Shown one piece after another: positions 1 to 64,000 of a DNA stretch of 64,000 nt; positions within the stretch are counted from its first letter, which is position 1; every line of letters starts with the position of its first letter. The stretch comes from Beroe ovata. Its lineage: Eukaryota; Ctenophora; Nuda; Beroida; Beroidae. The notes under the pieces were generated by a model that saw nothing but the letters and a program-made list of their open reading frames with translations, was not told the DNA's origin and made no database searches. The DNA is taken from positions 462,836-526,835 of the forward strand of contig CAMPET010000009.1 in NCBI GenBank assembly GCA_946803715.1, in the 5' to 3' direction. Both the position numbers and the translations under genes were made by a program.

Positions 1-29
1 TGTGTGTGTGTGTGTGTGTGTGTGTGTGT
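1..29. repeat. (TG)n microsatellite at window edge
   Basis: The first 29 bases are an uninterrupted TG run. Similar TG runs flank both large N gaps further right, so TG tracts seem to be where this assembly breaks. Confidence 0.95.
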
Positions 30-2941
30 TGAATGGAAGATCTTTAATCATTTGGGGGATGACATACCATAGACGATTTCATGGACACTAGAGAGAGAGA
101 GAGAACTGACAAATATAACCAACCAACAGAGAACCCGATTTAACCACGTGATGAACAAATGAGTCATGAATAAATTATTCATGCATAAATGCACACATGC
201 ATAATACAATGCTTGAGCCACAGCGACACATGTCACGTGACACTTAAATCGTCCCCAATATATTCGTTATTAACGTGACACTATAAAATCATGTTCGAAT
301 ACTGAACAGATAAGAGTTAAGTACTTATAGGTTTAGGTTAACCGGTAATTTAGATGTGAGTTTTAGGCTTAGGATGTGGAGTTCCGATCAGTTTTGTTGA
401 GGAAACGGTCAGAATAGGGGAGTCACCACAACGCTGCACAAGAAATTTGCTTGGTCTTGACATTTAGATGTCAAAATTGACATCTAAATAACTTTGCACA
501 GGAGCAGAAATGGATAACCGATGAATAATATCTGAAGGAACAAGTTTGGTTGCGACGCATGCGCGCTTTTGATACTATCTATCCAGTTTTGACTTGACTA
601 TGTTCCCAGCTCGAGCGACGTGCGGTAAGAGAAATGGATAAGCCCTATTTTCATTAAGCTGAGGACACATTTACATTTGAGATTCTCAAAAAATTCTTCT
701 ATTCGAAGAATTCGAATATATTTGAATAGAACATTTGTTGCCATATTTCACGACGATGGCAGCGCAAAATATATATATACAATCAATCAGATATACTGAA
801 TTAGTTTGATCAGAATTAATATCATATAAAGTAACGTGCCGTCGATTATGATAAATTCATCTAGATAATCTGTGCGACTAGCTCGGTTATGCAAGTGTAC
901 AACATGTTCTGAACCTAAGCTGTATAAATTATAGGATATTTCATCACATATCCTGAGTGGATACGCGTGATTATTCGAAATTATCCCAATGGTCACTATA
1001 TTGGTAATTTTACATCCCTGAGGGGTTTTACTTCTATTCCAACAGCTGTACAGCCAAGGACAGCTGGTTTGTCGCAGCTGTTGGAGCAAAAATATATTCC
1101 ACAGTGTGAAATCCACACTCGTGATCAGACGGATCGGAATCTGGTGAATGTATGAATTGCGCAATAATAGTCAGTGCAATAATAGTCAGTGCAATAATAG
1201 TTAGCGCAATAATAGTCAGTGCAATAATAGTCAGTGCAATAATAGTTAGCGCAACAATAGTTCTTAGTCTGTCTGGTTTGGACATTTGTTTCTGTGACAA
1301 AAGACGGATCTCAACCCCACGGTTTTGATTCACTATAACAGCAAGGATCCACCGTGTTCAGCAGTCACGTAACCGCTCATTCTCGACTTAGGAAACGTTT
1401 CCTTGTTTTCGACAACAGTAATTGTCCATAATACGAAAAGTAGGTGATGAACCATGTTTCACGAAATATTGATTGTGATATCTTGGTCGGTTCCTCACAG
1501 TTTACGAAGTAGAATCATCGAAAAGGCTGGTTACGGTCGCTCTACCAATACACCAGATTATGTATTTAATATTTCCTGACAAAGATCGATTGTCGAAATG
1601 CTTTCAGCACTTTGAAGGACAAGCTCCTTTGTAATAATGCACACATCAAATTTCTAGAAATTATATTTTCCCCTGGTTTCACTTTCATTACAACATCCCG
1701 AAAGTCCTCCTTACTACTGCGAACGAGAGAGTAATGAGGAAGTTCTGAGTGCTATTATAGCATTTGGTAAAGCTCGAACAAACTCTACCTCGTTAAAAAT
1801 GCATAGCAAAATCAACGTCATTGTCTGATATCTTGGTAAAATTTCCCCATTAAAATGTCTCTATTGAAATATCTCTATAATCATAGTGCCTAGTAGTCAC
1901 ATTAGCATTAAAGCCAGTTCCAGCTCAGACGCCTGAATATACGTCCTCGATACGTTAGTAGTGCATTGAAATCCGAAAAGTAAGCAACCCAAGGTTATCT
2001 TGGCACGTACCTAGTAGTAGTAGCATACCGAGATGAATTTTGGGGAAAATTTAATAGCAGCGCCTTCCTTCTGTCCTCCAGTGACTTCATATATTAAACG
2101 GTTAGCCAAGTGATCGTGACAGGACGCTAGATTTGAACTAACTTGTATCCCCCATTCCCATGCAACAACAGACACACCATTTTAAATGAGCTCCCTGATC
2201 AAAATAATTACCCAGATTCCCCCTATTGAAGTATACTTATGAATTGAACCGGAGCAAATTTCACATTGCATGAATTTCACGTGATTCGAGTATAATGCAA
2301 ATTAATTTGGCGTCTGGGAGAAAGTTTTTCGGTTCCCAAGATGAACTATACAAGAATTTCGTTCATGACGTTGGCTGGGAACTAACGATGCCCTTTGTGT
2401 TCCATTTCCTTCAATAACGTCACCGGGCATAACTCTCTCTCTCTCTCTCTCTCTCGCTCTTTGGTGCTGGTCAGACACTAGAGTTGATTCTAAGTGATTA
2501 CATTATCTTTATTGAAGAATATATTGAACTCACAAATTGTTGTGAAATGGGGGTGCTTTATGAAACCAGGCGGTGGGATACAGACTATGAATTATGAAAT
2601 GAAACCGTTTGATATTACGGATATTCAGACGCTTTTGACACAGGGCTCGCCACCCTGTTTCCAACAACCGACAACTCATTACAGCTGTGAATAATCCACA
2701 GTCTCGGGATATTAGGAGAAATATTGGGATATTTTCAATTATATATTAGTAGGATATATAATAGAGAATCGTATTCTTGGGGAGGGGTCCCAAGTCATTT
2801 TGATCATGTGACAGTCAACAGTGTTTCTTGGTTGTGTCTGTGTTCTCATTGGTCAATTGCTCTCACGTGATTGAAAAAAAATTTGGAACCCCTCCCCAAG
2901 AATACCATTCTCTAGATCTAATTTAGGATATATTTTCTAAC
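30..2941. other. No exon seen; intron or flank of the dynein gene
   Basis: I found no convincing exon on either strand. The dynein gene to the right still needs its motor domain, which must lie leftwards, so this stretch is probably a dynein intron of at least 2.9 kb running off the window. It holds a GA run near 91-103, a 15-bp minisatellite (1161-1262), a CT run (2433-2455) and AT-rich DNA. Small open frames here look random. Confidence 0.6.
1161..1262. repeat. 15-bp minisatellite with 45-bp higher-order period
   Basis: About seven tandem copies of GCAATAATAGTCAGT. Every third copy ends in TTAGC instead of TCAGT, giving a 45-bp higher-order period. The minus strand happens to stay open and reads ALTII repeats, which is a repeat artefact rather than a gene. 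Confidence 0.9.
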
Positions 2942-5900
2942 CTGTAGAAGCCACTTCTCAACAGCACCCCTGGCCTCCGCAGTGGAAATGGACTTGGTGA
3001 GGTTTACCAACTCTTTCTCTGAACTCATCATAGACAGGATATCGTAGTCAGGTGTGAACTTTAGATTGGCAATTCCTGGGGGGAGGGAGGGATGTTAACT
3101 TCTATCCAGTAGTTGGGGATGGTTCTAATTGAAGAGTGGCCCAATCATGCCCACCGATGGGCATGATTGTGAGTTTCTGGATAATTTCCTTATTCGAGGG
3201 AGATTTTCTTAGGTGGAAATGTATCTTTGACAGAAGCAGCGAACACAGAGAATAACATGACAATGTTGAAGAAGTGGGTAATTTGAATGGTTGCATTATA
3301 CTAAATGGCCGTTATTAACGCGCTTTAAGTGGTTACACAACACCGTGAACATCAAATTTCTAAACTCCATTTAACTGAACAACAGGTCCCCAACTGAAAT
3401 GATGTTATTCAGAGGCTTACACCTTGACAGAACCAGACAGTTTATAGTTGATGCGATGGTGAAATTAGTGGCTATTCAATGCAATATAGTTTAGGATGGA
3501 TAAATGGATATTGTGTATTGTCACATGGTATGATTGACGTGGTCGAATATATAATTTGTTGTCGCGTTTTATACCATTTACGATTTGAATGAATGATGTT
3601 GAGAACTCAACGCAAATGACTATTGATATTGCTCACCCTCGAAACACTTCTTGAGATGAGGCTGAACTCGCGAGGGGTCCTTGGTTTCGGAAAGAATTTC
3701 CAACATTTCGTCGTTGGATAAGAAGAAGAATCGAGCAAAGTAGAGACGTTTCTTCTCCAAATAGTTGTTAAGACCCTTCATGATCTTATCGAGGAGATTG
3801 TTGCTATCCTTCATTTTGTCCAACATGCCAGGCATTGATGTCGCATGCAAGACCTGAATTCGAAAAGAGGAATGAGTGGGGAATATATCGCAGGTGAAGC
3901 TTTACTTTGCGGTGTTTCGAAAAGGCAGGGGTTCCTTTCTCTATCTCTATTTAATAGACCTCTGCCGATTCTATCATGGTACGATTCGGGAATCACGATC
4001 GACACTTACTAATGTTATTCGCGCGCAATTACTCGAAGCGCTGTGCGCGCCACCAAATCGCTATGGGAACACATCAAATTGGGGATGAAGAATTCATCCA
4101 AAATAGCTCCGCGCGTTCCATAAAATACAAATAATGCACCGAATCAGCTAAATTCTCGTGACACACAGTGCATGTTATCATAGCTTGACGATGTACGAGT
4201 ACTGATTAAACAAGCAAATCCACCGACCTTGGGATCGTTAGTCACGAATTTCATCGTATCCCGCCAATTTTTGTCCACGATTTGGAAAAGTCGCCCTTCC
4301 TCCGGCATCTGCTGCATGATGTCGGGTGAACTGAAGATCGGCTCGAGGTAAAGCCAGCACGATTGTACCTGGGTGAAAATGAGTGTGAACTTCGAGCAAA
4401 CTATTCCATATGAGCTGCAAGCCGATGTAAAATCACCCGCAAAGTGAAAGCTGTAGATACGAGCTGAGAATGTTGTCAAGTTGTCAATAGTGTTGATAAT
4501 ACAGAATCTTACACAGAACTCACTTTTAGCCACTCATCAATGATTTCCTGGGTTAGAATCAACTTGTCTTCCCATGCTCTGATCTCCTTTTCGAACGGTT
4601 TGATGAATGGTGAGCCGCGCATCGTTTGGGTCTTGATAATCTGATCGTCAAGTGTGGTCTGGATTTCTTCAACCGATGCCAGGATTGATATTCCTGCAGA
4701 AACAATCGTCGAAATCTTGTACTGATAATGATGAATCGTATCAAATTATAATAGGGGAGACGCAAGACCACATCAAGTTTTCTTTCATTCATTCAAAGGT
4801 AGTTTGACCAAATTCTGACGAAGACTCTACTACACCCTTATCATGATACCCCCTTACCAGAGTCTCTGTACTGGGTTGTGTTGAAGAATATACCCTCCCA
4901 CTCATCAGCCATCTTCTGCATCGCTCTTTCCAGACCAAATTCCTTGCTCGACGCGTTACTGATAGCTGTGGGCGTGGAAGTGAAGAGGAAGCAGGCGACA
5001 TGCAGGGAAACAGACATACCGTCAGACAGAAATACCGTCAGACAGACATAGCGTCAGACAGAAAAAGCGTCAGACAGAAAAAGCGTCAGACGGACGAATT
5101 AATATCATGGAATAACAAACCCTCAAACTCCTCAAGAACTGGATCGAGGTTGTGTTTCAGCATTTTCCTGAGAGTGGTTCCCGAGTCTGGCGTAATGTCA
5201 AATCCTATGACAGCGGACATGTCATTCCAGTGCCGTTGTCTCATTCCAGGATTGCACATGATTGACACAACAGGAAGATTCCCCTTGAAATCTTTCACAC
5301 TCTTCTGCACACGCTGACACACCTGTGGATACATGTGGTGAGAGGAGACATTTTCCTTTTTCCCTCTTCCTTTCCCTTTCCCTCTCCTCAAAACCCTCCT
5401 TCTTTATTGGTCAACGCTCTTTGGTCTCAGAAGTATCCGAAACCTCTTAGTCGGGTCCCCAGAGGCCATTACCTGCTTGTAAAACCCAAGGACTCCCAGC
5501 CCGAATATAAACCATGATTCAACTCACGGAATATGCGTCTTGGGCCTCCTGTTCTCCAGACGCAACAGGGTTCATCGAGGAGGTTCGTCTCGTTGTAGCA
5601 GTCAGCTTGTCCTTACTATCAGTCTTTTTGGACCCCTTCGCAAAGGTTTTTGTGATTTTGTACGTCTCCTGCCAAAACTCTTCGACTTGTGCCTGAGAAT
5701 GGTTAGCATTCGTCACAATGATCATCTCTTTTCGAGAATGAAAATGAGGTCCTATCAGTTCACGGTGGTCGATGTGTTCCAGTTCATTTACCTCCACATC
5801 TTCAGGATCAAGTTCCATGAAGGAGCCATCCATCCATTTCTTCTCGGTTCTCTGCCACTTCAGAACTGTTGTGAAGAGTTTCTGATATGGCTCCAACATG

Positions 5901-8686
5901 GTCGATATCTGAAATGATGGACCTAATGTCACATGACAACATAAGGAACAAAGAGTCAGATATCAAAATTTCATGTTATTGAAAATTTTTTAATGAATAA
6001 TTTCTAAATCTTGATCTTTAAATTGCTGTTCATAAACAATTAGTTGAAGCAGTTACTATTTCACGAAGTTCTATGGATACCTAATACTGGTAAACCGTAG
6101 TTGAAATTCACCTGATCAATTTCACAGTAGTTGGAAATTTCCCACTGAAAGAGTTCTTCTTCTTTGTTGATGAATTCTATCTCACCGGTAAGATCATTAA
6201 TCTTCTTCTGGACCTATATAAAAATGCCTTTTAATGACTTGAAGTGTCTTTCACATACGATGTACTACTTATATATTACTAGGTATATGATTAGATGATT
6301 CATTAAGAAGGAATTTTGGTGGGATGGACATATGATTCCACGCTTTAACAAATGATTCTACATATGGATGTTTTAGCCAAGGCGGCAATGGATGATCGTA
6401 TAATATAGGTGTTCATTCAATAAGAAGTACTATCCATTACCTGCATTACATCCTTCACGTATTGCTGCATCATTTCCATATCACCACAGTCATTGAACTC
6501 CTCTACTTTCACCATAAGCTTAGACAAGTCCAGCATAACCTTCTCCCTTCTGTCTCCTAGCTGGGTTTCACCTGAAAAAACGCAAGAGTCGGAATTCAAG
6601 TTTCAGGAGGTCTATCGAGTTACCAATCTATAATAACACTCAGAAAGGGCTGAAAGCAATCTCATCTGAAATCAGAATATTCACTTCCAATTCCGTTCAT
6701 AAAAATGTTCAAACTCCGTACCTTCCTTTTTGGCTTCAGCAACAATTTCATCATTTTCCTCAAAGATTGGCGCGATCTTTGAAGGCCAGTTCAATGTCGT
6801 TCGATTCAAATCAATCTGGAGGTTTTCTATATTAATCGAGATATCGAGACAAAATATGGAGCCAAGTTAACATTTCAGCTACCACCAAATATGAAAATGT
6901 TTTGGTTGACCTTCAAGGAGCCCCTTACCTCGCTATCATTGAAAATATAATGGTCCAGAAGGAAGTGGAGACGTTTTGCTGCCTCTGAAATGTTCTTTTC
7001 CAGTCGAGGAATGGTCTCGGTAGTCGAGACAGTAGTGAACCCAATCAGATCAATCATCTCTTGGGTATCTTCTGGTTTTTTGAGTGCTTTTGTTTTGATA
7101 TTCTCGAATTCAGCAATGATATCGTTGTTACTCTCCAAATGCTGGGCCACAAGAGCGTCCAACAGCTGATTAACCATCTTGTTGGAAATGTGCATCAAGC
7201 TAGTTTTAAGCTGGTCAACATTAAGGTCAACAAGCTCGTAGTGGCCATAGCTATCCTCAAGGGCAATCTCTGACGTGACACCCTTGAAGTGCAGGATCTT
7301 AGCTAGCTGTTCCTCAAGATTGCGATCTTTGGACAAAAACTCTTCGACGTCCTTCTGTGCAGAACCATCAACAAGGTACTGGTATTTGTTCTGCAGCATC
7401 TCTAGATGCTTCTTTGGTGATTCAAAGTATCCTTTCACCCTCTCACTTAACAGCTTCGTATTTGCATCAATGATAGTTGCCTCGACCCCTGACTTGACAG
7501 GAACGAAAGTGGCTGCTCCAGATAACCACGACTGCACACCTGGAACGTTTTGCAAGCTCTTGCAGACAGTAACTACAACGCTCTTAATCATCTCTTCAAG
7601 TTCATTCAGAGTGGGGGAGAAACACATCTGTCCATCCTCCAAAACAAGCTGTACTTTGTAAAGGGGAAGGTTATTTTGGTCTTTAGGATCAAAAAGAGCA
7701 ACCCATGATTGTATTGTGTTGATGAGCAGTTGCTGCAGGATGTTGGCCATCAGTTGTGAGACACAGTTATAGAAGCTGTCCTGCTGATCCTCTTTCAAGT
7801 GAGCAAATGACTTTTTGTCGTAGAATATGTTAACAACCTCATGGAACCACGAATTCATCAACTTTTCCTCGTTTTTCTCACAGTCTAAAATCACGTTGTT
7901 CTTCATGTTTTCAGCATCGATGGGTCCTTGCTTTCGAAGATTAGAGCAGTCGATGAGCAAAGTGGTGACGTACTTTTGACTAAGATTGAGGATGGTTTGC
8001 ATGGAAGGATGGAGGATGTTAAGTCTTTGAGCAATGTTTGCCCTGGCAATCTCATATGAATTTCTCCATGGGGTTGAAAAGTCAAGACCCTCTTCATCGA
8101 ACTTCATCTTGGTTTCTGGTACCTTTCCACCAGAGTCTGGTTTCAAGAGTGTGGTTGCCACATTATATCTTCTCAAACTTAATTCGTACTCCTTCTCAAT
8201 TTCAAAATGGAGTGAATCAATGAGAGGGAAGTATGCTGGTTCTTCCCTTAATTCAGGAGGAATCATTGTAAGTATGGATTCCCAAGTATCTTCAGACATA
8301 GTCGGAATTGGTGCAGATTGAACGCACTTCTTCATGAACTCATAGTTCAACCTCATGCGGCGGTCGTCACTCATCATCTGATCGGGAAATGGAGGTGGAC
8401 GACTTGAACTTTCACCTCCCTCGGGAGTTGGAGGTTCCTTTGTTTTCTTCAAACTGCCCAACCGGTTTTGTATGGTGATTTTCTGAAGGTTGGCTGTAGC
8501 CTGCCCATGTAGGGTTTTGATAAGCATATCCTGGGTTAACTTACTCTTCCTATATTGGGAAAGTTTTGCTCTAGTGCGGGTCATCTTGGCAGACAGAATT
8601 GGGTCATTCGTAATCCTTGGGAGAGCCGGAATTGGCCTTCTAGGAGAGACATAACTGTAGGGGTCAATTGCTTCTCCACTTGACAT
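2942..8686 (-). CDS. Axonemal dynein heavy chain, inner-arm type, N-terminal part
   Basis: This is the tail and the start of the linker of a ciliary inner-arm dynein heavy chain, the ATP-driven motor of axonemes. Exons (minus strand): 8686-6929, 6815-6722, 6571-6441, 6213-6112, 5908-5528, 5322-5121, 4965-4858, 4693-4524, 4368-4228, 3853-3637, 3075-2942; all phases join, giving about 1146 aa. The exon at 3853 has the family hallmark [20 protein letters not shown] followed by [12 protein letters not shown]; the exon at 5322 has [10 protein letters not shown]. The length before CFEG and the absence of an obvious DHC_N1 tail suggest the single-headed DNAH1/3/6/7/12 group, with DNAH3/7/12 favoured; the subtype is unsure. 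The AAA motor, microtubule stalk and C-terminus lie outside the window to the left. I prefer the start at 8686; an in-frame ATG at 8770 is possible. The donor after 4228 (GTCGGT) is weak. Confidence 0.93.
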
Positions 8687-8718
8687 AGTTTGTTGATCTT
8701 TGGTTATCACATGACTAT

Positions 8719-8730
8719 CTATCAGAAGAA
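8719..8730 (-). promoter_or_regulatory. 3' splice acceptor just upstream of the dynein start
   Basis: On the minus strand the stretch TTCTTCTGATAG ends 32 nt before the chosen dynein ATG (8686). It could be the end of a 5'-UTR intron or a spliced-leader acceptor. The upstream same-strand LRRC74-like gene has poly(A) signals only 145-220 nt away. Confidence 0.4.
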
Positions 8731-8863
8731 ATTTTGTTAGAGATGTGATATAAATGGGACCACTCAGCAACTATGTAGGTATCAGGTATAGGGGAGTGAT
8801 TGAAGTAAGTGAAGATATACAACATCTTAAAACATCATAAACATTCCGTAGTAGGTATGTGTT

Positions 8864-8869
8864 TTTATT
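8864..8869 (-). terminator. Candidate poly(A) signal of the LRRC74-like gene
   Basis: AATAAA on the minus strand, about 430 nt past the LRRC74-like stop codon and 145 nt before the dynein acceptor. A second AATAAA lies at 8939-8944, so which one is used is open. Confidence 0.45.
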
Positions 8870-9296
8870 GAACAACATGAGGCTATTGATAAAAAAAGGA
8901 AACATCAATTTATCTCATACTCTCTATCATATACACAGTTTATTCCATGTTTATACCATAAACACAGTTTATACCATGCCAAATATTGGCTATAAATTCA
9001 AAATTCCAAAATATACAACTCATATCTAGCACTTTTTGTTGAAAGATTAGTTTAGATAAAATTACATCTTAACAATATTTTCAGTTCAACTCGAAGTACC
9101 TATAGAATAAAACACTGTCCATTCAACCATAAATAAAGTCTGCATGAGTAAAAGAGAGATTTCTGCAATTCTTCCAAAATCTGATCATAGAAAGAGCAGA
9201 CTCGAACAGATGGAATGCCTCAACACAAATTGTTCATTACATTAGATTATTTGCCTGACTCATCTACAGGTAAAACTCTGGATGGAGCTGTTGGCT

Positions 9297-10724
9297 TCAT
9301 GAATCAGGATTATTGGCATTATATCTAGCTAAGCAGTCATCAAGCCACTTCATTTGATCAGCTTCTATCAGGGAAGAATAGTTAACAGCTTCCTTGCCAC
9401 CCTCATCTAACTGATCAATGAGGAGTTCCATATTTGTCTTGTCAAATGGGAGGTGAGCTTGTTGAAAAGCATCCATGAGAACTTCTTTGGATACTTCCAT
9501 GCTTTCCTCTTCGTCAAAACGCTTAAACACTTCTACCAATTCAAAATGCTTGTTGTGACTCAACCATTCCTTCAATGATGCGATTGGGTTGGGTTTCTTC
9601 CTACCTTCCATGTATGGCTGATGGATGATTTTAAGTTCTGGGAAGTTTTGTCTGGTAGTTTTCAGTGCAGACCAGAGATCTTCATCAACTCTTACATTTG
9701 TTATATCCAGTGACTCGATGACAAGACTACTGTTCTTTCCAAAACTTTCGAGCAACTGAGCAGCACCTGCTGATCCAATAGGGTTATGTGCAATATTAAA
9801 ATACTTGATACCTTCATTCACCTCGAAACTTCTTGCTAAAAACTTAACTCCCTCATATGTTATTCTGTTGTGGCTAACATTCAGCCATTGTATGATTGTA
9901 TTGTTTCTTAATGCTTCACCAATACCAACTGCACCTTCATCTCCAAACCCATTCCAGGACAAGTCCATGTGTTTGAGCATAACATTGTTTTTCAGACCAT
10001 TTGCTACTGCAATAGCACCTTTTCTCCTGATGTTGTTCCATGAGAGATTGAGATATTCTAAACTCTCGTTGGCAGCAATTGCAGGGCCCAACAATAATCC
10101 ACCTTTTTCACCAATGCTGTTCCGACTCAAATCAAAATGTGTCAACCTGAATTCTTTCATAACTTCTGCAAAATGCTCAATGTCTTTGTCAGTGAAAGAG
10201 TTACCAGCCAGATAAACTTCTCTCAAATTGACATTGATGTGTAGCATGTCTCCCAGGCATTTGGCTCCAGATTTCCCTAACTTATTTTCACTCAAATCCA
10301 AGGTTGTTATAAAAATATTCTCTCTCAGCATATTTGCAATATGCTGGGCACCTTCAGCTTCAAGAGCATTGTCTGATAAATTAAGCTTAAGCACTGTGGT
10401 ATTATTCACAAGTGCAAGTGCAATAGCCTTGGTTCCGTTTGATCCTAAACCATGGTGGGACATTTGGATTTCACTTGACTGCATGTGTCTCAAAAAGTAA
10501 CTGACAGGAATTATATTTAGTGATTTGCACTGATTAACATATATCTCTCTGCCAGTTGTGTCATAGTTGGTTTTTTCTTCCTCAATCTCAAGATCAGTTT
10601 CATATCCATCACTATCAGGGGACTCCATTGGTTGGGGGTCAATTCTCTCCTCTAAGATGGATTTTCTGGAATATTTTCTTTCTACAGGGGTTACAACAGT
10701 TGGTGGATCAACAGCTTCCACCAT
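9297..10724 (-). CDS. LRRC74A: LRRC74-like leucine-rich repeat protein
   Basis: A 475-aa protein in one uninterrupted exon. After an acidic N-terminus comes the family block ending HHGLGSNGTKAIALALVNNT (about residues 90-109). Then follow about eight ribonuclease-inhibitor-type repeats of 28 residues (LNLSDN, LDLSEN, VYLAGN, FDLSRN, LNLSWN, MDLSWN, LNVSHN, FNIAHN) to about residue 330. The last about 100 residues resemble the degenerate EF-hand-like tail of LRRC74A. Family members are little studied and, as far as I recall, testis- and cilium-associated; no enzyme motif is present. The ATG is preceded two bases upstream by a strong acceptor (CACCTCTCAG), so the 5' UTR is probably spliced or trans-spliced. 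Its neighbour downstream on the same strand is the axonemal dynein, which fits a ciliary role by context only. Confidence 0.88.
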   Translation of the reverse strand: MVEAVDPPTVVTPVERKYSRKSILEERIDPQPMESPDSDGYETDLEIEEEKTNYDTTGREIYVNQCKSLNIIPVSYFLRHMQSSEIQMSHHGLGSNGTKAIALALVNNTTVLKLNLSDNALEAEGAQHIANMLRENIFITTLDLSENKLGKSGAKCLGDMLHINVNLREVYLAGNSFTDKDIEHFAEVMKEFRLTHFDLSRNSIGEKGGLLLGPAIAANESLEYLNLSWNNIRRKGAIAVANGLKNNVMLKHMDLSWNGFGDEGAVGIGEALRNNTIIQWLNVSHNRITYEGVKFLARSFEVNEGIKYFNIAHNPIGSAGAAQLLESFGKNSSLVIESLDITNVRVDEDLWSALKTTRQNFPELKIIHQPYMEGRKKPNPIASLKEWLSHNKHFELVEVFKRFDEEESMEVSKEVLMDAFQQAHLPFDKTNMELLIDQLDEGGKEAVNYSSLIEADQMKWLDDCLARYNANNPDS

Positions 10725-11867
10725 TCCTGAGAGGTGTTTACATAAATTATGATAACAAGTGATATGGTGCTATAGCTTCACATCCTACCTCTAGTTTATA
10801 GTTATAATTGAATAACGTGAATATTCCAAAACATTATTTCTATATTGTAGACTGCTCACATCAAAACCTTTGACATATATGAATAGTTATTTTACATGCA
10901 AATTAACTTCATGAAAAAGATATCTTTCAAAAAAGAAGGATTCTTTAGAGACATCAATCTGCGAGACATGCAAATTGTCAATATCATATCTTGAATTCCT
11001 TTACAAAATAATGGACCAGGGACCTAATCACTGTGGATAAAATCAATAATTTTATATCATTTATTGATGAGAGATTGAACGACCAAACCCTGGTTCTGTC
11101 TGCTCTCGAATATTTTGAATTGGGCACAAATTAATCATCGCTGACATGCAAGTATTTGCATATCAGATGTTATATGTTATGCAAAAAATGTTTTTCATGA
11201 AAAACACATTTTGCAAATTCTGCTAAATGTGCTGTAACTGAAAATTGGCTGTCGATAAAAGCCTCTGTCGAGAATTTCATTGCGCGCGCGGCGTCAGCTG
11301 GTCTTTACTCTTTATATCTGTCCAGTATTTTTTGTGCGAGCGCCGCGCGCGGGAAACGGCGCGGCGCGGCGGCCAGAATAACCAAATAGCATTGGGCAAA
11401 TGCAAAGTTTCATTGGAGTTTTAAAAGTCTTTAGAGGCGTTTGCGCTTTGCAAATTTGTCAGCAAATTTTAATATTTCATTTGACCGGACCTTTCTTCTT
11501 CGCGCGCGCACATTCATCGAAGCTGAAGGCCGAAATTTGACAAATTGGCGCGCAATGAAATTTTCGACAGTGGCTATCATCGACAGCCAGTGTGTGATAT
11601 TTTCATACCGCAAATTGTTATTTTATATCATCTTTTTCTATTCAATACAAGTGTGAACATTGATTGGAGGTTTTTTAAATTGACAACTAAATTTATATTC
11701 AATGAAAAATGACACAATTACACAGCTTTGAGATGATTCAATGGTGTCATGATGAGTACAAGTGAAAGAAACTCAAGAGGTCTGCCACATTGATCAGAAA
11801 TTAAACCTTGCTCATAAATGGATTCATACAGCTTTCAATAAGTTTAACAGAAGTTTTTCTATAGGAC
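10725..11867. promoter_or_regulatory. Divergent intergenic region, LRRC74-like (-) / SCO1 (+)
   Basis: About 1.1 kb between two divergent genes. A CpG-rich core lies at 11281-11375 and a second GC patch near 11498-11511, embedded in AT-rich DNA. An inverted repeat (11245-11285 against 11549-11589, about 37 of 41 positions pairing) brackets the CpG core. The core may be a shared promoter or a short repeat element. No TATA box is obvious. Confidence 0.5.
11245..11589. repeat. CpG-rich element bounded by 41-bp inverted repeats
   Basis: The left arm begins TGGCTGTCGATAAAAGCC and ends ATTTCATTGCGCG. The right arm is its reverse complement with four mismatches. A third related copy stands alone at about 49627-49670 in the last UBR5 intron. 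This looks like a small foldback element family rather than a unique promoter feature. Confidence 0.6.
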
Positions 11868-12841
11868 ATGTATCTCTGTAAGCACTTGTTCCCAAGATGT
11901 GCCAGAATTTCAGCTGCTACATTTCAAAGGAACTTAAGCATTAGCTCCAAAAGGCCAGAAAGAACTTTTTCTAACAATGAGAAGATCGTCAAAGAAGCTA
12001 AAGAATTATCAGAAAATGCTCCAACTCACAGTCGTGTCAAAATATGGTGGCACACATTTCCTGTTTATAAGGTTTGATTTTATTCCATTCTAATTAAACA
12101 AGCTATCTACTTTCAAACCAATCCATTTATGACTTGTATCCTATATTTCAGAAAGTTATCTTATTTACATGTATTGGATACTGTGGCTATCTTTATATCA
12201 AGTGGCTATACAATCTTTACAAAATAAGTCAAGGCAAAGGAACCAATCAACAGAAACTGTATGGTGAGCTGAGCGTAGGTGGACCGTTTGAACTTGTTGA
12301 CACTCAGGGAAATATTGTGACTTCGGAATCCCTGAAAGGAAAATGGGTTCTGATCTACTTCGGCTTTACTTATTGTCCTGATATATGTCCTGAGCAAATG
12401 GAATTGATGGGTGATGTTGTTGATATTGCCAAGTCTGAACATGACATTGATGTGACACCAGTGATGATAACAATAGATTTAGAGAGGGATACACCAGAGG
12501 TGCTTGAAGAATATGTGAAAGAATATAATCCCAAAATCATTGGTCTGCTTGGAACAGATCAACAAGTTGATGATGTCTGTAATGCCTACAGGTGTTATCG
12601 TAGTAAAGGACAAGCTTATGATGACCCAAATGACTATATTCTTGATCACACTGTGACCCAATATTTGATTAACCCGGAGGGTAAATGTGTTGGGTATTTC
12701 ATGAGTAACAGAGGTCTGGATGAGAGAATCAATATATTAGTTGACCATGTCAACAACTTCAATGCATTGAAATCTTCTTCAGAATCTGGCAGATCATGGT
12801 TACAATTTTTGCAGTCAACAATAAGTAGAAATACTTCATGA
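11868..12841 (+). CDS. SCO1: SCO1/SCO2 copper chaperone for cytochrome c oxidase
   Basis: The product inserts copper into the CuA site of cytochrome c oxidase at the mitochondrial inner membrane. Two exons, 11868-12071 and 12152-12841, separated by an 80-nt intron; 297 aa. The N-terminus is basic and Ser-rich (mitochondrial presequence), followed by one membrane segment near residues 70-90. The thioredoxin-like domain carries the copper-binding FGFTYCPDICPEQ (Cys143 and Cys147) and the distal His234 in LDHTVTQYLINP, so all three ligands are present. A strong acceptor (TTTTTCTATAG) ends three bases before the ATG. One gene stands for vertebrate SCO1 and SCO2. The next gene starts only 212 nt after the stop codon on the same strand. 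Confidence 0.96.
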
Positions 12842-12896
12842 AAATTTGGTCACAAACCTTTTGATAGATTTCTTAGTAACTTATGGTCTACTGTAA

Positions 12897-12902
12897 AATA
12901 AA
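12897..12902 (+). terminator. Poly(A) signal of SCO1
   Basis: AATAAA, 56 nt after the SCO1 stop codon and 144 nt before the acceptor in front of the palmitoyltransferase ATG. A weaker ATTAAA is at 13001-13006. Confidence 0.6.
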
Positions 12903-13035
12903 TGTGTGAATCATCCCTGGAAATGTTTAATATTGCTTACTTTTCATTACTTCTATCTAATGACAAAATCCATGAATGAAATTGGTTTCTTATTTTTCCA
13001 ATTAAAATATATAGTATCAAAAACCTTCAATCTCA

Positions 13036-13046
13036 CTTTTTCACAG
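13036..13046 (+). promoter_or_regulatory. Strong 3' splice acceptor seven bases before the ZDHHC17 ATG
   Basis: A pyrimidine tract followed by TTTTTCACAG ends at 13046 and the ATG is at 13054. With SCO1 ending 205 nt upstream there is hardly room for a separate promoter, 5' exon and donor. A spliced-leader acceptor inside an operon is a reasonable reading; a 5'-UTR intron starting inside or upstream of SCO1 is the alternative. Confidence 0.55.
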
Positions 13047-13053
13047 CTCCATA

Positions 13054-16000
13054 ATGGTCAAAAAAGATGACGATGAAATTGCAAAAAATGTCCTTGAAGG
13101 AATCGGGATCATCCCAGAAAAGCAGGAAATAAGAGAACAGCAAAATATCTACCAAGCATCAGAGCTAGGTGAATTATGTGATGAATATTCTTCATTATTC
13201 AGTCAGGTCTTATTTGAGAACATGGCAACATTATATCAGTAGATCATTTGCTTATTATGTGCTATCAGCTGAATCAAGAGCTTGTAACCCATACAGGAAA
13301 CTTGGAGAGGGTGAGGCAGCTGATAGCAACAAATGGAGAAGAGTTTGCATCTGTTGCAGATGCTGAGGGTTATTATGGTATTCACTGGGCTGCTCTTGGG
13401 GGCCATTTGGAGGTTATCAGATACTATGAGAGCATCAACATCCCACTTTCTCTCCCAACTAAAAATGATGTGGGTCGACAACGCAATAAAATCACTGACT
13501 ATTGTTGTTATCCTTGTCTAAAGCTCCCAGATAAACAAATGTTTTCATTCCCCCTGTTTGCTGCAGGTGATGTATGCTCCAATTCATTGGTCTGCCTCAC
13601 GAGGTCATCTCCATGTTGTGGAATACCTCCTGGAAAGAGGTTAGACTCTAATTTGCACCATCACATGATAGGTTAAATCTTGAGTTGGAACATTAAACAA
13701 TGACTTCTCATCCAACTTGAGATACAATGTGCATACCTATTGTCTAAGAAATGCTCTTTTTCCTCGTTCCAGGCATCGATATCGATACTCCTGATAACAA
13801 AGGTGTAACACCTCTCATTTCAACCGCTCAATTTGGTCAGCCTCTTGCCATGGCTTGGTTGTTACACAAGGGTGCTAATCCACATGTGAGTCAAGCTATT
13901 CGAAAATATTATCGAGTCATGATATAATTGTATCGTTAAACTTGACCCATTTCTACAAGTGATAACTCTCCAAAACCTGATATCCTATTGACTTATTGAC
14001 AGGCGTGTGATAAGCAAGGTGACAACGCCCTCCATTGGTCCTCATACAAGGGTAACTTCGACTGTTTTACTCTGCTACTGAGACAGGGACTGGATGCGAC
14101 ACAACTTGATGCTTATCAACAGAACTGCCTTCACCTCGCCGTTATAGGTTAGTGAAAATTAATTTTCGTGAGTTAAGAAGAATTTTTAGAGCAAGCTGCT
14201 TCGAAAAAGGATGGAAATTGCACTTGCTTGGTTATGATTAGGGTAATTGAACGTCTTCTAATTCCAGGACACAACTTGACTCTCATTGACAAATGTTTGG
14301 AGTTGGGCTGTAGCCTCGGACAAAAAGATCAAGTGGGAAATACTCCGATGAAACTTGCGGAGGGCCGGAAGTATTATGACGTCATACGATGGTTCCAGGT
14401 GGGCAGAAGTAGATCACATTTAAACTTGATGGATAATACCCTCAGTTGGTTTTCTGGGCAGACAAATATAGGAATCTAAGAATGTAGATTCGCATTAGAT
14501 TTTTGCCCGGGTGTCGAACTTAGAACATTAGAAGATTAGAACAACACAATGACAGCATCTAAAGTGGGATTTCTCACCAATTTCCCCCAGGAGTATTTAC
14601 CACGACACCAGCAGCCATTTCTTCTCCGCACCGGAATTAAGCCTGGACCAACTCGTAACGCACACGTGGCATTTCTCATTCTGTTTCTGAATTTGTTCTT
14701 GTTCGGGTACCCTACCTACTTACTGTAAGTCAGCACCAAAATATTATAAAATTATTAGGTATTATTATTATGATTACGTGTATGAATGTTACTATTATTA
14801 TAATTATAACTATATGTTAAGTGAGGAAGTGCATTTAAACTGGTTGCGGGGTTCCAACCCCCTGCAAACATGGATGAACCGAGTTTAACTACGTTCAATA
14901 TTTTATATACCTTCTCAAAGACCAACCTTTCATAATTTCTTGTCTCTAATATTTCAATCTCGAATTCTTCTGATACAGTACAAATTCTTTTCAATACCGT
15001 AAAGTAAAAACTGTTTAATCCTCAGTTACCTGTTGCCAAATAGCTTGGAATTTTACGGTACCCACTGTATCCTTGTTGCTACTCAGTTCATTATGTGGTA
15101 AGTGTTCATATTTTGGTGAGTGTTTTTTCAATATTCATGGTTATGTAGTTAGTGTCTATTCCCTGGATTGTTGCCAAATCAAATAATTCTCTGCCCACAG
15201 GTTCTCCTACTTCATGTGTAGAACTGTACATCCTGGCTATGTTCCAGCAAACGATCCTGAGTACGAGGAAACAATGAACAAGATCACAAACTTCAAGCTC
15301 CAGCATGAGGGTAAGAGACGAGAACAGTAATTGTATGGCATATTCTCATGAAAAATAGCAGTCATCAATCAGGGGTTGAGAGCATGTCGTAGTCAATATT
15401 TCCCTCTCTAGTCTCAATATTCCACGTCGACACGGGACACAACTGAATCATGGATACTAACCTAACTATAGACCCCTCCCCTAGCAACCACACGCTTTTT
15501 CACAGGTCCGTTCGGTCCGAATAACCGTCTGAAGAACCCGTTCTCGGAGCTCTGTCACTCGTGCAAGACGATCCGACCTCCCCGAGCGAAGCATTGCCGA
15601 GTTTGTCAGAGATGTGTGCTCGTTTTTGATCACCATTGTCCGTACATTTACACGTGTATAGGCTACAGAAATAGGGGCTACTTTGCTTCCTTCATCATAA
15701 CAGGTTGGATAAGAATATACCTGATTTCACAAATTAATGATCATTTATTCTGATTGAAATACCTACCTTTAGTTCGCTATCGTCACCTGTCATCAATTCA
15801 TTGCTCTCTAGTCTCTACATTGTAGTAGGTACTAGGTATACAGGTATAGACCGTTCGATCGCTTTTTCGTCGACGAAATGTTCCAATGAACTCACCCAAA
15901 TCCCCACACAGGTTTTCTGACTTGTTTCCTGGGCTTGTACATGACGTATATGAGATGGGATCTGGTGACAGGTCCTCTTCTGTGGATCGGATTTGTCGAT

Positions 16001-17298
16001 CTGTTTGGTTCCTCTATTGGAACAACACTGCTCTTTATCCAGACAGTGAGGGCCGCCATAAGTAAGTTGATAGTAGTCGTAATATTGTGTAATCAGCCGA
16101 AGGGAAGGGGGTTTCCAAATGATCACGCTTTACTATTATCACGCTTGACTAGTATCACGTTTGACTAGTATCACGCTTGACTAGTATCACGCTTGACTAG
16201 TATCACAGTATCACGCTTGACTAGTATAATATTGAGGAGGGGGGTTTTAATCCTTGTACTTGAGAAGGATAGGTACGTGGCGTGATATCGTCTCATGGAC
16301 CACAACCATGATTACAGCGTGCCATTGTGGTGGTTTATGATCAGTGATCATGAGCCACCATGAACCAATCATTGATCACCATAGCTCGATCATAGCTCGA
16401 TATTCGCGGATTGTGATCGATCACTATTATAATGGGGCGCATGAGATCGGAGAATTCATTTTCAATTAATTAAGATTCAAATCGTGCTCAGGAACAGATT
16501 TCCGCTTTCAACTCCGAATATAATTCCAATTAGTAAAGTTTACACATAATATATTCAGTATCGAAATCTAACCAAAACCAAACATTACACATGATAATAT
16601 ATTCCAATCCAATTTATGCCGAATACTACTGTGCTTCATCTTAACAACTTCCTGTGTGGCCCTCTTCTCGGAACTTCACATTGAGTAGAAGGTTAAATCC
16701 ACGGTTCTTCCCATTGTTACGTATATCAAACTAGGTCACCGCATACCACCCCCCCTACTATCACACAGTAGGTCACACAGTAGGTATATGATCGATCACT
16801 CAGTAGGTAGGTATAAAAATAACCGAATTCTCAATAAGTGAATCATAGTGCTCTCTCTCTCTCTCTCTCTCTACTTGCGATCCTACTACTACCTTGCTAC
16901 GCTCCCGGATCTAATATTCGATGCTAATATTATCGTAGTTCCACTTGCTGCCATACCACCACCACCACCCCCGCAGACTGGGAACCACTTAGAACCACTT
17001 AGAACCCCCCACCCCGGAAACACCATGCTCAGCAATATTCATACGCTGGCCATCTCCTCCACTCTGGTGATACTACTTGTGCTGCGTCCCGTACAGAGTG
17101 GTAAGATTGACCACGAGATCACGTGTTTGAAGCACGTACATGCGGGGAAGAAGTATGGATTTGCATGGAATGAGACACTGCAAGACAGCGCTGAGGGAAG
17201 GATCGCTGCTGTTAATCTTGTGGGGTGCAACCAGCGAAACAGAATTCAACTGAGGAGATTCCTAACAAAACGAGACGGACAACAACAACAACAGCATC

Positions 17299-17332
<34 letters not shown>

Positions 17333-18650
17333 CAATGACGTGGTTGAAGAGGAGATTGTATTCACAGTGAAGACCACTCGGGGTGACAAGATAGAAAGCG
17401 AGTTCATACAACAGCAATTGTCTGTGAAAAGGAAACACTCGTCGTATTTATCAGATTCCTGTGAGCAATACATCCACACGAAGAGTGGAAGAATGTCGAA
17501 ACTGCGGGATGGTGGACGAAATGAAGTGGGCTGTGGTATCAAATACAACGGGAACTCGTGCACAGTTGTACTTTGCTTGTATCACACGAAAAATACTGCT
17601 ATATAAATGATCAAGAATAGGTATTGTAGCTTCTTATTATCTTATCATTGATAATATTTAACTTGATCTGCCACATAAACTAAATCATTAAGCTTGCTTA
17701 TTCTCATTTTATGTTTGAATTAAGCAAAGGTCTTACTTTGATGATTTGCTATAAACATGATCAATGATACTTCTAGAACAAAACTCTTCTTCCTTCTTAT
17801 AACGGACTNAAAATAACCGAAAATGAATGTTGACTACGACCATAGTTAGAAATTTCATCGTCATGGAAAGTACATGTCAAAGGAAAACTGTCTCGAGAAG
17901 AGTTGTGTCTGGAGAAGTGGTGTCAAGAAACACTGTGTCGAGAAAATTTGTGTCCGGGAGTGTGGTGTCAAGATCATGTGAAGAAGTGCCAAGTTGATCA
18001 TAACATGGTCCTCATAATCAAGTGAAAGTCAATAATTTGCAAGTCGTGGTTTGTCCTGATAAAGGGTCAGTTATTAAACCATTCCCTCGTGAAAATAGAC
18101 TTATTGATTACAGACATATCAATATCATTCTTTATCTCAAACAATAACGTGTTAATTTGAATTTAAGTTAAAATAATTGTCGGCGGCGGTACCTAATAAA
18201 TCGATTTTTTTAAAATACCGATAATAAAGCGTCTACGCCCCGATTATCATTGGGGTCATCGCTTATCGACTAAAAAACGTCTATTATCGATTTGCCGGCA
18301 AGGCGATGATCTATTTCCATTAAAACAGCCGGTTCCGGGTCCAACCTCCTTACATTCATGTTTAACTTTATGATTAACTATTAGACTTTTAATAAAGGGT
18401 AAGGTGGCATTCTTGTTGGTGCGATATCCCACTACTGATAGAATGATTCTCCCCAGGGAACGTGACAGTGAACGAGAGTGTCAACTGGTCCAAGTACGAT
18501 CATTTCAAAGCGGGCAATGGAGTGTTCGTGAATCCCTTTCATCGTGGAGTCCTTCGAAATTTACTGGAGTTTTGTTACGTTGTTCGTCCTGCCGAGCTCC
18601 CCTATACGAAAAGAACTGTGCTGAACAGGAAACAGAATGATTTGGTGTGA
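13054..18650 (+). CDS. ZDHHC17: Ankyrin-repeat DHHC palmitoyltransferase (HIP14 type)
   Basis: An S-acyltransferase of Golgi and vesicle membranes that palmitoylates cysteines of target proteins; ankyrin repeats recruit substrates. Twelve exons: 13054-13168, 13279-13469, 13567-13639, 13773-13885, 14003-14147, 14268-14398, 14591-14724, 15026-15097, 15201-15310, 15506-15703, 15912-16061, 18457-18650; 541 aa, all phases join. Exons 2-6 give about five ankyrin repeats (IHWAALGGHLEVIRYY, IHWSASRGHLHVVEYL, ALHWSSYKGNF). Exons 7-8 give two membrane spans. Exon 10 holds the Cys-rich domain with DHHCPYIYTCIGYRNRGYF; the active Cys is at 15637-15639. Exon 11 and the last exon complete the membrane core and the NPFHRGVLRNLLEF tail. 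ZDHHC13 is the alternative name. The exon 1/2 junction is the least certain: donor 13205 with acceptor 13267 also keeps frame. The last intron (2.4 kb) houses another gene. Confidence 0.93.
16131..16228. repeat. 16-17-bp minisatellite in the last ZDHHC17 intron
   Basis: About five to six copies of TATCACGCTTGACTAG with minor variants. Confidence 0.85.
16812..16819 (+). promoter_or_regulatory. TATA box of the nested secreted-protein gene
   Basis: TATAAAAA, about 210 nt before the ATG at 17025, followed by a CT run (16851-16872). It lies inside a ZDHHC17 intron, so it would serve only the nested gene. Confidence 0.5.
17025..17606 (+). CDS. Secreted poly-Q protein nested in the last ZDHHC17 intron
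   Basis: A 193-aa intronless protein on the same strand as its host. The ATG has an ideal CACC context. Residues 1-25 form a signal peptide ending near VLRPVQSG. Six cysteines follow, at about positions 34, 65, 150, 169, 178 and 184. A Gln/His tract at about residues 87-104 is CAA-rich. The tail, RDGGRNEVGCGIKY then CTVVLCLY, faintly recalls the last strand of CAP/SCP proteins, but the other CAP motifs are not visible, so I leave it unnamed. An in-frame extension up to 16848 lacks a better start and would bury the signal peptide. TATA box and CT tract upstream support independent transcription. Confidence 0.6.
17607..18456. other. Rest of the last ZDHHC17 intron
   Basis: AT-rich DNA with no exon seen. 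It has a single N at 17809 and, at 17890-17975, several copies of a GTGGTGTCAAG-like word that recurs across the window. Confidence 0.6.
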
Positions 18651-19163
18651 TCAGTAAATTTATAGGGTGATACAAGGTTTGGAAGTCATTGAATACCTAG
18701 TTTATTGTAGATTGTGATTTATGGAGGCATGGAATTTTATCCTATTCATTATTTATAAGACATTAAGACCTACGGCGAAATTGTGAACCCCGCCCACTTT
18801 TCTAATTTGGCAATAGAAGGAATAGTCGCAAATGAATAAGTAAAGGTACGAACTACTATGAAAACAAATGATAAAACGAAACATTATCCGAAATCCAGCA
18901 ACTTTTCTTACAAAATTATCGAATTGTCAATCGAGGACCATCCCACAATGTGTGGCAAATAGCGTGTGAGAGAAGAGGCTGCCTTTTCATACTTTCATAA
19001 AAAGGGTTTTTTCCGAGAGTCGCATAGAAACTTATAATTTGAAGTAAATTTATGATATAGAACGGGGATAAATGTCCTTGGTGTTTAGCCCTGTAGACCT
19101 ACAGAACGAACGTCCAGTATGTAGGTACTTTTCACAATAAATGAAAAGTGCACTGTGCAGTTT
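18651..19163. other. Convergent intergenic region; transposon fragment
   Basis: Between convergent ZDHHC17 (+) and the receptor gene (-). The stretch around 19008-19030 contains GAGAGTCGCATAG, matching the outer end of the inverted-repeat element family seen at 40052 and 35226. Nothing else recognised. Confidence 0.5.
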
Positions 19164-21419
19164 TTACATTTTACCTATTTTGCAAGGTGAAGCAGATGCA
19201 TTCACCACCTTTAATTCCGTAGCTTCTTCTTTTTCTTGGTCAGGTGTAGGAGGACTAAGACATCTCCGAATCAACTTTGATAGGTTCTCTATAACTGCTG
19301 AGTTAAACATGGGATTTAGCAGGCTATTCGCTGGAATGATACAGATTGCAGTGATTTGGTACCATTCTTCTGGAACGTTCTTCCTGGTGTAGTTGTAGTA
19401 GATGATAGCTCCAATTATAGTGAGCCAGGGCAGAAGCTTTGTTCCAATCATCAGAATAACTTTGACCTTGAGGTGAAACTCCTTATCATCTTCACTGGCT
19501 TGGTTCAATACTTTTCTGGATCGGATGGAAACCTGTAAGATGATCATGTAAAAGACAGTTATTCCGAGGAGAATGCTGCAGACACAAGGAATGTAGACAA
19601 CTTTGAAAACCCCGAGTGATTCTTTATACCCGAATATGTCATTCACACAGACTGTGGACCAGCTGTAGTAGGAAAGCTCACTGAAATCGAAATATGACGG
19701 CTGGTTTGTGATTGCCTTCAATGTATCTATTTTCTGGTAGAGATCAAGATCAGAGCTTTTATTTCCGAAATACTGGCTATAGAGTCTGTGCACATGAGCT
19801 GTGGAGTGCAAATCCTCCTGGATGAATGGATTAGATTGCGACAGGGAAAACTTAACCCTGAAAATGTTTTGTATGCCATCTGTTGGAATGATTGGGATCG
19901 TAGAATTAGCTAGGTTGAGAAGAGCTAGGATAGCTGATAGGTTGATTATTGCTCGAATGGACATGCCAGTTGAGTATGTGAAGAAGCACTTGTGGGCCCG
20001 AGTGAGGCTCATGAGGAATACAGTGAGGAGTGAGCCGTGGGAAGAGGCATTGTACAGGACTCCCAGACACTTGCACGCCCAACTAGATCTCCATGTGTAG
20101 TCATGGATACAGTAGTTGCCATGGTACCTCCAGTTTGCAATGACTAGAGCCAAAAGATAGAATCCGAGAAGTGAATCATAGAGGCAGAGCTGCAGTTTTA
20201 ATATTCTATCAACCTTTAAATGCCTCGGCATCTTCTTCCAATCCGGTCTTATCTCTTTGTAAGCAGTTCGTGAGTTCAACACCAAGTTCATACCACACGA
20301 AATGATAAGCCAGGCAAACACCCCGTGGTTCCTGATAATGTATTCATTGGAGGAAAACATGCCTGATGAACAGTTAGAACACTCATCAAGCCCGTTGGCA
20401 CAGTCTTTGAACCCGTTACACTTGGCAGATTCCGGCACCCATACTATCTTACCCGAGCTGTTTGTGTCACAGTAAAACCGTCCTTCACAATCCATTTCAT
20501 CAGCAGAGTCAGCACAATCAATGGTCCCATCACAAACTCCAGATTCATGGATCATGTCAAGTGCCTCTGTCTTCCTGGGGCAAGCAAAGGCAATGGCCGG
20601 AACACCTCTATCAACTGGTATTAGCCTCTGACATAGAGCTGCTGACAACAAATCCTTGCACAAAGTAAGACATATTTCGGTGACATTGACAGCATAAGGA
20701 TTCACCATGAATGAAGCTGAATTTTCCATGATTAACTGTACACAGTCTTGAGTTTGCAGCTTAGTTTGTAATGAAGCAATCGAGTAGTAGAATCCATCGC
20801 AGGCAGGGAATCGTTTGCATTTTTTGGTTTCACCCATAATGCCTTGTTCATAGTGATCATTACACAATACGAACTTTGACAGTTTGTGCACTATAGGGAG
20901 TTCATCATCAGAAGGGATCCATTGGGTGCAGCTGAAGTCAGCCAGTCCATCACACATCATCTCGTCAGATCTGTCCAAACAATCGTATATACCATCACAC
21001 ACCAAGTTGATGGTTACACAACCAAAACCATCGCTACAATGAAAGATTTGCACATCATTGCCGTCCCAGCCGCACTTACACTCATCCATTAAACAAAATG
21101 AGTGTCCATCGCATAAATCACCTTTATCTATACCACAAAACCATTTGTCAGTAAGACAGCCATCTAGTATCAACTCACCTTTCATATCATAACATGTGGC
21201 CAAGCTAGGTCCAAATGGGCACTTCAATTTACCCTTACTAAAGTACTTTGCAGAAGGCAGTATGTCTTTGGTAGCCTTGATGTTGAGCGCCCCGCACCGC
21301 TTGTGCTCATGGGTTCCATGATATGCTAAATTCTCGTGAAACAGCTCCACATCAACAAATCTAGATGGACTTGATCCAACCACAAAGCTTACCATGCAAA
21401 TTAGTAATAATCCACGCAT
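19164..21419 (-). CDS. LDLa-repeat seven-transmembrane receptor (GRL101-like)
   Basis: An intronless 751-aa membrane receptor. The chosen start (21419) gives the signal peptide MRGLLLICMVSFVVGSS; a longer frame to 21578 does not. The ectodomain is Cys-rich with three LDL-receptor class A modules at about residues 124-156, 279-311 and 316-347 (CDGIYDCLDRSDEMMC, CDGTIDCADSADEMDC, CNGFKDCANGLDEC). Seven hydrophobic segments follow, about residues 362-707, ending NSLLNPMFNS, a variant of the class A NPxxY motif. The DRY motif is degenerate (SLTRAHK). It resembles LDLa-GPCRs of the snail GRL101 type; ligand and G protein cannot be told. A single exon suggests descent by retroposition, as is common for GPCRs. 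A short Ser/Glu-rich tail follows the last helix. Confidence 0.85.
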   Translation of the reverse strand: MRGLLLICMVSFVVGSSPSRFVDVELFHENLAYHGTHEHKRCGALNIKATKDILPSAKYFSKGKLKCPFGPSLATCYDMKGELILDGCLTDKWFCGIDKGDLCDGHSFCLMDECKCGWDGNDVQIFHCSDGFGCVTINLVCDGIYDCLDRSDEMMCDGLADFSCTQWIPSDDELPIVHKLSKFVLCNDHYEQGIMGETKKCKRFPACDGFYYSIASLQTKLQTQDCVQLIMENSASFMVNPYAVNVTEICLTLCKDLLSAALCQRLIPVDRGVPAIAFACPRKTEALDMIHESGVCDGTIDCADSADEMDCEGRFYCDTNSSGKIVWVPESAKCNGFKDCANGLDECSNCSSGMFSSNEYIIRNHGVFAWLIISCGMNLVLNSRTAYKEIRPDWKKMPRHLKVDRILKLQLCLYDSLLGFYLLALVIANWRYHGNYCIHDYTWRSSWACKCLGVLYNASSHGSLLTVFLMSLTRAHKCFFTYSTGMSIRAIINLSAILALLNLANSTIPIIPTDGIQNIFRVKFSLSQSNPFIQEDLHSTAHVHRLYSQYFGNKSSDLDLYQKIDTLKAITNQPSYFDFSELSYYSWSTVCVNDIFGYKESLGVFKVVYIPCVCSILLGITVFYMIILQVSIRSRKVLNQASEDDKEFHLKVKVILMIGTKLLPWLTIIGAIIYYNYTRKNVPEEWYQITAICIIPANSLLNPMFNSAVIENLSKLIRRCLSPPTPDQEKEEATELKVVNASASPCKIGKM

Positions 21420-23077
21420 TTTGCATAACCGATGGACCACGATCGCAAACTCGCCAATGACTGAATTATTTTCACTTGATGAATATAAAATTACTTTCGA
21501 GAAGAGACTGCACGTGCTATTTTTCTTCCAATTAGCTTGCGATAGCGCACCACGCTTTCTTATTGATTCAGAAAACATTCACAATCCTTTTCGTCATTTA
21601 TCTCACAGTTAGGGTCAACGTCTTTTGTTTGAGATGAAAGTCGCTTCATGAAAACAATGAACTAGAATTGACTGTTGAATCACAATGGTTGAAACACATG
21701 TTAGTTGAATTGATTTGGTCAAATTATCATTGCTCATTAGAGTCGCAGCCCGTTATACCTACTACTCAAATGATTGTCTTTCGAAACTGCAACAATTATT
21801 GCGCCACTCCAAAACTCGTGGTCATGAAAAGTGGGGGAAGATGCGAAGTTTTGTGAAGCAGAAATGTTCCATAATATGATTTATTTTATATTATGTCAAG
21901 TTAAATCAGAGATGGCAAAAGAACTAGAGAAGCTGATGCGACGGATTCTTCACTAAAGTGCAACACACATATTGAGCCTATTACAATTATAATAAGATAA
22001 TAGTAGGTGTGCGCAAGTTTGCAACACTGCCCGCATGTCTGACGTCCGTTTCATCTTTTCTTGACTAAGCACAACCATCATGAGGCTTTCAAACTGTTTT
22101 GAATGAAATTTGCAGCCGCATATTGTCTAGCTGAGTGGATGCATAGTACAGCAGTACAGCACAACAGCAGAAATCCAAGCAGCTATTCTTGGTTTGAAGC
22201 TTGTATCATGATCCCTCTGAAAGCATAAAAAATCTACGACGGGTTTTGCAAGTTTAGTGTTTATTAACAGAGTAATGAGTAATAGGTGCCTATGCCATAT
22301 TGCCATAATTATTATAGGAAACAGAATGAATCAAGTTCTATGAAGTTACTTCATATAACATGATTCATTCTGAATCATTCCGAAAGCATACTTGATTCAT
22401 ATACTTCATTGAAGTAATGAATCAATATGCTTTCGGGTTTTTTTTATTGCAAGTTTTCATTGAATTGCAGTAGAATGAAGGACTGGATTATGTTTATTAA
22501 GGATATATTTATTCATTATTTTGAGCCTTTCTGTATCAAGAGCTGTTCCGTTTGACACATTTATTACTAGTAAGGTATCAATGTTTTTAGTATTTACTAT
22601 TTTTACTTACAAATAATTAATTTTGTAGATGCGATATCCAAATACTCAAATATAGTAATATTATGAATTTTGTAGAAACATTTAGGATGAAGTTATTAAA
22701 TGTCTATGATTCTATTAGATTTGTGAACAGAACTATAGGTATTTAGAGAATGCGGTTCGAGTAAAATAGTGTTACCTATATTAGTGGGAGTGGTGTCAGT
22801 AGAATAGTGGTACCTATCAGCGAGCTAGTGGTGTCAGCAAGTGTTCATGACAGTAGGAGTGGTGTCAGGGAGACTAGTGTCAGCATACTCAGCAATAGTG
22901 GTTTCAATGAGAGTTCTCTCCTCTTGTAAAGTTAAAAAAGTTATAAAAAACTCTATACAATCAAATTTGAGATTTATGTCGTATGATTATGATTCATGAC
23001 AGATGAATTGAAATATTCTCACATCTTCTAGCTATGGTGTCCCGTCCCTGTCTCCCAATTATGGCTTAGTAATTGGA
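21420..23077. other. Divergent intergenic region, receptor (-) / UBR5 (+)
   Basis: No gene found in about 1.65 kb. It contains two adjacent hairpins (22325-22371, 22379-22437) and, at 22790-22905, a low-order repeat of GTGGTGTCAG words. It should hold both promoters; I see no TATA box I would defend. Confidence 0.55.
22325..22437. repeat. Two adjacent palindromes sharing the core ATGAATCA
   Basis: The first, 22325-22371, pairs GAATGAATCA...TATGAAGT with ACTTCATAT...TGATTCATTC. The second, 22379-22437, pairs CCGAAAGCATA...TTGATTCAT with its complement and runs into eight Ts. They may be a degraded foldback transposon; the T run after the second stem would also suit a Pol III transcript. Confidence 0.6.
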
Positions 23078-23098
23078 ATGAAGACATCTCCCGGAAGA

Positions 23099-25688
23099 AT
23101 GAGAATATACACGATAGAACAGAAACAATCCCAGACTACTTTACAAGCTAACCTCAAGTGCGTTTGCATCTGTCTCAAAGTTGAAGATGTCCTTTATATT
23201 ATTTTCTTAAATTTTCATTCTCATTCTTAAGATCGATCTCTGAATCTCGTGACACAATTCCTCCAAGCAGGGTTGTATTATCTATATCATGTGACACGAG
23301 CTCGAACTCATACTCAAGTAAAAACACCGTCGGAATCGATGAGAATAAGATAAAAAGTATCAAGATTGGTGGTAATTTTATCGCTTATCTGACAGTCGAC
23401 GGACAGGTATCTTATTAAAATCAATTTAGTCTCATCTTTTCTTTCTCTCTCATATTCATGATTCAACTTTTAACTGTAAGGTCAGATGATTTGAGCACAG
23501 AATTTTCACCCGACCAAACATTCAGCGAAAATTGATGACGTCACCAATCTCGTAGTATGACGCCACTAATTTCATATTACGTCACTACTCTAGGTGTTTG
23601 GAGTGTACTACAATGTGAAGGAAAGCACCTCGTCCACAACCTCGAGTTTCGTGCCCGAAGGAGTGGACTTGGAGAGCAGGTCACGGAGCAGACCTACCAG
23701 GTACCCAGGCTTCAGGTACCTAGATAACAGTAACCTAGATAGTAGTGATCTAGTAACCTAGCAACCTAGATAACAGTAACCTAGATAAGTAGATAGCAGT
23801 GACCTACTGATAGCAATGACCTAGTAACCTATTAACCTAGAACGCAGTGACCTAGTGGTAGCAATGACCTAGTGGTAGTAACCTAGTTACCTAGTGACCC
23901 GTAACCTACGACTCACGACCAATATTGAGCAACCGTAGAGCGAATAATGATTATCACTGCCTCTTAGAAGCTGTTCTAAGCAACCTGACAACCAGTACTT
24001 ACAACCAGTACTTACAGTCTTACTCAACAACCAGTTCCAGTGTGTCTGACAACCAGTACTTACTCGTACCTGACAGCTAGTACTTACAACCAGTACTTAC
24101 TCAACAACCAGTTCCTGAGTATCTGAAAACCATTACTTACTCGTACCTGACAGCTAGTACTTACAACAAACACTTACTCAACAACCAGTACCTGGGTATC
24201 TGAAATCAGTATCATTCTTCAACTAATAAGGGGGCGAGCTTTATCATAAGTGTGGCTATTGACTGCTTGTCACATACAACGAAACATACAACGGAAAATG
24301 GCTCCGTGATCATCAAGGTACCCGTGAGGGATCTTGGTACCATGCTCAATCTGCCATACTCCATTAACCCCCAGGCCTCGCTCACCAGCAAGAAAGAAAT
24401 CGCGCAGATCGGGGACGAGGGAGCGGGTTGATAGTCTGCTTTCTGGTGAGTGGTACTCCGTTACAGTAGTTTTCTCCGTTACAGTAGTGAGTGGTAATCC
24501 GTTACAGTAGTTTCCTCCGTATTATAGTGGAACAAAATGATGAAAGAACCACGAAATCTCGCCATTTATACTTTTGTATTCCGAATTTGTACTTATTCGA
24601 AGTCTAGAAACTTCCCGACACTACCTCGAAAGAGAAGTGAAATGGAACTATCGGAGTATCGGACTCATTTTTACCACCTCAGATCTACCTCTAATCTGCA
24701 TACCCCCTCTCTCTCTCCCACAGATCTTCTGAGAGAATGGAGTGCTGCTGAGGGAAGCGGCGAGGGAGGTGGCAGCGCAACATCCGGTGGCGGTTGTGAC
24801 ATTGGCGGCGACCCAGAGAGCATGAGCACGTGGGGTGGCAGTCTGACACCATCAAACACAGCTGCAGCCGCCTCGTCGTCAGCCGCTAATGATGTGACCC
24901 GTGATGACGTCATCGGTTCTGCTGTCTCGGCGGGGGATCGGTTCCAGGATGAGAGTGTGGCATCGGATGTTCTCTCTCGGATATTATCGCAGGTGGGACC
25001 TGTCACTGGTGTGTCACAACTGTCATAGTGTCATAGACTCACTGACACCATATTTCCCACTCGTGACATAAGTCTCTCTCTCCCCCTGTGTCATCATGAT
25101 CATTTTCATCATCATCCCTGATGATTCCTGATGATTTGTGACCCATGTGTCTCCCACTCAGAAGACGTCTAGCACCACGTCCCGACCCCCACTCAACCTG
25201 AACACTCTGAACAACCCCGGGTTGGAGGATGATGATCATGTCGTCCCGGTGGAACCAGACGTGTCACTCACACCCGTCACTGATGTCTTCCTTTCGGATT
25301 ACTACAGCAGTGTCACGTCACGTGCCAGGTAGTAATCAGCCAATCATAGGCGGGTATGGCTGAGTTACTGGCCAATCAGATTGCAGTATTCATTAAGTTA
25401 CTAACAAATCGCGTGGCAGTTATCACTCTCTCGGTAACTCAGTGACGCTGAGTTACCAACTATTTCGCGCTATCTCTTTTCATTGTCAATACACGCGCAG
25501 CCTGATATTTGATTTGGTTTCCCCACGACTTCTCTTGTCCAATGGCCCACGTGATGCACCCAACTTGCACAGTGCACATCCAGTTACACACCCTCTCTCC
25601 CCCCAGTGACAGTGTGCTGGAAGGAGATAGACACAATGTAACAGACCATACCGAGACAAGTGCTAAAGATCAGGAGCACATCCCTGAG
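23099..25688 (+). other. UBR5: UBR5 segment 1: N-terminus, exons 1-7
   Basis: Exons 23099-23157, 23232-23406, 23594-23700, 24251-24426, 24724-24992, 25162-25328, 25607-25688. Exon 2 ends KIKSIKIGGNFIAYLTVDGQ, matching the first propeller strand of UBR5. Exon 3 is Ser/Arg-rich. Exon 4 starts by phase at 24251 (acceptor ATCATAAG) and is the least secure. Exon 5 is a Gly/Ser/Ala-rich low-complexity linker ending VASDVLSRILSQ, where human UBR5 has its UBA; only this short helix is left to suggest one. Confidence 0.75.
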
Positions 25689-28600
25689 GTATTACTAACC
25701 TCTGTTGTAGTGAAATAATCTGTGTTTCGACACCAACGGCTTGTGATTTCAGGACACAATCTTTTGTCTGTTTTTTCAAAACTCCGACTTAATTTCGGGG
25801 ATCTAAGGGAAGTGGCTAGTATCTAGTTAGATTTATAGCCCGAAGCAACGATTGAATTACCCCCGCCAACTATAATACCGATGATTATCGCCACCCCCGA
25901 CAGGTCTCACAACCGATACAGTGGACACACTCACGGAATAGGAGTCTCTACATCACCATGATAGCCGCTTCCAAGTGTGCCGTCCTGCTGGTCTGTTCAA
26001 ACGGTGAGCCGCTTAATTACATTTTAATTACATTAATTACATTTTAATTAGCCTTATCACCATCATGAACGACGATTCCTGGTTCCAAACCTTAATGCAA
26101 ATCGGAATATCGCAGTGATTTGCACTTCTGTTCGAGTTCTATTCCGCACTTTCTAACCCGCACATCATCACGATCATTTCCGAAAATTACTCTATTTCAC
26201 GTTGGGTATTCCGTACCACAATCACCTGCATTCCGTACAACACCCTATGATCACCCCGAGATTCCCAGCCCGCGAATCACAACTCGCGAATCACAGCCCG
26301 CAAATCACAGCCCGCGAATCACAACCCGCTCAGGTCACCTATGGCGCTGGGACATGACAGACAACACATTTGGCGAACACCCGCTCTACAAACTGTACTG
26401 TGGGGATAAGCCTGTGGTTAAGATACACGCTAGTAATCTTAGGATTACGGTCCTACTGGATACGGGGGAAATTGCCGTGTTCTACGATAACTTTGTATCG
26501 GGTGAGTGTTAGGTATAATTACTTTTCCGAGAATTTCTTTTCTATCTCGCTTTTTTCGTCTCATATGTTGGGGCTCCAAACTAAACGGAAGAAACCGCCT
26601 CGTCATGAACTTGTTGCAGGCGCCACTATGCCTCCCTCCGTGGGCATGATAATGCGTGACCCAACCCTGACCCCGCCCAGGTCCCCAGTAACATCCTCCC
26701 TTCCCCAGTGAGGTCATTCCCCCCAGGTCTATCGCAGCCGATGGTCATCTCCGAGCTGTCCCACTCGGCCGAACACTTGTCCGGTCTTGAGAACGAAGTT
26801 GTGGTCGACATAAAGTCGGGCGATTTCATATCGGCTGCTCTCACTCAATCAGGTTGAATAGGTTGCTATGATTAGGCTGCTATGATTAGGTTGCTATGAT
26901 TAGGTTGCTATGAATAGGTTATTGGGTTGCTATGACTCTATGGACAGGCTGCTACAGCAGCTAGTCGTTGCTATGTCGTAGTTGTGTCGTAGTTGTGTAC
27001 CTATTGTGTGACGTTGGAATTCGATCGTGCGACCAGCTACAAGCAGGTCGCAGGCTGCTATCTATTCATTTCAATATTACTATCAGGCAAAGTTTTCTGG
27101 TGGGGCATGCTACAGAAGGGAATGTCGAGTAATACAGCGCCCTCCAAAACCAAATCCTCTCCCAGTGGGAATACCACCGTCATCAAGAGTGGATCACAGG
27201 TAGGTAACCGTGTGTGATGACTAGTGGCGTGAAGATGACTGATGTTTGATGATAACTTATGTTTGATGATGACTGATGCGTGATGACTGATGATGAATGA
27301 TGTTTGATGATGTGTGACGAGTGATGACTTATGTGTGATGACTAATAACTGATGTGTGACGGCTAATGACTGATATGTGACAACTAATGTTTGATGATAG
27401 CTGATTTTTGATGATGACTGATGCGTGATCATGAGTGGTCAGGCACGTAGACAGGGGTTGGGGGCCGCGCCCCCCTCCCCCCGGAAAAATTGGACATCTG
27501 TTGAAAATTTTCAAGGACGTCCCTCCTGTATCATGATTCGTGAGTGTGGGAATTGTTTGTATCGGTAGCTCAATTGATTGTTTTCTGATGTCCCGGGGCC
27601 GAGTTCGGGTCATTCCAACACATTGTCTGAGTTCAGAACCTCTTGGTCATGATCTCATGGTGTCATTATAACTGACGTCAACTATCACGTCACGATTTAT
27701 AACTTCAAAGACTAATTGTATAATTGATATTATTGATCCCTTCATTTCGCAGGTGGTACTGAAGAACAAAGCTAACGATATCCTGATAGGTAGTCTGGTG
27801 TACACAGCCTATCCCCAGTCCAAGTTAGGAAGGGTGGAGGGATGCTCGGGAAACAGTGTTATTGTCCGCCTCTGTGATAGGATATCATCACCCTCTGCTG
27901 ATGTTAGTTAGTGGTGTTAGTGATGTTAGTCTGAGTGTGTGTTAGGGATATAAGTGAGATTGTTATGTTAGCCACGATAGTGTTAGTTATGTAATTGTCT
28001 GGCACTGTGATAGGATATCATCACCTTCTGCTGATGTTAGTTAGTGGTGTTAGTGATGTTAGTGGTGTTAGTCTGAGTGTGTGTTAGTGATGTCAGTGAT
28101 GTTAGTCTGTGTGTTAGTGATGTTATTGTCCGCCTCTGTGATAGGATATCATCACCCTCTGCTGATGTTAGTTAGTGGTGTTAGTGATGTTAGTCTGTGT
28201 GTTAGTGATGTTAGTCTGTGTTTTAGTGATGTTATTGTCCACCTCTGTGATAGAATATCATCACCCTCTGCTGATGTTAGTCTGTGTGTTAGTGATGTTA
28301 GTCTGACGTGTGTTAGTGATGTTATTGTCCACCTCTGTGATAGGATATCATCACCCTCTGCAGATGTTAGTGATGTTAGTGTATTAGTGATACGAGTTGG
28401 GTTAGGTAGTTAGTGTATCAATATTATGTGAGTTTAAGTATCACTGATGTTAGTCTTATGGCTACTGCCAATATCAACGTTTCCGATTGTCCATGTCTCT
28501 GTGTGTCAATTGGAAACTGTCCAATGACTCTCCACGTAACTCTCTCTCTCTGTCGCAGAAGCCGAAGGTAGAGACATGGTCCAACTCTCAGATAGTGGTA

Positions 28601-31600
28601 CTGGAAACCACAATCGTCCCGCTTGGTACTGTCATAGGAATACACGGTAATTATACTGATACTGATACTATCAGTAGGTAATAATTAGTCTCCTTATATT
28701 GATAAATACCGCTGACTTCGTCTCACTTGGTACCTTGAATTCGAGGATGAAGTTCACAGTACTATCATTTTGTCTATTCTTCCTATCAAAAGATTCTCGG
28801 TGATCTATAGGTACTAACTTCCTCTTATTTGTAGGTACGAACGCTATCACGATGACGAGTCGGCATACGGATCCGGCCATGTTTAGGAACGAGTGGAAAC
28901 AGTATCGGCGCATGTTCTCTGAAGGTACTGGTACCGGTGTATACGTGTTTGCGTCTATCTTAGTGTATGTTAGTGTATTTTAGTGTATTTTAGTGTATGT
29001 TAGTGTGTGTTAGTGTATGTTAGTGTATTTTAGTGTATGTTGGTGTATGTTGGTGTATGTTAGTGTTAGAGTGGTGAGTTGTTGACTATTATAGGTTAAT
29101 GATGTTTAATGTTATATCATGATGAAACAAGAACCATAGTGCAATAATAGTCGTCCAGGCTATAAATCCCTGGACTGGCTGAAATATTTGTTGAATCGTA
29201 TTGGTGACGTAATCCTTCACTAAAAGACATGTGACCCCAACTAAAAGTCACGTGTTCCCCATCATGACCCCCATGACACCCCACACACATAGGTCAGTTA
29301 GACAAGTTGGACGAGGACGTTGAGATGGAACCTAAGAAAGGGGACGAGACAGTAATGGATATAGACGGGAGCAGTGTAGCGAGTGATGCATCCCACACGA
29401 ACAACAGTGCTTATCCCAACCTCTGCGTGTACCCTGTGAGTGTGTGAAGTCATTAACCAATTATATGATAGTGTTATCATATTGAAGTTATTAACCAATT
29501 ATATGATAACACTATCATTAACCAATTAGTGTAATTAACCGATTAGGTTTATTCATGAACACAGAACGTTGTTCGGTGAAGCGGTAAATACACTGTTTTG
29601 CCTTATGTTATAGGCTCATCAGCTGTCTCAAATTTGGTTGTAATAAGTGTTATTCATCAATTAGTAAGTGACTGTGACCAACAGTGTATGAAAATATGTG
29701 AACTGTTATACTCTGGTATATGAACTGTTATACTCTGGTATATCAACTGTTATACTCTGGTATATGTACTGTTATACTCTGGTATATGAACTGTTATACT
29801 CTGGTATATGAACTGTGACCCCCCAGGTCTCGGATTTGGAGGTATACGAAAGTGGAGGTTTCTCTCACAAGATACAGAAAACTCCAGTAGAGCTCCTCGC
29901 GAGTAAATCATCGAAACTACAGGGTTAGCAGCTATAGGAGTAACGAATTTGTTTGACACAGTTTTTTAACACTGTCTTCAGTTAGATGAGAAAATTAAAT
30001 CTGTCAAATGTTGCCTATATATTCTACAATTATTGTTATCCTCTCGACTCTGGTATCAGGAAATTATGCCTCTTTCTATCTTTGTCACCGTTTATCAGCG
30101 TCATTTTTGCAGATTTTCAAGCCCTCTCGTTTAGCATCGACCACATTGGCAATGTAACTGTTCTCGCTAGGAATAGTGTGAGTAGCAATCTTCAAAATGT
30201 TATCAGTGTTCGAAACTAGTGGGCACCCTGAAATTGAGGAAAAACCAAGGGTTTCCGGCTTGGGCCAAGGAAATTCCGAATTTCACATTGTCATTCATTG
30301 TCATATCGGACAGTTTCATGTCTACGTTTTAAAACTATAAACCACTCAGAAGAACAATAACATCTACATGCTGACCAAAGACAGTGTAAGTGAGGACTGT
30401 GAAGCGATCCAAGCTGCTGACTCTCACTTTCTATCAAATATGAGTGAGTCTTATTACCTATTACTATAATAACCTAATTATTATTGCCTATTACTATATT
30501 ATAACTTAATTCTTATTGCCTATTACTAAATATGCCGAAGTCGAGATACAGAGATTTGCAACTGAGCTGACTACAGTTCCACTCAAACACCTGAAACAGC
30601 AAATTAGTAGTGGCATGATTATAATTAATTAGTTAATTATTCATTGTTGAGCTTTATCTCCTTATCATCTAACTAACATCTTACTAACATCACGACCAAC
30701 ATCTCACTAACCGCAGTGAAGTTAACAATGTTATCGACTCCCGATGTTGTTATGGTACTGGATAACCACTCCGTTCCCTTTGTTCCACCCCTTCCTACCT
30801 GTCTCAATTTCCGGGAATTTAACTATCTGCCCGCTGTCAACGCTATAGATATCAAACAGGAGGTAGGGAAATTAGTGGTGATGTGAGATGATCATAATTA
30901 ATTAGTTAATTAGTTAGTTGATCAACTACGGCATGAAACCCTCACTAACATCATGACCTACTAACTTCTCACTAACTTCTCACTAACATCACGAACTACT
31001 AAAATTTCACTAACATCTCACTAACATTTCACTAACATCACGACCTACTAACATCTCACTAACATCTCACTAACTACCTATTCGCTGTCAACACTATCGA
31101 TATCAAGCAGAAGGTAGGAGGGAGAAAAAGTGTGCGAGAAATGACTATTTTCCGAGTGACAATAAAATTTCATGGGACAGATATTTTAGAAAGTTGTAGG
31201 AAGTAGGTGTATTTTAGAAAGTTGTAGAAACGGCTAGAAATCGGTTGAAATTATTACTTTCAACCGATGCCTGAGGTTAAGTAGGATTCACGGTCAAAAA
31301 TTGTTGCGAAATTAGTTTTTGAATTCAAACTAATCATGTTCTCTCCCTGACAGGTATCGACAGTACCGGGAAAGTCACGGCTTATCGTGGCAATAGCAAA
31401 ACAAAGTCAAGTTGTCATGCCGATAGTACTGCAGGGGGATATTAAGTTCCTGACTCACATCCAGCAGCAGGATAAGGGTACCTCGACAAAACTACCGTTA
31501 CATAAGTCTAAGTGAGTATTGGGTGTTCTCGTACAACTAGTTGAATTTGAAATGATATTTCTCGTATTCCTCTCTGTTTTGCGAACTCATACAAATGAAA

Positions 31601-34600
31601 CGGTTTGTAGTAAAGTTTAAAACAGCACTGAGGTACCTAATCCTCCATAATAACACCCCTATAATTATTTCCAGACTACCCACGTGGGCTGATGTAGTCC
31701 AAGGACTACAGGAGGAGAGGGACGCATGTGGCAGGACGTGTTTGCACGTGTGTGCCATTGCTAAACCTAACCCAAAGAAGACGAGTAAGCAACCTCCCAT
31801 GGGAAATAACAGTCTGCTACCCGTGAGAGGTAAGATCACGCGTTGCATGTCACGCGTTGCATTTCACGCAGTACATGTCACGCAGCGTGACTCATTCTGT
31901 GATTATCACGCGTGATTCTCTTGATGGTGATGGACGGTTGCGTAGAAACTATTCGTCGTCTAGTTAAAGTTGGAATGCCTGTAATTAATTTTGAGGCTTA
32001 ACTCCGACTCCATTGATTGAATTCGTCGAAATCCCTCTCAACCGGCAACCACTCCCAGTGGACGATTCTAACTTCCACTCCATCACTCTGCTGAAGCGAG
32101 AGTGCTCGTTTGAGGAGCTGAGATTCCGACACTACACAGTGGAACGTCAGAAGGAGCTCAAAGAACACGATAGATGGTTGAACATTATGAGGTTCATCTG
32201 TAACATCCCATCTCTTGATCTGCCAAAACTGGTAAGTTTCGTTATAGTCCAAGCAAAATTCGTTGCTGCGTTGTTAATATAATATTTTTCCCTCCCCAAT
32301 CATCATTTTGAAAATTCAGAATATCAGCAAATTACCTACTAAAACTATAAGAATTTAGAAGTTTGATGATTATTATTTATTGTAACTTATTGTGAAAGCC
32401 GTAAAATTAATAAAATTTGTTTACTTTAAAAAAGTTTGTTTACTTAAACAATCGAAATATTGGCAAATATCCAATTTCTCCATCCTCAGCTCTCGGAGAC
32501 CGACAACGCTGGTTACACACCGTTCATAGCAGCAATCGCGTCCAAAAACTACAACAACGCCTGGTTCCTCCTGCCTATCATTACTAAACTGGATGCAGAC
32601 CAGCACCCTGGTCTCTTGCAGAAAGCGGTGTGGAAGTCCCTGCAGTATAACACCAATGTTAACCATATCTTAGCTCAGGTTGATAGATGTTGCATTATAA
32701 GAATAGGGTCAAATGTTTTGTGTTATTTCCAATTTAGTTGTCGGGAGAATGGTATTATATTTCTAGACGACCATATTGTAGTGATGAAAGCATGGAAACG
32801 GTTTGAGAATGAACTTTGACTGAGAGAACTTTGTTGGAGAATGAATCTCGTTTTAGAATGAGCTTTGTAACATGTCCTCTTTCTCTACAGGGACTGTTGC
32901 ATAACGCTCTGATCATACAACAAATACCGTCTTGGTGTACCGAACAGACAATTTACAACCTCTTCAGCCAGAATTACCACTCAATCTACAAAGTGTTGAG
33001 TAAGTGAGATATATCGCTCTACATTGTAGAGTCTACAAGTATGACTTAGGTGAGCATCGTACGTTCCCCTGGTGACCCTTTGGCCTTTACCCTTGTGACG
33101 AGAAGTGACTATAAGAATGAATCTTGAGCGCGTCCATGAGAATTCTATTCTATTCCTTTTCGATACAAAACGCCAGAGACCAGACATTTGGTGGTTTTTT
33201 ATATCTCCTTAAATCCCGGTCTAGACCCCTAACTCATAAACACACCGTCGTCAGCTTTACGATAATCACTTAATTTTCGAAAGCGTCTGACTTATTAATG
33301 TTAATCGTATCACTTAGAGTTTTAGTAAACTTACTCTCTAACACACCGTATCAGTCCAACAGAAACCGAAGCACATGGTGAAGTCAGTGGGACGACGACT
33401 GTTTGACACCACCAAACCCATGACTGTCCGAGACAGGATTATCAGATCCTTCATGTCGTCAGGTGGACGATCTGGTGGTAGCTCCGCGTCCAACATGAGA
33501 TAGTGAGTACTGCTGCTGCTGGAACTAGGTACTAAATCGTTATCAAGTACAGCTGTAATTACTAGGTTAGATTATGTGTACTTCTATTCAACCCGCTTCA
33601 ACCATTTTTCATTTTAAGTGGATTTAATAAGCAATCATTTCAAACTTCATAATGATGAATTTTCATATTTCTAAGAAGCCTTTATATTTCCTAGCAGTTC
33701 TAAGCAACAACAAGGTATCATATTCTTCTCGGATCCATTGGAAGCACGCCGTGCTCTAATTCAGATGGATGGATACGTGATTCCGGCTAGAACCAACTCA
33801 CATCACCGCACACGAACTAACAACCTCCTCTCCTATTCTAACCCTGGGGTGAGGATGCGTGTGCGGAATCTTGACACCACTCTAATTTTGACACCACTCT
33901 CAATTTCGTGTCAGAATATCGCCCCTGATAACACTTCCATTTATCTACTGAAGAATCTAATTTCTTGTCGAAATATCGTCAGATGCCCATTGTCGAGATG
34001 ATTGAATCTCTCTAACTTTAGGGATTCTTCGAAGTGTCAGTGCGGTTTGTGGCACGTGAAGTACGTGGTTTCTTCCTTACACCGAGTAAGAAGAAGAAGT
34101 CCCGGGTAAAGGAAGAGTTTGAGATGTCACAGGTAACCCGGGTGAGGGGGTGAGGGGTGGGTGAGGGGGTGAGGGGTGATGTGGGGTTAGCGGAGTGAAG
34201 TGGGGTGAGGTGTGGTGAAGTGAAGGGGAATGAGAAGGGATGAGGTGAAGGATATGAGGTGTGTCTTGCTTCCAATGATATGGTTTGATGGATCATACAA
34301 TCATGCTTGGGGTTATTGGCCGATAATTTGAAATTATAGCCAGTCTGATACCTACATCCACTTAGTTTAGAGATTGCATGTTTATGAATTATGATCCATG
34401 ATAATTCCTCAGGAGAACTACAGGAGAATGCTAGCAGATTCCTTACTCAAAGATTACGATGGAAATGTCAATGATTTATCTGAGACCCCACTTGCTACCT
34501 TCATAAACGAGGTAGTTTGGGGTACCTGAATGATTAAGTTACAAGATAAGAATTCGAAAGTTTGTTAGCAAGTTTCGAGTTCATTATATTTTGAGTGAGC

Positions 34601-37600
34601 ATAAACCGAAGGGAAGTTAATGGGCTGTCGATCTATAATTATTGATCTTTTCTATGACAAGATGATAGACCGTATTGAACCTGCCGACAACTGTGTGCAT
34701 ATTTCCCACGGGCTATAGACACTATAGACAGTAAATGATTCGGGCTAACAACTAACAAGGGGGCACCTCAGATTCTGAAAACTGCATTTACCATCTCTTC
34801 TTTTCAGAGTATATTCAGTAAGCTGGAAGAAAGGAAGAAAAGTGATAAGTCTGGAATCACCNATCTACAAAGTGTTGAGTAAGTGAGAATTATTGCTCAA
34901 TCTCCACAGTGTTGAGTAAGCCATGACTGTGGAGTCTACGACGTAGGTGGGCGTCGTCAGTTCCCCAGCTGACCCTTTACACTTTTACAGACCCTTATGA
35001 CGAGAGGGGACATAGAATCTTGAGCGCGTCCATGAGAATTCTATTCTATTCCTTTTCGATTCGCCAGAGACCAGACATTTGGTGGTTTTTATATCTCCTT
35101 AAATCCCGGTCTAGACCCCTAGCCTCATAAACACACCGTCGTCAGCTTTACGATAATTCACATAATTTTCGAAAGCGTCTGACTTATTAATGTTAATCGT
35201 ATCACTTAGATCAACATTTGGAGAGGGGATATTTTCAAGAGTCGCATAGTTACTTAGAATTAGAAAAAAATTTCTGGTATTCCTCTGGTTGCGAACTCAG
35301 ACAATTGAAACAGTGGTTAGTCTTTAGTATCACTTTGAGTTTTAGTAAACTTACTCTCTAACACACCGTATCAGTCCAACAGAAGCCGAAACACATGGTG
35401 AAGTCAGTGGGACGACGACTGTTTGACACCACCAAACCCATGACTGTCCGAGACAGGATTATCAGATCCTTCATGTCGTCAAGTGGACGATCTGGTGGTA
35501 GCTCCGCGTCCAACATGAGATAGTGAGTACTGCTGCTGCTGGAACTAGGTACTAAATCGTTATCAAGTACAGCTGTAATTACTAGGTTAGATTATGTGTA
35601 CTTCTATTCAACCCGCTTCAACCATTTTTCATTTTAAGTGGATTTAATAAGCAATCATTTCAAACTTCATAATGATGAATTTTCATATTTCTAAGAAGCC
35701 TTTATATTTCCTAGCAGTTCTAAGCAACAACAAGGTATCATATTCTTCTCGGATCCATTGGAAGCACGCCGTGCTCTAATTCAGATGGATGGATACGTGA
35801 TTCCAGCTAGAACCAACTCACATCACCGCACACGAACTAACAACCTCCTCTCCTATTCTAACCCTGGGGTGAGGATGCGTGTGCGGAATCTTGACACCAC
35901 TCTAATTTTGACACCACTCTCAATTTCGTGTCGAAATATCGCCTGATCCCCCCTGAGAACATGATATATTCAGTTTCACCACTTCCATTTATCTACTGAA
36001 GAATCTCATTTCTTGCCGAAATATCGTCAGATGCCCATTGTCGGTTTTTCTTGACACCATTACAATTAATCTCTCACACCACTTCCTTCATACCCGTTCA
36101 TTCTTGACACCACCCCCTTCTGTAGATTCATGATTGAATCTCTCTAACTTTAGGGATTCTTCGAAGTGTCAGTGCGGTTTGTGGCACGTGAAGTACGTGG
36201 TTTCTTCCTTACACCGAGTAAGAAGAAGAAGTCCCGGGTAAAGGAAGAGTTTGAGATGTCACAGGTAACCCGGGTGAGGGGGTGAGGGGTGGGTGAGGGG
36301 GTGAGGGGTGATGTGGGGTTAGCGGAGTGAAGTGGGGTGAGGGGTAGGTGAAGTGAAGGGAAATGAGAAGAGGTGAGGTGAAGGATATGAGGTGTGTCTT
36401 GCTTCCAATGATATGGTTTGATCGATCATACAATCATGCTTGGGGTTATTGGCCGATAATTTGATATTATAGCCAGTCTGATACCTACATCCACTTAGTT
36501 TAGAGATTGCATGTTTATGAATTATGATCCATGATAATTCCTCAGGAAAACTACAGGAGAATGCTAGCAGATTCCCTACTCAAAGATTACGATGGAAATG
36601 TCAATGATTTATCTGAGACCCCACTTGCTACCTTCATAAACGAGGTTGTTTGGGGTACCGGTATGATTAAGTTGCAAGAATTCGAAAGTTTGTTAGCAAG
36701 TTTCGAGTTCATTATATTTTGAGTGAGCATAAACCGAAGGGATGTTACTGGGCTGTCGATCTATAATTATTGATCTTTTCTATGACAAGATGATAGACCG
36801 TATTAATCTTACCGACAACTGTGCGCATATTTCCCACGGGCTATAGACACTATAGACAGTAAATGATTCGGGCTAGCAAGGGGGCACCTCAGATTCTGAA
36901 AACTGCATTTACCATCTCTTCTTTTCAGAGTATATTCAGTAAGCTGGAAGAAAGGAAGAAAAGTGATAAGTCTGGAATCACCTCAGAACATCTCCATTCC
37001 TCTCATAGACCCACTCACAGAGGTATGTGTGTGACGTGTTTGTGTGTGTGTGNNNNNNNNNNNNNNNNNNNNNNNNNNNNNNNNNNNNNNNNNNNNNNNN
37101 NNNNNNNNNNNNNNNNNNNNNNNNNNNNNNNNNNNNNNNNNNNNNNNNNNNNNNNNNNNNNNNNNNNNNNNNNNNNNNNNNNNNNNNNNNNNNNNNNNNN
37201 NNNNNNNNNNNNNNNNNNNNNNNNNNNNNNNNNNNNNNNNNNNNNNNNNNNNNNNNNNNNNNNNNNNNNNNNNNNNNNNNNNNNNNNNNNNNNNNNNNNN
37301 NNNNNNNNNNNNNNNNNNNNNNNNNNNNNNNNNNNNNNNNNNNNNNNNNNNNNNNNNNNNNNNNNNNNNNNNNNNNNNNNNNNNNNNNNNNNNNNNNNNN
37401 NNNNNNNNNNNNNNNNNNNNNNNNNNNNNNNNNNNNNNNNNNNNNNNNNNNNNNNNNNNNNNNNNNNNNNNNNNNNNNNNNNNNNNNNNNNNNNNNNNNN
37501 NNNNNNNNNNNNNNNNNNNNNNNNNNNNNNNNNNNNNNNNNNNNNNNNNNNNNNNNNNNNNNNNNNNNNNNNNNNNNNNNNNNNNNNNNNNNNNNNNNNN

Positions 37601-40600
37601 NNNNNNNNNNNNNNNNNNNNNNNNNNNNNNNNNNNNNNNNNNNNNNNNNNNNNNNNNNNNNNNNNNNNNNNNNNNNNNNNNNNNNNNNNNNNNNNNNNNN
37701 NNNNNNNNNNNNNNNNNNNNNNNNNNNNNNNNNNNNNNNNNNNNNNNNNNNNNNNNNNNNNNNNNNNNNNNNNNNNNNNNNNNNNNNNNNNNNNNNNNNN
37801 NNNNNNNNNNNNNTCACGCGTGAGTAGAATTGGGAGTGTACGGTTCCATAAAATATCACGCGTGAGTAGAATTGGGAGTGTACGGTTCCATGAAATATAA
37901 AGCGTATAGAATAAGTTTGTTACCTGGAAACAAAACGTCTTCACTGTTACGGGACTCGGATGCATTAGTTGTGATGATTATAGTTATTTTTTCAAGAATT
38001 TCCGTGATTTTTCTGCCGTGCTCACTGGTCGTTGTTCTGGTAACGCGCACAAGCGCGTGCACGTGCAGGATTTCCAGTTCTTGAGAAGATCATAGACTTT
38101 AGGAGGAGTGATGTTACTAATTCCCCCAGAGATAGATACAGTAGCAGTAACAGTGAAGTGGGTGGATCGTACCTGAGACGGTTACCACGCGTATTTTCCC
38201 CCGCCCACTATTCGACCTACGTCATGGGACCCAGTCGACCTTTCTACGGCATCGTGAGTGAATTGAATTACATCCGAATCAGTGGAATTGCCAAATTGTT
38301 CTTAGTTCAAATATTATCCCCCCTATTTTATACCTATGGTACAATATGATTGCCTTTTCCTGATTAACTAAAAATTCCTAATAGTAATTTTTCCCAAAAC
38401 CAAATGATATTTGGTTGTTTCTGTTCGCGGCATCTGGCGTTCTTTATTCTAAACTCTATGATATGAGAAAGAACGCGGCATATTTGACAGTATGCCGACA
38501 CATCACTAGAAAAAGCTGCAGTGTTTCTGCACGTGATGTGGCGGCAGTCTGTCAAATATGCCGCGTTCTTTCTCATATCATAGAGTTTAGAATAAAGAAC
38601 GCCAGATGCCGCGAACAGAAACAACCAAATATCATTTGGTTTTGGGAAAAATATCACTGTTTTTCAGTCCTAGAATAGTGAGATATTCCTCACTTTCATC
38701 ATATAGACGTTTCGAGTGGAATTNACTCATTGTAAATGAATAAGCATGAATCAGAGTCGACAGTTTAGATTCCTATCAGGGGAAAGGGGAAGCTGGGATC
38801 GGTGAAATTGGTGTACTTCATGAGGAGAAAGTCCGGCTTGAAAATCTGATAGAGTTTGTCAATGAGTGCAGCATCTAGTTGTGGAAACCATTCCTTGGCA
38901 TTAATTGTCGAGCTCTGCGTCAGCACACTGGTCCCATCGTAGGAATGAGGAACTGAAGTGTTGAGTTCCATAGCACGGAAAATCACATCGCTGTACTCCT
39001 GAGTATACTCCTGAGGGATGATATAGTGGTAGGAAGTATCGTGTAGACACATCGCTTTGGTTTGGGGCATGAAGTGAGCATTGACTTTCCCATTGTTATC
39101 AGCTATCCATTCTGCAAACTCTCGAAAAGTTGGCGTTACCTCCTCAGCTATGCCAGCATTCGCTAAAATTGCCTTGCGTTTCCCACTAAATGCGTTGCCC
39201 TGCTTTTTGACTATCTTATTTGTATATCCTGATACCATTCTAACCCATGGGTTCCGTATAGTGGTTAGCCAAATAGCGTCTTTCAGAATGGCTGCGTTTT
39301 CTGTTATGTTTAGCTTTTCGATCAAGTATTTAATTGAATATTTGTGGAAATCATGATGCTCTTTCCTATCTCTTGCAAGGTGTGAAATGTCACCATTGGC
39401 TAGGAGAAGAGCTTCTTTCCAATTGGTGTGACCTGACTTCAGTGTAGCCCTGAAGCAGGTGTTGATATTCTTGAAAAAGTACAATTGGAAGTCACATGAT
39501 GTGGTCAACAAATCACCGCTAGACTTGAGCTCAGCGATCCTCCTTTCAACGATGCCTTGCAACTTGTTCGGATCGATCGCAGTTTGTCCATCACCGATTC
39601 GATTTGAATGACTCTCGGATTGAGCCTGGATTGAGTCAAATATCTTGAATCCGGAGTGTACGAGGACGTTTATGAGGGAAGTGAGTAAAATGATGCTGAC
39701 TCCAACCTTAGCAAGCTTCCGTGATGACGTCATCAGCGATTCTAGCTGAACTCTATCTTAATGTATGTTCGATTATGAATTTTAGCGAACAAATCAAATC
39801 AATTAATAATTTAACATTTAAGTGGGGTATTGAGGAAAACCGTTAACCTAATTGCACTGGAAAGTGGAAAACGTTCGGAAAGCTGCACAGTGTACACACC
39901 TATGAGATAGACCACGACTTTGTACTAAGGGAATAGAATTATTCTATCGTATAGAATTATACGAACAAATGCAATGCGACATTATTCGGACCATCATGTA
40001 AATAAGGTTAAAAGATGGCATGATTGAATAAGCTTTAAAACCGGAAGACGAATATCAAGTAGGGAATGATTAAATTCTGTTTTTCCTCGGATTTTGCGAG
40101 TTTCTAAAAATAAATTGCGTTAGTAACTTAAGTTACTAACGCAATTTATTTTTAGAAACTGAAGAAGATGTAGAAATCGAAAGTTCTCTTGTGAATACAA
40201 TAGACTCTTGTTTCATTTGTTGAGCTCGCAAAATCTGAGGAAAAACAGAATTTGATCATTCCCTACTTGATATACTATGCGACTCTTAAATATAACCCCA
40301 CTCACACAACAGAAGACGAATACTTTATGGTAGGTCATGGAACTGCTGACCTAATGAGTGCCGTCGCACTCGTATAAGGTATGATCCTGGGTTTGGATAT
40401 CTGCGTTAAGAATTAACCGTCATCTGCATCTGCGCTTCACGGTTGGAAAAAAATTCTGGAAAAACGGTTACCTACCATAACTGGCAAAAGTCTTTTTCCT
40501 TGTGCACCGATATAATTTAGTGTTGTTCCTATCGATATTCGGCGTTTTTTGTCGAGAGATCGCGAGAGCTCCCTGGCGAATTATATATCTACCTGTAGGA

Positions 40601-41851
40601 TCCAAATTGATGATTCTGTATGCTGAAGTAGCAGTGTCGTCGCCAAACATAAACCTAGTAGAATCGTGAGTCCACTTATCACGACAATCCTCCACAATTC
40701 CGTCGTAAGGCTGGGTCAGGAATAGTTCGGCATTGCACCTCACTTCAAGATAGGTGGAGGTTTTTTTGAATGTCCAAATTGTGTTAGTGTACCCGCAATT
40801 GTTCATATCCCGTCCGGGGGCCAGATTCGTCTTGAAGTTATGCATATGGCCGGTGTCGCATGCAAATTGGAACATTGGACGATTATTTGGGAATATTTCA
40901 ACGAATATTCTTGCGTCCTGTTTGTACTCCGACTCAAATCGTATCCTGACTGCTGCATCTGTACCCAAGTCTGACTTTGTGCGAATCAATAGATGGGTGA
41001 GTTTTGTGCAGTCGCAAGCGATTTGAATTTTATTTTCCGAATCTTTATTAATCCAGCCTGAAATGAAGTCAGTGATGTTAATAATTATAGCTTGATGTCA
41101 GTGTGCCTCGAAGTGGAGGTTAAAAAGTGTGTATGTGAACTGTTTCCATTGACTCATTGGTTAACTCAATTACCAGCTCTATCAATGTATGACGTGAGAA
41201 TGATAGACCATGTCAAAGCAGTGGATAAAACTGATAACAGCCACATGGTTTCCTTGATTGTGCGTCCTATAACAGTACAGTCAAGCGTTATTAATAGCTT
41301 TTATAAGTCAACTTTTTCAATTGAACAACTATGATAATATTAGCAGATTGTAATATAGATTGAATTACGACGGAATATAATAGAGCATGGTCAAAACCTA
41401 GCTGCTATTAGTATAGGTGTGAGGTCAAAACTGAGCTGCTAGGATGGTACAAAAAATCCGCTTATTTAGTGCTGACTAATTTAAGACCACCGAAACTCCG
41501 ATATAAATACAACTGAATTGAATAAATTTTCGAGGAAGGTAGTTAAAATCCACTCTTTTCACTTTATTCAAGGCTTGTGATCAGGACAGTTGTATGCAGA
41601 GCAGAAATTCATTTATATTAATGCTGATCCCGAGCGAAGCTTTTGTCCAGAATATGAATTTCTGAATAGACAATTCCGTCTATTGTCTCTTCATTCATTC
41701 TCGTCGTACTGCAGATGTGCTATATCAGTATACTGGGTTAGCATGGTGTGGTAGATAGAGTCATGGCGTGCCGGTGCCCCCATCATTTCATTATTCATGG
41801 ATATTATATGAGAATCGGTATAATAAAAAGTGGGATTAAGAGATCACACCC

Positions 41852-41888
<37 letters not shown>

Positions 41889-44800
41889 CTATCCTGATAG
41901 GCTCTCCAATCGTCCTATGATGATCTGTCTACCTGTCTGCTCTATAGAGGTGTCTAGTGTATGATAACTGCAAACATTTAACGAAATACTGGATATCGAT
42001 GTTCTAACTCAACGATTGACAAATAACTAAATAAGGATTCAATATTCGCGATTTATATCGGAGTTGACCGCACTCCTGGACCATCAGCCGGATACAGGTC
42101 CGCGGCAATGGGACCTCTTGTTCAGAGGCTGGCACAGAGAGACTCCCCATCTCCCCCCATTGTGGCCCTTAAAAAGGCCGTTTGGGTGGCCCTGAAAAAG
42201 GCCGTTTTTGATGGTCATTCTTCGACCGATGATCATTCTTCAACCGATGGTCATTCTTTAACCAAACTGGTATAGACTGCCAGGATGAAGTCCGGGCTGG
42301 AAGTCCTAGCATGGACTCTGTGACCTCAGGAACTAGAGACTGGGCTACCATCAGTGATCAGTGAAGTTTCCGGGTATGAGGGGTCCAGGACTGGAGTGGT
42401 ATCCAGGACTGGAGTGGTATCCAGGACTGGAGTGGGGTCGGGGACTGGGTCCTGTGTTGTCACTATGGCTGTGTTCGTTTCTTCAGTCTCTTCCTGTTTT
42501 ACCTCGTCGTCATAACCAGCCTGTATCCCGATTGTGATTAACTCAGGCATCATCCGGTCAGTTCCCACATGAGAAACATGAACAGCTTTCGGGATTACTC
42601 TCCGAGCTGCTATTTCGAGCTTGTCTGACAGCGTTTCCATAGACTCGGAAAATTCCTCGAAGTTGATCTCGGAACTTTCGATCATACTCTCCACTTTCCT
42701 TTCGAGATCCATGATAAGTCCGTTGGGTAGAGTCCTCTTTCTTTTGAGCATGAGTAGAAGAGTGAAACTGCACACCATGATGATTGCAGAAATTGTCACC
42801 AGGGCAGCGATTACAAAGATCTCTGATCCGTTCATAACGAGAGAATCAAAGATGCACTTATTTACGAGTAGAAGTGAAACGTAATCTGGGTGAAATAAGC
42901 GAAATGAGAGGCTGCGTGCACGTTTCCATAGCATTTATAGAAGTTTGAATCTGCACGTGTGAAGTAGTGCGCGCCGCGCACGCGCCTGACTGTTGGTAAG
43001 ATACTTTCCGTGAAACGATATAACAGTTATATCTCTTTTATTCGAGAAAAAAGTTCTGCTATTTTCAGTTCAATCGAAACAGAACCACAGAGCAAGAAGT
43101 TAGTGGTGAAAGAGCCAACTTTTCAATATCTGGGTGAGAACTGATAAGTCGCAATTCGCAATGATCCAATTATTATTATATCTCGGAAATTCCAGTGATT
43201 TCATATTTCTAAATTGTTTGTGCCCCACTATTTATGTCCAATTTTAATTTCGTGGTTTTTGGAACGCGCGCTCGCATTTTGTTGAAGAGTTAACATTTGC
43301 AAACGCGTCTTTGTCGCGCGCATGTTTTGGATTTAAATAGTTTTTATGACAGTTTTAGTGACAGGTCCAAATTTCAAACTCCCAATAACTTTCAGGAGTG
43401 ATATAGAAGAGGAGGAGCAAAATGTTTCGTTACCAGCCCTCCCGTCATCAGCAAGGTATGACTCTACTCCACATCTTGACACCACTCGCATTGGCAATAT
43501 TCATTTGCAATGCTCCTCTTGACACCGATTTCCCTAGAGTCTTGACATATTTTTCATCTTGACACCTCACTTTGACACATGCAGGTACTTTGACGAACTC
43601 CAGGAAGCTCACGAAATTCTCTCTCGAGAAGAACACGAGTTGGAATTACGTCACCGGTCTCGGCCCACGGCCGATATTTCCATATTTGGAAGTCAGGCAG
43701 GGAGCAGTGACTGGGGCGATATTCGACAATACTCAACTGATACCATGACTGATGATTTGTTCCTACCATTCGAGAGCTTATTACCGCCCGATGGTGAATC
43801 GGTGTCGAGAGCATTCGGTGAGTATCATACTTCATAGTCACCGAAAATCAAAAACTTCCACAAAAACCATTTATATTAACGAAAACTTATTAACGAAAAC
43901 TTATTAACGAAACGTTTGTGTGTAACGTCGTAACGAATGGCTATTTATAATTCATTATATTCTTAGTTCAGTTCATCTCTATTCTCTCCACTAATAATTT
44001 GATCAAATTACCATCCCCCCTTCTCTCTTACCCACTCAATAAATGGTGCCCACCCGGAATTCCCAATGTTCGGAATTCCCAAAGTCCACAAATCCCAAGA
44101 CCCGGAATTCCCAACTTTGATTAACGCTGTGAAACTTTATCTCAATTAATTCAATCTCTCTCTCCCCTCAGAAGGTCTAGCATACGCTCTTTCTGGACTG
44201 CCAAGTTCCTCCAATTCCTCTGCTGCAAACACCCCTCCTCCCTCCTCCTCGATTAGCGAGGGAACAACCTCCTCGCTCACCCAAAGTGGGAATGTTCCCG
44301 GTGGAGCTAACCTTCCCTCCTCATCTTCTAGTAGTGGCGGCGTTGTGATAAGTGGCGCTAGCTCAAGTGGCATTACACCGCCTCTTATCATCAAATCGGA
44401 GAGTAAAGCAACGCCTCAGACCGCAACTTCGTCTAAGGCACAGGAACCAAATTCGTCTTCATCAGCTATGAGGTCGGAAGAGCAACATTCATCTGAGACT
44501 GTGTATTCTTGTGGGACCGAGCAACGGGACACGAGTCTGGAGAGCGTTGCTAAGCAACTCTGTCAGAATGAACTGATGGTTGTAACCACGATATACTGTT
44601 TATATACCGGTAACAAGGTCCTGCCGGATGATTTGAAAGTGGGACATTCCGCGAGCTCTGATTCCGCTCCGTTGTCGAGTGAGCGAGCCTCTAAACGCCG
44701 GAGACTTGACTCTACTAACGTCCAGTCTGAAGACCCGTTCGAGGGCTACACTCTCCCGGAAATAGAATCTGTATTGGAAAGGGTTGATGAGACGCCCTAC

Positions 44801-47800
44801 TCGAGTGAAATGACAAACTTCATTCATAATCTGGTGGCGAATACGGAAACTGGACCGTACATCGTTCGTACACTTTGCAGACTCCTTGAAAAGCGAGATC
44901 CGGGGGTTCTTTTCATAACCGTTCTTCTTGTCCGAAGTTTGGCCAAGTATCTGGCTGTCCAGTTGACAAATATCGGGCCTAGGGAGTGTCTGGAGGATTT
45001 ACCCGAATTTAGATTGACTGTTGAGACACAGAAACTCCTGGCGTCATTCGGTGAGTGATAACGCTTTTCCTGCTTACATTTCAAACCACTCAATACAATA
45101 TGTCTGAAGGCTCCAAATCTCCACCCTTCTTCTCTGATGCTTATTAATCCCTGACCTCTCATCCCAGGATGGATTGCAGTTAGGGAAGTGCTCCACGCAG
45201 CTGAAGCTCTTATTCTCCCAATACAGTACAACACATTCAAATCCCAGACACACTCCACGGCTATGGAGCATCACATCTTCCCTCACCCACCAGGATTCAT
45301 GTTCGCTTCATCCGTGAGTCAAATTGTCTCAAGTCAAAATCCTCTCTCGTGTTCAATTATGAGAAATCCAACTGATCCGTCAGTCATATTAGTCTCAAAT
45401 TAGTCTCAAAATTCTCAGATTCGGTTCAATCTCGAAGTGCAACTGATCATTTAATTCGCGTAGTAAAGTCCCCCTTTTTACTCCAGACGTCGCCCGCCAT
45501 ATCCCTCCACCCGAGCACGTACATGCGACAGTGTCCCCTGCTCTCCGACCGGCCGTCCTCCCCGCCACAGAAGCGGAAACTCGCCCTTGTCCCCGACACC
45601 TCTCCCGGATCCTCGTCCTCGGGGCATGACGAGGAGGAAATCAGTGGAGACGAGCTAACGGATGAGGATTCAATTCACGATGATTCCTCACATACATTCC
45701 TCAATCAGATTAACTTCTTCGACGTGATGGACAACTTTTTCAACCCGAACTCTGGCGGCCCGCAGCCCGTTACGGCAGAGGAAGACCCGTTCCTGAACTG
45801 GGCGGTGGACGGGCAGACAACCACGTTCAGACCGGTGTTCAGGAGCCAGCATAGCGCGGAGGAGGTGAGATGATGACAGATTAGAGACGAATCTGGCAAT
45901 TGTAACCTGGTAAAGAATTACCAGATTTCACCTGTTCACTTTTACGGCGTTCACGGGCAGAAAAGCGGAAGATGGAATGATCAGAAATCTAGCAAAATAT
46001 GTTTGCTTCACCCTTTATATAAACGGAATCCCTCCAATCTGTCCGAGTATCGATTCTTCCCCGAACTCCCCCTCCCTCTCTCTCAGATGACACTGCTCCG
46101 AGAGAACAGTAACGAGCGAGGGAAGAACATACTCGCGTGCGTGTACAGTCGTCTTGTCAAGGCTGCCACGGACATCGCAAAAACCAACTCCAGCCCGTTG
46201 TGCGACGCGGTGAAGCCCTCGTGTGAGGGGCTGTTCCAAGGCTGGTGGACATGGCTTGAGCCTATTCTCACGAGTTTGGAAGCGCAGTTTGTGAAGGCGA
46301 AGCAGTTCGATTTGGAGCGATATTCGGCTATGTTGAAGCAGGGCGAGAGGAAGATTAGAGCGTTGTATAATCTGGGGAACATGTCTAAGAGCAGTATCAC
46401 TGCTTCATTCTCGCAGGTTGGTGGGATTCTAGACACGTGCATTGATTGCAGGCGCCAGGCATTCTTTCCATGACTCTCAAATTAGTGATTACTGATTACT
46501 GAACAGCAGTCACATGCACAGAACGGGTCTATCCATGGGTAGATAGATGCTGTTTCAAGAATATGTAATTTCAGCTTGAAAAAAACCTGAATTAACGACT
46601 CCGCTGTTTCAGGAATACGTCATGTACCTGCTGGACTCTCACACTTCGCCCAACAACACGTCACTCCCAATCCTTGATATTAAGAGTTACAAGCACATTG
46701 TCTACATTTTTGATGCCATGTTCTACTATGTCAGTAACTGGCCACGAGATTCGAATTCTAGAGGTCCAGGTGGTGCTAAAGATGGATCAGGTAGAGTCTC
46801 AACATGTGAAATTTAGTGCGTATGAAGTTTAGTTCGTATCAATTTAGTGCGTATCAATTTTAGTACGTGATTCACGAATCACGACCATTATAATTATAGT
46901 TAGGACATGCTACGGCTGACATGACGCGTCATTTCACCGCTCGTTGAGGTCTATATATTTAATATGTCGATTTGATGATTAATATGTCGATTTGATGAAA
47001 CTTGATGAAAGTAATAATTCCACTAGGGTCGTCCGAACACTCGGCATTCCTGAAACGAAGTCCCTCTCTCGACTTCAGCAGGGACGCTACTTCCCTTGAC
47101 GAGGGACTGAAGCGGGATTTGGAACGCAGTGTAGAGGTGCAGTTTCCCCTTGCTCTCCAGTCCCATCTACTAACTCCCATGGCAACTCGAGAGCAACTCT
47201 TCTCCTCGATCCACCAATCGAGTGGGAGTAAGAAGGGGGAGGGAGGGGGAGGTAGGGCAAGTGGGAAGGAATCGTTAAAACAAGCAATGCGATCCCAGAC
47301 CCAACTTCTCGAGTTTACTCAATCGGGGTTCCTGGCGAGTTTCGGTACAACTACGCGGGTTTTCAGCATGTACTTCCTGGGCGAGGGGCCGGGAATCGAG
47401 AAGGATAGCGTGTTGAACCTCAAAGCGTGCTACTCTGGGAAAACAGCGAGGTGAGTGAGCTCAAGAGGTAACTCTCTGAGTAACTCTCTCAATGAGCACT
47501 CACTGTGTCTCCCTTCGTCTCTACCCTATAATGAAAGATTATCAGTTGAAATATGGTGATTTTCAGTGACTCATCAATATTCATACATCTGCATTTAAAT
47601 CATAGGTTTGTGAGACAGATAAAGGAAGTGAAGTTGCTGGTACAATCCCAGAACAGACAAGATATGAGAGACCTACCGCCCCGGATATATAACCTACACA
47701 TCTACGTGAACAGGTAGGTAATCACGCGTGATTTATCTCAACTCACGCGTGATTTCTGTAGACTTCCGCAGTCACATGATTACAGCTTCACACTTTAGGG

Positions 47801-49959
47801 ATAACACAACTAAGTGAGAGGTGTATTCATTTGAGTCAGTATTTCAGGCCTTATTTGTTGTGGATGTGACCTCATATCAAGCCATACGTCTTCATGTCTA
47901 TTGTCTGTTGATCACCATGTTCTAATTCCCAGGAGCAGACTTCTGTCGGACTCTATCAAATGTCTGCTGGAAATGACCCAACTCCACCCCGTCAACTACA
48001 GTGTCAAGTTTGACGGGGAGGAGGGCGGGGGCCCGGGTGTGAACCGGGGCTGGTTCAGTGTCGTGTGCTCCGCTCTCAAAGATCACACCAAATTCCCGGA
48101 CAAGACGTCCCCGTTGTTCCACTGCCCGGGACGACTGCCTGAACAGGTTAGGGATCAGCACCATTCACGATGTTTTGTATCCTAACCCTAAACCTGATTC
48201 TGGCCGTCTATGGTCGGTCTGCTCGGATAGAGTGTATATTTCGCGCCGATTCCCGTGCATAGGCGGTGGGGCGTCAAGGATAGTTCCCTAGTGCACAATT
48301 TCAATTTTCTCCAGGCTGAAAACATGGCCCCGCAACCCTGGGACCACTCCCTCGCCCAGCCACTCTACAAGCAGCGGCTAGACGGCTACAAAGCCATCGG
48401 CCGCTTCCTTGGTCTAGCTCTCTGGTTCAAACAGACACTACCCGTTAAACTGTGCCGCCATGTTTGGAAATTCTTGCTGGGGAGACGTCTATGCTGGGCT
48501 GACCTAGCGTTCTATAACTCAGACCTGTATGAAGGTAAAATACACATGTGACCTTGTGATATTGGGTAATTTCAATCCGTCACGAAGAAAGTTTTTTATT
48601 TTGCCAGATTTAATCTCAAAATTAATTCAAAAGTGAAATGATTTTGCTCTCTCTAACTAGATATTTCCTTGTGTTTGAACCAGGTCTCCGAGCGATGCTG
48701 AACGATGCTAAGTGGATGACGGAGGAAGAGTTTGTGGAAGTTTACCCGTGCACACTGGAGGTTGAGGTGAACGGACGGGTCAGGGAATTGGTGCCGGGTG
48801 GAAGTGAAATTCCTCTCACCAAACTCAATGTGGAACAGTACATCCAGGTTGGTCTTATTATACATGGGCTCTTTCATCTGGCATCACGGTCGTATTGTCT
48901 CTTTCTATAGTAGCATCTTGTTTCATTTTGCAGATTCTCATTCCAAATTTTCACACAGGGTTACTCTGAGCAGCTTATGGTGGATAGCGTTCTCCTCGAG
49001 CTGACAGCTCTGAAACAGGGATTCTCGGACATTATACCCCGACATGTGTTGGCAGGTGTGTGTGTGTGTGTGTGTGTGTGTGTNNNNNNNNNNNNNNNNN
49101 NNNNNNNNNNNNNNNNNNNNNNNNNNNNNNNNNNNNNNNNNNNNNNNNNNNNNNNNNNNNNNNNNNNNNNNNNNNNNNNNNNNNNNNNNNNNNNNNNNNN
49201 NNNNNNNNNNNNNNNNNNNNNNNNNNNNNNNNNNNNNNNNNGTGTGTGTGTGTGTGTGTGTGTGTACATATCCCCTGAATTCTCCTCCCCAGGTTTATCT
49301 GCAGAGGACTTGACTCTACTCCTATCTGGAGGCTGTGGAGATATCCCATTCGACAAGCTGTGTGGGATCATCACATTTGTGAACAGTATCGGGTGTAGCC
49401 AGAAGAGATTGGAGCAGTTCAAGCGATGGTTCTGGAAGATTGTCAAGGATATGACTCAGAAGGAGCGGCAACAGCTCCTCTATTTCGCCACAGGTATCTC
49501 CTGAGCGATCCGTAGGATAACTCCCTGACCTCTCTGGTGGTATTTAATCCTGCACCGCATTACAATCTTGCATTGAGCCGCGCGGATTGAGTCATGAAGA
49601 TTGTTTGAGAGTTTTCCTGACCCCTTGTCGATCGATGATAGACTCTGTCGAGAATTTCGTTGCGCGCGCGCGCGCAAACTTATTCTCGCGGCTTGCATCA
49701 GGGGTCTGGCATCGCCCGACAACCTTACCCCCATATCATGCACTCAGGTAGTTCCAGCCTGCCCCCTCTCGATCACAACACCGAACGGACTCGAGATCGG
49801 ATAAATATTACTATCGACATCCAGCACGACAGCAGGAATGCGCTGCCGATGTCGTCCACCTGTGGGCAGCGAATATCAATCCCTCTCTATAGATCCTACT
49901 CAATGCTCAAATCCAAGCTGACACTTGCGTTACAGTGCCTCACTTACGGACTTGGCTAA
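23099..49959 (+). CDS. UBR5: UBR5/EDD/Hyd-like HECT E3 ubiquitin ligase, 46 exons
   Basis: A giant E3 ligase that charges ubiquitin on a HECT cysteine. I could trace 46 exons with consistent phase, about 2652 aa against 2799 in human. The N-terminus MRIYTIEQKQ leads into an RCC1-like propeller; the C-terminus is a full HECT domain with catalytic Cys2621, 31 residues from the end, as in human UBR5. A second in-frame ATG lies at 23078. Exons are listed in the five segment entries below. Two landmark domains of animal UBR5, the UBR-box zinc finger and the MLLE/PABC domain, are not found where they should be, and no clear UBA is visible. Exons 25-29 occur twice in the assembly (probably two alleles). 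Intron 30 hosts three minus-strand genes. Introns are full of minisatellites. An acceptor-like CTTAG lies eight bases before the 23078 ATG. Confidence 0.92.
23718..24210. repeat. Two minisatellite blocks in UBR5 intron 3
   Basis: 23718-23900 is built from CCTAGATAACAGTAA / CAGTGACCTAGTA words. 23990-24200 repeats ACCAGTACTTACAACCAGTA and TACTCAACAACCAGT. Confidence 0.85.
26855..26935. repeat. TAGGTTGCTATGAT minisatellite, UBR5 intron 10
   Basis: About five short tandem copies, starting two bases after the splice donor. Confidence 0.8.
27215..27430. repeat. GATGACTGATGTTTGAT-type minisatellite, UBR5 intron 11
   Basis: Degenerate tandem repeats of GATGACTGATG(T/C)(T/G)TGATGATG. The start lies just after the donor of exon 11. 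Confidence 0.8.
27857..28390. repeat. Minisatellite made from the end of UBR5 exon 12 plus its donor
   Basis: Five diverged copies, starting near 27857, 27990, 28119, 28231 and 28320. Each holds a stretch from GTTATTGTCCGCCTCTGTGA to CTGCTGATGTTAGT; they are separated by GTGATGTTAGTCTG-type filler. The first copy is the coding 3' end of exon 12 and its splice donor (exon ends 27902), so all later copies carry a potential donor. Confidence 0.9.
28950..29068. repeat. TTAGTGTATGT minisatellite, UBR5 intron 14
   Basis: About ten copies of an 11-12-bp unit (TTAGTGTATTT / TTAGTGTATGT). Confidence 0.85.
29697..29818. repeat. 22-bp minisatellite, UBR5 intron 15
   Basis: Five to six copies of TGAACTGTTATACTCTGGTA plus TA, ending just before the acceptor of exon 16. 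Confidence 0.9.
30898..31116. repeat. CTAACATCTCA minisatellite plus copy of the exon 19 tail
   Basis: Repeats of ACTAACATCTCACTAACAT fill UBR5 intron 19. At 31071-31116 they end in a diverged copy of the last about 45 bases of exon 19 and its GGTAGG donor. Confidence 0.8.
32984..34861. repeat. First copy of a duplicated UBR5 block (exon 24 tail to exon 29)
   Basis: Near-identical to 34863-36982, including introns. It ends in the middle of exon 29 at a single N (34862). The second copy starts in the middle of exon 24. Such a join is typical of two overlapping allelic contigs placed end to end. Confidence 0.9.
34133..34245. repeat. G-rich GGTGAGGG repeat beside the exon 27 donor
   Basis: Immediately after the exon 27 donor the intron repeats GGTGAGGGGGTGAGG, with at least four runs of three or more Gs in 40 bases: a G-quadruplex-capable stretch that also contains many GTGAG donor look-alikes. 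The second copy has the same at 36265-36360. Confidence 0.8.
34863..36982. repeat. Second copy of the duplicated UBR5 block
   Basis: It carries all of exons 25-29 and continues into the exon 29 end. Against the first copy it has an insertion (35208-35335), an expanded stretch of TTGACACCAC words (36030-36130), and mostly synonymous coding differences. Confidence 0.9.
35208..35335. mobile_element. Short transposon-like insertion with target-site duplication
   Basis: Present only in the second copy of the duplicated block. It is flanked by GTATCACTT on both sides (35199-35207 and 35327-35335); the empty site in the first copy has one GTATCACTT. Inside are CAAGAGTCGCATAG and a CCTCTGGTTGCGAACTCA stretch related to the element at 40052-40274. 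Confidence 0.75.
37053..37813. other. Assembly gap (761 N)
   Basis: Preceded by a TG run directly behind the exon 29 donor. The UBR5 phases on both sides match (phase 1), so no coding exon needs to be missing, though one of in-phase length could be. Confidence 0.99.
37814..37898. repeat. 47-bp tandem duplication after the gap
   Basis: Two copies of a unit starting TCACGCGTGAGTAGAATTGG. The gap may hold more copies. Confidence 0.8.
38388..38651. mobile_element. 264-bp foldback element with arms of about 120 bp
   Basis: The left arm (38388-38507) starts TTTTTCCCAAAACCAAATGA. The right arm (38533-38651) is its reverse complement with few mismatches, leaving a loop of about 25 bp. TA dinucleotides lie at or next to both ends. 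It has no coding capacity and sits in UBR5 intron 30. It looks like a recent non-autonomous inverted-repeat transposon; its RNA would fold into one long hairpin. Confidence 0.75.
38765..39733 (-). CDS. Golgi carbohydrate sulfotransferase (CHST8-14/HNK-1ST family)
   Basis: A 322-aa intronless type II membrane protein on the minus strand, nested in UBR5 intron 30. A short cytoplasmic tail and a signal anchor (residues about 9-26) are followed by a luminal sulfotransferase domain. The PAPS-binding motifs are visible: the 5'-phosphosulfate loop LKSGHTNWKEALL (98-110) and the 3'-phosphate motif RNPWVRMVSGYTNK (160-173). HFMPQTKAMC (220-229) and the terminal FLLMKYTNF match the family ends. It would transfer sulfate from PAPS to glycan hydroxyls in the Golgi; the acceptor sugar cannot be read from sequence. 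The stop codon is at the low-coordinate end. Confidence 0.88.
   Translation of the reverse strand: MTSSRKLAKVGVSIILLTSLINVLVHSGFKIFDSIQAQSESHSNRIGDGQTAIDPNKLQGIVERRIAELKSSGDLLTTSCDFQLYFFKNINTCFRATLKSGHTNWKEALLLANGDISHLARDRKEHHDFHKYSIKYLIEKLNITENAAILKDAIWLTTIRNPWVRMVSGYTNKIVKKQGNAFSGKRKAILANAGIAEEVTPTFREFAEWIADNNGKVNAHFMPQTKAMCLHDTSYHYIIPQEYTQEYSDVIFRAMELNTSVPHSYDGTSVLTQSSTINAKEWFPQLDAALIDKLYQIFKPDFLLMKYTNFTDPSFPFPLIGI
39734..40467. other. Spacer between nested genes, with an inverted-repeat element
   Basis: No exon recognised. It contains the 40052-40274 element. Confidence 0.6.
40052..40274. mobile_element. MITE-like element with 49-bp TIRs and a perfect inner palindrome
   Basis: The terminal inverted repeats begin ATATCAAGTAGGGAATGAT and end GGATTTTGCGAG; they differ at two positions. 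Between them, 40101-40158 is a perfect 58-bp palindrome centred on CTTAAG. No protein is encoded. Relatives lie at 51514-52290, and fragments at about 19008, 31545-31617 and 35226-35330. Confidence 0.85.
40468..41057 (-). CDS. Extracellular-type protein of unnamed family, 5' end missing
   Basis: A terminal exon of about 196 codons on the minus strand in UBR5 intron 30. It starts behind the acceptor TTCATTTCAG (41058) and needs one upstream exon, which I could not find; it ends at TAA at 40468. Six cysteines are spread over the domain. The blocks TNTIWTFKKTSTYLEVRCN and DKWTHDSTRFMFGDDTATSA plus YRII resemble a domain I remember from secreted marine-invertebrate proteins (pattern W.i.KT...l.i.CN...W...v..i.f...AS..YR), for which I know no name or function. 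It could instead splice on at the GTAACC inside its last codons. Confidence 0.55.
41058..42325. other. Spacer in UBR5 intron 30
   Basis: No coding exon I can defend, though the missing first exon of the 40468-41057 gene should lie here. A CT run is at 41855-41885. Confidence 0.5.
42326..42835 (-). CDS. Small single-pass membrane protein, function unknown
   Basis: 169 aa from MNGSEIFVIAALVTIS, or 202 aa if the upstream ATG at 42934 is used. A short N-terminus with an N-glycosylation site (NGS) is followed by one strong transmembrane helix (residues about 5-27), the basic stop KRKRTLPNG, an acidic helical segment, and a tail with three VLDTTP-like repeats encoded by an 18-bp tandem repeat. The third minus-strand gene in UBR5 intron 30. 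No family recognised. Codon use and the helix/charge pattern favour a real protein, but there is no independent proof. Confidence 0.45.
   Translation of the reverse strand: MNGSEIFVIAALVTISAIIMVCSFTLLLMLKRKRTLPNGLIMDLERKVESMIESSEINFEEFSESMETLSDKLEIAARRVIPKAVHVSHVGTDRMMPELITIGIQAGYDDEVKQEETEETNTAIVTTQDPVPDPTPVLDTTPVLDTTPVLDPSYPETSLITDGSPVSSS
43069..47450 (+). other. UBR5: UBR5 segment 4: Ser-rich, acidic and pre-HECT region, exons 31-39
   Basis: Exons 43069-43133, 43396-43455, 43585-43817, 44172-45050, 45168-45313, 45487-45864, 46087-46416, 46613-46790, 47027-47450. Exon 34 (879 nt) is Ser-rich, with a likely nuclear localisation signal SKRRRLDS. Exon 36 has a second basic patch (QKRKLAL) and an acidic stretch HDEEEISGDELTDEDSIHDD, the place of the acidic region of human UBR5. 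Exon 38 (SYKHIVYIFDAMFYYV) matches human SLKHVAYVFQALIYWI. Exon 39 contains PMATREQLFSS, equivalent to PNARKEDLFGR. Confidence 0.88.
47606..49959 (+). other. UBR5: UBR5 segment 5: HECT domain, exons 40-46
   Basis: Exons 47606-47713, 47933-48146, 48315-48534, 48684-48847, 48959-49055, 49293-49493, 49748-49959. The N-lobe has KFDGEEGGGPGVNRGWFSVV and YKAIGRFLGLALWFKQTLPV. The C-lobe has LEQFKRWFWKIVKDMTQKER and SSTCGQRISIPLYRSY, with the catalytic Cys codon at 49861-49863. Human UBR5 carries the MLLE domain between the two N-lobe blocks; here exon 41 ends GRLPEQ and exon 42 starts AENMAPQ, so only about 20 residues remain. An N gap (49084-49241) lies in intron 44 and does not break the frame. 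Confidence 0.95.
49084..49241. other. Assembly gap (158 N) inside a TG run
   Basis: TG runs flank it on both sides (from 49056 and from 49242), in UBR5 intron 44, so it is probably just a collapsed microsatellite. Confidence 0.99.
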
Positions 49960-50716
49960 GATTAAAGATATGGCCCCGTCCAGATGATATAAATATAATA
50001 ATATCGTTAATTTGATTGTGAAATCAGTTTTAATTTTATGCCCTGGAACTTTCTTCCGTTCAATTTCAAATTCTGCAACTGAAAGTTGCTATTTCGTGTT
50101 GAGCTGGAGCATAGCATTATAGCAATAGCATTAGCTCATAGCTGTTAGTAACAGTGTTACAATGACATGTAACAGTGTTACATGTCAAATGTCAATGTCA
50201 TTGTCATATCATTATCTATATCACTGATATGTGATATTATCAGTCGCATGTCTTCGGTGCTAAATCATTATTGACGATAGCCGGATATCATCATATTCAT
50301 ATTTATCAAAATATATGAGTCACTGATTGTGAAACTGAATTACTGGAACTGAAAGCTTGCCGAACGTTCGGAGGGTTTCTCCCTTTGCACTTAGTAAGAT
50401 TTTATCAATTTATCATCGACCTCTGTTTCTCGCGCGCCCGGGCCGCGCCGCGCTGCGCCTTGATCATCGAATTCGAAGGCGAAAGCTTCAAGAAATAACT
50501 TCACTGTTCATTGAATGAAGTTTCCGGCTCCACTGTTCATACTCCGCATTTGCATCACGTCTGTACGGTTCCCAAGCTGCGAGACACAAATACTGCGCGG
50601 CTCTGTTTTTTCGCAACAATTTTCAGATTACGAAGACACGAAGTATAATGAGGAGCACACAACGTTTAGTTTGCACAATCGCGTCAAACCCAAATCAGAG
50701 TTAGAAACTCGTATTG

Positions 50717-50857
50717 TAGGATTTCACCCTACCCTTGCTGGCGGGATTTTATCCCTGGCGGGATTTTATCCCTGGCGGGATTTTATCCCTGGCGGGATTT
50801 TATCCCTGTCGGGGCGGATTGAAAATCGCGCGCACCGACGGTAGGGTAAAATCCTAC
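50717..50857. repeat. Inverted-repeat element with inner 17-bp tandem repeat
   Basis: The ends GTAGGATTTCACCCTACC and GGTAGGGTAAAATCCTAC are near-perfect reverse complements. Between them are about four copies of GGCGGGATTTTATCCCT, which is itself partly palindromic. Confidence 0.8.
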
Positions 50858-51189
50858 AAAAACTTGCACTCATGTAGTTAGACTTAATCCATTCATTTAA
50901 AAATTCGTGCACATTGCATAAAGCATTTAGTGGGATCTAGTATACCTGCAGAGTACCTGAACTTGGAGCTACAGTTCAGAAGTTAGATTTGATTACTAAT
51001 TAGATAAGTCAAAACAATCAGTTACAGTTTGAGAATGTAGCTTGTATATCAAAATTCTTGAAGGTGGCCAACCTGGCATTTCAAATGAATCAATGATGGA
51101 ATTTGTCGAGATGATGCTCTCATATTCAGTTTAATGAAATCATGACCAAGTACTGAGTACTGAATAGGGAAGAAACTCAGAAAAGTATG

Positions 51190-51260
51190 AGATTAACCAG
51201 GGTTTGAACCCAGAAGCTCAGGAATTGCGCCTGTTGCTCTACCAATTGAACTACCAATCA
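51190..51260 (-). repeat. tRNA-like sequence, probably a SINE head
   Basis: On the minus strand a 71-nt cloverleaf can be drawn: D arm GTTC-AATTGGTA-GAGC, anticodon arm with loop CGCAATT, T arm around GGTTCAAACCC (B box). Position 33 is G instead of U, the acceptor stem has one mismatch and several G-U pairs, and no Pol III T-run follows directly. A tRNA-derived retroposon or dead tRNA is more likely than a working gene. Confidence 0.45.
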
Positions 51261-51513
51261 GCTGACTTTTCTGATATTTCATTCTATTTATATCCTTCAC
51301 TGCAAGATTTATCGTCGCACATACCCACACACAAACATCCACACACATAGTACACCCTGCTGTACAACAGCCAAACAAACACACATTATAAATGGGCAGA
51401 TCTCGGCTTAGGTTTCACAAACAATTGATTTATCACTGGAAAACTGTCAGTGAGGCAAAGTCAGTGAAAACAAAAGTCAATCAAATCAAACACAGTTGTG
51501 TGAGTGGGGTTAT

Positions 51514-52290
51514 ATTCAAGTTGGGAATGATATAATTCTGTTTTTCCTCTGATTTTGCGAGCTCAACGAATGGAACAAGAGTCTATTGTATTCACAAGAG
51601 AACTTTCATTGTCTAGATCTTCTTCCATTTCTAAAAATAAATTCCGTTTGTAACTTAAATTGTAAATATTAATACAAAAATAATTTGAGGGGACTCTGAA
51701 AATTGTGTTAGCTAACTACACTATACCATACTATACATAATATACAAGATATTAAATACTAGACAAAAAATTAGGGCGTGAAAAGACATCGGAAACAAGG
51801 TATGATACACACGGTTATGGATTATATTCATACTAGAACGCCCGTCAAGTGGCCGTGCTGCACTGAATATTAGAAGGAATCAAAAGTAGGTTAAAGTGAA
51901 TGAGCATCAAAATCCAAACGTTTCAAGACAAAGAAACAACAAAATGAGGATGTATCCGTACGCGCGCATTCACTCGCACGTGCAACGTCTACATCGCGTA
52001 GCAACGGCGTTAAATGCAAATTCTGCTACACCCTATAATTGATTTTTGCATCTCTTCCCAAAACTTCCGACGCCTATTACGAAAAAAATCAAAAATATCG
52101 AATGATCGTCATAATCGGAATCCTTTTTTCTACCACCATGCAAAAAATTCCGGCTCTCCAACTCCATTTATTTGTTCACAAAAAACCGATTTCCTATATG
52201 TGCCTCTTTCCTTTATATATATCCTTTATATGTTGAGATCGCAAAATTAGAGGAAAAACCGAAGTTAATCATTCCCTACTTGAAATCAAG
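51514..52290. mobile_element. Second, longer member of the 40052 MITE family
   Basis: The left part (51514-51663) matches the reverse complement of the right half of the 40052 element over about 150 bp. The right end (about 52232-52290, ending CATTCCCTACTTGAAAT) is the diverged opposite terminal repeat. About 570 bp of unrelated AT-rich DNA lies between. Confidence 0.65.
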
Positions 52291-53485
52291 CACACACACA
52301 TTTTTACACCTCAAATCTACTGACAGTTTTAAGACATTTAAACTTCTTCTTTAGGATCTTCACAGATGACAAAGTTTGGCCCTTGCTTTTCAAATTAGCT
52401 AGTAAGAAGTTATTTTGATACTTAGAACACAACAGTGAGATTTGATAAATAAGGAGCATAAATTCAATTGAAGACTTCTCAAGCACATGAGAATATTTGG
52501 CCTCTGTTTGCTAGGCTGGAGGAGGTGGAAGAATGCTTCTTTTTCATTACTTTAGTAAACTTCAAATACCCTGATACTTGTCCATTTACCAACATGGCAT
52601 TGCAGATTGATGTCTCGGAAGAATCTTTATTTTTCGAAGTATATCTTTTCATGAAGTATGTTATTACAACATGGTGGAAAACAACTCAATTAAATCTTTG
52701 TGTTTGAATAAATAGTTGTTTACTAATCCATTCTTCAGCTTAGTTCATGTAAATCTGCCAAGTTGGAGTCTTCAGAAGAAAAATCACATCTCCTCAACCC
52801 TAACCAGACTGCTAAAATGTTAGGGACTACCTCTTGAATATGAACTAATCATATTCCAGGGTGCTTAATTTAATTCTGTGCTTCCCTCTTATGTTTTCTA
52901 TATTTGAATGAAAATTCACGTTGCTAATGATACCAGTACAGATGAGTGCACGTGTTGTTAGTCATTTCTGAATCTTGAGTTAGTGCGATTGTTTTGTGGA
53001 TTGTTTAGAGGTGGTTGAGTGGCGGATTTCGGTTTCTTCCCACAATTCTAAGCACTCGGCACTCACTTGACATAACATTTCATCACATGCGGATACTCAG
53101 TACCTATTTGCTCTCTGGACAGGTCACCTAGTAAGATAATAATAATGTTGTACAGTGCACACCATGTTGAAAATTAACATGATTATGCTATCACACCTTT
53201 CCCATTTTGCTTTGAGTATAGTACAACCAAAATTTGTTCAAATAAGATACTCTTTTGAAGAATATTTTTTAAAGTTTTGCAAAACAGTGCTCTACTTCTT
53301 CTAGAATTCAAAGGAGTAATATCATTAAACCTGTGTCGTAGGAGAACCACATTGTGTCATCATCTTATCTGAGAACTGTAGATGGTGTATGTCCTGATGC
53401 CCTAACAACGGCTGTTGCATGTTTTACTTTTTCCCATCTATGCCTCAGCTGATATTCAGAAATCTCAATCACCTTTCATTTACAG

Positions 53486-55139
53486 GTCTAAAGACAACAG
53501 TCACGAGAAGTTACTGGGAAGGTAGGTTCTGACTTTTGAAAACTGGGGTTCATCTGCTTTTGCCAGTTGTTTAGAAGGGCTTTTTTACATGCCTTGTCAA
53601 TCCTGAATATTTTGTAATTGCATTCTTTTGAGTTAATGGTTGTTAAAATGGCCAAGTACCGTAATTCAGGAAATTTATATACCTATTTCCTCTCCTCACT
53701 GTATCATTCAAATTTCTTCTCCTATGACCTATATTCAACTTCTCTCTCATATTTCAGTAGGAACGAAGGTTATCAAGTTAGAGATACCCAAGACCAGGTA
53801 GATCAGGTCATGGGTATTATGAGGAACAACATTGACAAGGTCCTGGAACGAGACACAAAGATACAGAACATTAGTGAGAGAACAGGTAAATGGAGGGATC
53901 ATTATAGGTCCCTATTTCCTGCCCCCTTATATTATTTAGATATTTCTAACACAGAAATCTGAGTTGGAGTGATGAAGTTATTTTATAAGAAGGTAATTTG
54001 TTATTGGAGTTCCGACTCTTTATCCACGACAATTTGTAGATCGTGATGGGCAGATTTATCACCAATAAAAAGGGGTGAATTTACTTTGCCACATTCTTTG
54101 TACTCTACATTGTTCATGTTACCCAAAATGAGTGCGGCAGTGTGGCAATGCTCGTTAGGGCTAAAACTGAAAACAGAATGTGCTGTATTTTATGTAACGC
54201 GCGACGATAATGAAGTCCCAAACACAGCGCTAAATAGTTGATACATGATATATACGCGCGCGCGTCGTCGCGTTGTATATATGATGCGCGTTTATGCAAC
54301 ATGATTATGGTTTTGTTTTTTCACCCTATTATGATTCAATTTATAGTTGTTATATTAGTGAAAACCTACAATCTGACACCAACTGTCTCTTGTCACTGTG
54401 ACAGATTGAAACACCTATTCGCATAATTCTTACATCTGTATCAAGCACTTGATTGGAATCGCCATTGCACTCTGTCAACTGCGTGGCTAAATATAGCACA
54501 GTGTGACGCAGAAGGGGTCAAATAAGGACAATTGAGCCGTTGTACAATAGCTGCAAAGACCTATACATCATTCTGTGTACTAGACTGTACGATTATAGAA
54601 CTTTTCGAAAAAACAATTACGTTTAGCAGTATATAATTTCGTTTCCGATGTGTCATCGAGGAATTTGATTCACGATAAGAATCCATTATCATTCAAGACA
54701 TATTCATCGCAGATGCTTTGCAAGCTGGAGCCGATCAGTTTTTACAGACGGGAACTCAGCTCAAGCGGAAAATGTGGTGGAAAAACGTCAAGGTAATCGC
54801 GAACTTTCTCTCGGAAATCTTTCACTTTTTCACATTTTATAGTTCCACTTCAGTTTCACTTGCAATTTAGTTTTTCACGTTGCAAGACTTAGACCGATTT
54901 CAAGCACCCTTATTAACATCGCCTGATTTTCAGTTTATGGTTGTCATTGGAGTTGTGGTTGTTGTTGCTCTCGGTGTTGTTATAGGTGAGTATTGTTATC
55001 ATAGCAACAAATGTCCTGATTTAAATTGGTGAATCTCACGGTCAATGAAATTCTAGAAGATTTCCTTCTTCTGATCTGAAATATTCAAAAAAAACTTCCT
55101 TTTCCAGGTATTATCGTCAGTCAGACTAAAAAGAACTAA
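53486..55139 (+). CDS. VAMP: VAMP/synaptobrevin R-SNARE, first exon not found
   Basis: A vesicle R-SNARE of the VAMP1/2/3 type, driving fusion with syntaxin and SNAP-25 partners. Exons 53486-53521, 53758-53885, 54713-54792, 54934-54985, 55108-55139; all phases join, about 109 aa visible. The SNARE motif runs from [20 protein letters not shown] through [13 protein letters not shown] to [10 protein letters not shown], with the zero-layer Arg in [16 protein letters not shown] (juxtamembrane) and [18 protein letters not shown] (tail anchor) follow, then the short tail IIVSQTKKN. The first visible exon begins in phase 2, so a small ATG exon upstream is needed; in many animals it codes only a few residues and is hard to see. 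The exon breaks resemble those of animal synaptobrevins. Confidence 0.93.
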
Positions 55140-55930
55140 AACGAGCTCTAAACCTTGTATTCTCATCCGATCAGATAAGTCTATGATTATTGATTGTTCT
55201 TCACTGCTGTTATATGTTGATGCGTTCTGATAAGTTTCTAGTAGATGGAAACGTTGCGTTACGTTTACCTCATTTAAGTGGTGGCGTTATAATGTGAACA
55301 ATCCCTCTACTCGTTTAAAAACTTTTGAGCGTTATTATTTAAGTAAACTGATGTTTTCAATTTCATTGAACTTTAACTGCGCGCTACGAATTGATTTCAC
55401 TATGTAAATACTCTTCATATAATTTCAACATGTGTAAAGTTTTCAATTTCACAACAGATTTTCAAGTAAATTTAATTTTTCATTTCACAATTTCTGCTCA
55501 ATATCTAAAAAGTTATTTTAAACTTCATTATGGATCAGCCGAATTTAAGTTAACGATTATATATTCAGTATCAATTGCTTATGAGTCATTTAACCATTTA
55601 ATTAAGCGCGACAAGGAATATTTTCAGAGGCTTACGTTAGTATGAGTGGAGTGCAACGACGCAATGTGCATTAATGTCAGTATAATCCCGAAACTGACAT
55701 TTATGCGCATTAATAATGTCAAATTTTGATGTAAAAATGATTTCCTCAAATCTTCCTCATTCGCAGTCTTTTACAAAAGTACAAAAGGGCTTCGAAATGA
55801 ACGTTCATATGAGTACAAATAACTTCGCGGATACTAATTATCAATTATTATCAGCAACTAATGATATAGCTGATACTCATCGGTTATCAGCGTTTATCGA
55901 CAGCCAGCTCCACGTATATCGGGAACCCGC
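55140..55930. other. VAMP 3' region, no gene seen
   Basis: AT-rich DNA between convergent VAMP (+) and the secreted-protein gene (-). Nothing recognised. Confidence 0.6.
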
Positions 55931-56509
55931 TTATTCGTGTTTGTATATCCTATATGTGCACTGGTCAGGTTTAGGTCTACACGAATCATTCTCAACGTCG
56001 TTACCATTCAGTTTGGGATAGACCGACCCTAGTCCGTAAGTTGCTGCATTAAGATATGTGAAGTACTCGTCAAAGTGACAGTTGTACCCCTTTATCTTGA
56101 CATCATCAACCCCTGACTCAATTGGGCCACTCCATTTGCTCTTGTTGTACACATTGAAGGGAGTATGGCTCCCACAACGCTGATCGGCAGGTGCACACAG
56201 TTGACACCACCCACCACATGCGCAGTAAAACCCAGCATCGTAAGCTGGACTGTACAGGACAAACCGGTCTGCGCTCCTCACCTCAACTCCACTGCACTTC
56301 AGGTGCTCGTCCTTGATTATGAACCGCTCATCACCGCCGGTGTTAGGTCTAAACTTGCAGTCCTCGTCTCGACCAGGGCAAGAGAGTGACCAGCCTTTCT
56401 GATCAGCACGTGTACTTACAATTTGTACTGTGTCCCCGAATCTAATGGTATCGGCATACGCTGATGATGCTAATAGTGTAGCTAGAGCTAGCGGCAACAC
56501 CGTGTACAT
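55931..56509 (-). CDS. Small secreted Cys-rich protein, unknown family
   Basis: 192 aa, one exon. A classic signal peptide (residues 1-19, cleavage after AYA) is followed by DTIRFGDTVQIVSTRADQKG, a cluster YCACGGWCQLCAPADQRC, and a C-terminal YNCHFDEYFTYLNA...CTYRIYKHE. About eleven cysteines in the mature part suggest an extracellular disulfide-bonded fold; the opening FGDTVQI followed by aromatic and Gly positions could be a beta-trefoil or similar all-beta fold, but this is a guess. No catalytic motif. A possible acceptor (CATATAG) ends five bases before the ATG. Confidence 0.65.
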   Translation of the reverse strand: MYTVLPLALATLLASSAYADTIRFGDTVQIVSTRADQKGWSLSCPGRDEDCKFRPNTGGDERFIIKDEHLKCSGVEVRSADRFVLYSPAYDAGFYCACGGWCQLCAPADQRCGSHTPFNVYNKSKWSGPIESGVDDVKIKGYNCHFDEYFTYLNAATYGLGSVYPKLNGNDVENDSCRPKPDQCTYRIYKHE

Positions 56510-57854
56510 TGTTGCTATATGACTGGGTGAATATTGTGTTTATGGTAGTGTGCAAAGATAGCGCTTCTTACAAATCTGGAGAATCAGGAAAGTTATAATG
56601 ACGAAGCCAACAATATAAAACCGCTCTAAAGAATATAGTACTATGTCGACGGCAAAAAACACTTGATCAGCACGGGACATTCGCAGTCAGAACTTTATGC
56701 ACGGCAATCGAATTGTAGTTCGCGTACTTGGAGTTGACCGGTCGTGACTTTGTGGGTGAGAGAGGGAGACATGGCGATCACGTGAGTTTGTATGCCGTTT
56801 TGCGATGATTGTTCGGCTCCAGGTGGGCTGAAGCCGTGTTCTCGTGAGATGGAAATCTTGATTTCGATTATTCAATAAAGGATGTTGAGACTCCCAATCT
56901 TATTTATAGAATGTTGAATAATACCTATAATGGAGATTGAGAAACACCTGAAGCACAAACATTGATATGTTCCGCCGAGCTCAGAAATTAAACAAAAACA
57001 GTTTCCACATGGAAACTCTAACTTGAAAATTTCATCATTAAAACTAGTACTATAGTGCGCGTAGAACCAGCTCGAGGAGTAATATCACTATTCACTGGCT
57101 CCCAGATAAGAACTGGTATCTGTCATCTGACACTGGCATTAAAGCACGTTGCACTCCCTCACTTATTTATTTGAATTGTATGACACAAGAACAATGTTAA
57201 TCAACTGATATTTATCATGATATTTTTATGATCTTGCAGTTGCTACACGTGGCACAGTTGTAGGATTACTCCCTTATCGGTTGCGCGGCGCGACGGGAGG
57301 GGGAAATCTTGCACGTGTCTTTCCGTGTCACTGTATAATTTGATGGTGGAGGGAATGCGCCGCGCAGTGATATGGAACGATATCGAAAGAAATTGGGAAG
57401 TGGTAATATGGAATGGTTTTGTTGCTTTATCCCGTGATAGCATGTATTTTGAACTTTCCATTACCATTGATTACCTGTATTGATTTAAATATTCAGTTCG
57501 AATTTCAATTGTTTCTCATTATAGGGTTGATTGGAGTGCGTACCGGCATATCCTCCTACTGTGATGAACACTATTGATTGACCGGAGATATATTCAAGTT
57601 TTAAATAAGTATAAAATGTTATAAAATACTTAATATCTGTTTAGATAAACGTTGCAATATAAGATACTGTCTCAAAGCAATAGAAAAAATGAGTCATCTA
57701 CAGTCCCTTGACACCGCATTGTAACCAAAACATTGTCACATCATTTATCAACAACGAATATTGCATGGATAAGGATCATCTCTTGACGCCACTCCATCAA
57801 ACTCTCACTGTGACACCACTCTCACCGTGACACACCAATCTCACTGCACGCTGG
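56510..57854. other. Intergenic region, no gene seen
   Basis: Between two minus-strand genes. At 57700-57845 there are several TTGACACC(A/G)C words like those seen in UBR5 introns. It should hold the promoter of the secreted protein and the 3' UTR of the actinin-like gene. Confidence 0.6.
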
Positions 57855-60800
57855 CTACCAACACTCTTCCTCATAGTACAAACTGTTTGAGAACATCATA
57901 TAATCCAACGCCCCGTGGACCGCATCCCCTCCCTCGTATTTTGGCATCCGCGAGATACAATAATCAGCCCTGTCTGATGGCAGCTCACGCCGGATATCCT
58001 CCTCTGTGATGTACCTCTTGTCTTTTGCCAGTACTTTGAACGAGTTAATCGTCTGTTCGGCAGTGTCTTGGTCACTTCCCTCCAGTGCTATGAAATCCCG
58101 GAATCCCTGGAATGTCACGTGACCGGTTATGTCGGGGTCAGCTATGAGGAGCATACGCTCGAAATCGCTCTGTCGTTCTGATCTCACTTTCTCACTCATG
58201 AGGTGTTCCTCTGTGTCCACGTTGAATCCCATGCTGACAAGACACGCCCGAAACTCGAAGTGATCAAGAGCTCCGTCAGAGTTCTTGTCGAAATGCGAGA
58301 ACGCCGCTTTCAACTCCAAGACCTGCTCGATAGTCATGCCCTGACTCTCCGTTATCAAGATCTGAGCATCCACCGCCGCTCTCTGCCGCTTGATAGCACT
58401 GTGAAGTTCGGCCCACGCCACCCTGATGCTCTCAATGGTGTGTTTAGTGTAGGGGTTGGTGAAGATGTCCTCCTCCTCTATCATCCTATTGACATCCTCG
58501 ATATCCCGATAATCTGATCTCTTCTCCTCCAACTCCAGCACCAGCTCGTCCAGGTATTCCAACTGATCCTCCAGCGAGAGTGCAGTTCCCATGGTGCTCT
58601 CGGCGATCATGACCGCCTCTTCCTGAGCCCACTCCATGAACAGACCAGCTTGCTCCCCAAACTCCTTCCTCAGCTCCTCCTTCTTCTTCTCTCTGATCAT
58701 AGCATCCTGTAACTGACTATCTCGTTCCGGTATCAGTTGTAGCAGCTCATTCCACTTTGAGCCCAGGGTCTCCACGTTGAAATGAGTGAAGGGGTTCCGA
58801 CCGAATGTTGCCAACGTGTCTATTTCTTGCTGCGCTTGCTGGATCTCAGTGAATTCTCGGTGAAAATCAGGCAGGCACGCTTTGAATTCCTCGTGAGCGC
58901 TCACCAGAGAGTTGACATCTTCGATACTGTGACACATGAGCAGATCCTTGTGATCCTCAATCGCACCATCCAGCCAATTGTTGAATGGACTTGCCTTCTC
59001 TGCGAATACCAGCCTCATTTCCAGAATCTTCTCCTGCTTTTCCCTCGCCTCGTCCAGCTCCTCCCGATATTTGGTCCTTGCCACAGTCAAATTCTCCCAC
59101 ATTCCATTCATAGCTTGTGTCCTGGCTGCCACCTCACCAGCCTTGCTGAACCCCTGCTGAACCATGTCCTGGGACAGGTTAGAGATCTGATCGAGACGCT
59201 CACGGTATGTCTCCACATCGGAATCAAAAGCGTCATCACTCTTAATCTTGCCCAAGAGTTGTTTGAGATCGAACTCATTGATAATGTCCTTCTTGATAGC
59301 TGATTTGGACTCAGTGATCCACTTAGCGAGACTATTACACTTCATGGAAAATCTACTGAAGAGATATTCCAGCCTGCCTAATCTGACCAACTCCTGGACG
59401 AGATGATGCTCTACACCCTGCTCGACCGTCTCCAGATTTTCCCACGCATCCTCAATATCACCAACAGTCCTCCCCTTCACCGGACTGAATGCTGGCCGGT
59501 TACTCAGCCACAAAACCGTCTGGAGAATGTTATATTCCGTTATCAGCCGCCCTTTTTCCTGTGTTTTCGGTGGCTTGATGTTCAGCCTGTACGTCCTGAA
59601 CTCCTCTAGTCGTGACTGCACCTCTGCCTTGCTCCCAGCTCTCTGTTCTCTCAGGGAGTCTACCCACGGCATCATGTGCATGATCCACTCTATGATGCCC
59701 GTGGCTAGACTCTGATACTCCTCCATGAGACCCTCATTCTCCTGATTCACCGTGAGGACCTTGCAGATCCTATTAGCAGCTTGTGAGGATTGTTGTGAGC
59801 TGGCGAAGTAGTGGTAGTACGAGGAGACATACGTCATGATGGCACGTTCATCGGGACGCATGGTGCTTGCAACCTCGCCCGCATCCAACATGACCGGGAT
59901 GTCGAGTTGTTTATCCGCCACCTCGAATGCCCACTCCAAGTTGTAGATAGCATTGTCCTTCCTCAGGTAGTTGTAGTCGAGGAGGTCAGGACGGTGTCTG
60001 TGTATGAGAGCACAGAGTGCGAGTCCATCCTTGAAACTTGTGTGGAAATTCTGGACATTGACATTCTTGTAGAGTGCTGTTTTCTTCTGACACCACAGGA
60101 GCAACCCCTCCTTCGCACTCATTTCCCAGCAGTATGACTCAGGGTCGATGTGGGAGAAGAGAAGGGCAAGTTCCTCCTTGTTTATCTTCCCATCCCCATC
60201 CACATCACAACTGTCCAGCACATTGCCCAGGGTATCGGCAAGCGAGGCTGCGCTCAACTCAATCCCGAACCGTGACATCAGATCACCCATCAGTAACATT
60301 AACTCGTTCCCCTCGATAAAACCATTCATATCGGTGTCGTAGTGGTCGAAAAACTCGCCGAATTCCGATCTGGTTAGTCTCTCTCCGTTCTTGATACAGT
60401 TCATGAAAGTTGGATCTACATTGAGCAGGAATGCCATGTCCTGCATCCGGACTTTAGACCCGACCCTCAGATCCAGTATTTCCACCACATTCCTTGTCAG
60501 TTCCGTAAGTTTTGAACGTGTCAGTTGCTGCGTGTCACATACCTGACTGATGATATCCAACATGAAATCGTGAATATCGCCAGCCTCCATCAACCCCGCC
60601 CGGAAGGGATCGTATTTCCGCCAGATTGCCGTGAACTGAGGACCCGAGATATCGGTTTGAGTTCGGAATTTGAATAGCAAATTCTCCTCGACGGGAACAA
60701 TTTCCGTGAGTTCCCACATTTCGAGACATGCGGTTGCGTTCCTGTCAAACTGCATGAGAACCCCCTCCGTCATCTGCTCTAGATCATCACGGGAAAAATG

Positions 60801-60992
60801 AATGTCACCCGTCACCATGAGCAGCTCCGCTAGGAACATTTCCAACTCTTTCCGAGTTAGGAATCCATTCCTCCTGACGTCATACCGACACCACAGCAAG
60901 AAGAACTGTTTGGTGGAGAGCTTGGCCTGGCCCCGGAATTGGGCAAGGAAGGAGTTCTGGTAACGGTTGAGATTGTATTCTTCATCTGCCAT
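57855..60992 (-). CDS. Calbindin-like hexa-EF-hand / alpha-actinin chimera lacking CH1
   Basis: 1045 aa in one uninterrupted exon. Residues 1-285 are a six-EF-hand module like calbindin/calretinin/secretagogin: loops at 38 (DVRRNGFLTRKE), 83, 128, 174 (degenerate), 219 (DTDMNGFIEGNE) and 263 (DVDGDGKINKEE); the last two look Ca2+-competent, and EENLLFKF at 103 is typical of the family. Residues 291-398 are the second calponin-homology domain of alpha-actinin (SAKEGLLLWCQKKTALYKNV to MTYVS). About 400-880 is the spectrin-repeat rod with NRICKVLTVNQENE and GRTVGDIEDAWE. 885-1045 is the actinin EF domain (DKNSDGALDHFE at 902, then a degenerate pair). The first CH domain is absent and the EF module stands in its place. 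Actin binding by CH2 alone is normally weak, so the protein may be a Ca2+-regulated rod scaffold. An intronless gene in an intron-rich genome suggests retroposition. Confidence 0.93.
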   Translation of the reverse strand: MADEEYNLNRYQNSFLAQFRGQAKLSTKQFFLLWCRYDVRRNGFLTRKELEMFLAELLMVTGDIHFSRDDLEQMTEGVLMQFDRNATACLEMWELTEIVPVEENLLFKFRTQTDISGPQFTAIWRKYDPFRAGLMEAGDIHDFMLDIISQVCDTQQLTRSKLTELTRNVVEILDLRVGSKVRMQDMAFLLNVDPTFMNCIKNGERLTRSEFGEFFDHYDTDMNGFIEGNELMLLMGDLMSRFGIELSAASLADTLGNVLDSCDVDGDGKINKEELALLFSHIDPESYCWEMSAKEGLLLWCQKKTALYKNVNVQNFHTSFKDGLALCALIHRHRPDLLDYNYLRKDNAIYNLEWAFEVADKQLDIPVMLDAGEVASTMRPDERAIMTYVSSYYHYFASSQQSSQAANRICKVLTVNQENEGLMEEYQSLATGIIEWIMHMMPWVDSLREQRAGSKAEVQSRLEEFRTYRLNIKPPKTQEKGRLITEYNILQTVLWLSNRPAFSPVKGRTVGDIEDAWENLETVEQGVEHHLVQELVRLGRLEYLFSRFSMKCNSLAKWITESKSAIKKDIINEFDLKQLLGKIKSDDAFDSDVETYRERLDQISNLSQDMVQQGFSKAGEVAARTQAMNGMWENLTVARTKYREELDEAREKQEKILEMRLVFAEKASPFNNWLDGAIEDHKDLLMCHSIEDVNSLVSAHEEFKACLPDFHREFTEIQQAQQEIDTLATFGRNPFTHFNVETLGSKWNELLQLIPERDSQLQDAMIREKKKEELRKEFGEQAGLFMEWAQEEAVMIAESTMGTALSLEDQLEYLDELVLELEEKRSDYRDIEDVNRMIEEEDIFTNPYTKHTIESIRVAWAELHSAIKRQRAAVDAQILITESQGMTIEQVLELKAAFSHFDKNSDGALDHFEFRACLVSMGFNVDTEEHLMSEKVRSERQSDFERMLLIADPDITGHVTFQGFRDFIALEGSDQDTAEQTINSFKVLAKDKRYITEEDIRRELPSDRADYCISRMPKYEGGDAVHGALDYMMFSNSLYYEEECW

Positions 60993-61749
60993 AATGTGTC
61001 CAGGATGAACTTTACTGAGTTGGGGTGGTTAATTTGAGAATGGAAATTGATGATACCAAAAAAAAGTAGGTTGGGAGGCTTAAACTTAGTCAAAATTCGA
61101 GGAAATGAAGAAAAAGCGTTATTGCTATATTAGGATATATCAATGCCCCTCAACTGACCCCCAAATGACCTTCTAACAGCCACTCATGGCCCCTACTAAC
61201 CCAAAACAAGCGCAACAATGTACATATATGCTATAAAAAAGAATGCTTCACAGAAGCTCAAGCGAAAGAATAATGACCAAAATCTTCAAATGAGCGGTAT
61301 CCTAAGACCACTATAATGTAAGCGCTTGCTATACACAAAATTCGACCAACTACTGATCCGTAATCAGACTATTGTATGTCCAATTGCGAGCTCCTACATC
61401 ATTTGATATTGTTATGTTTGGAACTGCAGTTCACGTCTGGTAATTAGGGACTAATTGGGGGAACTTAATTCGGGAGTTAAGTACGAGATTTAGAGTATTT
61501 CCAAACCATTTAATCTGGACACAAGCCTATGTAGGCAATCGTGAGGACTGAGGAATACACTAAGTAACGACGAACACTAGGTACTGCATACCATGTGCAT
61601 ATATAATAGGTGTGTTGTAACATTACACACATACAGAGGAAACTCCCTTATGTCAATGGGAAAATCCATAAAGGAGCAAACAGGAAATGGGAACGAAGTT
61701 GTTACAGCACCGCGTTCCTCATTATTCCCTCTTCCCAGGGACTGCCCGT

Positions 61750-61820
61750 CACGTGGCATGCTAATGACGTCACGTGACATGTCACGCGTTGCTATGGTTA
61801 CACAACTTCCTGTATATAAA
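61750..61820 (+). promoter_or_regulatory. Compact promoter: E-box, CRE, E-box, X-box, TATA
   Basis: CACGTG at 61750, a full CRE (TGACGTCA) at 61765, overlapping CACGTG at 61771, a consensus RFX X-box (GTAACCATAGCAAC read on the minus strand) at 61788-61801, and TATATAAA at 61813-61820. The order and spacing look like a real plus-strand core promoter; the gene it drives is not identified. Confidence 0.55.
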
Positions 61821-62012
61821 GCACTAGGCTGCCTATAATATTTAAGACATATGTGCATGCGCCGCCCCACTCATTATGCAGGGATATGTCTCAGTTTGAT
61901 AATAACCCTGTCATTATGCTGGTTTCAGATCTGCCTGCATATATCGGTAACGCCAGACCGTCGCTTACGTGACCTGTAGGGAGCTGCCCCCTATATTGGC
62001 CCCATTTCCCAT

Positions 62013-62020
62013 TTGCATGA
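62013..62020. promoter_or_regulatory. POU octamer ATTTGCAT
   Basis: A perfect octamer (ATGCAAAT on the other strand) about 195 bp downstream of the TATA box at 61813. One 8-mer alone is weak evidence. Confidence 0.3.
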
Positions 62021-62421
62021 GACAGTTAGATGGGAAATTCGGAGTAGAATTTCATGAATAGAGATATTGGGAGGAGTTTTTGTAAATCCCTCCATGGTTC
62101 AAAGTTCCCCCATGGGAAATCGGGAAAAACGATATTGGGTGGTTTAAGTTTTTGACTTTGCCCTCCAAGTTTTATCTCAATACTAACATCATTTTCCCCT
62201 CTAGCAAATGGTTTTAAATTTTCATCACGATATTACAGCTGTTTACCTCCGCTTCATTCAGGAACATTCATTCTCATCAATGACAATTGTAAGTTGGATG
62301 GCACTCTCATTCGCTCAGTTTACTTATCAACTCGCGATCTAACTTGTGAAAAGAAGAGCATATCGCTCAATAAGAATTACAACGATTTATATACTCAATC
62401 GCTATTGATCTATTTTCAGAT

Positions 62422-62536
62422 CACGTGACCGGTTGACACGCTGCTTCTGGTGATTGTATTGGCAGAATGCCATAAGCACGTGCACGTGCGCGTGGCACGT
62501 GACGCGCACACGTGCTATTTCTCACAGGATCACGTG
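62422..62536. promoter_or_regulatory. Cluster of six CACGTG E-boxes
   Basis: CACGTG at 62422, 62477, 62483, 62496, 62509 and 62531. Five lie within 60 bp, directly before the candidate exon at 62546. This is a likely bHLH (MYC/USF/HIF/CLOCK type) binding array. Confidence 0.6.
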
Positions 62537-62545
62537 ATACTGAAG

Positions 62546-62562
62546 ATGGAGTTTTCTCTTCG
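62546..62562 (+). CDS. Candidate tiny first coding exon (MEFSL...)
   Basis: ATG GAG TTT TCT CTT CG followed by the donor GTAAGC, behind an acceptor-like TTTCTCACAG at 62527 and the E-box cluster. Ends in phase 2. I could not find the next exon, so this remains a guess about a gene to the right. Confidence 0.25.
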
Positions 62563-63352
62563 GTAAGCAGCTACTGTTTTCTAACAAGCACTCAATAAAT
62601 TTTGTTTGTTTAGTGTTTTAATTGGTTTTCTAAAACAATTTTCAGCTCCTTATTATTTTCATTGTACGAAATAATAAATAAAAGTAAAAGTAAAACCGAT
62701 GTTTTTCGGTCGTGCATGTTATTGAAAGTATGGTCGCGTTACACAATGCGAGTTGTTTTGTTTTGGTTACGAAAATCAAAATAAACATCGAAATCGTGTG
62801 CACTGTACTCAAATCATCAGGTCTCGCCAAACTTCAACATGAAATGTTTTATAAATATTTGGTCTGTGTAATTAAACAGACGTATTTAATATTCATTACA
62901 ACCGAAATTAATGCGTCATAATCATGGAAACTCGAATTGCAATGAAACATCAGAGATTTGAATAAAGGTGAAATGATTATGAATGATGTTTGGACCCTTT
63001 CTTGGTCAAATTCTTGGGGTTTCGATGGCATTACGTACTTTGTGCCCAACATTATGATCCAAAATATCGTTTTCAATTAGCCCCAGCACTTATTTCATCA
63101 CTTATGCAGGATCTTATTTCTGTGCCGTATCTTGGAACAGATTCCATCCATGGTTTTTGTAGTCGTCGATAGTGCCTCTAAAATAAATTCTAGTTGGAAG
63201 AAGCTGTTAAACGCACCCCCGGTTCGCACTGAAATTGAAGTGGTTACTGCACAATTCTATCAAATTAATCATCGCACAAGATCTCATACAACTGTTTTAA
63301 ACAAACCACATGCGCGGCGACGTTACAATACCCAGCAGCCGCTAACACCTCC

Positions 63353-63423
63353 CATTGGTTACCTAGCAACGTCACGTGACTTTTACTCGCGATATCATTG
63401 GCTACCGGAGCAACCCACGTGAC
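63353..63423 (+). promoter_or_regulatory. Twice-repeated CCAAT / X-box-like / E-box module
   Basis: Two 28-bp modules 43 bp apart, at 63353-63380 and 63396-63423. Each has CATTGG (inverted CCAAT), an X-box-like pair ending AGCAAC, then (C)ACGTGAC. The first reads GGTTACCTAGCAACGTCACG; the second GGCTACCGGAGCAACCCACG. They sit 107-177 bp before the candidate ATG at 63530. Confidence 0.6.
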
Positions 63424-63529
63424 AGATCCCCTCCGACTACCAGCTGCGAATATATTCGAAGGCTTCACAAATATTCGACCTGTTTTTGTTGTGATTTCCC
63501 GAGTTCTGTCAACAAACAAACACACACGT

Positions 63530-63655
63530 ATGTCCGGTGGTGTACACACAAGCAACAACAATTTGTTGCTTGGCAACGCAGCACGTGCTGCAGCAGACAC
63601 CGAGGCGCCAGCACTTGCTCGGTATCAGCTCCGACATGAGGATGAGCTCCCGACA
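63530..63655 (+). CDS. Candidate first coding exon (MSGGVHTSNNN...ELPT)
   Basis: An open stretch of 42 codons starting at ATG 63530 and ending exactly at a good donor (ACA|GTAAGG), phase 0. The peptide runs from MSGGVHTSNNNLLLGNAARA to RYQLRHEDELPT; it is Asn/Ala-rich and matches nothing I recognise. Position behind the duplicated promoter module supports it. The rest of the gene would be outside the window. Confidence 0.4.
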
Positions 63656-64000
63656 GTAAGGCGCCAAGGTGTGGTGAAATACTTCCTATAATACTTCCGG
63701 TTGTTATCGTATTCATCCGAGAAGGAAATGTGATTTGTGTTATCTTTTGTTAAAATGTCATCCATCATTTTATATCATCCCACTGTATATGTTTTACGCG
63801 TTGTTCGGCTGTTTGTTATCATTGCTTTGTGTTACATGCCTGCCATGTTTGTAAACTTAACCGGACTGAGAGATTGTGGTCGGGTGATGTTCATATCACG
63901 GAGTTCATTCCACTTCTCACGTTAACTTCCGTCGTTCCTGTCCTCAAGTCATTCATCAGATATTTGCGTGCTTAATAATAATCCCTTTTTCAGTTTCGCT

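Follow-up and report, generated by a model that had tools for sequence, protein, structure and literature searches.

Can an alpha-actinin give up the first half of its actin-binding head, carry a calcium-binding type of module in its place and persist as a gene? The question is raised by a single open frame of 1045 codons (57855..60992, minus strand) in the DNA of Beroe ovata, a member of the ctenophores, an animal phylum that branched off very early. The whole 64,000-nucleotide stretch that was analysed is called the window below, and the published values that we quote come from excerpts of the papers concerned. According to the excerpt of the plant-actinin paper, every actinin analysed has the same domain structure, headed by CH1-CH2 (PMC8329775).

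Domain Order of the Fused Frame

The frame, which contains no letter N, encodes in this order a six-EF-hand module, a CH2 domain, four spectrin repeats and a C-terminal EF region, all on the minus strand. Residues 24-281 (60150..60923) form a calbindin/secretagogin-like module by alignment to both: calbindin matches this segment with an E value of 4.9e-29 (105 bits) and the best chain named secretagogin matches residues 28-278 with 2.4e-27 (99.5 bits), sequence scores that are too close for the head to be assigned to either. The module passes into CH2 at W289/E290 (60125..60126), a junction placed by the sequence itself, by alignment to ctenophore actinins and by the point of divergence of two database proteins, P0122 and P0123 (see below). 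There follow a single CH domain of the CH2 type at residues 292-397 (59802..60119; Pfam CH, E 2.1e-25; aligned to alpha-actinin CH2), a neck that is conserved with alpha-actinin (about residues 401-440; 59673..59792), a rod of spectrin repeats (about residues 441-885; 58338..59672; Pfam Spectrin in four stretches, E 4.3e-34) and an EF3-4 lobe (residues 974-1039; 57876..58073; Pfam EFhand_Ca_insen, E 6.4e-24). Alpha-actinin-2 aligns with residues 288-1042, that is, from CH2 through the whole rod to the end, at E 9e-206. The preliminary description, made from the letters alone, had claimed a single frame of EF module, CH2, spectrin repeats and C-terminal EF region, and this order is borne out by Pfam and by the alignments to calbindin and ACTN2.

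The fused protein therefore possesses the spectrin-repeat rod, the C-terminal EF3-4 lobe of the EFhand_Ca_insen type and the descent of an alpha-actinin, and is missing the CH1+CH2 N-terminal actin-binding domain: Pfam finds EF hands at the N-terminus and then one CH stretch only. CH1 queries run against the window with tblastn gave nothing significant, the best match (E 0.045) being the CH2 of the fused frame itself and the others standing at chance level, and none of the 36 matches listed from a whole-genome search, in which the best candidates were scored, was a CH1 on the contig of the window (C9). The loss of CH1 that had been claimed thus holds for the frame, for the window and, among the matches listed, for the contig. 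An Rfam scan of the window gave 0 matches.

Relatives, Lineage and the Ordinary Actinin

A search for full-length relatives scored 7991 candidates and returned 3525 matches, of which the best 120 were used. One of them, P0002, has the same domain order across all of its 1046 residues and is 85% identical to the window protein (P0001); it sits on a 3608-base ENA contig, which may be transcript or genomic. Identity reaches 94% in the EF head (272/289) and 82% from CH2 to the end (619/756), and within the actinin part CH2 is conserved best (99/111). Residues 1-286 had a single match, again P0002, among proteins of about 575-1829 residues, and the head alone had two among proteins of about 157-500 residues, namely P0122 and P0123, which lie on other ENA contigs and span residues 52-289 only, at 90% and 86% identity. 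No Mnemiopsis-named protein with an EF head appeared in either head search, where a gene model may have been missed or may be of unusual size; as the relative searches need shared exact 5-residue words, they leave room for the fusion elsewhere.

Since P0002 carries the same fusion in another database sequence, the window protein appears to be the product of a real gene, and we regard it as a real, conserved and lineage-specific rearrangement of the actinin family. An assembly join or a pseudogene could be suspected from the scaffolding of the assembly (77.8 Mb, 534 contigs) with N joins and from a piece of 3′ flanking DNA, 1 kb long, that sits on another contig. We consider this highly improbable, given that the frame is free of N and of stops, that P0002 shows the fusion on a different contig and that the head is more strongly conserved than the rod. 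The displaced piece, a 98% DNA match on contig C176, was also considered as a second copy of the gene and rejected, for the match covers the 3′ flank only (57035-57799). It continues into an expanded minisatellite and then about the last 32 nt of the fused frame, lies between two single-N joins and is read as a misplaced allelic scrap; one copy of the fused gene was found in the genome.

A tree of 22 rows, chosen from 121 proteins (P0001 and the best 120 of the 3525 matches) and built on the actinin region common to them, unites the window protein with P0002, P0003 and P0004 at 100/100, apart from 18 other actinins. P0003, which is named Mnemiopsis leidyi, and P0004 are the nearest two-CH actinins among the matches listed. 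The alternative in which these two form one clade is not rejected (p-AU 0.321), so that more than one order of events for the fusion within ctenophores is compatible with the tree. The same genome contains an ordinary actinin gene on contig C4 (829.8-851.8 kb). Thirteen exon-like pieces of it were found, and splice sites can be recognised at many of them; its CH1 pieces correspond to P0003 residues 32-71 and 66-110. A 7.4 kb run of N (C4 835555-842961) covers its CH2 exons, so that the CH1-CH2 pair is not readable whole. The idea that a normal actinin might exist elsewhere in the genome is consequently upheld as regards CH1, and left incomplete as regards an intact CH1-CH2 pair. The Mnemiopsis alpha-actinin ML25062a is listed with two CH domains in the excerpt of the paper concerned (PMC13245172). 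The firm ctenophore grouping, together with an intron-rich CH1 actinin in the same genome, points to a ctenophore duplicate with a new head and away from an assembly join.

Missing Introns and Proposed Joining of the Head

Ten of the 13 pieces of the C4 actinin fall in the part shared with the fused frame; at least nine introns are thus absent from the latter, which favours an RNA intermediate. The retrocopy proposed in the preliminary description is in keeping with an intronless copy of an intron-rich parent, although the expected poly(A) tract and target-site duplication were not found: no stretch of eight or more A lies closer than 1.5 kb to the fused frame, and between 56800 and 62200 the two sides share no direct repeat that reaches 14 bases, shorter or decayed ones being possible. 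A possible poly(A) signal, AATAAA, is found at 57166..57171 (minus strand). One run of eight T is located at -73 of the fused frame.

That the gene is intronless holds for its uninterrupted coding frame, but an acceptor-like AG, preceded by a run rich in pyrimidines and placed 22 nt upstream of the ATG (61015..61016, minus strand), makes an intron in the 5′UTR possible; judged from its sequence, this AG could serve as the acceptor of a spliced leader or of such an intron. In Hormiphora a spliced leader is found on 56% of Iso-Seq reads, and trans-splicing is described for ctenophores (PMC8527503, excerpt). The core of the Hormiphora leader has 0 matches in the window with up to three mismatches, and its 3′ motif has one match with up to one mismatch, against 0.96 expected. 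The intronless state is by itself less telling in view of other long frames in the window and of the Mnemiopsis predicted photoproteins, which in the excerpt concerned are encoded by single-exon genes throughout (PMC3570280). Four further stop-to-stop frames of the window, outside its run of N, have 631, 490, 804 and 330 codons, and three of them bear Pfam domains (LRR, LDL-receptor-A and sulfotransferase) in a scan that covered 10 of the 47 frames listed.

How the head came to be joined to CH2 is a separate matter, compatible with any function proposed for the protein. One scenario, in our view evenly poised between right and wrong, is that an ancestral chimeric gene spliced an EF exon to a CH2 exon, and that a later RNA-mediated step removed all introns. 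Both P0122 and P0123 leave the window sequence exactly after W289, with tails that are unlike each other (GEFS-stop and GNVSKPQVVY-stop), and this break suggests that other ctenophores have an intron precisely at the junction, in which case splicing may have brought the module in at a time when the gene still had its introns. The genetic code permits G|GTGAGT and G|GTAAYG in these tails, that is, a putative phase-1 donor at the junction, an argument drawn from the protein tails with the DNA unseen; the EF exon would then be 238 codons long or more and would stop, in phase 1, precisely where the fusion lies. The contrast between the intron-rich ordinary gene and the fused frame without introns agrees with the second step. 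On the other hand, P0122 and P0123 could be stand-alone EF proteins with real C-termini, and secretagogin chains likewise end soon after EF6 in the alignments. The CH1/CH2 boundary of the ordinary gene is hidden in the run of N, and in a spectrin-like gene of this genome, which we take to be beta-spectrin, the corresponding exon begins at DITFETDN, some ten residues ahead of the junction, and the two boundaries do not agree. Compared with the assembly, window aside, the EF head gave weak matches (26-46% identity, best E 3.7e-4), and the best match of P0123 (E 1.9e-7) lay on C42. A 458-codon calbindin-like frame on that contig was tried as donor of the EF module and rejected at 23% identity; it is no close donor.

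Calcium Loops of the EF-Hand Head

Over some 260 residues of the head, six EF loops follow one another as in the family, starting at residues 38, 83, 128, 174, 219 and 263; loops 1-4 were positioned by eye from the alignment to calbindin and secretagogin. The EF5 loop, DTDMNGFIEGNE (residues 219-230; 60303..60338, minus strand), has the canonical Ca2+ ligand positions, kept in all four sequences compared (the window protein, P0002, P0122 and P0123), and the EF6 loop, DVDGDGKINKEE (residues 263-274; 60171..60206, minus strand), is identical in all four. The loop pattern matched EF5 in three of the four; a leucine at position 4 made it miss P0002, which keeps the ligand positions. In the window protein the pattern fits EF5 and EF6 alone, EF1-4 being degenerate there; the same loose pattern also fits EF2 of P0002 and P0122, and EF1 is comparable in two of the four sequences only. 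Two canonical loops had been announced at the N-terminus of the protein: there are indeed two, yet they are the last pair of the N-terminal module rather than its first loops.

Members of the calbindin/secretagogin hexa-EF-hand family have about four functional Ca2+ loops, and the window protein falls short of this number. With EF1-4 degenerate, the EF head may be mostly structural, and EF5-EF6, which adjoin CH2, are likely to be a Ca2+-binding pair by their sequence. AlphaFold models of residues 1-430 and 1-289, built from only four sequences each, have mean pLDDT values of 44.5 and 39.2, so low that the fold of the head is taken from the sequence. At the other end of the protein, the first loop of the C-terminal EF region, DKNSDGALDHFE (58254..58289, minus strand), is canonical in the window protein; P0002 carries Q instead of the loop glycine.

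Conservation of CH2 and of the Actinin Part

Conserved columns were defined as those conserved at >=95% in the 119 other actinins listed and also kept in P0003 and P0004. By this measure, the columns changed in both fused proteins amount to 3/63 in CH2, 3/26 in the neck, 16/126 in the rod, 4/24 in EF1-2 and 4/33 in EF3-4; when P0003 and P0004 are not required to keep the column, the changes are 7/69 in CH2, 8/31 in the neck, 79/201 in the rod and 17/72 in the EF region. With 3/63 columns changed against 16/126 in the rod, CH2 is not decaying. In human actinin-1, the CH2 residues that contact CH1 are D217, M221, D234, K236, M239 and H247 (PMC8329775, excerpt). Their equivalents, D364, M368, D381, R383, M386 and H394, are kept in both fused proteins, the R at the K236 position being found also in the ctenophore actinins aligned. 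As these six residues are the same in all five aligned actinins, they may be kept for folding alone; from its conservation, CH2 may still have a partner surface to fit, whether on the EF head, on a CH1 in trans or only within its own fold.

Proposed Working and Alternatives

To the account as a whole, namely that a second actinin of ctenophores has had its CH1 swapped for a six-EF-hand head and either serves as a scaffold that responds to Ca2+ or modulates ordinary actinin, we assign a probability of about one half. A duplicate of the ordinary ctenophore actinin would have lost CH1 and gained the calbindin-like head. Its product would form an antiparallel dimer through the spectrin rod, with the C-terminal EF lobe held against the opposite neck, as conservation suggests; neck and lobe are largely kept in the fused proteins, and for human actinin-1 it has been proposed that the C-terminal lobe clasps the neck of the opposite subunit upon Ca2+ binding (PMC4895382, excerpt). 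Each rod end would carry EF5-EF6, probably binding Ca2+, joined directly to CH2. Once CH1 is missing, the affinity of a lone CH2 for F-actin is expected to be very low, which would make a scaffold or modulator, rather than a bundler, the most likely role, and the protein would most likely combine Ca2+-sensing elements at both ends of the rod with little actin binding of its own. We infer dimer formation, Ca2+ binding, weak actin binding and switching alike from the sequence.

The weakness of actin binding is where an opposing view begins, according to which CH2 and the EF head constitute a new actin-binding unit and filaments are still cross-linked. A single CH2-like domain, that of EHBP1, binds F-actin at 9.3 uM (PMC7442826, excerpt), so that weak binding of the fused protein is not certain, and CH2 is the best-conserved actinin segment between the two fused proteins. 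The isolated CH2 domains of actinin and utrophin have KD values above 1000 uM, however, in the same excerpt (PMC7442826); CH1 holds two of the three actin-binding sites of actinin (PMC8329775, excerpt), and in actinin and beta-III-spectrin CH1 is described as the main actin binder and CH2 as its regulator (PMC5676748, excerpt). We therefore hold an autonomous actin binder to be unlikely.

In another alternative, the fused protein pairs in trans with ordinary actinin. It could form heterodimers through the rod, or its free CH2 could pair with the CH1 of ordinary actinin, tuning or blocking cross-links in a Ca2+-dependent manner. In favour of such pairing in trans, 60/63 strongly conserved CH2 columns are kept in at least one of the two fused proteins, all six CH1-facing residues persist in a chain without CH1, and the same genome encodes an actinin with CH1 pieces. 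Those residues may nevertheless serve folding alone, or the EF head may dock on the same face, and identity with the Mnemiopsis actinin over the common region is no more than about two-thirds (497/737), for which reasons we think the pairing possible but doubtful. A more specific proposal, which we advance as a speculation with odds well against it, is that of a Ca2+-operated partner of actinin, in which CH2 either finds a CH1 partner in trans, on ordinary actinin, or is capped by EF5-EF6, and Ca2+ would open or close cross-links from the N-terminal side. If it were true, calcium control would be exerted from the N-terminal end, separately from the usual C-terminal calmodulin-like lobe.

Significance and Comparison With Known Systems

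The locus documents a head swap in the ctenophore lineage while a CH1-bearing actinin persists in the same genome; it offers a natural test of the role of CH2 without CH1, and a lineage-specific way in which Ca2+ sensing could couple to a spectrin-type rod. In the titles and abstract openings listed by searches of the open-access literature, no protein of this architecture is named, and within that scope the claim that no protein of this order has been described is sustained.

Plastin/fimbrin has two EF hands N-terminal to four CH domains, and thus shares with the fused protein EF hands that precede CH; we know of no spectrin rod in it. Likewise, to our knowledge EHBP1 has neither an actinin rod nor an EF module. 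What EHBP1-like single-CH2 binders do share is a CH2-type domain without CH1 (PMC7442826, excerpt). Calbindin-D28k and secretagogin have in common with the fused protein the six-EF-hand order over residues 24-281; the fused protein differs from them in the attached actinin and in its degenerate EF1-4 beside canonical EF5-6. There remains alpha-actinin itself (Mnemiopsis ACHWQZ_G003356; human ACTN1, 2 and 4), with which CH2, neck, four spectrin repeats and C-terminal EF region are shared, the Mnemiopsis protein being 67% identical over this part, and from which the fused protein differs in that a six-EF-hand module replaces CH1 and the coding frame is intronless.

Sequences flanking the fused gene and its possible relatives elsewhere in the assembly

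Directly past the stop codon of the fused gene lies a minisatellite (57801-57846) with a unit of 17-19 bases, an expanded form of which is found in a 1 kb piece of another contig of the same assembly (C176:140128-141135, here L036). This piece, which is bounded by two N joins and whose 3′ flank is 98% identical to that of the fused gene, is probably a misplaced allele. Further 3′ of the fused gene, a cysteine-rich frame runs for 192 codons without interruption (55931-56509, minus strand); its start, in our reading of the sequence, resembles a signal peptide, and a Pfam scan of the frame at E 0.001 returned no domain.

Other long stop-to-stop frames in the window, all on the minus strand, carry Pfam sulfotransferase (38765-39757), leucine-rich repeat (9297-10769) and LDL-receptor-A (19164-21578) domains. 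A frame at 48914-49504, plus strand, carries a partial HECT ubiquitin-ligase domain (Pfam) and adjoins a run of N (49084-49241). At 36863-37977 several reading frames all appear long, which probably merely reflects the run of N at 37053-37813.

On contig C42, a 458-codon calbindin-like frame (L010:802-2178; PDB match, 8.7e-18) may represent a stand-alone distant relative of the fused protein's six-EF-hand head.
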